From: Prostheceraeus crozeri
Lineage: Eukaryota > Platyhelminthes > Polycladida > Euryleptidae
Length of the DNA: 64,000 nucleotides
Direction: 5' to 3'
NCBI GenBank assembly: GCA_907163375.1
Contig: CAJQUW010007079.1
Coordinates: forward strand, 55,753 to 119,752
Shown here in pieces: positions 1 to 64,000 of this stretch. Under the pieces are notes generated by a model, which saw nothing but the letters and a program-made list of their open reading frames with translations, searched no databases and had not been told where the DNA came from. The number at the start of each line of letters is the position of its first letter. Within the stretch, counting starts at the first letter, position 1. The position numbers and the translations under genes were made by a program.

Positions 1-3000
1 ACTATCTCTTCTACTAAATTGAACAAAAGCGAAAAGTCGGAATTCTGTGGAATTATCCTTTTTAGATATACAATGAAAACGTCAAAGATTTTCAAGCTTC
101 AGAAACATTTTATTGTTGACTTCAGCTACAGTATATTACCATCCATGTCATTTATCGTCTTTGTGAGTTCATATTTTCCATCCGACGTTTTGAGTCCTTT
201 CAAGAAAACTTAGAATAATGCTGTTAACACATATAACTGTTGTTTTAGATCTGATACTAGTACAATTAACTTCAAATTATCACGCATACGCATCTGATAA
301 AGTAAGTAAACACACATGCGAGCAATCCAGTTAGAAATTAACTTATTGCTTTCTTTGATATGTGGAACTTGATTAATGACAAGGTCAGTGATTTCATAGA
401 ATTGATTGGTTGAAGGATTACGCCATATCTGATCTCAAAACAACCGACGTCTAGCAGTTGGTGACTTCTCTTTCAAAGATGCAGAACGGCATGAAGTCGA
501 CCTATCTACTGACCTTTAGATCTATTATTTAGATCTATCTATAGGCCTTATCTACTGTAGCCTTTGATTTGTCAAATAGCAGGCCTATCCAATTAGAGAT
601 CAGAATTCACATCTTCTTCCACGCGAAAAAGCTGGAAGCATCTCATGTTGCCATGTTCTCAAGGCTCGAGTCATGCAATGAATGTCCAAGTCAAGCCCAG
701 GATTTTAGAGTTTTGAGTATAATACAGAAATAACACGATTGCATTGCTGCTGTCATGCATTTAGCAAGTAGGCCTTTGTTATACATAGTTCAACAGTCTA
801 TCTGCATCATTGAATCATTTTTCATGAGCCACTGCTTTCTTTATCAGATTCTTATGTCAAATGTGAACTTTGTCCGATGTCCATGTGAAAGAATCCAAGG
901 TGAATTTGTACGACCGTAAGTCAGTTTTATAAAGGAACAAAAGTATAAAGTATGTGCATCAACAATGATTGTGGGATTCAATTGTAGTATTGTCATTGAT
1001 ACATTAAATGTAATAGAAAATACATGTAAGTGCATAATTCAAAATGATTGCTTTGATATCCAATCACAAAAATGTCTATCATGACATCATGTCGATGTAA
1101 TGTCGTTTCATCAGGTGTCAAATTGTAAATGATAAAACTCTTATAAATTGGATATGTCTCAAATATTTTCAAATCCATTAGCATCAAAACTCTCATCAAG
1201 ACTAAAACTCGGATTTGAGGTACACTTAATCGACTAGCTATTCCTGAAAATGATCAGACTCACATACTTTTCAAGTTATCCTCATTCCTGTTTCAGAAAG
1301 TCAGTGGGTAATTCTGATCATGTTGCAAATAAAACTGAAGGAAATAGCGCGCCAGTTGACGATCTTTAAGATGATAGAATGTTTGTATATTACTTTCAAT
1401 CGTATAAATAAGAAAGATCAACATGCTACATGAATATTGGATGTCATAAGTGTCAGTGACACATGCTTTGAAAGATGTTTGTTCTCAATTAATTGCTGTA
1501 GTACATCAGATAGATAGACATGAATGAATATTAATAAAATCAACTCACAGAATAGAAAATATTCGCCTTTAGCTGAACAGAGCAACTCCGACAGCTGCAT
1601 GATTCACTCAGCGGTACAGACTGTCAAAAGCTTTCACATGGCTTTGATCATGACAACCATCTATCTGAAACGATCATTTATAATTAATTTTAAGTCATTT
1701 ATGTTTCAGAATATTACGAGCTGACGACTTATATTTAAGAAAGTGTCATTTACATTTCAGCTTTGTACTTTATATTTAAGAATCTGCTATTTCGAATTGA
1801 GATATCGTCGGTGAACCGGCAAAAGGCCATATTTGCAAGATGTCCATTTTCAGGAGAATGTTTTCTCTATTCTTTATTAAGTGATGGACAATATTGAAAA
1901 AACTGAAATAGCCAAGCGTTATCTTTTAAAAATTCCATTAAAAATTGCAGCAGAGTTGATTTACTGCAGATTGTCCAATGCAGTTCTGGAGGACCTATCT
2001 ACAGATAAGGCCTTTTTCCACCCTCTATGTGCACATGAGGCCTTTGGGCATTTGGGCCGATTTACTGTTTTCTCGTAGAAGATTCATGGAAAATGTAAAT
2101 GTATTATATTTTCTGAAACCTCTGAGCAAGGCGAATTGAACTGCTACTGTTTCCACTTGATCCCATCTACTTGAATAGGTAAAAAACGTATACATGTACA
2201 TGTAAAAATTAATGTTTATTTGTACACTTCTTGATGCGAGAGAACTCTGTGAAAGGCAAATATACATCATTAGAAAACCATCAATGGGCATAACCATACA
2301 TGCACGTGCATCGTTGTTTCCATCAGACGTGATGAATGTAAATGGGTAGAAAACATATACATGTACAAGCTAGTGTGCTCATTGTGCACTGTACATGCAT
2401 ATAAAACCGCAAATTTTAATCTAATTTCACTCTAAAATGCACACTTTGAACAACACTCTTTCTAGAACGCAATAAATATCATCTTTAGGCATTTTGTCCT
2501 CTAATTTTTTAGTGCCAAGTTTACACCAGGTAGCAAAATAATAAATGCACAATGAAGATATTAGAATTTTTTCACAAAATTGATAGGGTGGGCAACCTTG
2601 CTGCATAACACTCTCTATCTTACTCCTTTCATGCTTAGTTTTTTTCAAAATTGAATTTTCTCTAAAAATTTTTTAAAATGCAATTTGCGGGCGTTCTAGG
2701 GATCGTTTGAAGTCAGGGGAGGCGCCTTAGGAATCGCATTGATTTTCTCTTTCTCTTGGTTATGAAATTTTGCCGCTTTGGGATATGTTGTCTCAAAAGA
2801 TACGGATCGAAATGTCCACAAAAAGGCACAATATGCATGAAAGGGTTAAGTGGAAATGGCGCAAACTTGAGTGTGACTGTTCGAGGCTAGTTATAGTTTC
2901 ACACAAATGCTACTTACAACTAGCACATGTTATAAATAAAATACATCATCAATTGGGAACCGTGTATTTTGAAAATATAATTAAAAAAATATTTTGATTG

Positions 3001-3516
3001 ATAAAATGTCACATCTTTAATCCGCGACATTTTAAATTCTTTAAACAGTCTTAACAGCGAATCTAAAGAAAACATTCAGTCGGGCAGATAAATGCTTGAT
3101 GAATTCTTTTATGTGAAGTGTTGATCGAATCTCAGGCAAATGTAAAATTTAGTCCGGTGGATAGCTTAAAGTACCCACCAGGACTCAAAATTGCCGAATT
3201 TGAGGTTATGAATAATACCTGAAAATTGACAACGCATGCATGTGCGTGCATGTTTTACCATGGAGTATTAACAAAACTCACATGGTCTTTTGACAAGTTC
3301 TCTATTCCTTTCTTTAAGATTCATTTCGTTGTTCTCCATGATAACAAATGACGGGAGAAACCTGAAATGAATAATGTGCATTGTTGTTTGCAAGATGGCC
3401 GGAATGATGTTACTCTAGAACATTGCAAATATTTCCAATTTCAATGTAATGTCTATTGGCTTGCAATTCGGAGGACTGATTTTATTCACGAAAGCAAAAC
3501 ATTTGAATCTAGTTGT
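1..3516. other. AT-rich flanking DNA, no gene seen
   Basis: Open frames here are short (under 95 codons), show no recognisable domain and no convincing splice pattern. No tandem array or terminal repeat was noticed. It is most simply intergenic or intronic host sequence into which the neighbouring Penelope-like element inserted. Confidence 0.5.
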
Positions 3517-3689
3517 AATTTTGTAGAGGAAAAGTACCACTAAGTTGCTCGAAGTCATTTTATTCGAAGTAAGTTAAAAGAAAAATGAAAGTTAACACCG
3601 AGATCTTTCGCCTGGTCTTATCAAGGTGTACCCAGGACAAATACTGAATGAAGATGTTAAGAAAAGCTATAAGTCTACATGAATAAGGC

Positions 3690-4849
3690 TCACCATGGCA
3701 GAGAAAGCTGCCAAACAAATTCCTTTTGTGCACACAATACAGGCTTCTCTAACTTGATGTACAAGGCCTCTAAAATTGACAACAGATTTCTTGATCGTGC
3801 ACGGCTTACAATTCTAAACTTTGATCTGATATCTGTGTCATCACGTGCAAGAGGACACTGGACAATATGTTTCGTCACAGAGGTGAGAGGCTTTCCAGAC
3901 CGACCGACAGTAAACCAAACCGGCACATGCTCTCGGACACGAGTGGCCAGACGCCGACGAGTTCTACCAACGTAAATGTCTCCACAATTACAAACATATT
4001 TATATATCACTTTCGGACTCGCAGACGTCGGCAAAGCATCCTTCACAGAGGCCAAAGGTACTCGTCTGGTTGAAAAAAGAACCATAGGACGGGAAGCAGG
4101 AAAAACAGAGCACAACCTGTTAAGTTCGGAACGAATCAAATTGACAGATTTGTCTCCGTAAAATGGAAGACTCACATAAACAGTTTTCTTCTGTGGACCA
4201 AATACATCAGACTTTTCTGGTAATACAGTAATCTTATGCTTTGCAATAAAATGAGGAGGATATCCGTTTCTCATCAATGTACCTGTCAAAAACTTGAACT
4301 CTTCCTCCAAAAACTCAAATGAACAGATACGCAAAGCTCTGTAAAACAAAGACTTTACAACACTTATTTTGTACTGTAGAGGCACAAAACTATGAAAACT
4401 AGTGAACACACACACACTGTGCGTTTTTTGTAAACTTTTGTCCGAACTCTACCTTGACAATTGAGATTAACGGAGACATCAAGAAAAGGTAAAATGCCTT
4501 CACATTCAAATTCACAAGTGAAAGAAATGTTTTGGTGAGCATTATTCAAATGAGACAACAGTAACTCTCCATCTTGGACACTCTGAACAATTACAAAAGT
4601 ATCATCGACATACCTACAATAAAATTGAGTCAAACTTTCTAACTCATTGCATAATTTCGCTTCAAGACTTCCCATGAAAATATTTGCCAAAATTGGACCA
4701 AGTCCACTGCCCATAGCACAACCATCATGCTGACGGTGAAATTTTCCATTAAATACAAATTGCACATTACAGGTACACAAAACTAACATGTCCTTCAAAA
4801 CATTGACAGGAATAGGACACAATTCAGGATTGTCTCTAACTTTAGATAA
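3690..4849 (-). pseudogene. Penelope-like RT/GIY-YIG, inverted partial copy
   Basis: Read on the minus strand this arm repeats the end of the reverse transcriptase, including the YVDDTFVI catalytic box, and then, in another frame from 4415 to 3690, the GIY-YIG nuclease (CNCGDIYVGRTRRRL). The two frames are separated by a shift near the GT-rich microsatellite at about 4410, exactly as in the plus-strand copy, so the shift predates the duplication. Amino-acid differences from the other arm are few (for example Leu/Ser near the start of the second frame, Gly/Glu before the nuclease motif). The copy lacks the RT N-terminal half and cannot be autonomous. Confidence 0.8.
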
Positions 4850-4861
4850 AAAAAATATCAT

Positions 4862-5666
4862 TTCTAGTGCTCAGTTCGAACGCTTGTGCCCTGTTGGGAC
4901 ACAGGTACCCAGGTTGTACGGGTTACCGAAAACCCATAAAGAAAATGTACCCGTTCGTCCTATCTTATCTATGACAGGTTCCGCTTATCATGAAACTTCC
5001 AAATGGTTAGCAGAAATGTTAAAACCTATTGAAAAGCTTTTTGATCAGCACTGTATATCTAACTCACATGACTTTGTAAGCAAAGTAACGAATTTTGATG
5101 TAAGTAATTCTAGAATGGTTTCCTTTGATGTTAGTTCTCTTTATACTGATGTTCCTCTCATGGAGACTATTGACATTGCGTTATCTAAAGTTAGAGACAA
5201 TCCTGAATTGTGTCCTATTCCTGTCAATGTTTTGAAGGACATGTTAGTTTTGTGTACCTGTAATGTGCAATTTGTATTTAATGGAAAATTTCACCGTCAG
5301 CATGATGGTTGTGCTATGGGCAGTGGACTTGGTCCAATTTTGGCAAATATTTTCATGGGAAGTCTTGAAGCGAAATTATGCAATGAGTTAGAAAGTTTGA
5401 CTCAATTTTATTGTAGGTATGTCGATGATACTTTTGTAATTGTTCAGAGTGTCCAAGATGGAGAGTTACTGTTGTCTCATTTGAATAATGCTCACCAAAA
5501 CATTTCTTTCACTTGTGAATTTGAATGTGAAGGCATTTTACCTTTTCTTGATGTCTCCGTTAATCTCAATTGTCAAGGTAGAGTTCGGACAAAAGTTTAC
5601 AAAAAACGCACAGTGTGTGTGTGTTCACTAGTTTTCATAGTTTTGTGCCTCTACAGTACAAAATAA
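4862..5666 (+). pseudogene. Penelope-like reverse transcriptase fragment
   Basis: The reading frame contains conserved RT blocks: RLYGLPKTHK and VPVRPILS (fingers), SFDVSSLYTDVP (motif A region), GCAMGSGLGPILANIFM (motif B region) and YVDDTFVIV (the catalytic YxDD box). These reverse-transcribe the element RNA at the target site. The frame runs open from upstream of the element boundary, so the true start codon is missing (5' truncation). It is closed after a run of GT repeats near 5610, where the sense continues in another frame into the nuclease domain. Family assignment rests on the following GIY-YIG domain. Confidence 0.85.
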
Positions 5667-6340
5667 GTGTTGTAAAGTCTTTGTTTTACAGAGCTTCGCG
5701 TATCTGTTCATTTGAGTTTTTGGAGGAAGAGTTCAAGTTTTTGACAGGTACATTGATGAGAAACGGATATCCTCCTCATTTTATTGCAAAGCATAAGATT
5801 ACTGTATTACCAGAAAAGTCTGATGTATTTGGTCCACAGAAGAAAACTGTTTATGTGAGTCTTCCATTTTACGAAGACAAATCTGTCAATTTGATTCGTT
5901 CCGAACTTAACAGGTTGTGCTCTGTTTTTCCTGCTTCCCGTCCTATGGTTCTTTTTTCAACCAGACGAGTACCTTTGGCCTCTGTGAAGGATGCTTTGCC
6001 GACGTCTGCGAGTCCGAAAGTGATATATAAATATGTTTGTAATTGTGAAGACATTTACGTTGGTAGAACTCGTCGGCGTCTGGCCACTCGTGTCCGAGAG
6101 CATGTGCCGGTTTGGTTTACTGTCGGTCGGTCTGGAAAGCCTCTCACCTCTGTGACGAAACATATTGTCCAGTGTCCTCTTGCACGTGATGACACAGATA
6201 TCAGATCAAAGTTTAGAATTGTAAGCCGTGCACGATCAAGAAATCTGTTGTCAATTTTAGAGGCCTTGTACATCAAGTTAGAGAAGCCTGTATTGTGTGC
6301 ACAAAAGGAATTTGTTTGGCAGCTTTCTCTGCCATGGTGA
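5615..6340 (+). pseudogene. GIY-YIG endonuclease domain of Penelope-like element
   Basis: This frame continues the reverse transcriptase after the frame break and ends with a GIY-YIG nuclease: VIYKYVCNCEDIYVGRTRR with the conserved downstream Arg and a Cys-rich approach (CNC), followed by REHVPVW and HIVQCPLA. In the family this domain nicks the target for primed reverse transcription. The apparent Met at 5615 is not a biological start, because the upstream residues belong to the RT thumb. Only the shift in the GT microsatellite separates the two halves. Confidence 0.85.
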
Positions 6341-6513
6341 GCCTTATTCATGTAGACTTATAGCTTTTCTTAACATCTTCATTCAGTATTTGTCCTGGGT
6401 ACACCTTGATAAGACCAGGCGAAAGATCTCGGTGTTAACTTTCATTTTTCTTTTAACTTACTTCGAATAAAATGACTTCGAGCAACTTAGTGGTACTTTT
6501 CCTCTACAAAATT

Positions 6514-6573
6514 CCTCCCAAGTGTCCGGTAGCGCACAATAAGCGAATGAGTGAAGCAGAGCGAAGTCTGATG
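6514..6573. other. Short flank between Penelope-like element and Mav1
   Basis: Sixty bases of apparently host sequence, ending in the 6-bp Mav1 target duplication. CTGATG followed by the Mav1 terminus superficially resembles a hammerhead core (see rejected items). Confidence 0.5.
6568..6573. repeat. Mav1 left target-site duplication CTGATG
   Basis: The six bases before the left terminus are CTGATG; the same six bases follow the right terminus at 27440-27445. Six-base duplications are the established hallmark of Maverick/Polinton integration. Confidence 0.9.
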
Positions 6574-6965
6574 AGTAGTGAAAACTGTGCCCTACTTGCC
6601 ACGGATAGGTACATGGATAGGTACATGTAAAGTTTAGTGTTATCAATAGGTACATGGATAGGTACATGTAAAGTTTAGTGTTGTCAATAGGAACATGGAT
6701 AGGTACATGGATAGGTACATGTATACTTTAGTTATCGATAGGCACATGGATAGGTACATGTATAATTCAGTGTTATGAATAAGAACTTGTATGAGATCTG
6801 TTTTACTGGATAGGTACATGTGTTTGGTACACTCAGTTGAGTACACTGTGTTTGGGAACGTCTATGATCGAACTTGTGTGGTTTGGTTCTGAGCACTTGG
6901 GTACGTACCGATGGACGTCCGTTGTTTGATTTTGAATGGGTTTGCTCAATTGCGACTATTGTGAC
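6574..6965 (+). repeat. Mav1 left terminal inverted repeat (392 bp)
   Basis: It matches the reverse complement of 27060-27439 up to GACTATTGTGAC and then diverges. The outer 200 bases consist of degenerate tandem copies of GGATAGGTACAT and a TAAAGTTTAGTGTT block. The left copy holds one extra 12-base unit near 6607, which accounts for the 392 versus 380 bp lengths. Confidence 0.9.
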
Positions 6966-7048
6966 TATTGCAACCATTGTAATCAAGATGACACATTGAT
7001 TTTCCTTTTACGTAGACAAACTATGCAATAAATATGTGATAGTTTTTG

Positions 7049-7558
7049 ATGGCATACATAATGATGACTAGTATCCCAACGTCGTGGGTTGTCGCAAGAG
7101 ACCTTGGATATTCGTTCAAAGCCATAGAAAGTGTAACAAATCTCAGTGAAAATATCAACGCTGGTGATTTAGTTGATCGACTAATGGATCTAGATGAGCA
7201 TGCTATGAATCACAATTTGGATCGTAGGTGGATAGAGGATTTCTCCATGCTACACTGCAATGATAGTGAAATTAGGAGGATCAATTTGGAACGATATGGA
7301 AAGAAGGAGACATCTGACAGTGTTTTAATAAAAAGTTCTCCCAATAAAAGTGACTTCAGAAGGAAATTAGAACAAGAGACATTTAAATTATTATGTGAAC
7401 GGAACTGCGTTAAATGTTTTAAACAGGAACGATCCCTTCTCTTTTTGCCATGTTCTCATAGCGTTATGTATTCTACATGTTATGTACCCTTTGAAACTTC
7501 ATCTTGTCCCCTTTGCGATGAAGAAATATCTTCAACAGTCACTGTATATCGTTCATGA
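7049..7558 (+). CDS. RING-finger protein resembling the C-terminus of IAPs
   Basis: About 169 residues from the first ATG. The C-terminal third is a RING-type finger (CVKCF...FLPCSHS...SCPLCDEEI) ending in VTVYRS, the layout of the terminal RING of inhibitor-of-apoptosis proteins, which act as E3 ubiquitin ligases. The N-terminal part (ARDLGYSFKAIESV...LVDRLMDLDE) looks helical and UBA-like. No BIR repeat is present. Compared with the usual spacing one Cys of the central ligand set is replaced by Tyr (SVMYSTC), so zinc binding or ligase activity may be altered. It is the first gene inside the left repeat. A role in apoptosis or host ubiquitin control is inference. Confidence 0.7.
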   Translation: MAYIMMTSIPTSWVVARDLGYSFKAIESVTNLSENINAGDLVDRLMDLDEHAMNHNLDRRWIEDFSMLHCNDSEIRRINLERYGKKETSDSVLIKSSPNKSDFRRKLEQETFKLLCERNCVKCFKQERSLLFLPCSHSVMYSTCYVPFETSSCPLCDEEISSTVTVYRS

Positions 7559-7620
7559 TGAGTCATCATGCAGGTCTGTGATTGGTCACTATTGTGTCTT
7601 TGTGTGACTTTTCTATATAA
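7559..7620 (+). promoter_or_regulatory. Promoter of the 7669 gene: TGAGTCA site and TATA box
   Basis: TGAGTCA (AP-1/bZIP consensus) at 7559-7565 overlaps the end of the RING gene; an inverted CCAAT (ATTGG) lies near 7581; TATATAA is at 7614-7620, 49 bases before the next ATG. The same TGAGTCA plus TATA combination precedes the 8965 gene. Confidence 0.65.
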
Positions 7621-7668
7621 GGAGGACATTGTACCGTTCTATTTCAAGCATAATTTGAGGCTAATACA

Positions 7669-8292
7669 ATGTCAATCAGCATGTCGTTCACTACCAACAT
7701 TCCCATTTCAATAATTTACCGAAGTCAACTCTTCACGGGCAATATATTTTATTCTGCCGTGAATATAACTGGCTATAAAGCGGATTTGGTGGATCTGATG
7801 GAGGAAATAGTGAAGTATTTCCGCTGCGGAGAGGACGTTGTGGTGCAGAGAATGTTGATGAGAGTCGTGAACAACGCTCTTACACGAGTTGCAAGATTCT
7901 GGCTCAACGAAGTATTTCGCCCACTATCTCAAACGGAGATTGTACCGGAATACTCTCGCTGTTGGTGCAGCAGTATCCAACGGAAACTCAACACATGTCT
8001 CCATGACATTATCACCTCCAGCTACTATGACGAGAAGGGTGAGAAGTGCAAACTGGACTTGTTCAGTGGACCGCCATCAGTAAGCATCAATGTGGCTGCT
8101 CAAGGACATTCTGAGGTGATCAGTTTGCGGGCATACTATGCCAATATTTTAAAGACTTTCCATTTAAAGCCTTGCTGTATGTGCTGTCCTATTTCAAAAC
8201 ATCTAATGAAAGACATTGAGCAGCTCATAACTGCTACAAATGAGACTCTAGCCGATGTGAGTGTATATCAGTTTCCCTCTACAACTTGCTAA
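7669..8292 (+). CDS. Unknown Mav1 protein, 207 aa
   Basis: I do not recognise this protein. It starts at an ATG 49 bases after a TATA box, has no signal peptide, and holds ten or more Cys residues, including CWC near the middle and CCMCC near the C-terminus, which could bind metal. The middle part (KYFRCGEDVVVQRMLMRVVNNALTRV, described only as an alternating helical stretch) is probably alpha-helical. It lies between the RING gene and a small basic protein. Possible roles are regulatory or virion-accessory, but nothing in the sequence decides this. Confidence 0.6.
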   Translation: MSISMSFTTNIPISIIYRSQLFTGNIFYSAVNITGYKADLVDLMEEIVKYFRCGEDVVVQRMLMRVVNNALTRVARFWLNEVFRPLSQTEIVPEYSRCWCSSIQRKLNTCLHDIITSSYYDEKGEKCKLDLFSGPPSVSINVAAQGHSEVISLRAYYANILKTFHLKPCCMCCPISKHLMKDIEQLITATNETLADVSVYQFPSTTC

Positions 8293-8420
8293 GTGTTTTA
8301 TGTAATTTTATACGTACCAGCAACAAACTCTGTGTGAATGCTTGTAAACTTTTATATATAATGTTGTAAGTACTAAGCAAAAATTGTAATTGTATTATCT
8401 ATTTCCATATTAGAATAAAA

Positions 8421-8813
8421 ATGTCTGTAAAACGGAAGGCATCTTCTCGTCAATCGAAACGGTCCTTCAAACCTTCAAGTCAGTTTAAAAAGGCGTTGCG
8501 AAAGTTAAACAGGATACATGATAATAAGAGGAAGTGTAAATTGATTCAAAATTCAAGTGATGATTTCATTCGTGATTTAGCTTTTGCAATACACAAATGT
8601 CTACCTATTTACAAGCCTCTGTTGAATGCTGGCTCTTTGAATAGCATAAAAAAGTTTTCAAATCCAAGGAGTAGTGATAAGAACAGGCGAAACTTAATTC
8701 AGCGCGGTGGTGGTGGGTTTCTAAGTATGTTAAATGATATTGGAAACAGTATTAATGGTGTAATCAATAGTCCGCTTGGAAGGATTGCAGCAACTGCTGC
8801 AATGTTAATATAA
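8421..8813 (+). CDS. Small basic protein with Gly-rich hinge, candidate core/minor virion protein
   Basis: 130 residues: a very basic N-terminal half (SVKRKASSRQSKRS and LRKLNRIHDNKRK), then a Gly-rich hinge (IQRGGGGFL) followed by an amphipathic or hydrophobic tail (DIGNSINGVINSPLGRI). A basic segment, a glycine hinge and an amphipathic helix are typical of Maverick and adenovirus-like core or minor capsid proteins matured by the element's protease. The family is not certain and no perfect adenain cleavage consensus is visible at the hinge. It may bind packaged DNA. Promoter elements upstream are weak; the preceding AT-rich gap is 128 bases. Confidence 0.55.
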   Translation: MSVKRKASSRQSKRSFKPSSQFKKALRKLNRIHDNKRKCKLIQNSSDDFIRDLAFAIHKCLPIYKPLLNAGSLNSIKKFSNPRSSDKNRRNLIQRGGGGFLSMLNDIGNSINGVINSPLGRIAATAAMLI

Positions 8814-8854
8814 GGTTAGCGAATCATAAAGTGACACGTCATCACTTTGATTGA

Positions 8855-8880
8855 TGAGTCATATATAGGTGTATATAAGG
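8855..8880 (+). promoter_or_regulatory. Promoter of the 8965 gene: TGAGTCA and double TATA
   Basis: TGAGTCA at 8855-8861 is followed by TATATAG and by TATATAAGG at 8872-8880, about 85 bases before the ATG. Together with the site at 7559 this suggests co-regulation of the two genes by a host bZIP factor. Confidence 0.6.
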
Positions 8881-8964
8881 AAGACGCTTTAATGATATTT
8901 TACCACTTTCAAGTGACAATTCATTTGCGCTGGTTGAAAGCTCCGAATTAGTACTTGTTGAAAC

Positions 8965-9699
8965 ATGACTCAGAAAATGTATACAATCAGAGAGGAAGGT
9001 GACGCTTTTGAGCAAGATCTCTTGAAGCTTCGTCCGACACGAAAGGTGCAAGGGATTGGAAATACGTTCTACTTTCAAACCTTGAATTATGGTGATGATG
9101 GCTTTTATCTTCAAGTTCCATTCTTCCACAGTAATGGTATGTCTACATCAGGGTATAGCAATATGAGACAAATGCGAGTGACTTTTCCAAAATGGCAACA
9201 GGTGATTCTTAAAACTATTGACTCTTTCGCGAAAGAATGTATTGAGCTGCCTGAAAGTGCTCCAACTCATTGGAGAAAGGCATTAGAGGAAGGAGTTGGT
9301 TATAAGGAATTGCCGGAATTCGATACACTGTTTTTAAAACTATCTGATCATTTTCAAGCATTCGATCTCTTTACAAACGCGATGGAATGTGAGGATCTCA
9401 AACGGGGCCGCTATATGGGCTTAGTTCACGTTACCGGACTTTATATTGGCTCACATGGTTCGACTGGTAAAGTCGCATCTTTACAAATGAAGGTTCTTCA
9501 ACTAGTCTATGAACCACTACCAATTGATAAATGTTTGATTAACATTGATAAGACTGCTTCAAGTGATGGGAAGGAAGAGAGCAAAAAGCGAGGTCGGAAA
9601 TCTAAAGATGGGAATCCTAAATTGAAGTTGAAGCGCCAAGATGCTGACTTGAAAACTTTCTATAATCCTAATTGTGATGAGGAAACACAAATGTTTTAA
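8965..9699 (+). CDS. Conserved-looking Mav1 protein, possible OB-fold DNA-binding protein
   Basis: 244 residues. The central part is beta-rich with closely spaced strands (RYMGLVHVTGLYIG and SLQMKVLQLVYEP) that look like an OB-fold barrel; the C-terminus carries a Lys/Arg cluster (SKKRGRKSKDG) that fits a nuclear localisation signal, then an acidic tail. A single-stranded DNA-binding role for strand-displacement replication by PolB would fit, but this is inference from pattern only. It has its own TATA box and an AATAAA 55 bases after the stop, so it is probably a separate transcript. Confidence 0.55.
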   Translation: MTQKMYTIREEGDAFEQDLLKLRPTRKVQGIGNTFYFQTLNYGDDGFYLQVPFFHSNGMSTSGYSNMRQMRVTFPKWQQVILKTIDSFAKECIELPESAPTHWRKALEEGVGYKELPEFDTLFLKLSDHFQAFDLFTNAMECEDLKRGRYMGLVHVTGLYIGSHGSTGKVASLQMKVLQLVYEPLPIDKCLINIDKTASSDGKEESKKRGRKSKDGNPKLKLKRQDADLKTFYNPNCDEETQMF

Positions 9700-9753
9700 T
9701 TTGTAAATGTTTTAATTTGTAAATGTAACTTGAAAGTTTATATTCTGAATGTA

Positions 9754-9759
9754 AATAAA
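9754..9759 (+). terminator. Poly(A) signal of the 8965 gene
   Basis: AATAAA, 55 bases after the stop codon and 80 bases before the ATPase gene. Two direct copies of TTTTAATTTGTAAATG lie just before it. Confidence 0.6.
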
Positions 9760-9840
9760 CTTGATCTGGAACATGTGTCTGTTTTGTTGTTCTAAGCAAA
9801 ATTAGCGGGATGATGAGTTTAATGTTAATGGAATTATAAG

Positions 9841-10476
9841 ATGACAGATTTTCGTCTATTCACTGATCGCACAATGTGTGTCGCTGGACCAAGTCAGTCC
9901 GGTAAAACTACATTTGTAACTGAATTGCTACAATATAGAAATGAAATGTTTAACAAGGAAATTAAGAGAGTCAAATGGTATTATGGAATATTTCAACCAC
10001 AACTACATTCTGCACTTCGCCAGAAAGGTTATGAGGTGAAGCAAGGGTTGCCATCAACTGAGGATATCAAAGCAGGTGACTTACTAGTATTAGATGATCT
10101 ATTACGAGAAAGCAAATCTTCAAAGGATGTAACTGAAATGTTCATTCAAACTGCACATCATAGGGAAGCTTTTATTATCTACATCACCCAAAACATCTTC
10201 GATGGAGGGAAAGAGCAAAGAACTAGAAGTTTGAATACACATTATTTGGCAATATTTAAAAATCCAAGAGATAGCAGTCAGATACATCATCTCAGTAGAC
10301 AGATATTACCTCAACAACCTAAAGTACTTTCAAAAATATATGAAGATGTAACAAAGAAACCACATGGTTATCTATTTATTGATCTAACCCAGGAATGTCC
10401 GGAACGACTTCGATTTCGAACAAATATCATACCTAATTCCGCTGAACCAATGACAGTTTTCTCGGTTCACAGTTAG
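9841..10476 (+). CDS. Genome-packaging ATPase (FtsK/HerA type)
   Basis: 211 residues. Walker A is GPSQSGKTTF at residues 16-25; Walker B is DLLVLDDLL with the acidic pair at residues 85-86; a conserved Gln in YITQNIF (sensor region) and an Arg-rich stretch (RTRSLNTHYLAIFKNPRDSSQ) follow, as in the A32-like packaging ATPases of Mavericks, adintoviruses and giant viruses. It would drive element DNA into capsids, together with the capsid and protease genes downstream on the same strand. Length is usual for the family and no break is seen. Confidence 0.9.
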   Translation: MTDFRLFTDRTMCVAGPSQSGKTTFVTELLQYRNEMFNKEIKRVKWYYGIFQPQLHSALRQKGYEVKQGLPSTEDIKAGDLLVLDDLLRESKSSKDVTEMFIQTAHHREAFIIYITQNIFDGGKEQRTRSLNTHYLAIFKNPRDSSQIHHLSRQILPQQPKVLSKIYEDVTKKPHGYLFIDLTQECPERLRFRTNIIPNSAEPMTVFSVHS

Positions 10477-10485
10477 TTTTAAGCA

Positions 10486-11166
10486 ATGTACTTTGTTGCC
10501 TTATTATTTTCAAACATGTCGTATTCAAAGATGGTAGTCATTCCTCAAGAGGAGTATGTACAATTGACTACATTACAAAGTGCACAGGAAGTCAAAAATA
10601 TAGATCAACCTATTACGAATCAACTTAAGGAACTAACACAAAAGGATATGGAAATTCAGAAGATTAAGGATCCCTATCGACGAATGCAGTTAGCAGCTGA
10701 AAACATTGACGAGAGGCGACAGATTCGTGACAAGTTGCGACGATTTATAACCTTGTCAACACCTCGACCATATCGTGTGCGCGCTGAGCGATTATTTGAC
10801 TTCATTGATCCACATGTGAAGTTCAATGAGAGAGGGGAGATAATAGATGAAACAACTGGTGATGTTATTAGAAATAGTCACATAGATGACCTTCTACAAT
10901 ATGCTGTCAGAGATGTAAGGCGAAAACTAGGTGCACCACAAGGGTGGACATATTTTCAGAAAATTTTTTCTGATCAAAATGTACCTCACAATATTATTGG
11001 AGGACCGACTGTGAATGAATTGGATAAGGGTCACTTACAAGATGGATCAAAGAGTAAAACACCCACGATGGCGGTCAAGCGAGAGCTTGCAGATCCCGAT
11101 GATCTGCAACCAAAAAGAGCTACTAGGCGCTCAATGCGTGTTGCGAAGGAGTATAGCAAATATTAA
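10486..11166 (+). CDS. Maverick accessory/structural protein of unknown function
   Basis: 226 residues from the first ATG; a second ATG (MSYSKMVVIP) at 10516 gives a more typical N-terminus and may be the real start. The N-terminal half is helical (QKDMEIQKIKDPYRRMQ), the centre is DIRRKL-like charged sequence, and the C-terminal part has GAPQGWTYFQKIF then NVPHNIIGGP before a basic tail. I recognise this general layout from other Mavericks, in a position beside the ATPase, but no activity is established for it that I can name. Ten bases separate it from the ATPase stop, which suggests co-transcription. Confidence 0.6.
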   Translation: MYFVALLFSNMSYSKMVVIPQEEYVQLTTLQSAQEVKNIDQPITNQLKELTQKDMEIQKIKDPYRRMQLAAENIDERRQIRDKLRRFITLSTPRPYRVRAERLFDFIDPHVKFNERGEIIDETTGDVIRNSHIDDLLQYAVRDVRRKLGAPQGWTYFQKIFSDQNVPHNIIGGPTVNELDKGHLQDGSKSKTPTMAVKRELADPDDLQPKRATRRSMRVAKEYSKY

Positions 11167-11333
11167 GCAAATATGAATTAAGCCTTGCCTCTCTCATATC
11201 ATGTCGTTAGAAAAATTTTGCTGTTGTTTGAAATCTGCGCTCGAAGGCAAAGGAGAAGAGGGCATAGAGGTTGATATCAATTGTGTTAGCAGTTGCTGTG
11301 CGAGTAATACGCGTGCAAATCAGAACAAAGACG

Positions 11334-12422
11334 ATGAGTACAGCAGTGAAACTCAGAAAGATTTATTACGACTTAAATCATCCCGCAAGTTTCAGTCGTC
11401 CGGAGGTTCTAGCTCGTGCAGCAGGTGTGGGAATAGAGAAAGTCAAGAAGTGGTTGAGGAGTCAACCGACTTACACTCTTCACAAAAATGCGAGAAAGCG
11501 GTTTCCAACAAGAAAATATGTTGTTAACAATATAGATAGTCAATGGCAAGCGGACTTGGCTGACATGCAACAGATATCACAGTACAATGATGGCTATAAA
11601 TACATCTTAACCGTAATAGATATTTTATCTCGCTATGCTTAGGCACGTGCGCTGAAATCTAAACGAGGACCAGAAGTTGAAGCGGCTTTTCAGAGCATTT
11701 TCGATGAGGGGCGTGTTCCGCAAAGAATACAGACCGATCAAGGGAAGGAATTCGAAAACTCTCATGTTCGAAGTCTCCTTAAAAGTCATAATGTGGAATT
11801 GTTTAGTGTCAAAAGTGCTTATAAAGCTGCCATGGTTGAGAGGTTCAATCGCACACTGAAGACAAAAATATGGCGCTACTTCACTGCAAAAAATACACAT
11901 GTTTGGGTAGGTGAGCTGCAGAAATTTGTTAAGAATTACAATGAAAGCTACCATCGAATCATTAAGATGAAACCAGTTGATGTTACCCCAGATAATGCGA
12001 TGGATGTATGGCTTCGATTGTATGATAAGAAAGCGAAAAACATTTCCAATGAAAAGAAAATTAATGTTGGTGATAGAGTTCGGATTTCAAAGGTCAAGTC
12101 TACATTTGAGAAGGGGTATCTACCTAATTGGACTGAAGAAGAGTTTTTTGTGGATGAAGTAAATACAAAATTTAGGCCCACCATGTATAAATTAATAGAT
12201 TACCATGGCAATCCAATTGAAGAAAAATTTTACTCTTATGAATTGCAAGTAGTAGACAGAAGTGAAGAGGTGTATATGATTGATAAAATAATTAGGAGGA
12301 AAGGTCATGGCAATCAAAGGAAATATCTAGTTAAATGGAAAGGATATCCTGATTCATTCAATAGCTGGATAACGCACCAGGATCTACAAAATGTGGAGAT
12401 GGGAGACACTCGTAACTTTTAA
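11334..12422 (+). pseudogene. Retroviral-type integrase with chromodomain, interrupted by TAG
   Basis: One frame from ATG 11334 to 12422 encodes the Maverick integrase, but a TAG at 11640-11642 interrupts it between the first and second catalytic residues. The acidic triad is visible: Asp in WQADL (codon 11553), Asp in QTDQGKEFE (11736) and Glu in AMVERFNRT (11838). After the core comes an SH3-like region (KINVGDRVRISK) and a C-terminal chromodomain (YMIDKIIRRKG...YLVKWKGYP...SWI), which could guide integration to marked chromatin. Because the rest of the frame is clean, the stop is recent. Without readthrough the element lacks integrase. An alternative frame at 11201-11527 is probably a shadow. 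Confidence 0.9.
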
Positions 12423-12462
12423 GCTAATATAGCATGTGACTTCTTCCATATATGACTTTAAC

Positions 12463-14040
12463 ATGTCTACTAACTTCAATATCATTCTTCCAAGCAATAG
12501 CAACCCCAAGATATTCCCAAGTAACAAACCATCTCTATACTCTGTTGAATTCGCTAATCCAATTACTCTGCATGGACCCCATGAAGTTGCTCTAACTGAA
12601 ATTACTTATTACAACGATATCAGTTTGCTAAAGAACAACTATTTTGAATTACATAAAGAAGTGCGAGAGAAGGATGATTGCTTTCGCATATTTCAAAATA
12701 GTCTACATGGTACATGGGCTTTTCATCATCTAACTTTACATCCTTTTTCAACATCTTTACCATCTGTTCAAAACATGATTAAAATTCAAAAGGCATTTGC
12801 AACGTCAACTTTTGATTCTAAGGTTCCCACAATGAGCTTGCAAGATACAGAAAAGGAAATCGGTAGAATGTTTGAACCAATAAATGATCTCTTCAAGCTG
12901 ACTTTGAATAAATTCTACAAACCAGTCATAAAGGGGTCAACAAAATTGATGAAGGAAGGGAAGCATGTTCTTCTTGTATTAGGTAAGGATTTGAGTCATA
13001 CTTTTGGGTATTCCAGAACAACTTTCTCATCAAGGTATTGGTACAATGGACGTGGGTGGAATTCGGAGAGGAAAGTCACTGATTTTAAATGTAGAATTGT
13101 GCCATTGTATGCATTACAAAGAAGGAGCATCCGAGTAAAAAATAAATTTGAGGTCATTAGAAGTGTTGAAGACTTTGCAAGAAAGTTTCAAGGATCAGTG
13201 CCAGAAACGTTAATGACTTGTGAATATAAGAAAGAGAAAGTAACTTTATTTACTAGTGAAACGGAGGCAGAATTTATTGTTTTTACTAAAAAGACACCAT
13301 TGGAAAAGTCTGAGTCCGCTGTTATTGAATTTGGATCTGAAATGATTGGGATGTTTAAGGGCCTTGAAAGCGCACCTTGGTTGACAGAATTAAATGATAC
13401 ATTCAAGGTTCAATTGTCCTCTTCTAAACTCAAAGCATCAACAAATGCTTCATGGGATATCCACGTATACAGCGAAGACATATCGGGTGATGAATTGTCT
13501 ACTTCCAGTGAACTTGTAAAAAGAGTTAATTTGAACATTGAAAGCTTGAAAACGCCATCTGAATTGTGTACAAAGTTAAATGAGTTTGGTGTAGATTACC
13601 TTGATGCAGATGAATATCACTTTTCTTATGACCCACATAAGAAACGCATGATTCTAAAGGTAGGGAAGAACTCTCTTATCAAGCTGGATAGCGTGTTAAC
13701 GACCACATTGGGATTCTCAAAATCAACTATTTATGAAGGTACATCAATAGGCGATACAACCCCATCACTAGAGCGTGATATAAGTAACTTATACGTCTAT
13801 TGTAACATTATTGAATATACAAGGGTTGGCAACATTGAGGCCCCACTTCTGCGCACATTTCCTCTCTCATCCGTAAGGAAGCAACTAATCAATCGAGAAT
13901 TTTTTAATACAATGTATCTACCAATCAGCCGAAATTTCATCAATAGAATTGACATATCAATTCATGATGACGCAGGAGAAGTAGTACCGTTCTGTGGTGG
14001 TGTTACTGTTTTGACCCTACATATTAGGTCACGAGAATAA
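12463..14040 (+). CDS. Conserved Maverick protein with N-terminal LPSNS motif, 525 aa
   Basis: Begins MSTNFNIILPSNSNPKIFP and continues LHGPHEVALTEITYY; it ends IDISIHDDAGEVVPF and VTVLTLHIRS. The same pattern recurs in Mav2 (55930-57480 and 57490-57996), so this is a core family of both elements. I know it as a common but uncharacterised Maverick gene. The strand-rich C-terminal third (LYVYCNIIEYTRVGNIEAPLL) and its position just before the capsid genes favour a virion role, for example a penton, spike or fibre-like part. The ATG at 12463 is chosen; the GTG upstream is not a eukaryotic start. Confidence 0.7.
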   Translation: MSTNFNIILPSNSNPKIFPSNKPSLYSVEFANPITLHGPHEVALTEITYYNDISLLKNNYFELHKEVREKDDCFRIFQNSLHGTWAFHHLTLHPFSTSLPSVQNMIKIQKAFATSTFDSKVPTMSLQDTEKEIGRMFEPINDLFKLTLNKFYKPVIKGSTKLMKEGKHVLLVLGKDLSHTFGYSRTTFSSRYWYNGRGWNSERKVTDFKCRIVPLYALQRRSIRVKNKFEVIRSVEDFARKFQGSVPETLMTCEYKKEKVTLFTSETEAEFIVFTKKTPLEKSESAVIEFGSEMIGMFKGLESAPWLTELNDTFKVQLSSSKLKASTNASWDIHVYSEDISGDELSTSSELVKRVNLNIESLKTPSELCTKLNEFGVDYLDADEYHFSYDPHKKRMILKVGKNSLIKLDSVLTTTLGFSKSTIYEGTSIGDTTPSLERDISNLYVYCNIIEYTRVGNIEAPLLRTFPLSSVRKQLINREFFNTMYLPISRNFINRIDISIHDDAGEVVPFCGGVTVLTLHIRSRE

Positions 14041-14083
14041 GGCTTTACGCTATTGTGACTTCCATAGTTATTCAATAGTCATA

Positions 14084-14566
14084 ATGACAGGCATTTACAG
14101 TAGACCATCATATCAGAGCGGTTATCCCGTGTTTGTTGGAGGTAGGCGACAAGTTGGAGGAGGCATATTTGGTGCACTAAGACGTATGGTTCTTCCAACA
14201 CTCAAAAAGTATGGCGTACTAATCATGAAGCGTGTTGGAAGCAGGGCTTTAGATTTTGGTGCAAATGTTGCAGCTGATGCGCTTCAAGGTGAGGATATCG
14301 GTGAATCTATGAAAATGCGCGCGCAGCAATCTGCCATAGACGCATTAGATGATTTAACAAAGACGAGACGTACAGTTCGGAAGAAGCGTAGGAAGTCAAG
14401 ACAAGTTGGATCAGGCCGAGTTACTAAGCAAAGACGCAGGAAAAGTAAAAAGCCGACTAGAGCAGCACGTTCTAAATCTAGACGTCGAGTGAAAACAAGA
14501 AAGCGCAAACGAAATTCCACAGCTACTAGAAACAAGTCAAAACGAAGGAAGACAACATATTTGTAG
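14084..14566 (+). CDS. Basic minor capsid/core protein candidate
   Basis: 160 residues. N-terminal part: two Gly-rich blocks (PVFVGGRRQVGGGIFGALRR) followed by an amphipathic stretch (KYGVLIMKRVGSRALDFG). The C-terminal 65 residues are almost solid Lys/Arg with a second VGSGR motif. Glycine motifs next to an amphipathic helix are typical of adenovirus-like membrane-lytic or cement proteins cut by adenain-type proteases; the basic tail suggests DNA binding. It sits directly before the major capsid gene, 10 bases apart, and probably shares its transcript. Protease sites could be the Gly-rich motifs; this is inference. Confidence 0.7.
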   Translation: MTGIYSRPSYQSGYPVFVGGRRQVGGGIFGALRRMVLPTLKKYGVLIMKRVGSRALDFGANVAADALQGEDIGESMKMRAQQSAIDALDDLTKTRRTVRKKRRKSRQVGSGRVTKQRRRKSKKPTRAARSKSRRRVKTRKRKRNSTATRNKSKRRKTTYL

Positions 14567-14576
14567 AGCTAATACG

Positions 14577-15860
14577 ATGCAGAGTATCAATTCGGCTTTG
14601 TGTTTCTTCGATTCTCCCCCTCATCAGACAGACATCATCTCCTCAACAATTGTAGACATAGTCCCCACAACAAATATCGATGGTAACCAGCAGCCTATTC
14701 AGTTTGATATACCTGCCAATCCTCAAGATTATATTGACTGTCAATCCATTGATTTAGAGTTGTGTATACAAATTAAGAAGACTGATGGTACAAATATCGA
14801 TTCATCCAAGGATAAAGTGGGATTAGCAAATCTTCCTATTGCCAGTCTGTTCTCAGATGTGTATCTAATATTGAATGACAAACAGATTGAAGGAGGGGAT
14901 CGAGCATATCCATATGGAGCATATATACCTACAATGACTCAATTTCAAAAGCAACCTAAACAGTCACACTTGCAAGTTTCTGGGTGGTATGATGATCAGC
15001 AAGGGAAATTTGATGATGTCTCAAATACAGGGTTGAAAAGACGAATGGATTTAACAGCGGATTCAAAGGAATTATACTTGAAAGGACCCGTCTATCTTGA
15101 TTTCCTTCGCCAATCGAGATATCTGCTATCACAGGTTAAAATGCAAATAAAATTTATTCGTGCAAATCCTGAGTTCGCGTTAATGGCTTTTGGAGCTACA
15201 AACTATCAAGTCAACATAAGTAATGCCGTGCTCAATGTAAGGCGAGTAACAATGAACCCGTCAGTCATCAACGAGCATGCGACAGGATTGAGGAAAAACA
15301 ATGCAATATATCCAGTTAATCACAGTGTGTTGACAAACTTCACAATTGGTGCGGGATCATCCTCACATGCCTACCCAAATCTTTTTCCCACTGCAATGCC
15401 AAAGGCGGTGTATATCACATTTGTGGAAAATGAGGCATTCATTGGTGCTTTTGAAAAGAATCCATTCAATTTCCAACACTTTAATGTTAGCAAACTAGCA
15501 CTCTATCAGGATGGGAAATTTGTATCTTGCAAAGCATATGAGCCTAATTTCAAAGATGGCAAATTCGCACGTGAATATGGTTCTATTTTCACCGCCCTCA
15601 ACATGTTTAATACAGACGATTCAAATGGAATTACAATGGATATGTACAAGAATGGCTACTTCTTCATTATGTACAACCTCACAGCAGATGCAGATCTAGG
15701 TGGTGAAAGCGTAGGAGTTACAAAGCCTGGAAATCTACGACTGGAGGTATCATTTGAGTCACCTTTGAAGAAAACAATTACTTGTCTCATTTATGCTATC
15801 TATGATAGCAAAGTTGAGATAACAAGAATGAGAGACGTGACTGTCAGCTATCAGAGATGA
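14577..15860 (+). CDS. Major capsid protein, double jelly-roll (hexon-like)
   Basis: 427 residues, beta-rich throughout. Recognisable family features: PIQFDIPANPQDYIDCQSID and LFSDVYLILNDKQI in the first jelly roll; YPYGAYI; and in the second half FVENEAFIGAFEKNPFNFQH, LALYQDGKFV, YKNGYFFIMYNLTAD and NLRLEVSFESPL. This is the layout of the Maverick/adintovirus hexon-like protein, often annotated in invertebrates as an uncharacterised F54H12.2-like protein. It would form trimers of the capsid facets. Its stop overlaps the protease start by four bases, indicating a linked transcript. Confidence 0.85.
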   Translation: MQSINSALCFFDSPPHQTDIISSTIVDIVPTTNIDGNQQPIQFDIPANPQDYIDCQSIDLELCIQIKKTDGTNIDSSKDKVGLANLPIASLFSDVYLILNDKQIEGGDRAYPYGAYIPTMTQFQKQPKQSHLQVSGWYDDQQGKFDDVSNTGLKRRMDLTADSKELYLKGPVYLDFLRQSRYLLSQVKMQIKFIRANPEFALMAFGATNYQVNISNAVLNVRRVTMNPSVINEHATGLRKNNAIYPVNHSVLTNFTIGAGSSSHAYPNLFPTAMPKAVYITFVENEAFIGAFEKNPFNFQHFNVSKLALYQDGKFVSCKAYEPNFKDGKFAREYGSIFTALNMFNTDDSNGITMDMYKNGYFFIMYNLTADADLGGESVGVTKPGNLRLEVSFESPLKKTITCLIYAIYDSKVEITRMRDVTVSYQR

Positions 15861-16321
15861 GTAACTTAAGCAACATAGAAATCTTGAGGAAAATGAGGAA
15901 AGCTCATCCCTACTCCAAGACAATATTTCTCAATGTCTTTTCTAGAGATAATTTACCTCATTCAATTCCTTTCTATCCTTGTTCACTTATCATCAATACG
16001 GATACCAACAATCTTCCCGGAAAACATTGGATTGCTGTATACATCAATCGTTATAAAGTTGCCGAATATTTTGACTCTCTTAATCAACCTCGTTTACATG
16101 ATATCGCATTATGGATGAACAGGTTTTCCTGGACTGTTAGGAAAGTGACATCGTTCCCACTTCAAAGTAATACATCTCTAATGTGCGGTGGCTATGTACT
16201 CTATTTTGTCAACGAGAGACCATTGAAAAATAACTGTAAAAGTGCTTTAGAACTATTTTCAAAAAACTGTGATAAAAATGATGTAATTCTTACTAAATAT
16301 GTTGAAACAGTTTTGAAATAA
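15857..16321 (+). CDS. Adenain-like cysteine protease (maturation protease)
   Basis: 154 residues. Catalytic pattern of peptidase family C5: His57 in GKHWIAVYI, acidic residue Asp73 (or Glu70) in EYFDSLNQP, Gln103 in PLQSNTS, and Cys110 in LMCGGYVLYF. In adenoviruses and Mavericks this enzyme cuts capsid and core precursors during virion maturation; likely substrates are the Gly-rich proteins at 8421 and 14084. The ATG lies within the last codons of the capsid gene (ATGA overlap). The stop codon is embedded in AATAAA, giving a very short 3' end. Confidence 0.9.
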   Translation: MSNLSNIEILRKMRKAHPYSKTIFLNVFSRDNLPHSIPFYPCSLIINTDTNNLPGKHWIAVYINRYKVAEYFDSLNQPRLHDIALWMNRFSWTVRKVTSFPLQSNTSLMCGGYVLYFVNERPLKNNCKSALELFSKNCDKNDVILTKYVETVLK

Positions 16322-16322
16322 A
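16317..16322 (+). terminator. Poly(A) signal overlapping the protease stop
   Basis: AATAAA contains the TAA stop of the protease gene. It ends the plus-strand capsid block; the next gene is on the minus strand and ends 150 bases away. Confidence 0.55.
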
Positions 16323-16472
16323 GTTTTATGTTGTATCATTAACTTGCTCTCTTTTTTTCCAAAACAAGGGTTTATAAGGAAAACAAAAAACATGCTCATA
16401 TTTCATTATCTATTCACATATATACAAAAAAACATGTTCACATTTCATTATCTATCCACATATATACAAAAT

Positions 16473-17042
16473 CTACAATTTGGTTTTCATGAAACATTTT
16501 TTCAAATCACATATGATGGGAGGCACATCACTTATGTCTTTAATGCCGGTTATCACAATCTTTCCATTATGGAACACATGAACATGATATGGATGCCAGT
16601 TAGTCAATTGAGCTGCTGGAAATAACTCCACTTCATAAGTTAGATTATGTGATGATGTAACTTTACGGAAATCATAGTGATAGTGTAATTCACATAACAC
16701 GGTCATTGTCTTCACTTTCCAATCAGATAATGAATCACCAAGTAAATGTTCCAAAGTTAAGTGTAGATATGAGAGATCACCCTCCATGACCCTTCCAATA
16801 CATTGGATTGTTCCATTTGGAAAGAATAGGATAGTGAGAGATCTATCCTTCCTCTGAATCCTCCATGTTAACATTGAGGGTCTTCCAAGATGTAAGCTCG
16901 TTGTCGGCTTCAATTTGCGTTTTATCAGTAACCATTGTTTTCGGTTGGGTATATTCCTCTCGATCTCTTGTAGATTGAGTTTTGACTTTGCTTTTGTAGT
17001 TAACATCCGATTTACAACTTCCAACCGTTTGATGTCCTCCAT
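16473..17042 (-). CDS. TATA-binding-protein-like protein (TBP core, two repeats)
   Basis: 189 residues. The first repeat shows VVNRMLTTKAKSKLNLQEIE and TILFFPNGTIQCIGRVME; the second shows YEVELFPAAQL followed by HVHVFHNGKIVITGIKDISD. The YE-x-ELFPA block and F-x-NGKIVITG-x-K block are the signature of the C-terminal repeat of TBP and TBP-like factors, and the two repeats are correctly spaced for the saddle fold. It would bind TATA-type DNA; TATA boxes precede several Mav1 genes. There is no long N-terminal extension. The ATG at 17042 lies inside the 3' end of the upstream gene, in a different frame. Substitutions at DNA-contact residues cannot be judged without a structure alignment. Confidence 0.75.
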   Translation of the reverse strand: MEDIKRLEVVNRMLTTKAKSKLNLQEIERNIPNRKQWLLIKRKLKPTTSLHLGRPSMLTWRIQRKDRSLTILFFPNGTIQCIGRVMEGDLSYLHLTLEHLLGDSLSDWKVKTMTVLCELHYHYDFRKVTSSHNLTYEVELFPAAQLTNWHPYHVHVFHNGKIVITGIKDISDVPPIICDLKKCFMKTKL

Positions 17043-17424
17043 CTTTAATGAATGACGTTATCTGTGGTAGTATCTCCCTTGTAAAGGTTTCCCATGTGAC
17101 GTCACTGAAACGAAAAAATCGATATTCAACATCTTCACGTTTTGGTGAACAGACGTATAGTTTGACTGATGAATCACACTTTATCCATACCTTGTCATCG
17201 AGAGGAATCTTGATCCGAGTCTTATGGTTGTCAATGAGATCCGCAAAGTCTTTCAGTGAAGGCAATGAGTCAATACTAATGCAAACGCCACGATGTTTTC
17301 GATCACTATTTGCTATTGAATGACGAAATGCTATTCTTTTAGAATTTGTTATGTGAACGTTTTGAACGTCACTAAGTTTCCATGTTCTAATGTAATGAGG
17401 CATGTTCCGAAAGCTATGTTTCAA
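16843..17424 (-). CDS. Unknown Mav1 protein overlapping the TBP-like gene
   Basis: 193 residues from ATG 17424. The N-terminal two thirds look folded (YIRTWKLSDVQNVHITNSK, FADLIDNHKTRIKIPLDD, RFFRFSDVTWETFTREIL); the last 60 residues are hydrophilic and low in structure and are encoded in the 200 bases shared with the TBP-like frame. I do not recognise the family. Co-location suggests a partner in transcription, but the sequence does not show it. A spliced or frameshifted fusion with the TBP-like frame is possible; I found no clear splice pair. Confidence 0.5.
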   Translation of the reverse strand: MKHSFRNMPHYIRTWKLSDVQNVHITNSKRIAFRHSIANSDRKHRGVCISIDSLPSLKDFADLIDNHKTRIKIPLDDKVWIKCDSSVKLYVCSPKREDVEYRFFRFSDVTWETFTREILPQITSFIKDGGHQTVGSCKSDVNYKSKVKTQSTRDREEYTQPKTMVTDKTQIEADNELTSWKTLNVNMEDSEEG

Positions 17425-17465
17425 ATTTAAGTTTAATGTTTGCCTAAAATTTGTTATTTTATTAG

Positions 17466-17635
17466 CTCAACATATCGGAATGATGTTGAGTACAAATTCT
17501 TCACATATTCATTCACATTAGGACTACCTATTTATTAGTAATCATTTCTACATATCGGAAAGATGTAGAAATTTCAATTTTAGTAAGACTACTTATGTAT
17601 TAGTAAGTGTTGCTACATGTCGGAAGATGCAGCAA
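17466..17635 (-). ncRNA. Three related stem-loops with a conserved loop
   Basis: Hairpins at 17466-17490, 17545-17571 and 17610-17635. Each has a stem of 8-9 bp around the loop core TCGGAA (plus strand) or TTCCGA (minus strand). The stems differ (CTCAACAT, TTTCTACAT, TTGCTACAT) but their partner arms change with them, and the third arm mismatch is a G-U pair only on the minus strand, so the structure is probably RNA read on minus. Each hairpin follows ATTAG. They lie between the end of polB and the start of the 193-aa gene, both on minus. A 3'-end, stability or translation element is possible. Confidence 0.55.
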
Positions 17636-17671
17636 TCGCAAGATCTATTACAAGTGGAATATTATATTGTT

Positions 17672-17677
17672 TTTATT
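17672..17677 (-). terminator. Poly(A) signal of Mav1 polB
   Basis: AATAAA on the minus strand, six bases after the polB stop codon. Confidence 0.55.
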
Positions 17678-17682
17678 TAGAC

Positions 17683-20600
17683 TTATTCTACATCACCTGT
17701 GACAGGAAGGCATCTCCTTCTCTTCGACGGTGGGGGAAGACCTAGGCTATAGTGTCCATATGGTAATGATAAATTTTTATCCAGCCAACAGCGCTTATCC
17801 TCCCAAAGTGAAAGACCTCGCTTCCTAAATGATTTTGTGCTAACTATGTGATTTTTTGAATTTATAATTGTCATATCTTCAGTTGTATCATTCTCACTAT
17901 AATAGACACTCCTATAGTCATCATGTTTCAATTTTTTAACTGCTGCTCTCTGAATTCCTTTTGCACGTTTGATGCTATGATTCGTAGAGTCTAGATATTT
18001 CATGGAATACATTTTCGGTTTTAGTAGGATCATTTCCTCAAGCAACTTTCCAGCACACTCATCCTTAAAACAACCTAATCTAGCTTTGTTTGTAGTTGAG
18101 TATAGTCGGTGATGACTGTCATAGTTTGAAGAGTCAAACTTTTCACCGAAGTATAGAAGTATATCTTCCAGACGGACAGATGGTGATGTGTATAAACATA
18201 GGAAGAAACTATCGGTATCACCTCCACAAAGTCGCGTTCTATTTATCAGTGGACATCCTTTTAGATCATCGTAATATAATTGATACATTTCCAACTTACT
18301 ATAGTCAAGTACTGCTTGACAAACATATATTAATTTATTTAAAACTATTGAAGGTTTGTACATTTCCATACCAACCAGATCTTCATCAAATATTTTGTGT
18401 TGAACATAGAGAGGATGATTTGACAATTTCAGTAGTTGTTTCTCATTGTTGACTAGTTTAAATTGTTTCCTTCTCCTTACATTTTCCATTGTTTTACCAT
18501 ATAAAGAATTATTTTTCAATTTGTAGAATGACTTTTCGAAGTCAGTGTTTGATTGAGCCCTCTTTTGAGAGTTCATATCAATGTATGTTTTTAACCAAGG
18601 CTTTTGTGTGAATTTTATGCCACTATGAATCTTCTTGATTCTCATGCTCATGCTCAAGTAAAATTTTAAAATTGAATAGTGGACTACATAATTTTCCCTA
18701 TCAAATTGATGGAGCAGAAGTTTCTTGATAGAAGAAAAATGTGTATTTGGTCTTACTTTTTCATATAGATTTTTCATATAGTGTGAAAACATTCTCTTTT
18801 CAATCATCTGCATTTCTGGAGCTAATGGGAAATCGGCAGTCTCATCATGAATGGCTGCAGGATACTCTAAATCTAAATCAAAAATGTAGCCGATTTCACC
18901 ATCATCATCTATATTTTGAACATTTTCTTCATTTAAAAAATTATCTAAGTCACTTTCATTCAACCATTTGAAATTTGAGTGGGGTAGATTTCTACTGAGT
19001 GAAGAACCATAAAGGTTATTAACATCTAAGTAGGTCAAATGTCGACTTTCATGTGTATTATTTCCTAATTCTTCAATGCGTGCACGCGCTCGGTGAATGT
19101 TGGTGAAAGTCATACCCCCTCTAATTCCTCGTTCAAATAGATTGTACATATTTTCATCTTGTATGTAGTGTGGGGGATCATTGGAAGAGAAATTTAGTGC
19201 TGAGGTAAAGCTAAGATGTGGGAGACTGACAAAATGTACAGGGTCGACTTCATCCTCACGTTGACTCAATGCTCTAAACACTTCAAATATGTCTGCCAAC
19301 AATAAAACATCTAACTTCAGATATGCCAGCATGTAATCACCAAATGTGCTACAATTAAATTCAATCCACGCCTTGTTAGCGTGTTCATATTCACTATCGG
19401 AACAGTGCTCACGAGTAAGATCATTATAGAATTCAAATTGTGGTGGTAGACAGTCTTCCGTCAACGTGTTTAAGTTTTTGAAGTATGAATATGGAAACAC
19501 TCCCTTCTGATATAAAACATTATCACTTAATTGTGGAAATTCTACCCTTAATGTCTCTACATGCTCATACGTTTGCAAGCCCTTGGCTAATTCACTCAAG
19601 GATGCACTTAGAAATTGATATGAGTCTAAGAATTTTAGTTTAAAGTATACTGTCTTCCCTTTGTATTCATTTACAGGGACACTGGCGGATAAAGTTATAT
19701 ATTTTTCAGCAGTTGCTGCTACAACATCTAATTTCCAAGACTTCATTCTTCCAATCGCTTTATAGCAAACGATGTGGCTATCATAATTTTTAAAATTGTG
19801 GAAAAATATGGGGAGCTCCCGTCTGTTAAGTCTTAACCGGAGATTGCATTTCCTACATAATGTTTGCCTATATCGTCCGGTGATATGATCATGATCACGA
19901 ACTTTTATGACTTCATCGCTGAATTTTGATGTACATTTGTTGCAACATTCTGCATTCTCGTGGCGTGCTTTTTCATCCGCTGACAGTGACATTGGCTGCC
20001 TAGTTGTTGCACATTGGTTGTCATATAAGTCTTGGGCTACAGTTTCTAAGTGGTGCAAGAAACTAATAATGCAATTTTCTCCCTCAAAGAGGTAATACTT
20101 GTTTTCAAATTTTGATTGAAGGGCATTATGCCAGACATGATAAGCTCCAATAGCCGCAGGTTTATGTATTTTATTATCAATGTAACACTCTATATCTGCA
20201 TAAATTACTAAAGGAGGACTTAGTTGATATTCCATGCTACTTGTTAGTACTTTTAGATCTGTCGGCATTTTTTCTATTTGTGCTTTTCCTCGAATGCAAA
20301 ACTGGAAATGTCGTTCTAGTGTTGTCTTATATGTGAATGACTGAGTGCATCTTTCGCAGAAGTATTTATGTCTTTTTAAAGTTCTCCTATACAATCTTGA
20401 CAGCTTTGGAATTCCACAATAGTGTGCTGCTCCATTGTTTAGAATTAGCAAAATATTAACCGTTTGCCTACCAGTAAAGTTATTATTGTAACGAACACCT
20501 TTGAGTCCATTTTCATAAAAGTGAATGTTAATTTTAATATCATTATTTTTCTCAAATTTTGGAATATCTTTGATTGATACTGGTGTGGAAATTCCTTCCA

Positions 20601-21540
20601 TATTTAGCTCAGATGTCCACTCACTATATGATTTTACTTCATTCCTTGAATAAGGTACTTCATTATAATGCAATATTGATAAAACTGCATATAGGAAGCA
20701 ATCATTTGCATTTGAATTAACATTAATGACAGCTTTAGAGTTTTTTAACTTCTTTGGTAGAGGAAATGATTGTCCACCTGACAGTATTGGACTTGTTATT
20801 ACATTGAACTCTATATTTTGTACATCATCTATAATCCAATTGCTACCCTTTTTTGTGAAGGCTTCAATATGATTTATTAGACTATTTAGATGATCCTGAA
20901 ACCAAGCATCATAGTCATAAATATAGTTTGAGGATGATGAGGTAAAGTGTGCGAGAAAAGTTTCTTCTTCTTGAGGATTAGAACGGACATAACGAATTTG
21001 TGCAATCAGACGACCGCGCAATTGATAGCTCCTTAGTAAGTCAGACACTAAATTCCCTAACATGGAACGCATGCTTTCTAAGAATGATGTTATGTCCACA
21101 GTAGGTGTTGTTGGCGTGATATCATACACACGTGCATGGCCATTGAGTGCGCTTTCACTGAGACTAACAGTTCCATAGTTATTATGCATATTCATCTCAC
21201 TATTTGTGTTATGTACATTCATATGCTGTCGAAATCTACTTATAGAGTTATACGTTTTGCCACACCGAGAGCAGTATTGCATAAAGTTTTGTATGTTAGT
21301 TGAAGCGCTGGTTGTTGGCTTAGAAGTAGATCTATTTTGATTATTTGAATTTGACTCTGTTATGCTATCATTCGGTTTATTATTGCATACAAGTTTATGC
21401 CTCTTAAGATTATCCATCCTATTCGTCTTATATGGACACTTGCTACATTGATATGTTTTTCCTAACTTACAAAATTTTTCATGTCGTTGCAAATTGCCTA
21501 TGAGAGTGAACACTTTTCCACACTTGGTACAGACAACCAT
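17683..21540 (-). CDS. polB: Protein-primed family B DNA polymerase
   Basis: 1285 residues, uninterrupted. N-terminus: zinc fingers (MVVCTKCGKVF...HEKFC, YQCSKCPYK, YCSRCGKTYNS...H). Exonuclease: YADIECYI near residue 448 and FHNFKNYDSHIV. Between them lies a Cys/His module (CNKCTSKF...DHDHITGRYRQTLCRKC, residues ~530-565) like the endonuclease VII zinc fold found in this family. Polymerase: YLDVNNLYGSSL (motif A, ~835), NSLYGKTMENVR (motif B, ~1015) and GGDTDSFFL (motif C, ~1107). It replicates the element from its terminal repeats using a protein primer. Unlike the Mav2 homologue the coding part has no visible intron. Convergent and divergent neighbours indicate its own promoter (TATA at 21571). 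Confidence 0.95.
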   Translation of the reverse strand: MVVCTKCGKVFTLIGNLQRHEKFCKLGKTYQCSKCPYKTNRMDNLKRHKLVCNNKPNDSITESNSNNQNRSTSKPTTSASTNIQNFMQYCSRCGKTYNSISRFRQHMNVHNTNSEMNMHNNYGTVSLSESALNGHARVYDITPTTPTVDITSFLESMRSMLGNLVSDLLRSYQLRGRLIAQIRYVRSNPQEEETFLAHFTSSSSNYIYDYDAWFQDHLNSLINHIEAFTKKGSNWIIDDVQNIEFNVITSPILSGGQSFPLPKKLKNSKAVINVNSNANDCFLYAVLSILHYNEVPYSRNEVKSYSEWTSELNMEGISTPVSIKDIPKFEKNNDIKINIHFYENGLKGVRYNNNFTGRQTVNILLILNNGAAHYCGIPKLSRLYRRTLKRHKYFCERCTQSFTYKTTLERHFQFCIRGKAQIEKMPTDLKVLTSSMEYQLSPPLVIYADIECYIDNKIHKPAAIGAYHVWHNALQSKFENKYYLFEGENCIISFLHHLETVAQDLYDNQCATTRQPMSLSADEKARHENAECCNKCTSKFSDEVIKVRDHDHITGRYRQTLCRKCNLRLRLNRRELPIFFHNFKNYDSHIVCYKAIGRMKSWKLDVVAATAEKYITLSASVPVNEYKGKTVYFKLKFLDSYQFLSASLSELAKGLQTYEHVETLRVEFPQLSDNVLYQKGVFPYSYFKNLNTLTEDCLPPQFEFYNDLTREHCSDSEYEHANKAWIEFNCSTFGDYMLAYLKLDVLLLADIFEVFRALSQREDEVDPVHFVSLPHLSFTSALNFSSNDPPHYIQDENMYNLFERGIRGGMTFTNIHRARARIEELGNNTHESRHLTYLDVNNLYGSSLSRNLPHSNFKWLNESDLDNFLNEENVQNIDDDGEIGYIFDLDLEYPAAIHDETADFPLAPEMQMIEKRMFSHYMKNLYEKVRPNTHFSSIKKLLLHQFDRENYVVHYSILKFYLSMSMRIKKIHSGIKFTQKPWLKTYIDMNSQKRAQSNTDFEKSFYKLKNNSLYGKTMENVRRRKQFKLVNNEKQLLKLSNHPLYVQHKIFDEDLVGMEMYKPSIVLNKLIYVCQAVLDYSKLEMYQLYYDDLKGCPLINRTRLCGGDTDSFFLCLYTSPSVRLEDILLYFGEKFDSSNYDSHHRLYSTTNKARLGCFKDECAGKLLEEMILLKPKMYSMKYLDSTNHSIKRAKGIQRAAVKKLKHDDYRSVYYSENDTTEDMTIINSKNHIVSTKSFRKRGLSLWEDKRCWLDKNLSLPYGHYSLGLPPPSKRRRCLPVTGDVE

Positions 21541-21570
21541 GATTATTGATGAGGATTGAAATTAGCAACC

Positions 21571-21601
21571 CCTTATATACATCTACCATCTAATGACGTC
21601 A
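21571..21601 (-). promoter_or_regulatory. Mav1 polB promoter: TATA box and CRE
   Basis: TATATAAGG on the minus strand at 21571-21579, about 30 bases before the polB ATG, with the palindromic CRE/ATF site TGACGTCA at 21594-21601 and a second half site (GCGTCATCA) adjacent. The very short leader suggests a tight TATA-driven start. Confidence 0.65.
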
Positions 21602-21715
21602 GCGTCATCACCAGCCAATACCATATGTTCCGATCTGTTGTAAAGACAAAACACATAGAATTTCAACAATTATTTTTTTTCAAAAAAGAAGAAAATAAAA
21701 GTTAAAGTAATAAAG

Positions 21716-23770
21716 TTACAGTCTGACACATTTAACAATACCACTATGGTAGAGTTTTAGGTGACTGCAGCTGTCACTACAGCCACCCAAATCGTCCATC
21801 CTCGTAAGGCGCACTCTTCTGATGCCATTTTGGGAGCATTCCAGGTGCACAAGCGTTTCTTTGTTATGCTGTTGGCTGGTGGTAACTTGGGAGGCCAACA
21901 GGAGGTTTGATTGAGTAATATTTCTTAGAGACTCAATCAAACCTCTATTGTCCTCCTTCAACTTAGCCTCGCGGGCCTCAGCCTCCTTTAGGCGCTCTTG
22001 GCAACGACGGAGTTGCACCTCAACGTCTTGTACCTCTTCTGCTGTCGCGTCGAGATCCACATTATACTGCCGGACAGGGAGAGCAGCTGGAGGTGCGGGC
22101 GCAGCAGCGTGAGGGGAAGGATCTGCGGCTGGGATCGGAGAGGAAGGATCTGCGGCTGGGATCGGAGAGGAAGGAGCTGCGGCTGGGATCGGAGAGGAAG
22201 GAGCTGCGGCTGGGATCGAAGAGGAAGGACGCAGTGGAGATAACGGAGCCAGTGTCATCATGGGCGATAAAGGAAGGCGCACACTCCAGCTCGGAGAAGC
22301 CCGGATGTGGCTGAACGAGACCTCCTCCTGAGATGCACACATCGCGGAGTCCTGTAATCGAAAGAAACAATTGTTTATCATCTATTTAGCATTTTACCAT
22401 TGATGAGATATAAAAGTGAATTTCTCTTACCTCCGGCTGGATTGTGACCTTCTGATCGGTTCCAACCTCTGTCCCACGGGGCAACGAGTCATTCTAAAAG
22501 ATAAATCAATCTATTACAAACAAAAAACATATTTTAATAGAAAATTCTGTACTCATGCAGTTGACCAACTTTGATACTTACATTTGTAACAGGATCATCA
22601 TCCTCATCGGAAGAAGATGTCGGGGAAGAAGTCGCTGACGAGGTTTCATCGTCCTCTGATGAAGACTCCCGAATCGAATAGGGCTTTTCTTCATTGTCTT
22701 CCACCGATGTACTTGTCGCTGGCGTCGAAAGGAAACTGCGATGCTTCCTGAGGGACAGCGATCGCACAACCTGCAGAGAAAAATAATATAACATGCTCGC
22801 AACTCATTGACGAAGTATGTATGTTTTTAAAAATACTTGATGCATTTTCAGTTATTGTTGACTGAGACCTATGTAATGACACTTACGGGACTCGAAGGTA
22901 GTCTGCTCCTCGGTGAAGATAAGCGCGGAATTTTCGGGCAGCTTTGAACACTGGGAAACAGCTGAAAGTAGGAAAAATTCATGTTTAATTTCACATTGAG
23001 AACTAATAAATAACTGAAATGCTTACATTTCGCAATTTTTCGGCCACTACATCCTCATTAGTCTTTGACGGGTGAGGTAGCTCACTCTGAAATGTTTAAG
23101 CAATGTTGATTTACTTTATGTATAGAAATAATTAAATTAGTCAATAAATACTTACATCTTTAGCGAACAGTTTCTTCTGAACCAACACCTTGGCTCTCTT
23201 CGGTGGGGGCATCAGTACATCCTGAAATGTTTTACAACATATAATCATTTCATACATAATGAAGTAGTATTTTTTATTTTTCTGCTGTGAGCCAGTTATC
23301 CGTTGAAACTAGCATGTAGAATTGATGGCACTCACCTCACCATCACTAAAAGTCTCATCGATGAGCTCCCGAGACTTAGGAACTTTCCTCTTAGGAACTC
23401 GCGACTTTTGAGGCTTATCCTTTGGAGCAGGTTCATCCAACTGGGAAAGCACGCCTTCAGTCGGTCGATCCTTCCCAAAAAGACGCTCCAACTTCTTCTT
23501 CTCAACTTTGGAGGTTAAGTTAATCCCCTTTCTCCCATTTAGTTGAGCACAAGGGGTGTGCTTGGTAATAAATGCTTTCGCGGAGTCACTATTCACCTTT
23601 GCATCGCTCCTTTCATACCTCTTACACGTGAGGCAGTAGAGGTACGTGCAGTCCTCTCGGAAGGAGCATTCCTTATGCCCGCTTTTGTTCGCATGTCGAA
23701 CGGGCAGTTGGCAAGTCTCACAGAAATGGAAGATGAGACGTTGCCGTGCGATGCTTTCTTGTCGAACCAT
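21716..23770 (-). CDS. Seven-exon Mav1 gene: zinc-binding, acidic and coiled-coil protein
   Basis: Exons on minus: 23770-23336, 23221-23156, 23086-23027, 22961-22887, 22770-22582, 22493-22431, 22351-21716 (about 507 aa). Every intron is GT-AG, each donor is GTRAG, each acceptor has a pyrimidine tract ending CAG or TAG, and all introns are phase 0. Exon 1 encodes a Cys/His cluster (C17, C20, H26, H32, C35, C41, C46, C49) and a Lys-rich linker. Exon 5 is acidic Ser-rich (SSSEDDETSS). Exon 7 holds a Pro/Ala repeat and a coiled coil (EVQLRRCQERLKEAEAREAK). I do not recognise the family. Mav2 gene A has the same order: Cys/His cluster, acidic serine stretch, coiled coil. Confidence 0.75.
22119..22226 (-). 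repeat. 27-bp coding tandem repeat, four copies
   Basis: Units start at 22119, 22146, 22173 and 22200. On the minus strand each encodes a nine-residue SSPIPAADP/SSPIPAAAP unit. It is a flexible linker between the acidic exons and the coiled coil, and likely varies in copy number. Confidence 0.8.
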
Positions 23771-24950
23771 TTCTGTAGAGGATAAAAAAATTTTATGATA
23801 ATTTAATCTCTTTTTAAATGAGAAATCATTTATGTACCATCTTCAAACCTTTATTAAGTACTAGATTAATATTTGACAAATCTTCAGAAGAAATAAAATT
23901 TGAAGTTGAAATTGAAACCGAAAGTCGAAAATTAGATATTTATTCGAAAAGGGTTAGCTCATAAGAAGAGTTGAAATTTGGAAACAGCTGATTTACTATT
24001 ATTTAATTTCGAAATTAATTTAATGAAATGAAAGTGAAATTTCGAAAATTTCAACCAATCCTCAATTTGTTTAATTAAACAAGCTTGAATTTTATACATC
24101 TGTTAGCAGATGACAGACTGAATATTTAAAATGGATGAAGGCTTTATTTAGGTATCTTTTTATTTATTTACAAACTGTGAAAATCTTGTTGATTCAAATA
24201 CACTTACATTTAAACTGATATATTCATGTCTCTCGCTCAGTGACTTAATATAGGATGAAAAATTAAAATAAAAAAACATGGTTAATAATATAACATAAAG
24301 TGTTCCTATCCTAAAAACCCAAGCTTCTATATTTAAAGCTATTTGGTTATAAAAACTTAATAATGTTCCTACTCCCGAATATCCTATAAAGTAGCAGAAC
24401 ATGACAATGAAACTCACTTTAGAATTGTAATAAGAACCGGAGAACGGAGGAACGAAGAACGACGTCTGTTATGGACACTAAATAATTTGAAAATGAGTGA
24501 AAATTCGTTGTGTGCAACTTCTTCATATATGAAATTGACAAAGCAACTATGAACAAAGACCTTATGACATCACATCCTGGAATTGGTACGGTTAAACAAA
24601 ATTGATAACTCAAACAGGAATTGGAACAGCTGGTTTATTTTTAACCTTAGAAATGGAAGTGCCATCATATGTGTTGAAAGATTTCTACATGTAAACAGTA
24701 GAGTGAATTCAAAGTAATATGAACTGATGGACTGATGTATTATGTGATATACATGTTATTATTAATAGTCATATAATGATTCATATTTGAAGATATAAAA
24801 CGTGTGGTTTGAATAGAACATTAAAATTTGAATTAAGCGCTAAATTTCGAAAATTCAAATTTCTCGCCAAAATTCGAATAATCAAATTTAAAGATTTTTT
24901 CGAAAATTTGAATTTCGCGCCAAAATTCAAATAATCAAATTAAAATACTA

Positions 24951-25079
24951 GGTTAGGGTTAAGGGTTAGGGTTAGGGTTAAGGTTAGGGTTAGGGTTAGG
25001 GTTAGGGTTAGGGTTAGGGTTAGGGTTAAGGTTAGGGTTAGGGTTAAGGTTAGGGTTAGGGTTAAGGTTAGGGTTAGGG
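24951..25079 (+). repeat. Internal telomere-type (TTAGGG) array
   Basis: About 21 consecutive TTAGGG or TTAAGG hexamers, several with one base changed. TTAGGG is the animal telomere unit. The array lies inside the element, followed directly by two hairpins. Confidence 0.9.
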
Positions 25080-25114
25080 AAGCAAGAAGAGTATCTATGG
25101 CACCCGGAACCCAT

Positions 25115-25165
25115 GGGTAAATAAATTTTCGAGTGCGCGAAGCGCACGAGAAAATTTATTTACCC
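25115..25165. repeat. Long hairpin with GCGAAGC apex
   Basis: GGGTAAATAAATTTTC pairs with its complement at 25150-25165, then after a 3-base mismatch GTGCGC pairs with GCGCAC around the loop GAA. GCGAAGC is known as an unusually stable DNA mini-hairpin, so this could extrude as a cruciform. Confidence 0.75.
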
Positions 25166-25175
25166 TATAATCCGA

Positions 25176-25210
25176 AAAATTTCGAGGGCGCGAAGCGCCC
25201 TAGAAATTTT
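25176..25210. repeat. Second hairpin with GCGAAGC apex
   Basis: AAAATTTC pairs with GAAATTTT, and GGGCGC with GCGCCC around the loop GAA. It lies 10 bases after the first hairpin and shares its apex, while the flanking stems differ. Confidence 0.75.
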
Positions 25211-25382
25211 GGGGCCCCCCCCGCCGTGTATGAAGTGTATGAAGGTCAAAGGTCAAGGTCAGGTCTAAGGTCAAGGTCAAGTGTAGAGGTTTGTATATTA
25301 TGGTCATTTTTGGTTGTAAAACTTTAACTTTGAGAATTTGTAAACTTAGTCATTTTTGTAAAAAAAACTTGGAATTTTTCAA

Positions 25383-25690
25383 GTTGCATACAGATGCATA
25401 CAACTAGGATTTTTTCATCAAATGGGTACATACAATATATCATTCGAATGCTCTTTTCATGCTGATTCTAATGGTGTATTGTATGACACATGTATGACAT
25501 ATAACTAGAGAGCTACATGTCTTTAAAGAATGGGCTAAAAACTTAGTGAATTTAAAAATCTAACATTTGTCTGCTTGCATACAGTTGCATACAACTAGGA
25601 TTTTCCCATCGAATAGGTACATACCTTATATCATTCTAAAGGTCTTTTCATTCTCATTCTTATGGTGTCGTGTATGACACATGTATGATA
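25383..25690 (+). repeat. Direct repeat of ~115 bp, two copies
   Basis: Copies at about 25383-25500 and 25574-25690 share blocks such as GCATACAACTAGGATTTT, GGTACATAC and TGTATGACACATGTATGA. They have diverged by about a fifth. Confidence 0.7.
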
Positions 25691-25946
25691 TCATCCTGGA
25701 CTGCTACAAGCATTTAAAAATAACAACATAACTGTTTCTTTAAAAGTTATATGTTCCTATTTATTTCAAGTTGAAGTCTTCATACTTGATTTTTTGTTTC
25801 AATTCAGTTATTGAACATCATTAATTGTAGATAGTTATTCCCCTTTCCCATTCAGACCTTAATTGAAGACCGATTTGTGAAATGATAAAACAAGTCTGTT
25901 CATATATACAAATGAATATTAAATAAAGAGATTAAGAAAAAACACA

Positions 25947-26408
25947 CTAAATGTCAGCAAGGTAAGGAAAGGGTACAAGTTTTTTCAAGTCCACTTGCAC
26001 ATGGATCCTGGTCTTCTTGGGCGCACAGGGACAGCGACGTGGTGTGTCAAGGTCGATGACCGAAAATTCGAGAGCGGTTGTGAGGTTCCGCTCGTTCGGC
26101 TCCATCCTCATGAACACCCGTTTGGTGTGATACTTTTTCGGGGCGTTCTTGACTTTGACCGTGACCCGTCCATAAAGTGGCGTTCGCATGGACTTCTTAT
26201 TCATGTGACGCATCGTCTCGATTGATACGTCACTATCTTCATCACTCGAGTAGTCGGGCGATGCAGGGGCTTGGGTGAACACCACCGGCTCGTTTGGTGT
26301 TGTCGATCGCTCCATCGGAGATTGGGGAGGTGTACTGGTACGTTCCACTGGCGAAGTGGTACGATCAGCAGTACCGTTCTCAACTGCGGCTTTCTGTTTG
26401 CGATCCAT
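25947..26408 (-). CDS. Unknown Mav1 protein, 153 aa
   Basis: Pro/Thr/Ser-rich and acidic N-terminal half (SPMERSTTPNEP, YSSDEDSDVS) and a basic, strand-rich C-terminal half (YGRVTVKVKNAPKKYHTKRV, KTRIHVQVDLKKLVPFPYL). I do not recognise it. It has its own minus-strand TATA box (26491-26497) and is divergent from the 96-aa gene. The disordered, phosphorylatable N-terminus with a small basic domain suggests a regulatory protein; this is inference. Mav2 has a divergent gene of similar size (51042-51479) in a comparable place, without visible similarity. Confidence 0.6.
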   Translation of the reverse strand: MDRKQKAAVENGTADRTTSPVERTSTPPQSPMERSTTPNEPVVFTQAPASPDYSSDEDSDVSIETMRHMNKKSMRTPLYGRVTVKVKNAPKKYHTKRVFMRMEPNERNLTTALEFSVIDLDTPRRCPCAPKKTRIHVQVDLKKLVPFPYLADI

Positions 26409-26490
26409 TATGACTTGTAGATTTAAAATAATTGCAACTTGTAAACGTGAGGATTAGAACCTTTGATAAGAATTGGTACAAACCTCGGAC

Positions 26491-26577
26491 TTATATACTT
26501 TTTAAACAAAGGAAATCCTAACAGCCAATCAGAGAGGTACCGAACTTCCCTAAAGAATATATATAACTATATAAAGG
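26491..26577. promoter_or_regulatory. Divergent promoter region near the right end of Mav1
   Basis: Minus-strand TATATAA at 26491-26497 serves the 153-aa gene; plus-strand TATATAAAG at 26568-26576 serves the 96-aa gene. CAGCCAATCAGA (CCAAT box) at about 26522 lies between. The same CAGCCAATCAGA stands in the Mav2 divergent region at about 51551. Confidence 0.7.
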
Positions 26578-26632
26578 ATGACATTGTTCCAAACTGTTAA
26601 GTACTTATCCTCAACGTTCCATAACAAGAAGC

Positions 26633-26923
26633 ATGTCCTCAAAACCACTATTTTATTTTCAAAATGACAGCCAAGTCATTATGGGAGGTCAGTTGGACAT
26701 GACCATGCATCTGTCTTGCGGCTGCAAAGTGGCCCTGTGGAAGACCTTGACTGTCTCTGCACTTCAAAGGCGGAATGGACTACCGGTGAAGTGTCCGGTA
26801 CACGAGTGTGACCATGACTTTAGTAAAAATCCGACATTCCATGAGTGGTGTGATGACTTCTTGAAGATCATGGAGTCGCCTGAGGGACGTGATTTGCACC
26901 CGTCATTTATTTTTCACGCTTAA
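26633..26923 (+). CDS. Small Cys/His protein, RING or U-box-like
   Basis: 96 residues. Cys29 and Cys31 (LSCGCK) pair with CPVHECDHDF (Cys54, His57, Cys59, His61) some 25 residues later, followed by WCDDFLKIM. The spacing resembles half of a RING or U-box-type zinc fold. It is the outermost right-hand gene, with a good TATA box 57 bases upstream of the ATG. It may be a second ubiquitin-related accessory protein besides the RING gene at the left end; this is only a pattern-based guess. Confidence 0.55.
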   Translation: MSSKPLFYFQNDSQVIMGGQLDMTMHLSCGCKVALWKTLTVSALQRRNGLPVKCPVHECDHDFSKNPTFHEWCDDFLKIMESPEGRDLHPSFIFHA

Positions 26924-27059
26924 ATTAAACTTACATTGTAAATCTCTTGTCTTTTCATTTTAAACATAGTTCTGGAATTGGTTTTCTTATTGGGGAGCAA
27001 CTAAATCATAACTGCACATTAAAGTTTCACATCTAAATAGTGCTACATTAAAAATAATT

Positions 27060-27439
27060 GTCACAATAGTCGCAATTGAGCAAACCCATTCAAAATCAAA
27101 CAACGGACGTCTATCGGTACGTACCCAAGTGCTCAGAACCAAACCACACAAGTTCGATCATAGACGTTCCCAAACACAGTGTACTCAACTGAGTGTACCA
27201 AACACATGTACCTATCCAGTAAAACAGATCTCATACAAGTTCTTATTCATAACACTGAATTATACATGTACCTATCCATGTGCCTATCGATAACTAAAGT
27301 ATACATGTACCTATCCATGTACCTATCCATGTTCCTATTGACAACACTAAACTTTACATGTACCTATCCATGTACCTATTGATAACACTAAACTTTACAT
27401 GTACCTATCCGTGGCAAGTAGGGCACAGTTTTCACTACT
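27060..27439 (-). repeat. Mav1 right terminal inverted repeat (380 bp)
   Basis: Reverse complement of the left repeat, ending in CAGTTTTCACTACT. It lacks one of the GGATAGGTACAT units present on the left. The high identity over the rest indicates little time since insertion, or repeat homogenisation during replication. Confidence 0.9.
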
Positions 27440-27445
27440 CTGATG
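27440..27445. repeat. Mav1 right target-site duplication CTGATG
   Basis: Six bases identical to 6568-6573 directly after the right terminus, giving the exact insertion boundaries. Confidence 0.9.
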
Positions 27446-30400
27446 CGACCGGCCTAGGAAGTTGTGGACTTGATAGAGATCATCAAAAATTCAATGCAAT
27501 TAACTTAAGCAAAGGAATCAAATTAACTGAATTGTGGCCAAAAGCAATCAATTAGCTGCAAGCATTCTTGGTCAGCAATCAATCCATTGCAAGTCATGGT
27601 TTAGCAGGCAATTATTTGCAAGTCTTCAGGGTAAGCAATAGCCTAATTTAGATGCAAATCGTCTAGGTTAGTAAATTCTTTGAATTTATTCGAGGAAGAC
27701 AAGTACCAACTACGCAGTCCTCGCCCTCAAGAAGTCTGAGCAACAGACAAGAGAACTGAAGAGAAGAAGGCGTCGAGATCGCTCCGAGTGTGTAGCGATG
27801 TGTAACTTTCTAAAATGTCTTTATCGATGTGCTGAAGTTGAAAATGACATTTTTGAATAAAACATATTGGAGATTGTTACTGACTTGCGTGCTTAAAAGA
27901 ACTTAAATCGTGTTTTGATCCTTTATCTTCATCAACAATATTGATGAACGCGTCATCTCATTCACTATGAATAATGAAGCTGGCAAGGTCAGGCGATCTT
28001 TGTATCATTGATGACTTCAATTAATTGACTTTCCAATGAGTTTTCTAACAGAAACTATATGCACATGAATTTCAAAATTCGCATGTGCATGGATTCGGTT
28101 TTGTAAACATAAAAGCAGCTGAATAAGGCGAAATTTTGTCACAATTGAGCGATTTCAAAGAACTCTGCAAAATAAATGCTTTTTTCGATAGTAAGCAATA
28201 TTACATTTTACATGGATCGAAATTTTTAGTGTAGTGAACTTTAGACTATAGTGTCTGACTATACAACGTGACCATCATCATGAAAAGAATTCATGCTTTG
28301 CAACTGATCTTTTAGTGAACACGTTTTCAGCATGTCTAAATGTCAAGAAAATTTCATCTGGCTCATAAATTTATAATATTAACGTAGTACTTACAATGGC
28401 TAATAGTAATTAACGCAATATTTCATTTCATGCCGAGAATTTCCACTTGTCAACAGAAAGCTTCGTCTTTCGAGTTTCAGCAAAAATTAAAGAAATTAAG
28501 TCAAGATAACATAAAATTGCATTGCAGCCTTTTTGAAAGAAAAAAGCCAAAATTTACGTGATGCATATTTAGCATGTTGCATGTTTAGTGCACTGCACCT
28601 AATAAAATGTTTTGATCCAATAGTAAAGCAATTTAGGCTTACAATGAGCCTCGACTCTTGATTTAAGCGACACCTTGTGACCGGTTGTTGTCATCGCTTG
28701 TATCGAGATATCGCTTCTATCGAGAGATAGTCACATATTCATCTATTCAACAAGGAGACCTGCCCTGTCGCTTTCATCGAAAGATCGCTGATATCGAAAG
28801 TCGACTGTATTCATCAGAAAAGGATGTGTTTGCAGTCATCTCTTTCTTCTCAGGAGTTGAAGGCTGGTTTACAATTTCGGGTCAACATAGCTGCTTTCTG
28901 TTGTAGGTTGGTACTATCCATCTCATCTGCTAATGCAAATGCTGCCGCACTCTTTGATGGATTGCATGTTTGTAGATGTTTTGATAGTAATGATTGACTT
29001 TGCGTTAGATTTTCACGTATTCGGGTGTTCAAATGTTGTGTTGTACATCCGATTGCAGTTGCAGTTGCGCGGTGGGACGGTGGAGGATGAGAGGACAGCA
29101 GAGGTGGGGCTGGTCACCCAGAACGGAGAGCGGTTGCTCCAGCGTGAAAGCACTTAGCACATGGTCACCCCAAAAAAAACTAAATAGCACATCGCCCTTA
29201 AGTTCCGCCTTCGGATGCCATCCCACCGGAGCACCGTCATTTGTGCCCTCCGCCATGGAAGTCTATCGCATCACAATTGGGCGCATTTACCCCGACAGCA
29301 ACAAGGTTGACAACGAGGCAACGACGATCAGGAAGTACCTAGCTGTGCCGTCTTTTTGCCGAACAAAAGACAAAAGTCGCACAGCCTCTTTACAATATTT
29401 CAATAGCCGAAGGAGACGCCATCAAGATTGCCCGCAGCATCACCATGATTTAGTCACACAGGTAACAAGGATGAATAAGCACCAAGTTGACACTTCTACG
29501 TCCAACGACATGCATGATGCAGAGGTACCATTATATCAGTCCCGATCACCCTACCAGGCATAAGGACTCGTCCAGAAGAAATAGCCGGAAAATTTGTAGA
29601 CATGCCACGCTCAATTACGCGTAATTACACATGCCCCTAAACATCCATGATTACGCGTGGCATCACTGCAACATATGTCGGCAGTCCTGTTATACAGACT
29701 TTGCGTCTCATGTGTCTATACTGTATGTATCATAGGTGAGACAATGTCATAGGACCTAAATTTCATGCTCAGGGCAGACAGAACATGCTTAGCGGTTCAT
29801 CCATGGTTCAAGCGGCAACGCAGACAACCGTATACGACGCGTTAACTATAGACGCTCGCCTGCACGTATTGATAGACATTCCCCATGTTTTAACAGCATC
29901 AGATTGCGTGATTGTTGACTCTTAGTGCAGCGCGTAGAAGTATAAACTGCCCTTACCAACGGATGCTTGGGGTGCTCCGTAATTACACGTGAATTGCGCG
30001 TGGCAATGTCACTTAGTGCGAGTCTTCCTTTATGCTTGTCCTTTGTGTTTCTTCCAAGCTATGGGCCTACGCAAAACAATTTTGGAAAAATTGGATCAAA
30101 CACAGTGTCCGACAATTGAAATATTGAATTTCATTTTGGTAAGCTGCATTCAAAACATGTCTATTGGTTTGGCTCATCGTGTCAATGCGCATGAAATTGC
30201 TTCAGATGTTAAACCCAAACTCTATGCACAAACAGGCAAATCGAGATGATTTAGAGGTCTTCATGAGTACTGGAATTGAATGGAAGGTCGTGGAAAGAAA
30301 TCGAAACATAGCAATTTCGTCATATAAAGATGTCGGTAATTTCCTTCATCACACAGAAAAAGGCTTCAACCTTATGGTTCATGAAAGCAGCAAGAACAGC

Positions 30401-31095
30401 CAAAGATTATGTATTCCATTGTCTTTGAGAACAGCTATGGAAACAAATAGGCCTACATATTCTTCTAGAGGCAACGAGGCATCGATTCAGTCTAGGTACA
30501 AATTCAGACGAGTCAATTGATTGATGAAGAATAAGAAATTGATGATTATCCTCTTCCTTTCTCTACGATGAATCATCTACCATCTTTCGGGGGAAAAGGG
30601 ACGCTTTCACTTCGAAAATTCGATCTGACTTTCCGATTGACCCTTTCTGATTGTTTCAATTTTAAAAGAGAAGATATAAATGATGTCGATCATGAGCAGA
30701 TATAAATGATTGGCAAAAATGACATGGACACCAAGAAATGCGTGCTTGACCCGGAAATCAGACAGTTCTTCTAATAATTCAAAAATAACAAGAGATTTTT
30801 TAACATGTGAGGCAAGCCTATCAGATTCTTAATTTTCAACGAATCAGAAACATACTCGATACCACCTCACCATCCAGGAATTTATATGGCTTTTTGTAAG
30901 AATCCGTAGACCCCATCAAAATGGAACCAAAAAGACGGAAAGGTGTCATACCTGACCTGTGGAGAAATTTCAAGTGATGTGGATATTGCTGCTTGTTGTA
31001 TTTCAGTTCGTATAAGCTTATACCATGCCCTTTCTCATGCACAGTTCGTTCTTCAAAGATACATGCTGCATTTGTTAGTCTGCTTTCCTACATGT
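27446..31095. other. Flanking DNA right of Mav1, no clear gene
   Basis: Short frames only. A stretch at about 27720-27858 is open, rich in Arg/Lys codons (ELKRRRRRDRSE) and followed by GAATAAAAC, so it could be a last host exon, but I see no confirming partner exon. Frames at 29033-29563 and 30164-30520 show no recognisable domain. A MITE-like repeat lies at 29605-30006. Confidence 0.4.
29605..30006. mobile_element. Candidate MITE, ~400 bp with inverted ends
   Basis: The left end TGCCACGCTCAATTACGCG is matched by the complement of the right end GAATTGCGCGTGGCA, with TAATTAC blocks inside both. A further GATTACGCGTGGCATC copy lies at about 29650. No coding sequence and no clear target duplication. 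Confidence 0.45.
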
Positions 31096-31164
31096 ACAGT
31101 GCGTTCATAAAGTCACTGTGCACCTGTTCTGAACAACATTTTGTCAAAGCAAACGCTCGTAATA

Positions 31165-32808
31165 CAGTCCGTTTCATAAAAAGTGGATCATCCTAAAATT
31201 TGACTAAATAAAACATAAGTATGATACAGAAAGCATTTTTCATAATATTTCATGTCCCTAATATATTTAAATGTCCTTATATAATCTGATAAGCTATGAT
31301 GCAGTAACGGTTCTTAAGAAGCTAATATTTTGTGGCCCTAGCCTTATTGTCAATGACATTACCAATTCGTCTAGGCATTGATTCGATGATATCGTTGATT
31401 TTTGACTTATCTAACTTTTTCCACTCTCTTTTTAACAGTGACGTAAGTTGTGATGCGCCATCTGTAGGTAGCAGTGAACGACGAACGTTACGTTTTAGAA
31501 TACTCCATACATTTTCTATGGGATTCAGATCAGGAGAGCGAGCTGGCCAAGATAATGTCTTAAGCCCTAATTGAGACTTGCATAAGTTGATTCTACTACT
31601 CCTGTGACACGTAGCATTATCATCCATAAATAACCAAGTCGATGGATCTGTCATTTGGCCAATGTTCATTCGTAAAACATTCACATAGCTTTCAGAATTC
31701 ATGGTTCCTTGCTGTATGTGAAGTTCAGAGCGGCCATTGGTCCAAATACCAGCCCAAATCAGTAGAGTCGCACCACCTTGTACCCGGGGACGATGTAAAT
31801 GTCTCGGAATCTCCTGATCAGATTTTATCCATAATCTCAATCGACCATCACTATCCTTCAGACGGACTGATGCATCATCAGACCAGACAGCTTGATCCCA
31901 TTGATTTCGCCAGTGACAATGACTCATTGCCCATCTGAGACGTCTTTTTGTATGCTTATCTGATAATTCGATCTGAGAGGGCCTCTTACAGCTCTTGAAA
32001 TTCGACTCAATAAGTCTTCTACGAATTGTGGACTTAGAAATAGACGAGACTAGTGCAGCCATCTCAGTTAACGAGAGACTTGGATCAACTTTAACAAATC
32101 TCAAAATTAGGCGGTCTCTACGTTTGGATGTTTTGCGTGGACGGCCAGAGCCCTCGTTACGACAGAGTCGAAAATCATCATTGTGCCATCGATGCACATT
32201 TGTGTAAGGGACATTTAGTCGCTTGCTTGTAGCTCGCAAAGAAAACCCTAGTTCTGGCAAGGCTGACACTTTGCCTTTTGTGAATGCGATCTCGTTATTG
32301 TTCATTTGTGCTTTGTATTGTTTTCAACCGGTAAGAGATAGATTTCTAGCTGAAAGCAATCAGGAGTGCTGCCAACACCACCGCAACGAAGTCAGGAAGC
32401 TATGGAACATGAAGTCCAGTTAATCACATGTAGCAGTTACATTATTGTTGATGAATAATGATGCTATACTGGCTCTGATTGACCGATTTTCTTTATTTTT
32501 GTTTTGCTTGATAGCTTTTGGCTTGTAGAACAACATATTACATAACAAAGGAAACAAATGTAATTTTATAAGAGTGAGGTATGATTTTGTGTAACATTGC
32601 TAAATGAAGATCAAATTATCTACTACTTTTTTATCTATAACAGGAAAACAACTCAATATTCATGTTTGAAATTTCCAACAATGATATTAGTAAGCACAAC
32701 TGACACATCTTCCAAAATTCAGAGAAATTCGTTCAAGTTTGGCGGAGTTAGACAAAGTTGAAGTTAAGGCGATGTTTAAGGGTGATCCATTTTTTATGAA
32801 ACAATCTG
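31165..32808 (-). mobile_element. Tc1-like transposon nested in the mariner element
   Basis: 1644 bp with imperfect inverted ends (CAGTCCGTTTCATAAAAAGT on the left; complement of TTTTTTATGAAACAATCTG on the right) and TA duplications at 31163 and 32809. It lies 67 bases inside the left end of the mariner copy, so it arrived later. Confidence 0.85.
31322..32305 (-). CDS. Tc1 transposase, intact
   Basis: 327 residues without a break. N-terminal paired-type helix-turn-helix (LRATSKRLNVPYTNVHRWH) with the GRPRKTSKR hook, then the DDE core: VWSDDASVRL (first Asp), LFMDDNATCHRS (second Asp) and WPARSPDLNPIENVW (Glu), the last two in the usual DD34E spacing. It cuts and pastes DNA between TA sites by binding the terminal repeats. 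As the frame is complete and the ends are present, this copy may be active or recently so. Confidence 0.9.
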   Translation of the reverse strand: MNNNEIAFTKGKVSALPELGFSLRATSKRLNVPYTNVHRWHNDDFRLCRNEGSGRPRKTSKRRDRLILRFVKVDPSLSLTEMAALVSSISKSTIRRRLIESNFKSCKRPSQIELSDKHTKRRLRWAMSHCHWRNQWDQAVWSDDASVRLKDSDGRLRLWIKSDQEIPRHLHRPRVQGGATLLIWAGIWTNGRSELHIQQGTMNSESYVNVLRMNIGQMTDPSTWLFMDDNATCHRSSRINLCKSQLGLKTLSWPARSPDLNPIENVWSILKRNVRRSLLPTDGASQLTSLLKREWKKLDKSKINDIIESMPRRIGNVIDNKARATKY

Positions 32809-32964
32809 TAATTAATCATAGATATCTGGCATCTGCACAGAGCCATTTACATGTTTCAAGAGGCGCAGTTGACTGGTTTATGACATTCAACATAGTGACC
32901 AGCGAGTTGAATATCAGTCACTTCGAAGCACCCGAGAGCTTGACATTGCACTTCCAAGCTAAGT

Positions 32965-33991
32965 ATGGTGTTGTCAATACAAGAGAGAATCTTCTTGGTC
33001 GAACATGTTTTCCGAGCCAATGGTGAATACACTGATGATGTGAAGAATGAGTTTTTAGAGAGATTTCCTACAACTGATTTGCCTCATCGAAACACTGTTA
33101 GGAATCTGATCAATAAGTTCAGAGAAACTGGCTCCGTGCACGATGCAACACGTTCAGGTCGACCAATAGTCTTAACTGAGCAGAAGGTCAATGTCATTTC
33201 CGAAGCTATGACTCATAGCCCAAGCAAGTCGATGCGTCGCTTATCTCAAGAAGTGGGTCTATCTCTCGGGGTGGCTCATACTGCTGTGAGAAAGAACATA
33301 TGCCTATATCCATACCGCATTTCTTGCCAGCATGAATTGAAGGATGCCGATCATGATAGGCGTCTTCAGTACTGCTTCTTTTTCAAAGAAAATCTGAATG
33401 GAAATGATGTACTCGATAAAACTTTCTTTTCTGATGAAGGTTGGTTTCATCTTTCAGGGTTTGTCAGTAGCCAGAACTCCCGAATATGGTCTAGCGAAAA
33501 CCCGCACGAATTTGTTGAGAAGCCATTACATTCTCTCAAAGTTGGGGTATGGTGCGCCATGTCAAGAAGGCGAATAGTTGGACCAATATTTTTTACCGAG
33601 ACTGTTACAGCAGAAAGATATTGTAATGAAATCATTGCTTCGTTCGTCAACGAATTAACTGACGATGAAAAAACAACTGCTTACTTCCAACAAGATGGAG
33701 CAACTGCGCATACCGCCAATTCCTCACTTCGATGCTTGGGTGAAATATTCCAAACCAGAATAATCTCCAAAGGAATTTGGCCTCCAAGATCCCCGGACTT
33801 GAGTGTCTTGGACTTTTACTTGTGGGGAGCGGTAAAGCAGAAGGTCTACCGAAGCAAGCCACAAGATCTACATGAGACAACAAATTGCCGCTATCAGTCT
33901 CGAAGAAATTCACCGAGTGTTTGAGAATATGAGACGTCGAATAGACCTCTGTATTCGTGAGCAAGGTGGACATTTTCAACAGTTTTTGTAA
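32965..33991 (+). pseudogene. Mariner-like transposase with one frameshift
   Basis: From ATG 32965: HTH (RNLINKFRETGSVHDATRSG), then catalytic blocks FFSDEGWFHLSGF, YFQQDGATAHTA and WPPRSPDLSVLDFYLWG, a variant of the IS630/Tc1/mariner superfamily with Asp at the third place. The frame breaks near 33873, after KPQDLHE; the C-terminal region continues in another frame to 33991. One-base indel, otherwise complete, so the decay is recent. The segment 32739-33026 upstream is not part of it. Confidence 0.8.
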
Positions 33992-34144
33992 GATATAAAT
34001 ATATATTTTGTTATCACGTAGTAATTGATGTTTTTACAAAGGAACTTTACTATTCATAATGCCCTGGCAATCTATTTCTAAGCAACGAAATACTAAGCAG
34101 GGATTGAATTATTAGGTGCACAGTGACTTTATGAACGCACTGTA

Positions 34145-36640
34145 TTTACAGCAGCATTTCTCAAAGTGCATGTATAAGTTTTGTGTTCTTCCTGAATGGC
34201 TCTACATTCTCCGATCGATTGCATTGGATATGAAGGTAGTGATGTAAAATTGCCGGCAGTTTTTGATTTGGGAAATTATTGCATCTGTCTCTTATGACGA
34301 AAATTTGCCAGCAATTATTGGATTGGGTAATTATTGCCGATGAGTTATAACACCAGGAATAGCGGGTCATCTAAGTCCTCAACCCGCCTCACTTTAAATC
34401 TCAAAACTGCCTCACTTAGATACAAAATAATACGTCTTCAACCTGCCATGCAGGTCTTCATCCAAACTCGCAAATGATGAATAAATCGATGTCGTCATCC
34501 TGTCTCATTACATTTTCGATAATTGATTAGCGGATATGTATATTCAAGGTACTTTTGAGAGCTTAGAGTGCTTGCAGCCTCTATGATCTTCGTAAAACAA
34601 ACTGCATTCTTCATTAAACTCTTAGTTGATTCGCTAAGTATACCTGCGAGGATGTTTGAGAGAACAGCAAAGGCCGGCCGGGACACATAATAAGTCATAA
34701 GCCATCGTTCCAAAGTCGCGTCACGATCTTTCATAAGCCAGCAGCCAAAAGTCAAAATTCACAAGCCATTTTGATCATTTTTTTCTCATGACAGATAATA
34801 CGAGCAGGCAGACGAAAATTTGTAAGATTTTTCTAATTTTTGAAAGAAGATAAAGCATGAGCATAAAGAAGAACGCGTTATATCACAAGGTTGGACCTAT
34901 TGAAGATCATCGCAAAAGGATTTTCAACCGGGTGACGGCTTATTGTGTGCGCCACTGTAAACAAAGGCGGCTTATGGCTTATTCTGCATGCCAGCTCTCA
35001 TTGAAATTTCAGTGTTGGAATGCCTTATGGCTTATCGTGTGTGCCTCCGGCCAAAGACAAAGTAAAGACGAAGCTGCGTTAGCAGCCGAGTCTGATAGCA
35101 ATTGCTGCCCGAAATCAAACGTGTTCGAAATGGCACAGCTTCATTTGCTAACAACAGAAACCGCACAACTATTGCAAAGTTAGCATTTGATCATGCGTTA
35201 ACCAAGCGGTAATGATTCTTAGCTTGTACAATGCGGTGTCGCAGCACCTGAAACTTGCAAACAATTGAAGTAATTCTCAATCAAGAGATGAACCTAAATC
35301 GTACGGCGATAGGCACCGGTGATTTGGGCTGTCATTGTAGCATTCAGTGTTATACGGCAATATCAATGCGGAATGATAGGTGTATAGAAGAAACAATGCA
35401 TACGAATCATATTACAATCAAGTATAGATAGAGATAGACTATAGAGTATCGCAAAAGTTCTTGGTATATAATAAATAGAGTGATGATAAGTGCAGTTGAA
35501 CCTCATCTTTTTAATTTCGGAAAAATACAATTCTCTGAAGCTAAATTCTTGGAATGCTTAGAATGTGTAGAATTTAAAACAGGAAACATGTGAACATAAA
35601 CTTAACATATAATGAAGTAAAACTCCAGCAAATTTATTTGCAAAATCTACTCAATTTAATAATTTAGCGGCAGATGCTGAGTAATTTAATAACAGACTAA
35701 TTCTCTCATTTCTTACAGATAATTGTTACCAGAGGCCTATGAACCTATGGCTAGAGACCTATATTACACAGCCTAATGTCCACTGACAAATGTCATATTT
35801 TCATAATTCAAGCTTCTGACCATTCTGATCACGTAGTTGAGCGTCTTCAGCACTCGTTTCGTTAACTTTATTTCCGTTACCAGATTTACTAAATTGTGCA
35901 GTTGTTTAGCTCCGGATACTCCGTCATTGTATTCGAACTCCCGTAGCACCGGAGTGGAGCTTTTCAACTCCGATACAAATGCACTAACTTCCAAATGTTA
36001 GAGCAACATAGCCAATGAGTATTCATTTAAGCTTTAATAGTAAGGCAAAGTATGAAGGCAACGAAATTTTGTGGCATTCAGGGCTGCGGTTTCGGTCGAC
36101 TTTTCAACCGTGTCAGGCCTGTAGCCACCGAGTACGAGTGCGACATACTACTGCTGAAATATAACAGCATTGTCGACGGCCCCATGTATTTAGCAGATTC
36201 TTCAGCTCATATCTTATGAAGTCTATCTCAGACGGATCAGTCAGGCTACCTTTCGACAAAACTCATAAGCCTCCTACACTTGGATTTACACCAATTATAA
36301 TACATCTAAAATATGAAAACTTGCTTTACCCGAAGTGAAGAAGCAAAACTTGATCTGTAAATCTAGTCAATAAGGAAGATTGCTTTTGTTTTCTTGGTCA
36401 GTAGCCACCTTATCTCTTGACAGTATTCAGATATTTGTGATGAGTCCAATCAAAAGTTGTAAAATGTTTACGGAAAAACATGATCAGTTAAAATTTAGCA
36501 ATATTCGCCTTTGATAATTGATTTCGAGGAATTATTTGCTAACTTCCAACACTGGTTGTTCCAGGAAGGATTGACTTGAATGAAGCAAGTCTAGTCAGCC
36601 GAGAGAGGTAACCTATGAGCATTAAAAGCATTGTAAGACA
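34145..36640. other. Unannotated flanking DNA
   Basis: No frame with a recognisable domain. A run at 34900-35180 repeats GGCTTATTGTGTGC-like phrases loosely. Nothing else seen. Confidence 0.4.
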
Positions 36641-36649
36641 TGAGCAAGT

Positions 36650-39400
36650 TCATGAGAAGAAAAACGCTTCTTTGGTACTCAACAAAGATTTGCGAGTTGA
36701 AGAATTTTCAAACTTTTTTATACTTGGCTGCAACTCTAAGACCAAAATAGCCTCAAATGCTTGAATTTCCATCAACATAATAACACCGAACGCAACGGAT
36801 GAACAGCATCGTGGACATTCCGTGATACTATCAAACTTAATTTTATCTTGCTCAGTGAAACACATGGGTTTCCTAGTGAGCTCCGTTTCATACCGTTGAT
36901 CAAAACGGACTTTCCTATCAAAAAAAGTTGAGGAAGTTTTGAACGCACTCTCTGCTTTGCCACACATGCATTTTATTTTGGTTCGTATTATTTTGATTTC
37001 ATACTTCTTAACAGGCAATGGCTGCTGGTTCATGATTAAAACGTTATACGCTAATCAATAGGTCAAATACATAGGGTTAATTAGTTTAAACTCTATCAAG
37101 TACTCTACCCTCTAAGCAATTCATATTATTGTTTAAACAGGGGGAAACTACTGCTACTGAAAATACGCTACGGAATACCAATTAATAATTCATGCATCGA
37201 GAAGTACAAAAAGAGAATTTAGCAAGCCTACTCAGCGAGTGAATTCTGTCCAACTGATGTTGTCAGAATTGTAGCTTCAATTTATCCTAGTACTTAGCGG
37301 TATTAACTATCCTAACGCTCGTGCACCTGGTTCTCCTTACCAATAGATAAAGGCGATCAGGTCTGCTATCCATCATACTCATACTGTATCAACATGTCAA
37401 AATCATTAGTGATGCCAGACGTAACCCATCAAATTAATCCCGAATGAAATGAAGATTTGATAAAAAGATAAATGAGAAATTTAATCCTTAAGAGGACTGA
37501 TCAAATGTTCCCTACAGGTGAATGGAATAGTGTCAAAATAACATATTCTTATTCAGGAAATAAAAGCAAAGAACTATAATCAAGATTGGAACTTAAATAT
37601 TAACCCTGAACTCCTGAGGTCATCAGCAGAGACTAGGGTAGGGCGATCGTGTTTCGGTCCCTTACCTCTGAACACTCAAACCCACCCTAGCGGGACCCTG
37701 CACAAAGGCAGCCTCAATCCACAGTTATTAATTTATAAAATGAAAGCTGCGACAATAAATACAAAATAATAATTTAAAAAAAATTGCCATCAAATTAATC
37801 GTTATTAATCAGTTATTCAAATCAGAATAAACATTAAAATAAATGATTGTCTAGCATTTGCTTAGCTGAATAATAACCGAATTTTAAGATAACTTCCCAA
37901 TGTTTTTGCAACTGTCTCTGAGCGGACTGCTTAAGTTCAAATCTAGAGTAGCTTCTTGCTACCAAAAGCTGAAATGTATTCCGAACTGAGTTTGATCTTC
38001 TTGCTGAATGTAACATTTGATGTCCGTATAGATGGTACATATGGGACTGAGCGCATTGCCGCTTTCTTCATGCCTACAAAATTTATCTTTGGGCATGACT
38101 TCCATTTGAAGTTTACCGCGTGAACACCACTTGTTCAAAAATGGTTTTGACCTAAAGCGTCGTTTGCAGCGTTCACAGTAACATTTAGCTTGTCATCAAA
38201 CTTTGTTTGTGGCGATACAATCTAGAAATTTTAGGAATGCCGCAATAATGCCATTCTGGGTGGTTGTCACTATAGACTAGGTTGTAAACCCGGTCAAAGC
38301 AAATTTGGCGATTTTAAACCTAGCGCCTTTTAGACCTTTTCCCAGAGATGCACGATAATCTTAATTATACCTAATTTTTCAAATTGGACGATGACATCTA
38401 AACCATGAAGTTTAATGTCATCCTCCCACTCGCGATATTTAGTGATTCGTTCACGATTTATACTTACCTCATCATAATGAAGAATGGAGATGACGGTACA
38501 CTTGAAACTGAAACTTCACATTAATGACAGCCCTTTTGTCAGCCAGTGCTTTCTGCAGGGTTAAACAGCCGCTCCCTTATAAATTTTCTAAGACCTTGAT
38601 TTTAATATCTATGTTTTCTATCCCATCAAAAACTAAGCCGCTGTCCATTTCATTGAATTTATCTAAGTTGTTGACGAGATAGGTAGCATGTCTCTCTATC
38701 CATTTGTTCACATCACCTATGAGATCAGCAGCACAGTAGGTTATCCTAATCGTCACAGTGGACTCTACTTCGCCCGTGCTACTGTCAACCTTATTGAAAC
38801 GAGCGATGAGATAGAACATGCCTTTGAGCAAAACATATCTAGGCTCGTCAACATTTGACTAATTATATTTATATTACTCGTACTATTAAGAAAGGATAGA
38901 TATTCTGTATAGGCTCGGAGCTTTTCATCTCATAGTCACAAACTAGCCTCTCAAGAGAGAATTTGCTCAGCCTTAGAGTGACATTGTTGTCTGAATGAAG
39001 TTCCGTGAGATGTGTGTGAAGGACAAACTCTGTTCGATATGTATTCTAACACGAAGAACAGGAAAAGCTGGCGTGTGGTGAGGGATGCTTCCTACCTGTT
39101 GTCGTGGGTGGTTGCCTCACACTACCACAGGACCTTCGATGTGGACGCGTAAGTTGGTGTTGCAAAACGCGCGTCAACACCATCACATTTGGGTCGCTGA
39201 GGTCGGTGCTGGGGTCCTCTCCCACAGACATTTTCAACGGTGTGACGTCTCAGGTTGAAGGCTTTGGCAAAGACCTTGTCACACCGTTGGTATCGGAAAT
39301 CCTCCTCGACTTCCCTCTCCTCTATCAGCTCAATCACCTCATCCTCCAGCAATCGCTCCACCGAGTTGATGGATAGGAGAGGGAGTTCGACCACCGCAGC
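36650..39400 (-). pseudogene. Fossil Maverick polB
   Basis: Scattered minus-strand pieces match the order of the Mav2 polymerase: zinc finger YQRCDKVFAKAFNLRRHT (about 39200-39320), FNEMDSGLVFDGIENIDIKI (38577-38831, compare FNQRDSALIFDGVDS), a YCGIPKIS-like stretch near 38230, and KPMCFTEQDKIKFDSITECP (about 36800-36870, compare MSDEDKQKFESCTSCP). All frames are broken. The fossil is split by a retroelement 3' end at 37690-38010. It shows that Mavericks have colonised this locus repeatedly. Confidence 0.7.
37690..38010 (-). mobile_element. Retroelement 3' end inserted in the fossil polB
   Basis: The sequence is nearly identical to the reverse complement of 43007-43298 and encodes the same end of a reverse transcriptase protein (VRNTFQLLVARSYSRFELKQ...NHLF). 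It is strongly 5'-truncated, as expected for target-primed retrotransposition. Confidence 0.75.
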
Positions 39401-39484
39401 TGGTGGTGATGGCGACGTAGGGATGATGGTTGGCGGGAGGAGACGTCATTTTATTTGGGCGGGTGGGAGATTCGTTTCATTTAT

Positions 39485-41605
39485 CTAATCAACGTTTATC
39501 ATGGGATCAATCATTGAAGTCACAATCTACATCTAATGAATTACGTTTCACTCTACTCCATATCATAAAGACTAACCTTTGTCGAATAGCTTAAGTACTC
39601 TGACCTGGAGAGAAAAAGCATCACATTGAGTAAGACGTCGAATGCCCAACATGAGCGACAGCTCAGAGGTCTCGGTCTAACAAACGACGAACAATCCGTG
39701 GAAAACAATCCCTCTACGGCAGTACCCGCTGTCTCGAAAGAATGCTCCAGCAAAGGAGGTATTACAGAGATGACATGTTTCATGAGCAGAAGTGAATCTC
39801 TTGTTAGCAAGACAGCAACTTGATGAAAACCAACTTCCAGATGCAGATTCTTCATTAAGTACAGCAAAGTGTTTGGAGTGAGATCATCTGATTTCACTAG
39901 TATCAATGTAAGGCAACTGCTTCACTCTAAAACCATTGATGGTTACTTCCTCTGTGGATTTGGCTTCAGTGGATGTAGTCTTCACTCCAAGTTTTGATTC
40001 AGTCAACGAAACATCTAGTGTGTGAAACCTTTAGATGAAATGTCACTCTATGAATTCATCGTCTAAACTCACTTAACGTTAACTTCAAGAAGCAGTTTGG
40101 AATGATGCACACTTCAATGTCGATTCTATCATTGCAAGTGTTAATTCACAACGCACACTCGAATGAAACCAACTCATTTGAAACATCTTGGATGATATGC
40201 CCGTTTGATTTACGGTTTGGGGCAACTATATTCAACGTTTGTCACTATGACTTCCGTGTCAATATCCAACCTAACCTAAAAAACATTTACTTATGCAACT
40301 TCTAACACATGCGATACTGATTGACGAAACAGCATTAGCTGATTCCTAGTGTCAATATATGACTGCAGTAGACAATCATGTAACACAGGGGTTCCCAACC
40401 TGGCGTACGGGGGTGCGCGAAGGAATTTTGAGGGGTACGCAGAATATGGGAGATTTATTATGATTCAATTTTACTTTCATTACTTTTCTGTTCATGGGTC
40501 TGTTAAACTGTTAAACTTTGTGCGCATTCCGCATTGGATTGTCATCATCTGCCCTTGAAGCAACCGTTGCTAATTAGCGACCACCAACTCGACTCCAACC
40601 ACATACTTATATGAATTCGTTTTCTCCACCATAGTAATGATTAAAAGCAAACAAAGAACTTGTTTGATGTTGGAGCATGTGTTGTTACAGTTATATACAG
40701 TATAGTTTGTGCGCATCAGTTATACCTAGTCTAATTTTTGTGTTATCCAATTACGAATTTCGTATACTTATACGCGTAATTAAATTTTAGTATGATTGAA
40801 TTCTTGCTATGTTAAGTGAGGGTACGCGGAATAATGAAAAATTCCATGATTCTCTACGTTGGGGTACGCAACATGAAAAGGTTGTGAACCCTTGATCTAA
40901 CATGACTTTCCATTCGTATGATTTAAACAAGCGATTGAATGCTATCTAAATGAAGATATGTGTGTTTTGTGTATGCATTTGGTGCAAGGTTGACCTCCCT
41001 TTCATTTCATCATTTAACCTCAGTGATAGAGGCAGTTCTTAAAAGAACTCATGGGCCATTCTTCAATCGTTTGTGGAGGGTCTTAAAGAAAACCTGGGCG
41101 AGATTGCTAAAGCATTCATGACCGAGCGATAGAAAAGATTACGTTGAGATCAGTGTCACATGCCCAACATGAGTTTCCTCAGGGGTTTCGGTCTAAAGTA
41201 TGACACAACCCCTTGCCATCCTTCCATCTGTGGCAGTGCTCGCCGTCCAAAAGGAGCGCCTCACCGTAGGAAGCATTATATCGAAGGTTTCCACATGACG
41301 TTGAGATGACCTGATAGCAAGCCATTCAGTGTATCAACCTCCCCCTCTGCATTCCATATCCGAAGATATGTGGCGGGCTTGGGACCGCTCTCGCTGCATT
41401 AGGAGGTAGCATCATGAAGGCCGTTTGGGGCGTTCTCGAGAGTGGCATTACTTCTTGACGTGGCCTGCAAGGAGAGAAGCATGAATGAAAGATGATATGA
41501 TTCTATTTTCCTGTCTGATACTTACGGAATTTGTGGGTTTTCTGTACTCTACGCGGATGTCCTCTTGATGATGTTCAGATGATAGCATCGAACATCCGCG
41601 CAGTT
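39485..41605. other. Decayed DNA left of and around the hAT MITE
   Basis: No convincing gene. Frames up to 117 codons (for example 39553-39906 minus) have no recognisable domain. The hAT MITE lies within at 40386-40894. Confidence 0.35.
40386..40894. mobile_element. Non-autonomous hAT element (MITE), 509 bp
   Basis: Starts CAGGGGTTCCCAACC and ends GGTTGTGAACCCTTG, the imperfect complement. Flanking 8-mers ATGTAACA (40378-40385) and ATCTAACA (40895-40902) match in 7 of 8 positions, the target length of hAT transposons. Internal GGGGTACGC repeats near both ends. No coding sequence. Confidence 0.8.
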
Positions 41606-41611
41606 GAAGCA

Positions 41612-41677
41612 CTCCTGGGTATCGTCCATCTTATTATTCTGATAGATGAGAGTGCAATCCGGAACGATACCCAGGAG
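41612..41677. repeat. Hairpin with a perfect 14-bp stem
   Basis: CTCCTGGGTATCGT at 41612-41625 pairs with ACGATACCCAGGAG at 41664-41677 around a 38-base loop. It precedes decayed coiled-coil sequence; meaning unknown. Confidence 0.6.
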
Positions 41678-41741
41678 TTAAACGTGGATGGCGGTGAGCT
41701 ATTCCGAGTACACGACATCATCCTTCTTCAAATCCGCCAAG

Positions 41742-42272
41742 TCACTCTCCAATTCTCACACTCTCAACAACGCTGCCTCCTTCAACTCACGCTCTCGATA
41801 CTCAGCCCTCTCCTTCCGCTCCAACCTCTCCTCAGCCTCCTCCTTCAACTGTCTCTCAGTCACATACTTCTGCCTCGCCTCCACACATTCTCTCCACTTC
41901 TCTGGCACACTAAGCATTTCTCTTCAATACATCACGCTCCACAGTCACGCATTTCACCGTGCTTCTCAACGCTTTCACTCGCCCCCTCAATCGGGTACAG
42001 TCCCTCTGTACATTACCATACACCAATTCATTCTTCCTCTTCAACATAACTTCACCCGGCACCGTCGACTTTTCAACCTTGACAACACACTTCGGCAGCA
42101 GCTCATCATACAGCATCCCCTTCGTGCCACACAACACTTCCCTCATCATGTGCTTTCCTATTGCCCTATTCACACATTTTGAGTGCGCCATACTAAATAT
42201 ATCGTTTTGCGCATCACATTTCATATTACCCCACACACAGCACCACATATTTATCCACAACATGATCAGCAC
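41742..42272 (-). pseudogene. Remnant of a coiled-coil Maverick-type gene
   Basis: Minus-strand frames give Cys/His-containing sequence (SKCVNRAIGKHMMREVLCGT), then RKNELVYGNVQRDCTRLRGR and, after a frame break near 41912, EKWRECVEARQKYVTERQLK and EERLERKERAEYRERELKEA. The order (metal-binding start, charged middle, coiled coil) resembles Mav2 gene A. Similarity is of type rather than of residues, so the relation is uncertain. Confidence 0.35.
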
Positions 42273-42559
42273 TCTTCGACGGACGAACTCGGAATCGCTA
42301 ACCGCTGAAACCTCACCACAGGAGCATTTTACAACCTAGCGCTTATTCACATCTTTCGTCATGTTGCTTGTATTAGGTATCACTATAAAGAGATAGAATA
42401 ATTTGCGAGATTGAGAAAATAACGCTCGCTCACTCATATGAAACGTTTAACAATCTCATTGCTTTTTGACTTAACAAAAAGTCAAATATTTTTCAAATTT
42501 CGCAGTCTCCACGAAATTTCTGTCACTTTTGCTGGTCATGTGTTTCGTCAGACTAAAGG

Positions 42560-43297
42560 AATATCTATGGGAGGGAATTGCAGCCCTCTTTGGCTGACCT
42601 TTTAATTTCGCATTGCGAATTAATATATATGACTGACCTAATTAAAGACAAGAAAACAGGACTTGCTCGTTTATTATCCAATACATCTCGTTATATAGAT
42701 GACATCTGCATTATCAACTACACGAGCTTTGGTTCGAGAATCCCATTGATTTATCCTGATAGTCTGTAAGCTAGTCGCAGTGGACATGACGACAAATGTG
42801 TAGAGTATTTGGATGTAAAATTAGAAATTTCGAAAGATGGCTTAAAAACTTCAGTGTACCACAAAGTAAATGACTTTAATTTCCCCGTTACTTTGTTAAC
42901 TTTTCCGGATAATACGATTCCGCATAAGATGGGTGCTCAAGTCTTTGCGAGCCAAGTTTTGCGATATGGTCGCATCTGTACACACGAATTAGATTTTATC
43001 AATAAAGTTCGGAATACATTTCAGCTTTTGGTAGCAAGAAGCTACTCTAGATTTGAACTTAAGCAGTCCGCTCAGAGACAGTTGCAAAAACATTGGGAAG
43101 TTATCTTAAAATTCGGTTATTATTCAGCTAAGCAAATGCTAGACAATCATTTATTTTAATGTTTATTCTGATTTGAATAACTGATTAATAACGATTAATT
43201 TGATGGCAATTTTTTTTTAATTATTATTTTGTATTTATTGTCGCAGCTTTCATTTTATAAATTAATAACTGTGGATTGAGGCTGCCTTTGTGCAGGG
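42560..43297 (+). pseudogene. Reverse-transcriptase remnant (3' part)
   Basis: Frames contain the catalytic box RYIDDICIINY, then IPLIYPDSL, EYLDVKLEISKDGLKTSVYH, DFNFPVTLLTFPDN, ASQVLRYGRIC and a terminal helical segment, the order of a Penelope-type or related RT palm and thumb. Stops and shifts separate the pieces (for example near 42770). The 3' tail is duplicated in reverse at 37690-38010. No GIY-YIG domain follows. Confidence 0.65.
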
Positions 43298-44530
43298 CAG
43301 GGGTCGGAAAAAATTAATTGATGAACAATTAATTGCAATTAATTGTTATTTAATTGATAATGAAAATTGATTGATGATGCAAAAATAATTGATTAATTGA
43401 TGACCAATTATTGCAGCTATATTGGTCATCATATATTATGTCAAAAAGGTAAGCACAACATCAGTTTATCGGTATTGAATATCATCCATAGCAAGCAGAA
43501 ACCTAATTTGTAGTCATCACGAAGGATTTTCCTGTACTGTAGAATCTGACTCATTTCTTCAGCTCAGAAGCCAGAAACTTGACATGTTCAAGGTTGAATC
43601 ACACGCGCGTACGAATACGGAGAGAGACTGACGCAGTGACGCACACACGATACTCGTCACTCGATGAATCAATGTTCCCATGACTATTGACGCACCCGCA
43701 CGCATTCCACACAATACCAGCGCAGCACACAAGAAATCTCGATCGTTACGTATGGAGCTATGAACCAATGGGATAACTAAAGTGACCTCGTTTTATTATT
43801 TCGGCATTGATTTGGTTGACATCATGTGTTGACGCTGATTAAGGTTGATCGAAGTGGACGACAGTTGACGTTCGGCAGCAGCCTCTACTACGCAATGCCT
43901 GTGGTATCAAAAAACAAAGAGACAGTTCAACTCTTTTTTATCAGAGACTCCGAGAAAGATACTTCGTCATTGAAATGTAAATGTGGCAAGACATTGATCC
44001 AGAAGCCCGGGACTGGTTGATCAAACCTACTATGTCACTTGAAATCTCAACATCCTGACTTCGCATCATCTACCACACAACCAACACTGAATAACTTCGT
44101 TGTATCTTCTTCGAGCAGTGCTAAGAATTGCAAGCTTCAGAATGTTTCAAGTTGGATTGAATGGGTTTCTTTGGGACTCAAGCCGTTCTCATCCGTCGAT
44201 GATGAACTGACACATAAGCATACAAACCTGAAACCCATTTCTTCGAAAATTCTGAAGAAATATATGCAGCTTTTGACGAAGGAAGTTGAAAGCATTATAA
44301 GGAACAAACTTCCACAACACTTCGCTTTATTATTGGATGGTTGGAGTCACAATAGTACACACTTTGTTGCCGTATTCGCTTCCTACACTGATGATTCTTC
44401 AGAGAATGGATATTCCGCTGTTCTTCTAGCTTTCTCTCCTTTTCACGAAGAAACTGAATTTACTGCGAAAGCTCATCACGACTTCTTGACTTGGATGTTA
44501 GTGGAAGTGTACCACAGTAGTAAGCAAAAC
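43298..44530 (+). mobile_element. hAT transposon remnant, truncated on the right
   Basis: CAGGGGTCGGAAAAAATTAATTG at 43298 resembles a hAT terminus. Downstream is the 5' half of a hAT transposase. The right end is lost where the satellite begins. The first 130 bases are AATTAATTG-rich. Confidence 0.6.
43895..44530 (+). pseudogene. hAT transposase N-terminal half with BED finger
   Basis: MPVVSKNKETVQLFFIRDSE leads into a BED-type zinc finger (CKCGKTLIQKPG...CHLKSQHPDF), interrupted by a TGA at 44018-44020 within the finger. The core begins with HFALLLDGWSHNSTHFVAVF, holding the first catalytic Asp of hAT enzymes. The frame runs into the satellite and the rest is missing. Confidence 0.75.
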
Positions 44531-44559
44531 TCCACTTCTGGACCGCGCAAGATGGCCGC

Positions 44560-45300
44560 CATCGCTGAGTCCCCCCCCCCTCTGGCACGGCAGAGTGTCG
44601 TGGTCGGCCGCCGTGGTGCTTCGTGTCTGAGTCCCCCCCCCTCTGGAACGACAGAGGTTGTGGTCTGTCGTGGTGTGCCGGCCAGGTGGGTCCACGTTCA
44701 CAACATGTTCGCTGACGTCCCCCCCCCTCTGCAACGACAGAGTGTGAGACTCGGGTGAGTTGGTCCGACCGCCTGGTTGACGTGGGCGACCGTCTAGGTT
44801 GACGTGGGCGACCGCCAGGATTAGTCTTGAGGCTATAGTGTGTGATGTTTTTGGTGCAATCTGCTGAATGTTGGGTTGTAAAATGGGTTGTTTCGAGTGG
44901 AAGGAGTGGTCGGATGAGAAAACGGAGGTCGGATTCGTGTTCAGCGTGAAATTCTGCATCGGTAGGGTGAGTTTCAAGGCAATCGGTGAGAAAAAATTTT
45001 TCTTCAAAATTTTAACAGAGTTAGAATTTGGGACGTTTTGGTGTGTAGCGTCCAAACGAAGCATCGGATGAGAAAACGGAGGTCAGATTCGGATTCAGCG
45101 TGAAATTCTGCATCGGTAGGGTGAGTTTCAAGTCAATCGGAGAGAAAAAATTTTCGGCTGACGTCCCCCCCCTCTGGACAGCTTGCTTCCAGTGGACGGA
45201 TTTTGTCGTGCGATAGCTCGTTTGAAAGCTAAGAGTGAGACAAATTCAGTGAAAGAATCGGCTTGTTCCTATCTGTCTTCGTTCAAAAGTTAGAGCGGTT
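44560..45300 (+). repeat. Degenerate poly-C/CTCTG-CAGAG repeats leading into the satellite
   Basis: Four segments (44570, 44632, 44719, 45165) carry a run of 8-10 C followed by CTCTG, and in three of them CAGAG a few bases later, forming a small hairpin. The G-rich complement could fold into quadruplexes. A ~110-bp duplication beginning GATGAGAAAACGGAGGTC is seen at about 44912 and 45067. Confidence 0.6.
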
Positions 45301-46960
45301 ACAAGATTTTAGGTCGGAGCTCGCTCACCTGAAAAAATCCTAAGTGTCAGAGTGACTTTGTATGGGTAAAATTTTGAAAATTTTCCAAAGTGTGGAATTT
45401 CGACCTGGGACCGCCACCAAAACATTTTTCATCAAACTTCACTGACTCCCCCGACAGCAATCTTCTAACTTTGGTTCTAGTGGACGGATTTTGTCTTACA
45501 GCTACTCGTTTGAAAGAGGAGAAAAAACTGCTCGACAACATTTTTTGTTGCGAGTCAATCGGACCAGCCGTTCACAAGTTAGAGCGGTTACAAGATTTTA
45601 GGTCGGAGCTCGCTCACCTGAAAAAATCCTAAGTGTCAGAGTGACTTTGTATGGGTAAAATTTTGAAAATTTTCCAAAGTGTGGAATTTCGACCTGGGAC
45701 CGCCACCAAAACATTTTTCATCAAATTTCACTGACCCCCCCCCCCCCGACAGCAATCTTCTAACTTTGGTTCTAGTGGACGGATTTTGTCTTACAGCTAC
45801 TCGTTTGAAAGAGGAGAAAAAACTGCTCGACAACATTTTTTGTTGCGAGTCAATCGGACCAGCCGTTCACAAGTTAGAGCGGTTACAAGATTTTAGGTCG
45901 GAGCTCGCTCACCTGAAAAAATCCTAAGTGTCAGAGTGACTTTGTATGGGTAAAATTTTGAAAATTTTCCAAAGTGTGGAATTTCGACCTGGGACCGCCA
46001 CCAAAACATTTTTCATCAAATTTCACTGACCCCCCCCCCCCGACAGCAATCTTCTAACTTTGGTTCTAGTGGACGGATTTTGTCTTACAGCTACTCGTTT
46101 GAAAGAGGAGAAAAAACTGCTCGACAACATTTTTTGTTGCGAGTCAATCGGACCAGCCGTTCACAAGTTAGAGCGGTTACAAGATTTTAGGTCGGAGCTC
46201 GCTCACCTGAAAAAATCCTAAGTGTCAAAGTGACTTTGTATGGGTAAAATTTTGAAAATTTTCCAAAGTGTGGAATTTCGACCTGGGACCGCCACCAAAA
46301 CATTTTTCATCAAATTTCACTGACCCCCCCCCCCCGACAGCAATCTTCTAACTTTGGTTCTAGTGGACGGATTTTGTCTTACAGCTACTCGTTTGAAAGA
46401 GGAGAAAAAACTGCTCGACAACATTTTTTGTTGCGAGTCAATCGGACCAGCCGTTCACAAGTTAGAGCGGTTACAAGATTTTAGGTCGGAGCTCGCTCAC
46501 CTGAAAAAATCCTAAGTGTCAGAGTGGCTTTGTATGGGTAAAATTTTGAAAATTTTCCAAAGTGTGGAATTTCGACCTGGGACCGTCACCAAAACATTTT
46601 TCATCAAATTTTGAAATTTCACTGACGTCCCCCCCCCCTCTGGACAGCTTGCTTCGATTTTGGCTTCCAGTGGACGGATTTTGTCGTGCGATAGCTCGTT
46701 TGAAAGCTAAGAGTGAGACAAATTCAGTGAAAGAATCGGCTTGTTCGTATCTGCCTTCGTTTAGATGTGAGACGCCATTTAAGATTTTAGGTCGGAGCTC
46801 GCTCACCTGAAAAAATCCTAAGTGTCAGAGTGACTTTGTATGGGTAAAATTTTGAAAATTTTCCAAAGTGTTGGAATTTCGACCTGGGACCGTCACCAAA
46901 ACATTTTTCATCAAATTTCTCTGAATGAGGGGGGGGGAGGGGGGGGTCAGTGAAATTTGA
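45300..46960 (+). repeat. Satellite with ~290-306 bp unit and variable poly-C
   Basis: The phrase TGTCAGAGTGACTTTG starts at 45345, 45634, 45929, 46223 (one change), 46517 (one change) and 46823, giving periods 289, 295, 294, 294 and 306. The units are almost identical except for a poly-C run that grows from 5 to over 10 bases and a divergent last unit. At about 46930 the array ends in an inverted partial unit (GGGGGGTCAGTGAAATTTGA), so the C-run is answered by a G-run. Confidence 0.85.
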
Positions 46961-47232
46961 TGAAAAATGTTTTGGTTAAGGTCCCAGGTCGAAATTCGGA
47001 AGTTTTAAATTTTTCAAAATTTTCACCACACTGGAGCTCTCACACTTAGGAATTTTTTCACTTGTGGCATGTTACATGGACATGTGCTGGCGGACCAACT
47101 TCCCATGGTCATATGAGAATGGTTCAGGTGTCATATTGTAAAGAATGATGAGACAAATCGTTTGCAACAAACCGCATGTCGCTACGATGAATACTTTCGG
47201 AGATAGAGCCATTTTAAGTTTTCTTCCGAGCA

Positions 47233-47240
47233 TATATAAA
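47233..47240 (+). promoter_or_regulatory. TATA box of Mav2 gene A
   Basis: TATATAAA about 40 bases before the predicted donor of the 5' intron, so the first exon would be short and non-coding (about 47265-47281). Confidence 0.6.
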
Positions 47241-47281
47241 CCCCCGACAACGTAAGTCTGATCACTTCATCGAAAGACGAG

Positions 47282-47811
47282 GTAAGCGACGGTCGTCGCT
47301 CTGAGCTCCCGATATCGGGTGCAAAGGACTCTATCTTTTGAAGTAGGCAAGCTATCTTGCTACTTCAAAGTTTGTATGATAGAGTTTGATAGTGTCTTTA
47401 CTACTGATAAAATTTTTTAAAAGTAGTATGAGTAGTAAAATGCGGAATTTTTTAAAAATTCTTAATTTTCAGTTTTTTCAAAGTTTTAACATATAGACTA
47501 AGGTTTTCAAGTATCCTGAGTTCAAATCTGCTATCAGATTTGAAATTTAACTAAGTCTAAGGCAGCTTTGAGGGGTTAGATCCCAGCTACTGATCACTAC
47601 CTTTGACTCGGCGTTCCTGTTACCACTTCGGGGCAGTGACAATGATGTCTTCAGCTGTAAAGAGCGGGTATCGGGGAAGATCTCTCACTTCCCTAGTGAT
47701 CAGTACAAGGCCTTCGGGCTGTCGACGGGATCGAGTGCCACTCACTACACTCTTTAGGAATATGACTGTACTACATGATTCCAAACTTATACAAATTTCA
47801 TTATCTTACAG
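47282..47811 (+). other. Predicted 5' intron of gene A with structured RNA
   Basis: Donor GAG|GTAAGC at 47281/47282 and acceptor TTATCTTACAG at 47801-47811, 17 bases before the start codon. Inside is a strong two-part hairpin at 47328-47385 (ACTCTATC with GATAGAGT; TTGAAGTA with TACTTCAA and GCAAG with CTTGC). A second long-range stem pairs CTGATCACTA (about 47591) with TAGTGATCAG (about 47694). Confidence 0.5.
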
Positions 47812-47828
47812 CTAACGATAAATCAGGC

Positions 47829-48995
47829 ATGGCAAACGATAGAAACAGAAAGTATCATATCAAAATGTGTGTGTGCGGTCGTATAAATCGCAGTGCGGAC
47901 GCCAAGGCTCACGTCAAGAAGGCGGGCACCGGCCACATGATTATCTTGAATAGGGTTGCGTGCGTGAAGTGTAGAGTGCTGAAGGGTGATGAGGATGAGG
48001 CGCGTTTCTACAGAGTGCATGCTGACTGTAGTGGTGGTTTAGTGACTGATTTGAGATTTACGCAGTTGATTGTGGAAGAGAGGGAGCGAATGTTGGCGAT
48101 CGAGCGAGAGGGTAAGGTTGAGAATGTTGTTGAGAATGATGAGTTGGCGAGAGCGGTTGCGTCGTTGGAGGGTGAGATTGGGCGAAAGAGAGTGCTTGAG
48201 AGTGATGATGAGGATGATGTGGATTTAGATAGGGAGCGTGTGAGGAAGCGTGTGAGGAAGTTGAGCTCTTCGTCATCGGAGGTGTCAAACATCGTCATCA
48301 CCGACCCCCCGAAGAGCTCATCTTCCCCAAAAGTGAAGAGTGGTGGGATTCGTGTGCAGTCGGCGAGGTGGTTGAAGGATGAAGAGAAGAGGCATGTTTC
48401 GCAGCAGATGGCGCATGATTTGTTGGTGAATAAGTATGAGAGTTTGAAGAAAGTGAAGGATGAAGTTGTGAAGGAGTTGGATGAGTTAAAAAAGAAGGAA
48501 CTGAAGTCGAAGGAGGTGGCGGATGAAAACATTAGAATGAGGCGTTGTGTGACTGATTTGAAGAATAAGACGCGAGAGTTGGAAGAGAAGAATGATGAGT
48601 GTGAGAAGAGGGCGAGTGCTGCGGAGAGAAGAATGAGAGATGCAGAGGCGAAGTTTGAGGAGATGATGAAGGAGATGAGTGTGTTGAGAGCGAGGAATGT
48701 TGAGTTGGAGAGGACTGTGGCTCGGCGGGGTGATGAGAGGCAGGCGTATGAGAAGTTGGAGCGCATGAGGGATGAGTGGGAACGTGTGAATGAGGATCGT
48801 TTGTTTGAGTTTCACATCCCTATTCGGGATAATCATTTGGCCGGCGAAGTACTCGTCAATCAAAGTCTCGACGAGTCCATCCTATGTTACAATGGTCATC
48901 CGAGCAAGAAGTGTCTGCATGCCAGCCTGAGAATGCGCGGTCACCTACATAAATTCTCGATTCGGAAACGCGCGAGACTGCCAAAGGATGACTAA
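47829..48995 (+). CDS. Mav2 gene A: Cys/His and coiled-coil protein, 388 aa
   Basis: Starts at ATG 47829, 17 bases after the splice acceptor. Residues 14-48 hold CVC, His28, His36 and CVKC, a candidate zinc site. An acidic stretch (LESDDEDDVDLD) and SSSSSEV follow, then a long coiled coil from about 195 to 345 (KYESLKKVKDEVVKELDELK, RELEEKNDECEKRASAAERR). The C-terminus is basic. Strongly purine-biased, GAG/GTG-rich codons differ from the AT-rich polB. Domain order matches the seven-exon Mav1 gene. A 61-bp intron (49000-49060) lies 4 bases after the stop. The transcript ends in the stem-loop/ribozyme module at 49113. Function unknown. Confidence 0.7.
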   Translation: MANDRNRKYHIKMCVCGRINRSADAKAHVKKAGTGHMIILNRVACVKCRVLKGDEDEARFYRVHADCSGGLVTDLRFTQLIVEERERMLAIEREGKVENVVENDELARAVASLEGEIGRKRVLESDDEDDVDLDRERVRKRVRKLSSSSSEVSNIVITDPPKSSSSPKVKSGGIRVQSARWLKDEEKRHVSQQMAHDLLVNKYESLKKVKDEVVKELDELKKKELKSKEVADENIRMRRCVTDLKNKTRELEEKNDECEKRASAAERRMRDAEAKFEEMMKEMSVLRARNVELERTVARRGDERQAYEKLERMRDEWERVNEDRLFEFHIPIRDNHLAGEVLVNQSLDESILCYNGHPSKKCLHASLRMRGHLHKFSIRKRARLPKDD

Positions 48996-48999
48996 CTTG

Positions 49000-49060
49000 G
49001 TAAGTGAAAAAGTAAATAAGATAGTATATCCTATTCTAATACATATCATTTTCATTGCAG
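49000..49060 (+). other. Predicted 3'-UTR intron of gene A
   Basis: TTG|GTAAGT donor at 48999/49000 and TTCATTGCAG acceptor ending at 49060. It lies within 55 bases of the stop codon, too close to trigger decay by the exon-junction rule. Confidence 0.6.
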
Positions 49061-49112
49061 ATCTTTGCCCGCCTTCACCACCCCATCACGTCACTCCCGA
49101 GAACGAACCATC

Positions 49113-49128
49113 GGCTCTCTTAAGGGCC
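49113..49128 (+). terminator. Histone-type 3' stem-loop, copy 1 (gene A)
   Basis: GGCTCTCTTAAGGGCC: six base pairs (one T-G) closing a four-base loop CTTA, followed by ACC. This fits the metazoan histone mRNA stem-loop pattern (GG at the base, pyrimidines opposite purines, 4-nt loop, ACC after). GAACCATC precedes it. Identical in all three copies. Confidence 0.7.
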
Positions 49129-49133
49129 ACCTA

Positions 49134-49202
49134 GGGGCAAGACATGATAGAACCTCCACGCGGTTTGCCCTGGGCAGTCTTTAGACTGGCGAATACTATC
49201 AT
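49134..49202 (+). ncRNA. HDV-like self-cleaving ribozyme, copy 1
   Basis: Order and pairing fit the nested double pseudoknot: P1 GGGGCAA (49134-49140) with TTGCCCT (49165-49171), starting with a G-T wobble as in HDV; P2 ATGATAG (49144-49150) with CTATCAT (49196-49202); P3 ACC/GGT around L3 TCCACGC; GG after P1 for P1.1; P4 CAGTC-TTTA-GACTG; J4/2 GGCGAAT with the catalytic-type C at 49190. Predicted cleavage is between 49133 and 49134, exactly 5 bases after the stem-loop. A further 7-bp hairpin AAGTTGA/TCAACTT follows at 49204-49229. Confidence 0.85.
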
Positions 49203-49253
49203 TAAGTTGAATCTGCTATCAGTCAACTTGAACGTTGCGTCGCGTTAGAGGGG

Positions 49254-49260
49254 TATATAA
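49254..49260 (+). promoter_or_regulatory. TATA box of Mav2 gene B
   Basis: TATATAA, 33 bases before the ATG and 25 bases after the module of gene A, showing that gene B starts its own transcript. Confidence 0.7.
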
Positions 49261-49292
49261 ACCACTGCCTCTCATTTCATTTCATTTCAATC

Positions 49293-49559
49293 ATGCAGAC
49301 GCCGAACAGTCAAGTCAGCTCTCCTCGCGGACCACAGTTAAGGCCGCGAAATTTATTTGAGGAGTTTGTTAGGCTAGAGGAGCAAGACAGAGTTTTTAAT
49401 AATCTTGCTCGGATTGGCAATCCGATGACAGCAACTGCTGTCAATCCAACGGAATGGCGCTACATTCCAATTTTTAGTCATGTGCCAGTTAGTGTGGAAG
49501 TCGACAGTGCTACCAAAGAGAGAGTCAAAGACTCTCTCAGCAGAATTGGTAGGGTGTAA
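49293..49559 (+). CDS. Mav2 gene B, unknown protein of 88 aa
   Basis: First ATG after a TATA box. The N-terminus is Pro/Ser/Arg-rich (MQTPNSQVSSPRGPQLRPR), the middle an acidic amphipathic helix (LFEEFVRLEEQDRVFNNLAR), the end strand-like (YIPIFSHVPVSVEV). No family recognised. The stop is 30 bases before the second stem-loop, so the 3' untranslated region is very short, as in histone genes. Confidence 0.6.
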   Translation: MQTPNSQVSSPRGPQLRPRNLFEEFVRLEEQDRVFNNLARIGNPMTATAVNPTEWRYIPIFSHVPVSVEVDSATKERVKDSLSRIGRV

Positions 49560-49588
49560 GATAACGTTACTCCCGAGAACGAACCATC

Positions 49589-49604
49589 GGCTCTCTTAAG
49601 GGCC
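49589..49604 (+). terminator. Histone-type 3' stem-loop, copy 2 (gene B)
   Basis: Same 16 bases as copy 1, followed by ACCAT and the ribozyme. It begins 30 bases after the stop codon of gene B. Confidence 0.7.
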
Positions 49605-49609
49605 ACCAT

Positions 49610-49678
49610 GGGGCAAGACATGATAGAACCTCCTCGCGGTTTGCCCTGGGCAGTCTTTGGACTGGCGAATACTATCAT
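49610..49678 (+). ncRNA. HDV-like self-cleaving ribozyme, copy 2
   Basis: Same fold as copy 1. L3 is TCCTCGC (identical to the classical HDV L3 pattern) and the P4 loop is TTTG. Cleavage is predicted between 49609 and 49610, leaving a 3' end ...GGGCCACCAT. The catalytic-type C is at 49666. The downstream hairpin is at 49680-49705. Confidence 0.85.
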
Positions 49679-49777
49679 TAAGTTGAATCTGCTATCAGTC
49701 AACTTGAACATTATGCAGTCGATTGCTATCCCTGAAGCATTCTGATTCGCTGTTGAGCAATTCATTGTTGAAAACCC

Positions 49778-49784
49778 TATATAA
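49778..49784 (+). promoter_or_regulatory. TATA box of Mav2 gene C
   Basis: TATATAA 42 bases before the ATG of gene C. Upstream stands GCAGTCGATTGCTATCCCTG, which recurs at about 50617 and 50821. Confidence 0.7.
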
Positions 49785-49825
49785 GCCAGAAGATTGTAGC
49801 ACTTCTCATTCAATTTGAAGTCACG

Positions 49826-50080
49826 ATGGAAGCAACGTCTCCTGCCAACATTCCCGTCTTCACCGATGAAGACAACGGCATTCCCAACTTCATCATCCTC
49901 GACGAGTGGGATGAAGAGGATGAGAAGAAGGGGAAGATCAAGAAGATCATTTGGACGGATGAGGTGTGGACTCCTAAAACCACCCGCATCCGAAAGGTGC
50001 CAGATGCACCAGTACGACCTCGGCGGTATAGGGTCTATGACAACCTAGCTGTCATACCTATTGACTATTCAAGCCAATAG
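49826..50080 (+). CDS. Mav2 gene C, unknown acidic/basic protein of 84 aa
   Basis: Starts MEATSPANIPVFTDEDNGIP; a strongly acidic block (LDEWDEEDEKKG) is followed by basic, Pro-rich sequence (PKTTRIRKVPDAPVRPRRYR) and ends IPIDYSSQ. No family recognised; probably largely disordered and possibly regulatory. Its own TATA box and its own terminal module make it the third one-gene cassette in a row. Confidence 0.6.
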   Translation: MEATSPANIPVFTDEDNGIPNFIILDEWDEEDEKKGKIKKIIWTDEVWTPKTTRIRKVPDAPVRPRRYRVYDNLAVIPIDYSSQ

Positions 50081-50120
50081 TCAACTTAATTGACACCATT
50101 GACACCGAGAACGAACCATC

Positions 50121-50136
50121 GGCTCTCTTAAGGGCC
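50121..50136 (+). terminator. Histone-type 3' stem-loop, copy 3 (gene C)
   Basis: Same 16 bases, 41 bases after the stop codon of gene C, followed by ACCAT. Confidence 0.7.
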
Positions 50137-50141
50137 ACCAT

Positions 50142-50210
50142 GGGGCAAGACATGATAGAACCTCCACGCGGTTTGCCCTGGGCAGTCTTCGGACTGGCGA
50201 ATACTATCAT
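50142..50210 (+). ncRNA. HDV-like self-cleaving ribozyme, copy 3
   Basis: Same fold; L3 is TCCACGC and the P4 loop is TTCG, the most stable tetraloop. The catalytic-type C is at 50198. Cleavage is predicted between 50141 and 50142. The downstream hairpin is at 50212-50237. Across the three copies the changes fall in loops (L3, L4) or in the spacer, not in paired bases. Confidence 0.85.
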
Positions 50211-50237
50211 TAAGTTGAATCTGCTATCAGTCAACTT

Positions 50238-50583
50238 GAACGTTGCAAATGCAGTTCGGTGTAATACTTCCTTTCGACGGGCGTTCCTGTAAAGGGCGGC
50301 GGTGAAACCCGTAGCTATGTATACCGCAAGGGACATTCGGCAATGGTCAATCTTGTTAAACCTCTCTGCGTCATGTTTGCAAGTGATTGCCTCTGTCTCA
50401 ACGTAGTATGCATTCGCGCCAGGGCGACATTCAGCCAACTGTCGAAGGTTGCCTAAAACTTTCCATTGCATACGTTATGAGAACCATGAGTTCTACCTGT
50501 CTCTATCAATGAGACGAATTGATGAATGGAATGAAATGGGAGGACACTCACGCGCCACACGCAACATAACACACTTCTCTCTT
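50238..50583. other. Region after the third module, no assigned gene
   Basis: A minus-strand frame (about 50250-50471) is open and of protein-like composition (RPGANAYYVETEAITCKHDA), but it runs into the ribozyme module and has no TATA box or splice support. Phrase GGCGTTCCTGT at about 50280 also occurs in the gene A intron at about 47612. Confidence 0.35.
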
Positions 50584-50983
50584 CCGTAGTCTAACAAGCT
50601 CTTTACACATGGATCGCAGTCGATTGCTATCCCTGTATCAGAAGTGTAAGCTATCTTAATTTATTTGACACTATTTCATCTACCATTATCAGCCATATGA
50701 AATGTTTGAAGATTTACAAGTTAGACTAAGCGTGCTACTATTTCCAAATGAAAAAGTATACATGGTTAAATCATCCACTTAAGCCCATCCGTAGTCTAAC
50801 AAGCTCTTTACACATGGATCGCAGTCGATTGCTATCCCTGTATCAGAAGTGTAAGCTATCTTAATTTATTTGACACTATTTCATCTACCATTATCAGCCA
50901 TATGAAATGTTATAAGATTTGCAAGTTAAACTAAGCGTGCTACTATTTCCAAATGAAAAAGTATACATGGTTAAATTATTCAC
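50584..50983 (+). repeat. Direct duplication of ~195 bp, spacing 205 bp
   Basis: Copies at 50584-50778 and 50789-50983 begin CCGTAGTCTAACAAGCTC and are nearly identical, with a few changes (for example TTTGAAGATT/TTATAAGATT). Each contains a loose inverted pair TAGTCTAAC/GTTAGACTA. No coding frame. Confidence 0.8.
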
Positions 50984-51041
50984 TAAAACCCCATTCAAGT
51001 AAGTCAGTATGAAAGCAAAGATAATACGAAATAAACATTTA

Positions 51042-51479
51042 TTATGGCATGTATTTCAAAAGGTCTTCATCGTCAATATCGTCCCAGAGTCTGGCTTCAC
51101 ATAGATCACAAAAACAGTTGAGCTGCTTTAAACGTTCTTCTGCAGCGTCCCTCACTTTCTCAATGTACGCCCACTCCGCGACGGTTCGCGGTTGGGAGTT
51201 AGGGGTGTACCACTCCCATATTTGATGCAAGTGCGACTTGCTGGTCATCTCCATCACCCCTTCGGCATCATATTGTAAATATTTCCACCGTATGCCTGTT
51301 AGGTCGGGCAACTCCTCTTCATCCTCCTCCGATAATGATAACTTTCGTATATTGTCGAGATTGTATGTCTTCTCCACCTTCGCCTTTCTTGGTGCATTTG
51401 GTGTAACGAGCACCTTTGCTGATGTATATGGAGAGGAGAACTCCAATGCGGTATTTGGTGTTGTTGGAGGACTTGTCAT
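51042..51479 (-). CDS. Unknown Mav2 protein, 145 aa
   Basis: N-terminal half Pro/Thr/Ser-rich and acidic (SLSEEDEEELPDLTG), C-terminal half helical with a Cys motif (KQLNCFCDLCEARLWDDIDD). No family recognised. It is divergent from polB and shares the intergenic region with it, as the 153-aa gene does with the 96-aa gene in Mav1. Probably regulatory; inference only. Confidence 0.6.
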   Translation of the reverse strand: MTSPPTTPNTALEFSSPYTSAKVLVTPNAPRKAKVEKTYNLDNIRKLSLSEEDEEELPDLTGIRWKYLQYDAEGVMEMTSKSHLHQIWEWYTPNSQPRTVAEWAYIEKVRDAAEERLKQLNCFCDLCEARLWDDIDDEDLLKYMP

Positions 51480-51550
51480 GTTGTCTTTGAAATGCTGACT
51501 TTGAATAATGATAACTTTAACATTTTTCTAATTCTTAAGTATACACAAGC

Positions 51551-51600
51551 AGCCAATCAGAATGAACATCCAATGAATGAAGAGGATGAAAGTATATAAG
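51551..51600 (+). promoter_or_regulatory. Mav2 polB promoter: CCAAT and TATA
   Basis: CAGCCAATCAGA at about 51551 and TATATAAG at 51593-51600, about 175 bases before the first coding base. The CAGCCAATCAGA block is shared with the Mav1 divergent promoter. Confidence 0.65.
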
Positions 51601-51776
51601 CAAAGTGACATTCAGGTCATTTCATTTAATCTGTGAATCATACAAGTGACGAACGCACGATCTCTCTCTTTGACTATTATTTGAGGTGTACAAGTGAACT
51701 GCTATCCCGTGAATTCCAAATTTGAGTGAAGTCTCTATCTTGTAGAAGTATCAACCTTAAACTTGATTTCGTTGAA

Positions 51777-54700
51777 ATGGTAAGTGGAAAATTTCCTCTC
51801 TCATCTCCCTCAAACGTGTGACTAATAGCATCTTCCTCAATTTCAGGCATCAACTTCATCACCAACGCCCTCTCTTCTCGAGGAAAGTTTAGAGTTATTG
51901 AGTCAAGGTAGGTTGTAACACTACACTGAGGCTTGAACAGAGATGAAAGAATGATTTCTCTTTCAGGTGATGTGAGTTCCAGCTCAGGACTCTCGCGGCA
52001 AGGCAACGAGTGGGAATGTACCGACTGCGGACATATGTTTACAAGGAAGCACAGTCTCCTTCGACACATCAAACAACGTGTGTGTAAACGCATAGCGGCG
52101 TCAATCTCCGGAGGTGAAGTTGATTCTGACGATGACATCTCCTTTCCTTGCGATTTGTGCCCTCTTTCTTTTGATAGTCACTTTCAGCGATCTTCGCACA
52201 GACTTCAACACACGCATGCAAATGATCACTACACCAACGGTACATCTACCATCTCCCTCATTAATGTTTCACATAATAATTTAGTACGCGACTACTGCAT
52301 GGAGTCCAATACTCAAATTGTAGATTTTCCTGAGTGGCTCCTTCAAAATTCTAACATTATCGAAGCGCTCTTCAATAATTTAGACAATTTTAGAATGAAG
52401 GCGCTCATCTACCTTAAACTAAAATATATTAAAATAGATTTTCAAACGGGTCAAGTGACGGAGAGAATACAGTTTCATGTTCCTTCCTCTTCCGCAACCG
52501 AAGTTGTAGACTGCGAGTCTTGGCTAAATTTTCACATTCAATGTTTAAAATCAAATGTAGATAAATTCAATCAACGCGACAGCGCTCTCATTTTTGATGG
52601 TGTGGACTCAGCCATATTCAAAATTTCCCTATTAGAAAGTCATGCAGCTCGAGGCACATTTAAACTACCAAAAACGTTGTATAATAAGAAAGCTGTCATC
52701 AATGTTGATTGTAAATCACAGTGTTTCAAATATGCAGTCTTATCCATCCTTCACTATAATGATATCAACGCGCATCGAGATCGCACCTATAGCTATAGAC
52801 AGTGGGAGGATGAACTAGACTTTGAAGGTTGTGATAGTAACAACATGAAAATCAAAGATGTAGAAACGTTCGAAAAACATAATCAGATTAAAATTGTAGT
52901 TCACGTGTGGGAGAAGGGGTTGAAGGGTGCCCGCTATAATTCACGTTCAACTTGTTATGAACGTGTAGTCAACCTCTTATTAGTAAAACAAGATGATAGC
53001 GAGGAATGGCACTACTGTGGTATTCCCAAAATCTCTCGCTTGTACACTCACTTGGGGCACTCTAAAAGAGGTGAACATTTTGTATGCGACCGCTGCATCC
53101 GCTCATTTTGGAGTAAAGATAAATTTGAAACTCACTATGAATGGTGCAAGCGAGGTAAATTACAAATGGAACGCATGCCCAAAGATAAAATATTTTCACA
53201 TAGGGATAATGGTGACGAATTAAGTCCCCTGCGTGTCATTTACGCAGACATAGAATGCTACATTGATGATATCATCCACAAGCCAGCAGCCATATCCTGC
53301 TATGAAGTATGGCATGACCACTTTAGGAATAGACAAAAGAAAATGCATACTTGGCAAGGTGAAGATTGCATTTCAAAATTTCTAGAATTTCTCGATAAAG
53401 CTGCAAAATTTCAACAATCATATGATTCCCAATTGCAGCGTAAGTCACTACACATGTCAGATGAAGACAAACAAAAATTTGAAAGTTGCACATCCTGCCC
53501 TAAATGTCATAAAACGTTTGATGACGATAAAATTAAGAAAGTGCGTGATCATGATCACATCACTGGTAAATTTAGAAACGCACTCTGCTCCAAATGTAAC
53601 TTTTCACTTAGGTTGAGACGTCGTGTACTACCCGTCATTTTTCATAACTTTAAGGGCTATGACAGTCATATGCTCATAAAAGGAGGGTTGAGCCAGATGA
53701 AATCGTGGCAGTTTAATGTAATAGCACAAACGAGAGAAAAATTCATGGCAATGACAGCAAAAGTACCAGTAGATAAAACTAAAGAAAATAAGACAGTCTT
53801 CTTCGAAATAAAATTTTTAGATTCATTTCAATTCATGTCAGCGTCACTAGCTTCTCTCGTTCGTAATCTCAAGTTTCTTCCCCATAGTCAAACTTTGAAG
53901 AAACACTATCCAAACTTAACGGATGAAATAATCACTCGCAAAGGAGTCTTTCCTTATGCGTATTTTAGCTCAATGTCTAAACTAAATGAAACAACCCTTC
54001 CTTCCATTGACAAATTCAAAAACGATTTGACGGGTGAAGATTGTCCAGTAGAGGACTATGAACATGCTCAAGAGGCATGGTTAAAATTTAATTGTAAAAC
54101 GTTTGGCGATTATATGATCGCTTACTTAGAATTAGATGTCATTTTGCTGGCTGATGTCTTTCAGGAGTTTCGACGAGTGGCATTAGAAGAAGACAAATTA
54201 GATCCTGTCCACTTTGTCAGTCTACCAGCCATGTCCTTTAAATCAGCCTTTAAAATGACTGGTGAGACCATTCATCTCTTACAAGACCCGGAGATGTATA
54301 ATATATTTGAGCGCGGAATACGCGGTGGTCTCACATTTGTAAATAAACATCATATAAAATCTGAAACAGTAGGTGATGATCATATCCACCTAAAGTACTA
54401 TGACCAAAATAATTTATATGGCAGTTCACTGTCTAAACCACTACCTCATTCCGAGTTTAGTTGGTTAAATCAAAATGAGCTTGAGTATTACTCCAACCCT
54501 TCAAACATACTGAATATTCCAGATGAAGGTGATTGGGGATATTATTTTGAAGTGGATTTGATTTATCCAAATAGTATTAAAAATAAAACTGCTGATTTCC
54601 CACTCGCACCTGAATCTGGCGAAGTGACTGAAGATATGTTTTCACCATTCATGTCACAATTTCATAATAACTTAACAGAGTGTGGACAGCCAAGGTACAA

Positions 54701-55750
54701 ACCATGCCGCAAACTTTTACTCACCCAATATGATAAGAAAAATTATCTCGTACACTTATGCATATTAAAATTCTATTTAGAAATGGGCATGCTTCTAAAG
54801 TCAGTTCACCGCATTATCAAATTTAGACAGAAAGCCTTCCTCAAACCCTACATAGATAGTAACAGTCAAAAACGTGCACTCGCCCAAAATAATTTTGAAA
54901 AGGATTTTTATAAATATAAGAATAACAGTCTATTCGGAAAGACCATGGAGGATGTTAGAAACGTATGATTTACAAACTAGTCGTTGATGAACAAAAATAT
55001 CACAAATTGACCTCATCACCTCTTTTCATTGATAGAGACATCATCGATGAGGATCTTGTAGGTGTTAAAATGATTAAATCAGAAGTTGAGTTGTGCAAAC
55101 CCATCTATATTGGGCAAGCCGTTTTAGATTATTCCAAGCTTGAAATGTATCAACTCTTCTACAAAATATTAAAACCATGCCCTCTCGTAAAAGAGGTTCG
55201 CTTGCTGGGTGGTGATACAGATAGTTTCTTTTTAGGAATTACCACTCAAAAAGATTTAAATTTTAATGAAGTAGGTAAGTCATTAGAAAAATATTTCGAT
55301 ACATCTAACTACAATCCCACTCATCCACTCTATTCCATACAGAATAAAGCCAAACTTGGCTGTTTTAAGGATGAAACAGCAGGAAAGGAAATAGATGAAA
55401 TGATTCTCCTCCGTCCTAAAATGTATTCCATGAAACTAAAAGAATGTGCAGATAGTATTAAGCGTGCTAAAGGTATATCAAAATCCATTGTTCATAAAAT
55501 GAAACATCGGTCCTATAAGAAGGCCTATAAAAATAAAACTATAACGTTTGTCAATATGACAATCTTAAAATCTCAAGTTCATACTGTGAAAACGTACACG
55601 TTCAAGAAACGAGCACTTTCAGCATGGGAGGATAAGAGGTGTTGGATAGGACATAACACATCTCTTCCACATGGACATCCTGACACAAACATACCTCCAC
55701 CCAAAAGAAAAAAACTCACGCTACCACATTCAGGAGATGTATTGACATAA
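51777..55750 (+). pseudogene. polB: Protein-primed family B DNA polymerase, spliced, one frameshift
   Basis: Predicted exons: 51777-51779 (only the ATG), 51847-51907, and 51967 onward; donors GTAAGT and GTAGGT, acceptors TTTCAG and TTTCAG, phases 0 and 1. Then a zinc finger (CTDCGHMFTRKHSLLRHIKQ), exonuclease IYADIECYIDD (~53240), the Cys/His module with DHDHITGKFRNALCSKCN, FHNFKGYDSHML, motif A YYDQNNLYGSSL (~54410), motif B NSLFGKTMEDV (~54930) and motif C GGDTDSFFLG (~55210). The frame breaks at about 54960 by a one-base contraction of an A-run; the mirrored copy on the right is open at that spot. This may be sequencing error rather than decay. Confidence 0.9.
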
Positions 55751-55899
55751 TCAACTTTAACTCAGTATTTTGATGTTGCTTTTTGTAGATATACATGGTT
55801 GTTTTATGTATCGCATGAGATCGTTTCTTCCTTGTGAATATATGCCTACAGTCAGCCCATTCCCCCTATATCTGTGAAAAGACTTTTTCATATACATAT

Positions 55900-55915
55900 T
55901 TTTATTTCAATAAAC
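55900..55915. terminator. Back-to-back poly(A) signals
   Basis: AATAAA on plus at 55910-55915 for polB and AATAAA on the minus strand in the adjacent TTTTATTTC for the convergent gene. These two genes therefore use ordinary polyadenylation, unlike genes A to C. Confidence 0.55.
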
Positions 55916-55929
55916 ATATCACAATGACT

Positions 55930-57480
55930 TCACTTTGTTTTCCGAAACACTAAAGTTACGAGGGATTTAGTATCTTTCACATGGATACACTCTTGTAAAC
56001 CATTGGTAATTTTGATAGCAATAGAGGGTATAGTTTGTTTGACGACGGGATGATAGAAAATAGATTCAAACATCTTCTCGACTATTCCATATGAAGCGTC
56101 TTTATCATGAATGAAATCACGTAAAATGTATTCTTTTTTCTCGCCAACAGAAATAGGTAAAATCAAATCACTTTGAATGTAAAGGTGCTGTTCATGTTTA
56201 TCAAGTGTCATTGGTGTTTCTATACCAATCGTATGCGCAGCAGCAAACACAGTTTGTAGCATTGAAAAGCCAAAGAGTTTTTTCAAATTTTTACTCAATT
56301 GACATTGAATGTCATCACCCAGTTTCAGAACAACGCGTTGATTTTCAATTGAAAACGAAATGTGGTGTGTCTTTACATCATATTTACTTTTCATCACATG
56401 CTTCAACTTCTGTTGTATATAAGGATTTACTACATGAATGAAGCTTTCAACTGTATGATATAGACGCGGCATTATATTGATAGCAACTTTAGATTCTTCA
56501 TAAGACTGGTAAATTTTCTTGATGCGATCACCATAGATGTCCACCCACCATTCATCATTAACTGAATCAGCTTTAGTGTGATATTCATGAGAAGCATACA
56601 CCACACCGCTTCCAATAATAGGTGTATAATGTCTTACAAAATGACGCAAGGTTGGAGAGAAATAAACTGTAAGTTTGTCATTATATTTCTGAATAACCAA
56701 CTTATTTTTGTCCGCCATAATTTTCTCTCCATACTTCTTACCCACAGTCTCATTCCATCGTTTTACTAACTCAATAAGTGATAAAGGTTGAGCACCACGC
56801 TTTTTCAAAATGATGCGTTCTTCGCATTCTACAACATCTTCATCAAATATTTTAAATCTATAATGAAATTTGTTGATTCGATTTGAATAAACTTTTTTAA
56901 CATTTGCAGTAGCAATTGACGTTAGATGTAGTCCATGACCAAAACCAAGATGTGGATAGAATTCACTATCCAACCTCAGCGTAAGACCTTTAGTAAAAGA
57001 ATGAAAGCGGAGGAACTGTCTCCCACTCCAATGATAGATAGTAAACTCATAAGCTTTCTGATTTTTATTCTTCATGATGGAAGTATTACCACTGTTGAAT
57101 GCCTTAATAATTTTCTCATTCCCAAATGGCTCATAAGAATCTGATTTTATCTGAATCCATTCATAGTTCCACTTTCCATCTGATGTTAAATTGTATGGGA
57201 ACTGAAATGCATTATTCATCGTTATTCCATCATGGGTGCGAGGAGTCAATATCATTTCTTCCAAATCATTCACATTCTGAATATTGCTATCATAGCAAAT
57301 ACTAGAAACGCCAACCTCCCATTCACCTTCTAAATGCAGTGGGCGATTTAATTCTACTCGATAGTCTGATGGTTTATTTTTGGGAAATTTATTCATAGAA
57401 GCATTACTGGGCAAGTAGATTAGAAACGAGTCCTTATTTTCACTTTCCATATTATTCACATTGGAAAAATATATTAGCAT
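55930..57480 (-). CDS. LPSNS-family Maverick protein, complete copy
   Basis: 516 residues from ATG 57480 (or 506 from the second Met, MESENKDSF). It shows FLIYLPSNASMNKFPKNKPS, LEGEWEVGVSSICY, and near the end LYIQSDLILPISV and VTLVFRKTK. Full length compared with the 525-residue Mav1 homologue; sequence is diverged but the ends and spacing agree. Convergent with polB. Function unknown; a virion component is likely from position in Mav1. Confidence 0.75.
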   Translation of the reverse strand: MLIYFSNVNNMESENKDSFLIYLPSNASMNKFPKNKPSDYRVELNRPLHLEGEWEVGVSSICYDSNIQNVNDLEEMILTPRTHDGITMNNAFQFPYNLTSDGKWNYEWIQIKSDSYEPFGNEKIIKAFNSGNTSIMKNKNQKAYEFTIYHWSGRQFLRFHSFTKGLTLRLDSEFYPHLGFGHGLHLTSIATANVKKVYSNRINKFHYRFKIFDEDVVECEERIILKKRGAQPLSLIELVKRWNETVGKKYGEKIMADKNKLVIQKYNDKLTVYFSPTLRHFVRHYTPIIGSGVVYASHEYHTKADSVNDEWWVDIYGDRIKKIYQSYEESKVAINIMPRLYHTVESFIHVVNPYIQQKLKHVMKSKYDVKTHHISFSIENQRVVLKLGDDIQCQLSKNLKKLFGFSMLQTVFAAAHTIGIETPMTLDKHEQHLYIQSDLILPISVGEKKEYILRDFIHDKDASYGIVEKMFESIFYHPVVKQTIPSIAIKITNGLQECIHVKDTKSLVTLVFRKTK

Positions 57481-57489
57481 ACGTTTGCA

Positions 57490-57996
57490 TTAACTCTTCA
57501 TTCGGAAATGGAGTGTGATACTTGTCACAGCATCTTTATGAAAAGGAATCAACGCACCAGCATCGTCATAAATGGCAATATCAATTTGTGGGATGTAGTT
57601 TGATTTCAGCTTTGTATAATGCACTTTCTTGAAAGTATGCTCAGATAAAATACTGCAGCTTTTTGGCTGGTATGGTATCATTGCTAGCAATGGAGCTTCA
57701 ACATCTCCCACACGTACATCTTCACCAATATTGGAATATATCTGAAAATAGTTAATACGACGCGATAGCGACATGTCTGCGCTAGCTTTGGTTACAGTAC
57801 CACTTTTAAAGATATTTTGATCAAAACCCAAAATGTCCATTAGAGTTTTATCCATAATTAGTTCAATACCTTTTCCACTTATAGTGAGAGACAAAGTACC
57901 TTCTTTTTCAGAAAATAAAATATGTTGGTCATTAATCACTTCATTTAAATAATCTACAACCAATTTAATCGAAGTAATAATGCGAGGCATCAACAC
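57490..57996 (-). pseudogene. LPSNS-family protein, C-terminal third only
   Basis: About 166 residues: KLVVDYLNEVINDQHILFSE, YFQIYSNIGEDVRVGDVEAP, IDIAIYDDAGALIPF, ending VTSITLHFRMKS. It aligns with the C-terminal third of both 12463-14040 and 55930-57480, so it is a second family member placed directly upstream of the complete one. Its N-terminal part is cut off at the centre of the palindrome, about 50 bases away. There are ten bases between the two genes, suggesting a shared minus-strand transcript. Confidence 0.75.
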
Positions 57997-58040
57997 TCTT
58001 GTTTCATGTAAGATACCACCTAAAGGCTCTACACACTTTC

Positions 58041-58054
58041 TGTATCTATATTAC
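58041..58054. other. Centre (spacer) of the palindrome
   Basis: Fourteen unpaired bases, TGTATCTATATTAC, between CACTTTC and GAAAGTG. The first 45 pairs next to it contain several mismatches, then the arms become regular. Confidence 0.85.
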
Positions 58055-58099
58055 GAAAGTGTTTTAGAGCCTTTTGAGGTTTCTTACATGAAACAAGAG

Positions 58100-58630
58100 T
58101 GTTGATGTCCTCGCATTATTACGTCGGTTGAAATTGGTTGTAAGATTATTTAACTGAAGTGTTAATGAGCAACATATTTCATTTTTCTGAAAAAGAAGGT
58201 ACTTTGTCTCTCACTTATAAATGGAAAAAGGTTATTGAATAATTATGGATAAAAAATCTATGGACATTTTGAGTTTTGATTCAAAATATCTTGATAGTGG
58301 ATACTGTAACCAAAAGCTTGCGCAGACATGTCGCTATCGCGTCGTATTAACTATTTTGATATTATTTCCAAATATTTGGTGAAGATGTAGTGTGGGAGAT
58401 GTTGAGTCCATTGCTAGCAATGATACCATTCCAGCCAAAAAAAAAGCTGCAGTATTTTATCTGAGCATACTTTCAAGCGAAAGTGCATTATACAAAGCTG
58501 GAAATCAAACTACAATCCCACAAATTGGATATTGCCATTATATGATTGATGCTCGCTGGTGGCGTTGATTCCTTTTCATAAAGATGCTGTGACAAGTATT
58601 ACACTCCATTTCCGAATGAAGAGTTAATGC
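58100..58630 (+). pseudogene. Mirrored LPSNS C-terminal third, heavily indel-ridden
   Basis: Corresponds to 57490-57996 on the opposite strand but has no long open frame: extra bases in T, A and G runs shift the frame many times. The damage is far denser than in the next 5 kb. Confidence 0.8.
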
Positions 58631-58636
58631 AAAAGT

Positions 58637-60152
58637 ATGCTAATATATTTTTCCAATGTGAATAATATGGAAAGTGAAAATAAGGACTCGTTTCTAATCT
58701 ACTTGCCCAGTAATGCTTCTATGAATAAATTTCCCAAAAATAAACCATCAGACTATCGAGAAGAATTAAATCGGCCACTGCATTTAGAAGGTGAATGGGA
58801 AGTTGGCGTTTCTAGTATTTGCTATGATAGCAATATTCAGAATGTGAATGATTTGGAAGAAATGATATTGACTCCTCGCACCCATGATGGAATAACGATA
58901 AAAATGCATTTCAGTTCCCATACAATTTAACATCAGATGGAAAGTGGAACTATGAATGGATTCAGATAAAATCAGATTCTTATGAGCCATTTGGGAATGA
59001 GAAAATTATTAAGGCATTCAACAGTGGTAATACTTCCTTCATGAAGAATAAAAATCAGAAAGCTTATGAGTTTACTATCTATCATTGGAGTGGGAGACAG
59101 TTCCTCCGCTTTCATTCTTTTACTAAAGGTCTTACGCTGAGGTTGGATAGTGAATTCTATCCACATCTTGGTTTTGGTCATGGACTACATCTAACGTCAA
59201 TTGCTACTGCAAATGTTAAAAAAGTTTATTCAAATCGAATCAACAAATTTCATTATAGATTTAAAATATTTGATGAAGATGTTGTAGAATGCGAAGAACG
59301 CATCATTTTGAAAAAGCGTGGTGTTCAACCTTTATCACTTATTGAGTTAGTAAAACGATGGAATGAGACTGTGGGTAAGAAGTATGGAGAGAAAATTATG
59401 GCGGACAAAAATAAGTTGGTTATTCAGAAATATAATGACAAACTTACAGTTTATTTCTCTCCAACCTTGCGTCATTTTGTAAGACATTATACGCCTATTA
59501 TTGGAAGCGGTGTGGTGTATGGTTCTCATGAATATCACACTAAAGCTGATTCAGTTAATGATGAATGGTGGGTGGACATCTATGGCGATCGCATCAAGAA
59601 AATTTACCAGTCTTATGAAGAATCTAAAGTTGCTATCAATATAATGCCGCGTCTATATCATACAGTTGAAAGCTTCATTCATGTAGTAAATCCTTATATA
59701 CAACAGAAGTTGAATCATGTGATGAAAAGTAAATATGATGTAAAGACACACCACATTTCGTTTTCAATTGAAAATCAACGCGTTGTTCTGAAACTGGGTG
59801 ATGACATTCAATGTCAATTGAGTAAAAATTTGAAAAAAAACTCTATTGCTTTTCAATGCTACAAACTGTGTTTGCTGCTGCGCATACGATTGGTATAGAA
59901 ACACCAATGACACTTGATAAACATGAACAACACCTTTACATTCAAAGTGATTTGATTTTACCTATTTCTGTTGGCGAGAAAAAAGAATACATTTTACGTG
60001 ATTTCATTCATGATAAAGACGCTTCATATGGAATAGTCGAGAAGATGTTTGAATCTATTTTCTATCATCCCGTCGTCAAACAAACTATACCCTCTATTGC
60101 TATCAAAATTACCAATGGTTTACAAGAGTGTAATCCATGTGAAAGATACTAA
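58637..60152 (+). pseudogene. Mirrored LPSNS-family gene with frame breaks
   Basis: Copy of 55930-57480. Frame breaks near 58905, near 59840 (longer A-run) and near 60133. Otherwise residues are nearly identical, including FLIYLPSNASMNKFP and LHLEGEWEVGVSSI. Confidence 0.85.
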
Positions 60153-60367
60153 ATCCCTCGTAACTTTAGTGTTTCGGAAAACAAAGTGAAGTCATTGTGA
60201 TATGTTTATTGAAATAAAAATATGTATATGAAAAAGTCTTTTCACAGATATAGGGGAATGGGCTGACTGTAGGCATATATTCACAAGGAAGAAACGATCT
60301 CATGCGATACATAAAACAACCATGTATATCTACAAAAAGCAACATCAAAATACTGAGTTAAAGTTGA

Positions 60368-63300
60368 TTATGTCAATACATCTCCTGAATGTGGTAGCGT
60401 GAGTTTTATTCTTTTGGGTGGAGGTATGTTTGTGTCAGGATGTCCATGTGGAAGAGATGTGTTATGTCCTATCCAACACCTCTTATCCTCCCATGCTGAA
60501 AGTGCTCGTTTCTTGAACGTGTACGTTTTCACAGAATGAACTTGAGATTTTAAGATTGTCATATTGACAAACGTTATAGTTTTATTTTTATAGGCCTTCT
60601 TATAGGACCGATGTTTCATTTTATGAACAATGGATTTTGATATACCTTTAGCACGCTTAATACTATCTGCACATTCTTTTAGTTTCATGGAATACATTTT
60701 AGGACGGAGGAGAATCATTTCATCTATTTCCTTTCCTGCTGTTTCATCCTTAAAACAACCAAGTTTGGCTTTATTCTGTATGGAATAGAGTGGATGAGTG
60801 GGATTGTAGTTAGATGTATCGAAATATTTTTCTAATGACTTACCTACTTCATTAAAATTTAAATCTTTTTGAGTGGTAATTCCTAAAAAGAAACTATCTG
60901 TATCACCACCCAGCAAGCGAACCTCTTTTACGAGAGGCATGGTTTTAATATTTTGTAGAAGAGTTGATACATTTCAAGCTTGGAATAATCTAAAACGGCT
61001 TGCCCAATATAGATGGGTTTGCACAACTCAACTTCTGATTTAATCATTTTAACACCTACAAGATCCTCATCGATGATGTCTCTATCAATGAAAAGAGGTG
61101 ATGAGGTCAATTTGTGATATTTTTGTTCATCAACGACTAGTTTGTAATTCATACGTTTTCTAACATCCTCCATGGTCTTTCCGAATAGACTATTATTCTT
61201 ATATTTATAAAAATCCTTTTCAAAATTATTTTGGGCGAGTGCACGTTTTTGACTGTTACTATCTATGTAGGTTTGAGGAAGGCTTTCTGTCTAAATTTGA
61301 TAATGCGGTGAACTGACTTTAGAAGCATGCCCATTTCTAAATAGAATTTTAATATGCAGAAGTGTACGAGATAATTTTTCTTATCATATTGGGTGAGTAA
61401 AAGTTTGCGGCATGGTTTGTACCTTGGCTGTCCACACTCTGTTAAGTTATTATGAAATTGTGACATGAATGGTGAAAACATATCTTCAGTCACTTCGCCA
61501 GATTCAGGTGCGAGTGGGAAATCAGCAGTTTTATTTTTAATACTATTTGGATAAATCAAATCCACTTCAAAATAATATCCCCAATCACCTTCATCTGGAA
61601 TATTCAGTATGTTTGAAGGGTTGGAGTAATACTCAAGCTCATTTTGATTTAACCAACTAAACTCGGAATGAGGTAGTGGTTTAGACAGTGAACTGCCATA
61701 TAAATTATTTTGGTCATAGTACTTTAGGTGGATATGATCATCACCTACTGTTTCAGATTTTATATGATGTTTATTTACAAATGTGAGACCACCGCGTATT
61801 CCGCGCTCAAATATATTATACATCTCCGGTCTTGTAAGAGATGAATGGTCTCACCAGTCATTTTAAAGGCTGATTTAAAGGACATGGCTGGTAGACTGAC
61901 AAAGTGGATAGGATCTAATTTGTCTTCTTCTAATGCCACTCGTCGAAACTCCTGAAAGACATCAGCCAGCAAAATGACATCTAATTCTAAGTAAGCGATC
62001 ATATAATCGCCAAACGTTTTACAATTAAATTTTAACCATGCCTCTTGAGCATGTTCATAGTCCTCTACTGGACAATCTTCACCCGTCAAATCGTTTTTGA
62101 ATTTGTCAATGGAAGGAAGGGTTGTTTCATTTAGTTTAGACATTGAGCTAAAATACGCATAAGGAAAGACTCCTTTGCGAGTGATTATTTCATCCGTTAA
62201 GTTTGGATAGTGTTTCTTCAAAGTTTGACTATGGGAAAGAAACTTGAGATTACGAACGAGAGAAGCTAGTGACGCTGACATGAATTGAAATGAATCTAAA
62301 AATTTTATTTCGAAGAAGACTGTCTTATTTTCTTTAGTTTTATCTACTGTACTTTTGCTGTCATTGCCATGAATTTTTTCTCTCGTTTGTGCTATTACAT
62401 TAAACTGCCACGATTTCATCTGGCTCAACCCTCCTTTTATGAGCATATGACTGTCATAGCCCTTAAAGTTATGAAAAATGACGGGTAGTACACGACGTCT
62501 CAACCTAAGTGAAAAGTTACATTTGGAGCAGAGTGCGTTTCTAAATTTACCAGTGATGTGATCATGATCACGCACTTTCTTAATTTTATCGTCATCAAAC
62601 GTTTTATGACATTTAGGACAGGATGTGCAACTTTCAAATTTTTGTTTGTCTTCATCTGACATATGTAGTGACTTACGCTGCAATTGGGAATCATATGATT
62701 GTTGAAATTTTGCAGCTTTATCGAGAAATTCTAGAAATTTTGAAATGCAATCTTCACCTTGCCAAGTATGCATTTTGTTTGTCTATTCCTAAAGTGGTCA
62801 TGCCATACTTCATAGCAGATATGGCTGCTGGCTTGTGGATGATATCATCAATGTAGCATTCTATGTCTGCGTAAATGACACGCAGGGACTTAATTCGTCA
62901 CCATTATCCCTATGTGAAAATATTTTATCTTTGGGCATGCGTTCCATTTGTAATTTACCTCGCTTGCACCATTCATAGTGAGTTTCAAATTTATCTTTAC
63001 TCCAAAATGAGCGGATGCAGCGGTCGCATACAAAATGTTCACCTCTTTTAGAGTGCCCCAAGTGAGTGTACAAGCGAGAGATTTTGGGAATACCACAGTA
63101 GTGCCATTCCTCGCTATCATCTTGTTTTACTAATAAGAGGTTGACTACACGTTCATAACAAGTTGAACGTGAATTATAGCGGGCACCCTTCAACCCCTTC
63201 TCCCACACGTGAACGACAATTTTAATCTTATTATGTTTTTCGAACGTTTCTACATCTTTGATTTTCATGTTGTTACTATCACAACCTTCAAAGTCTAGTT

Positions 63301-64000
63301 CATCCTCCCACTGTCTATAGCTATAGGTGCGATCTCGATGCGCGGTGATATCATTATAGTGAAGGATGGATAGGACTGCATATTTGAAACACTGTGATTT
63401 ACAATCAACATTGATGACAGCTTTCTTATTATACAACGTTTTTGGAAGTTTAAATGTGCCTCGAGCTGCATGACTTTCTAATAGGGAAATTTTGAATATG
63501 GCTGAGTCCACACCATCAAAAATGACAGCGCTGTCGCGTTGATTGAATTTATCTACATTTGATTTTAAACATTGAATGTGAAAATTTAGCCAAGACTCGC
63601 AGTCTACAACTTCGGTTGCGGAAGAGGAAGGAACATGAAACTGTATTCTCTCCGTCACTTGACCCGTTTGAAAATCTATTTTAATATATTTTAGTTTAAG
63701 GTAGATGAGCGCCTTCATTCTAAAATTGTCTAAATTATTGAAGAGCGCTTCGATAATGTTAGAATTTTGAAGGAGCCACTCAGGAAATTCTACAATTTGA
63801 GTATTGGACTCCATGCAGTAGTCGCGTACTAAATTATTATGTGAAACATTAATGAGGGAGATGGTAGAGGGACCGTTGGTGTAGTGATCATTTGCATGCG
63901 TGTGTTGAAGTCTGTGCGAAGATCGCTGAAAGTGACTATCAAAAGAAAGAGGGCACAAATCGCAAGGAAAGGAGATGTCATCGTCAGAATCAACTTCACC
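60368..64000 (-). pseudogene. polB: Mirrored polB copy with several one-base deletions
   Basis: Copy of the Mav2 polymerase, running off the window end. Frame breaks at about 60938, 61285, 61830, 62395, 62770 and 62890, mostly loss of one base from a short homopolymer (CCC to CC and similar). The site broken in the left arm (~54960) is intact here (about 61155), so the two arms complement each other's lesions. Confidence 0.85.

Follow-up and report, generated by a model that had tools for sequence, protein, structure and literature searches.

Three consecutive genes of a Maverick-type DNA element in the flatworm Prostheceraeus crozeri are each followed by a histone-type stem-loop (SL) and, 5 nt further on, by an HDV-like ribozyme. 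We regard it as probable, judging from the sequence, that this ribozyme replaces U7/CPSF73 cleavage and yields SL-ended, non-polyadenylated mRNAs for SLBP. The analysis started from a stretch of 64,000 nt, here called the window, and was extended to the whole genome (2.05 Gb in 14,165 contigs). When the COX1 of this genome was compared with the 8000 candidates that share most words with it (at least 120 matches), polyclad flatworms came closest among named sequences (69%), and an unnamed metagenomic protein reached 91%. Both parts of the module, their near-fixed spacing, the covariation of their helices, their conservation above the flanks, the host kind of SL and the presence of an SLBP gene in the host can be read directly from the DNA. 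The features of the window are listed in Table 1.

Table 1. Coordinates of the genes, stem-loops, ribozymes and neighbouring features in the window
Feature	Position	Strand	Remarks
Gene 1, 406-aa ORF, coiled-coil-like	47775..48995	+	stop 117 nt before SL 1; homologues precede SL and ribozyme elsewhere
Histone-type stem-loop 1, GGCTCT-CTTA-AGGGCC, then ACCTA	49113..49128	+	RF00032 18.9 bits; pattern 0 mismatches
HDV-like ribozyme 1	49134..49202	+	predicted cleavage 49133/49134; layout, R1 model, covariation, active-site conservation
Hairpin (AAGTTGA/TCAACTT) 3' of ribozyme 1	49204..49229	+	
TATA box of gene 2 (TATATAA)	49254..49260	+	starts 39 nt before ATG
Gene 2, 88-aa ORF	49293..49559	+	stop 29 nt before SL 2
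Histone-type stem-loop 2, then ACCAT	49589..49604	+	RF00032 sub-threshold; pattern match
HDV-like ribozyme 2	49610..49678	+	predicted cleavage 49609/49610; layout read directly, R1 model
Hairpin 3' of ribozyme 2	49680..49705	+	
TATA box of gene 3 (TATATAA)	49778..49784	+	starts 48 nt before ATG
Gene 3, 84-aa ORF	49826..50080	+	stop 40 nt before SL 3
Histone-type stem-loop 3, then ACCAT	50121..50136	+	RF00032 sub-threshold; pattern match
HDV-like ribozyme 3	50142..50210	+	predicted cleavage 50141/50142; layout read directly, R1 model
Hairpin 3' of ribozyme 3	50212..50237	+	
polB, two ORFs (51951-54968 and 54965-55750)	51951..55750	+	Endonuclease_7 and C2H2 domains (Pfam)

The three ribozymes of the window share one layout. 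P1 consists of 7 bp (GGGGCAA/TTGCCCT) and opens with a G-T pair in all three copies, P2 is a 7-bp pseudoknot (ATGATAG/CTATCAT), P3 comprises 3 bp (ACC/GGT) with a 7-nt L3 (TCC(A/T)CGC), and P4 comprises 5 bp (CAGTC/GACTG), next to a J4/2 (GCGAATA) that contains the catalytic-type C. These parts stand in the correct order for the nested double pseudoknot P1-P2-P3-P1.1-P4 by which HDV-like (drz) ribozymes are recognized. A ribozyme-only covariance model, R1, composed of 21 copies from this genome, among them the three of the window, scored 83.7-85.9 bits at exactly the three ribozyme positions of Table 1, which is partly so by construction, and the next-best place in the window reached 13.8 bits. 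An earlier note on this DNA had proposed three HDV-like segments here, and this is confirmed by the presence of all layout elements and the exact R1 matches. One half of the refuting condition named in the note, the lack of a covariance-model hit over threshold, did come true for Rfam: at gathering cut-offs there was no match anywhere in the window. Below threshold, the three copies scored 28.6/27.2/26.8 bits with RF02682 (cut-off 44, E 0.0065-0.017) and 27.7/25.9/23.9 bits with RF00094 (cut-off 50, E 0.15-0.78), in both cases for a 1.5-kb stretch. An Rfam cut-off is a threshold of the library and no component of the HDV-like fold. A helix-only descriptor alone was not significant, with 6 places in the window versus 9 across 8 simulated windows, and minimum-free-energy folding of the window ribozymes was unremarkable (z -0.7 to -1.3) and is uninformative here because the P2 pseudoknot is invisible to it. 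The remark in the same note that the copies differ only in their loops is true within the 69 nt and carries little weight, since an identity of 91-95% over 152 nt marks the three copies as duplicates, which by themselves prove little.

RF00032 matched the window SLs with 18.9/18.1/18.1 bits, below its cut-off of 34, and since these sub-threshold matches overlapped the start of each ribozyme, the pairing of SL and ribozyme was noticed. In each case GGCTCTCTTAAGGGCC ends 5 nt before the ribozyme, with ACCTA or ACCAT in between, and has the form of a 6-bp stem GG(Y)3T / A(R)3CC with a 4-nt loop and AC behind it. Because the ribozyme starts 5 nt behind the SL, the predicted self-cleavage coincides with the position at which a histone mRNA ends. 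C. elegans has a histone hairpin of the same kind, with the loop CTTT, or CTTA in four H2B genes, and its histone mRNAs extend 3-6 nt past this hairpin, the end following an A or U (PMC1924863). The predicted ribozyme-made ends (SL+5, after A or T) lie within that 3-6-nt range. With the SL in view, the likely function of the ribozyme becomes a specific one, namely to form a histone-type 3' end on the mRNA.

The module is abundant in this genome. The exact ribozyme core was found at 13,708 places, and the exact sequence of SL, 5 nt and 5' half of the ribozyme at 10,080, with no occurrence of the reversed control pattern in either case. A genome search with RF00032, which is blind to the ribozyme, gave 52 matches among the 75 scored of 295,389 candidates, 9 of them over the cut-off of 34; seven of these nine had a ribozyme behind, and two (L024 and L025) did not. 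Twenty RF00032 loci were fetched, and 18 (L026-L043) contained a diverged HDV-like ribozyme directly 3' of the SL, the other two again being L024 and L025. These two were the best RF00032 matches, and they were rejected as host histone genes for want of a histone ORF within 900 nt. Across 48 loci of the genome R1 had 78 matches, including 29 ribozymes that had played no role in the choice of their locus (two of the loci, L044 and L045, are one sequence). A perfect 6-bp SL stood upstream of 20 of these 29, at a spacing of 5 nt (16 cases) or 4 nt (4 cases), and the SL was imperfect or missing in the remaining nine. Among 25 copies selected by their SL, the spacing was 4 nt (12), 5 nt (7), 2 nt (4), 9 nt (1) or 10 nt (1). 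The HDV models of Rfam, applied at E 0.5 to 12 loci, matched only copies in L016, all below threshold, and missed every diverged ribozyme; in 6 of these 12 loci RF00032 was over its cut-off. Five scans of viral contigs retrieved 57 loci, none of which had an R1 match at E 1; the search pattern of one scan was one base short, which gives that scan little weight, and patterns for polB found nothing there.

Covariation was assessed on an alignment of 37 modules (36 distinct, 1042 cells). Its rows were hand-picked: 30 of the 32 distinct sequences of one set, with window copies 1 and 3 replacing the other two, and five from a second set. A perfect SL was required of nearly every row, and part of P2' of most rows, so that the selection itself accounts for the 100% pairing of the SL. 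Overall, 95.2% of the 1042 cells pair, compared to 26-42% in slid versions. Cells with two-sided changes numbered 59 versus 22.6 in shuffles, and the covariation score of 0.185 (0.110 in shuffles) was reached by none of 500 shuffles. Two of the five measures were not above the shuffles, namely two-sided pairs (6 versus 5.9) and further pair types (17 versus 20.8). The two-sided changes affect three pairs of the SL and one pair each of P1, P2 and P4, while variation in P3 is one-sided only and P1.1 is a G-C/G-U stack that is kept in 89% of cells. The SL types GGTCTT/AAGACC, GGCTCT/AGAGCC, GGCCCT/AGGGCC and GGCTCT/AGGGCC recur in the set that was not chosen by SL. It is the diverged copies from other parts of the genome that provide the evidence for pairing.

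The residues of the presumptive active site are kept as well. In the alignment of 50 distinct R1 matches, which was fitted to R1, the active-site C in J4/2 is present in 49, with one gap, and the purine and the A two and three places past it, as well as the T and the C of L3, are present in all 50. The window ribozymes are predicted to be active. When the window family was compared with the diverged loci L030, L036, L037 and L043, the SL with its 5 nt was 71-86% and the ribozyme 67-83% identical, compared to 40-65% for the stretches between stop codon and SL and behind the ribozyme; the stretch from TATA box to ATG was also high (71-81%). A chance origin of the module was rejected because of the covariation, the linkage to the SL and the copy number, despite the non-significant helix-only descriptor. 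Recent duplication as the sole cause of identity holds for the window copies and not for the diverged families.

The SL of the window is one letter apart from GGCCCTCTTAAGGGCCAC, having a T for a C in the stem, which makes a G-U pair. GGCCCTCTTAAGGGCCAC occurs 33 times in the genome, its reversed control not at all, and 12 of these places were fetched. Three of them belong to complete histone ORFs (H4, H4 and H3), whose stop codons precede it by 34, 34 and 26 nt; the two H4 copies are one sequence on one contig. In seven, the same 18 letters stand behind homologues of the three genes of the element and are followed by the ribozyme, and the last two show neither arrangement. The SL of the host H4 and H3 genes is therefore identical, letter for letter, to that of some element copies, and by this measure the SL of the element is of the host's own histone kind. 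Two exons of the host genome match the RNA-binding domain of SLBP, scoring 52.7 and 32.9 bits against a cut-off of 27; in the second of them, the frame of the matched stretch contains one TGA. The U7 snRNA model had no match in the host genome and none in any control genome either, which makes this result uninformative. With a host-type SL and a spacing to the predicted end that equals that of histone processing (PMC1924863), the 3' end could also be made by the SLBP/U7/CPSF73 route of the host, the ribozyme-like fold being a relic or a back-up. We consider this unlikely, as the ribozyme helices covary, the active site retains its C, purine and A, and the conservation of the ribozyme exceeds that of most flanking sequence; moreover, there is no ribozyme at the three host histone genes that carry the same SL.

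Gene 1 gave no Pfam match over cut-off. The polB relatives carry PF03175, and one of them is named DNA-directed DNA polymerase; among the matches listed there were 105 relatives, most of them metagenomic, one being 99% identical over 70% of the query and the next best 81%. A Maverick-type polB stands beside the three-gene block in the window and in all five other places that were followed (C13724, C12959, C12366, C6178 and C7219). In L056, L057 and L058 the polB and the other neighbours of the block are almost identical to those in the window, and in L059 and L062 diverged blocks are followed by polB pieces that are 54-81% identical and in unchanged order. A neighbouring Maverick in the window (6573-27440) has long TIRs, an integrase-like ORF with a chromodomain, and TBP-like and protease-like ORFs. 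L056 contains homologues of both its TBP-like and its protease-like ORF, and L058 of the TBP-like one; the integrase-like ORF and the TIRs were seen only in this neighbour. The view in the earlier note, that HDV-like ribozymes end consecutive Maverick genes, is thus borne out by the two-sided changes in P1, P2 and P4, the kept active site, the thousands of copies and the linkage to polB, although it was incomplete in that the histone-type SL directly upstream had been overlooked.

Behind genes 1-3 there is no AATAAA or ATTAAA in 297+266+520 nt, which could be chance in ~1.1 kb. AATAAA is found behind the 145-aa ORF, polB and the 516-aa ORF of the same element; with AATAAA behind some genes, and SL and ribozyme behind others, two kinds of 3' end may coexist in one element. 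In some diverged copies (L030, L040) AATAAA follows close behind the ribozyme, which is a poor fit to poly(A)-free ends.

It is also conceivable that the ribozyme serves the RNA downstream of it, by freeing an RNA with a 5'-OH, or that it acts as a gene border that separates transcripts, with the mRNA ends being made otherwise. HDV-like ribozymes in the retroelements R2 and L1Tc free the 5' end of the element from co-transcripts (PMC3774820, PMC4035085), and the genes here are tightly packed, with a hairpin behind the ribozyme. However, no + strand gene lies directly behind module 3 in the window, genes 2 and 3 have TATA boxes of their own, and an SL at 4-5-nt spacing points to the upstream RNA, which makes this explanation improbable. 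That the modules are inert passengers, copied along with the element and doing nothing, is highly improbable: many copies are near-identical (34 of the best 40 genome matches have 100% identity), so that copy number alone shows no function, but diverged families, whose gene 2 proteins are 52-56% identical, keep SL and ribozyme above most of their non-coding surroundings, with compensatory changes.

The closest precedent is formed by the theta ribozymes of gut phages. These are HDV-like and encoded by DNA viruses, and their cleavage site coincides with the 3' terminus of a viral RNA, frequently a tRNA, which spares a processing enzyme (PMC10879173). They have a minimal fold without P4 and act on tRNA 3' ends in bacteria, whereas the module described here has a P4, follows protein-coding genes of an animal element and is joined to a histone SL. 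The R2 and L1Tc/ingi retroelements have the same kind of fold in a eukaryotic mobile element; there, the ribozyme is located at the 5' end of the retroelement transcript (PMC3774820, PMC4035085), in contrast to its position behind three genes of a DNA element with an SL directly upstream. Replication-dependent histone mRNAs (SL with U7/HDE and CPSF73) resemble the predicted transcripts in the kind of SL and in ending 3-6 nt behind it (PMC1924863, PMC9756948), and differ from them in that here cleavage by a cis-ribozyme is predicted and the genes are not histone genes. Features in common with Mavericks/Polintons are polB and the homologues of two ORFs of the neighbouring Maverick, one TBP-like and one protease-like, while a ribozyme or histone SL in such elements was not found reported in the open PMC literature searched. 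Among the open PMC papers listed in that search, none was seen from its title or the start of its abstract to describe an HDV-like ribozyme in a Maverick or next to a histone SL.

The SL-ribozyme pair points to an element that does not need the cutting machinery of the host to give its mRNAs histone-style ends. In the mechanism that we propose, each of the three genes ends in the SL followed, 4-5 nt on, by the putatively self-cleaving HDV-like ribozyme, which, once transcribed, would fold and cut just 5' of its first G. The mRNA would then end with SL-ACCAT or SL-ACCTA, a length as in mature histone mRNA. HDV ribozyme chemistry leaves a 2',3'-cyclic phosphate, which the new mRNA end would carry. 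Bound to the SL, the SLBP of the host would then provide for export and translation, and perhaps for S-phase control as well, replacing the functions of poly(A), so that the ribozyme would stand in both for SLBP/U7/CPSF73 cleavage and for poly(A). Here we infer cleavage, the RNA ends, SLBP binding, the effects of the cyclic phosphate and the benefit to the element from the parts described above. The cyclic-phosphate end might also protect the mRNA from the trimming and uridylation by which histone mRNAs are degraded once S phase is over, and with a TBP-like gene of its own the element may control its transcription units at both ends.

To our knowledge, it is protein endonucleases of the CPSF73 kind that cut the 3' ends of animal mRNAs. 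We lean towards the view that a virus-like DNA element has a third way of its own to form animal mRNA 3' ends, in which a self-cut histone-type end would be formed without U7, CPSF73 or poly(A) polymerase and SLBP would accept the mRNAs as if they were histone mRNAs. If true, the ribozyme-made histone-type end would be a natural bypass of cleavage by a protein endonuclease, HDV-like ribozymes would gain a role in mRNA 3'-end formation, and a mobile element would use SLBP-dependent expression for non-histone genes. The module would then also provide a concrete case for the question of what the HDV-like ribozymes that are scattered across eukaryotic genomes do.

Each of the three histone-type stem-loop (SL) and HDV-like ribozyme modules behind genes 1-3 of the Maverick-type element in the window was found to be embedded in further shared features. 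A hairpin lies immediately 3' of every window ribozyme, and in the diverged families this post-ribozyme hairpin is retained, with the same or a different sequence. Upstream of SL 1 there is a CGAGAACG motif, which occupies the equivalent position upstream of SL 2 and SL 3 and is common to the window and most diverged families; it was not seen beside any of the host's own histone genes examined (two H4 and one H3). A possible intron (GTAAGT...TTGCAG) starts 4 nt 3' of the gene 1 stop codon and lies 5' of SL 1.

The top two histone SL matches in the genome, L024 and L025, scored 38.2 and 36.6 bits, and showed neither a ribozyme 3' of the SL nor a histone ORF in the 900 nt upstream. In two viral contigs (L004 and L009), stretches that may represent another HDV-like ribozyme with a P4, the fold being judged by eye, gave no match to R1, the ribozyme-only covariance model built from 21 copies of this genome.

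The window contains several other repeats, listed in the table below, including a near-perfect palindrome with a reverse-transcriptase ORF. A large palindrome surrounds polB, with arms that are 98-100% alike, and runs to the contig end; it arose either by inverted duplication or as an artefact of the assembly. In L057, another contig with the three-gene block, polB is likewise present in both orientations.

Coordinates of features in the window and at other loci
Feature	Location	Strand	Details
Post-ribozyme hairpins	49204-49229, 49680-49705, 50212-50237
CGAGAACG motif, SL 1	~49098-49106
Possible intron, gene 1	49000-49060
SL match	L024 1501-1547	-
SL match	L025 1501-1547	-
Putative ribozyme	L004 13069-13108
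Putative ribozyme	L009 8097-8136
polB palindrome	52113-64000
Near-perfect palindrome	3517-6513		1333-nt arms
Reverse-transcriptase ORF	4788-5666		within near-perfect palindrome
TTAGGG-like repeats	24925-25091		interstitial
Tandem array	45158-46924		units ~294 nt
Element with inverted repeats	37696-43297		292 nt, 99.7% alike
Second Maverick	6573-27440		terminal inverted repeats ~390 nt, 96%
TATA-binding-protein (TBP) domain ORF, second Maverick	16473-17042	-	PF00352, 5.6e-13
TBP-like homologue	L056 8882-9283	+	33-34% identity, with L058
TBP-like homologue	L058 242-706	-	33-34% identity, with L056

The neighbouring second Maverick, which carries a chromodomain ORF, polB and an AAA-type ORF, lacks the SL-ribozyme module. 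The TBP-like homologues of two ribozyme-bearing elements (L056 and L058) share 33-34% identity with its TBP-domain ORF, and the element may supply its own TBP.
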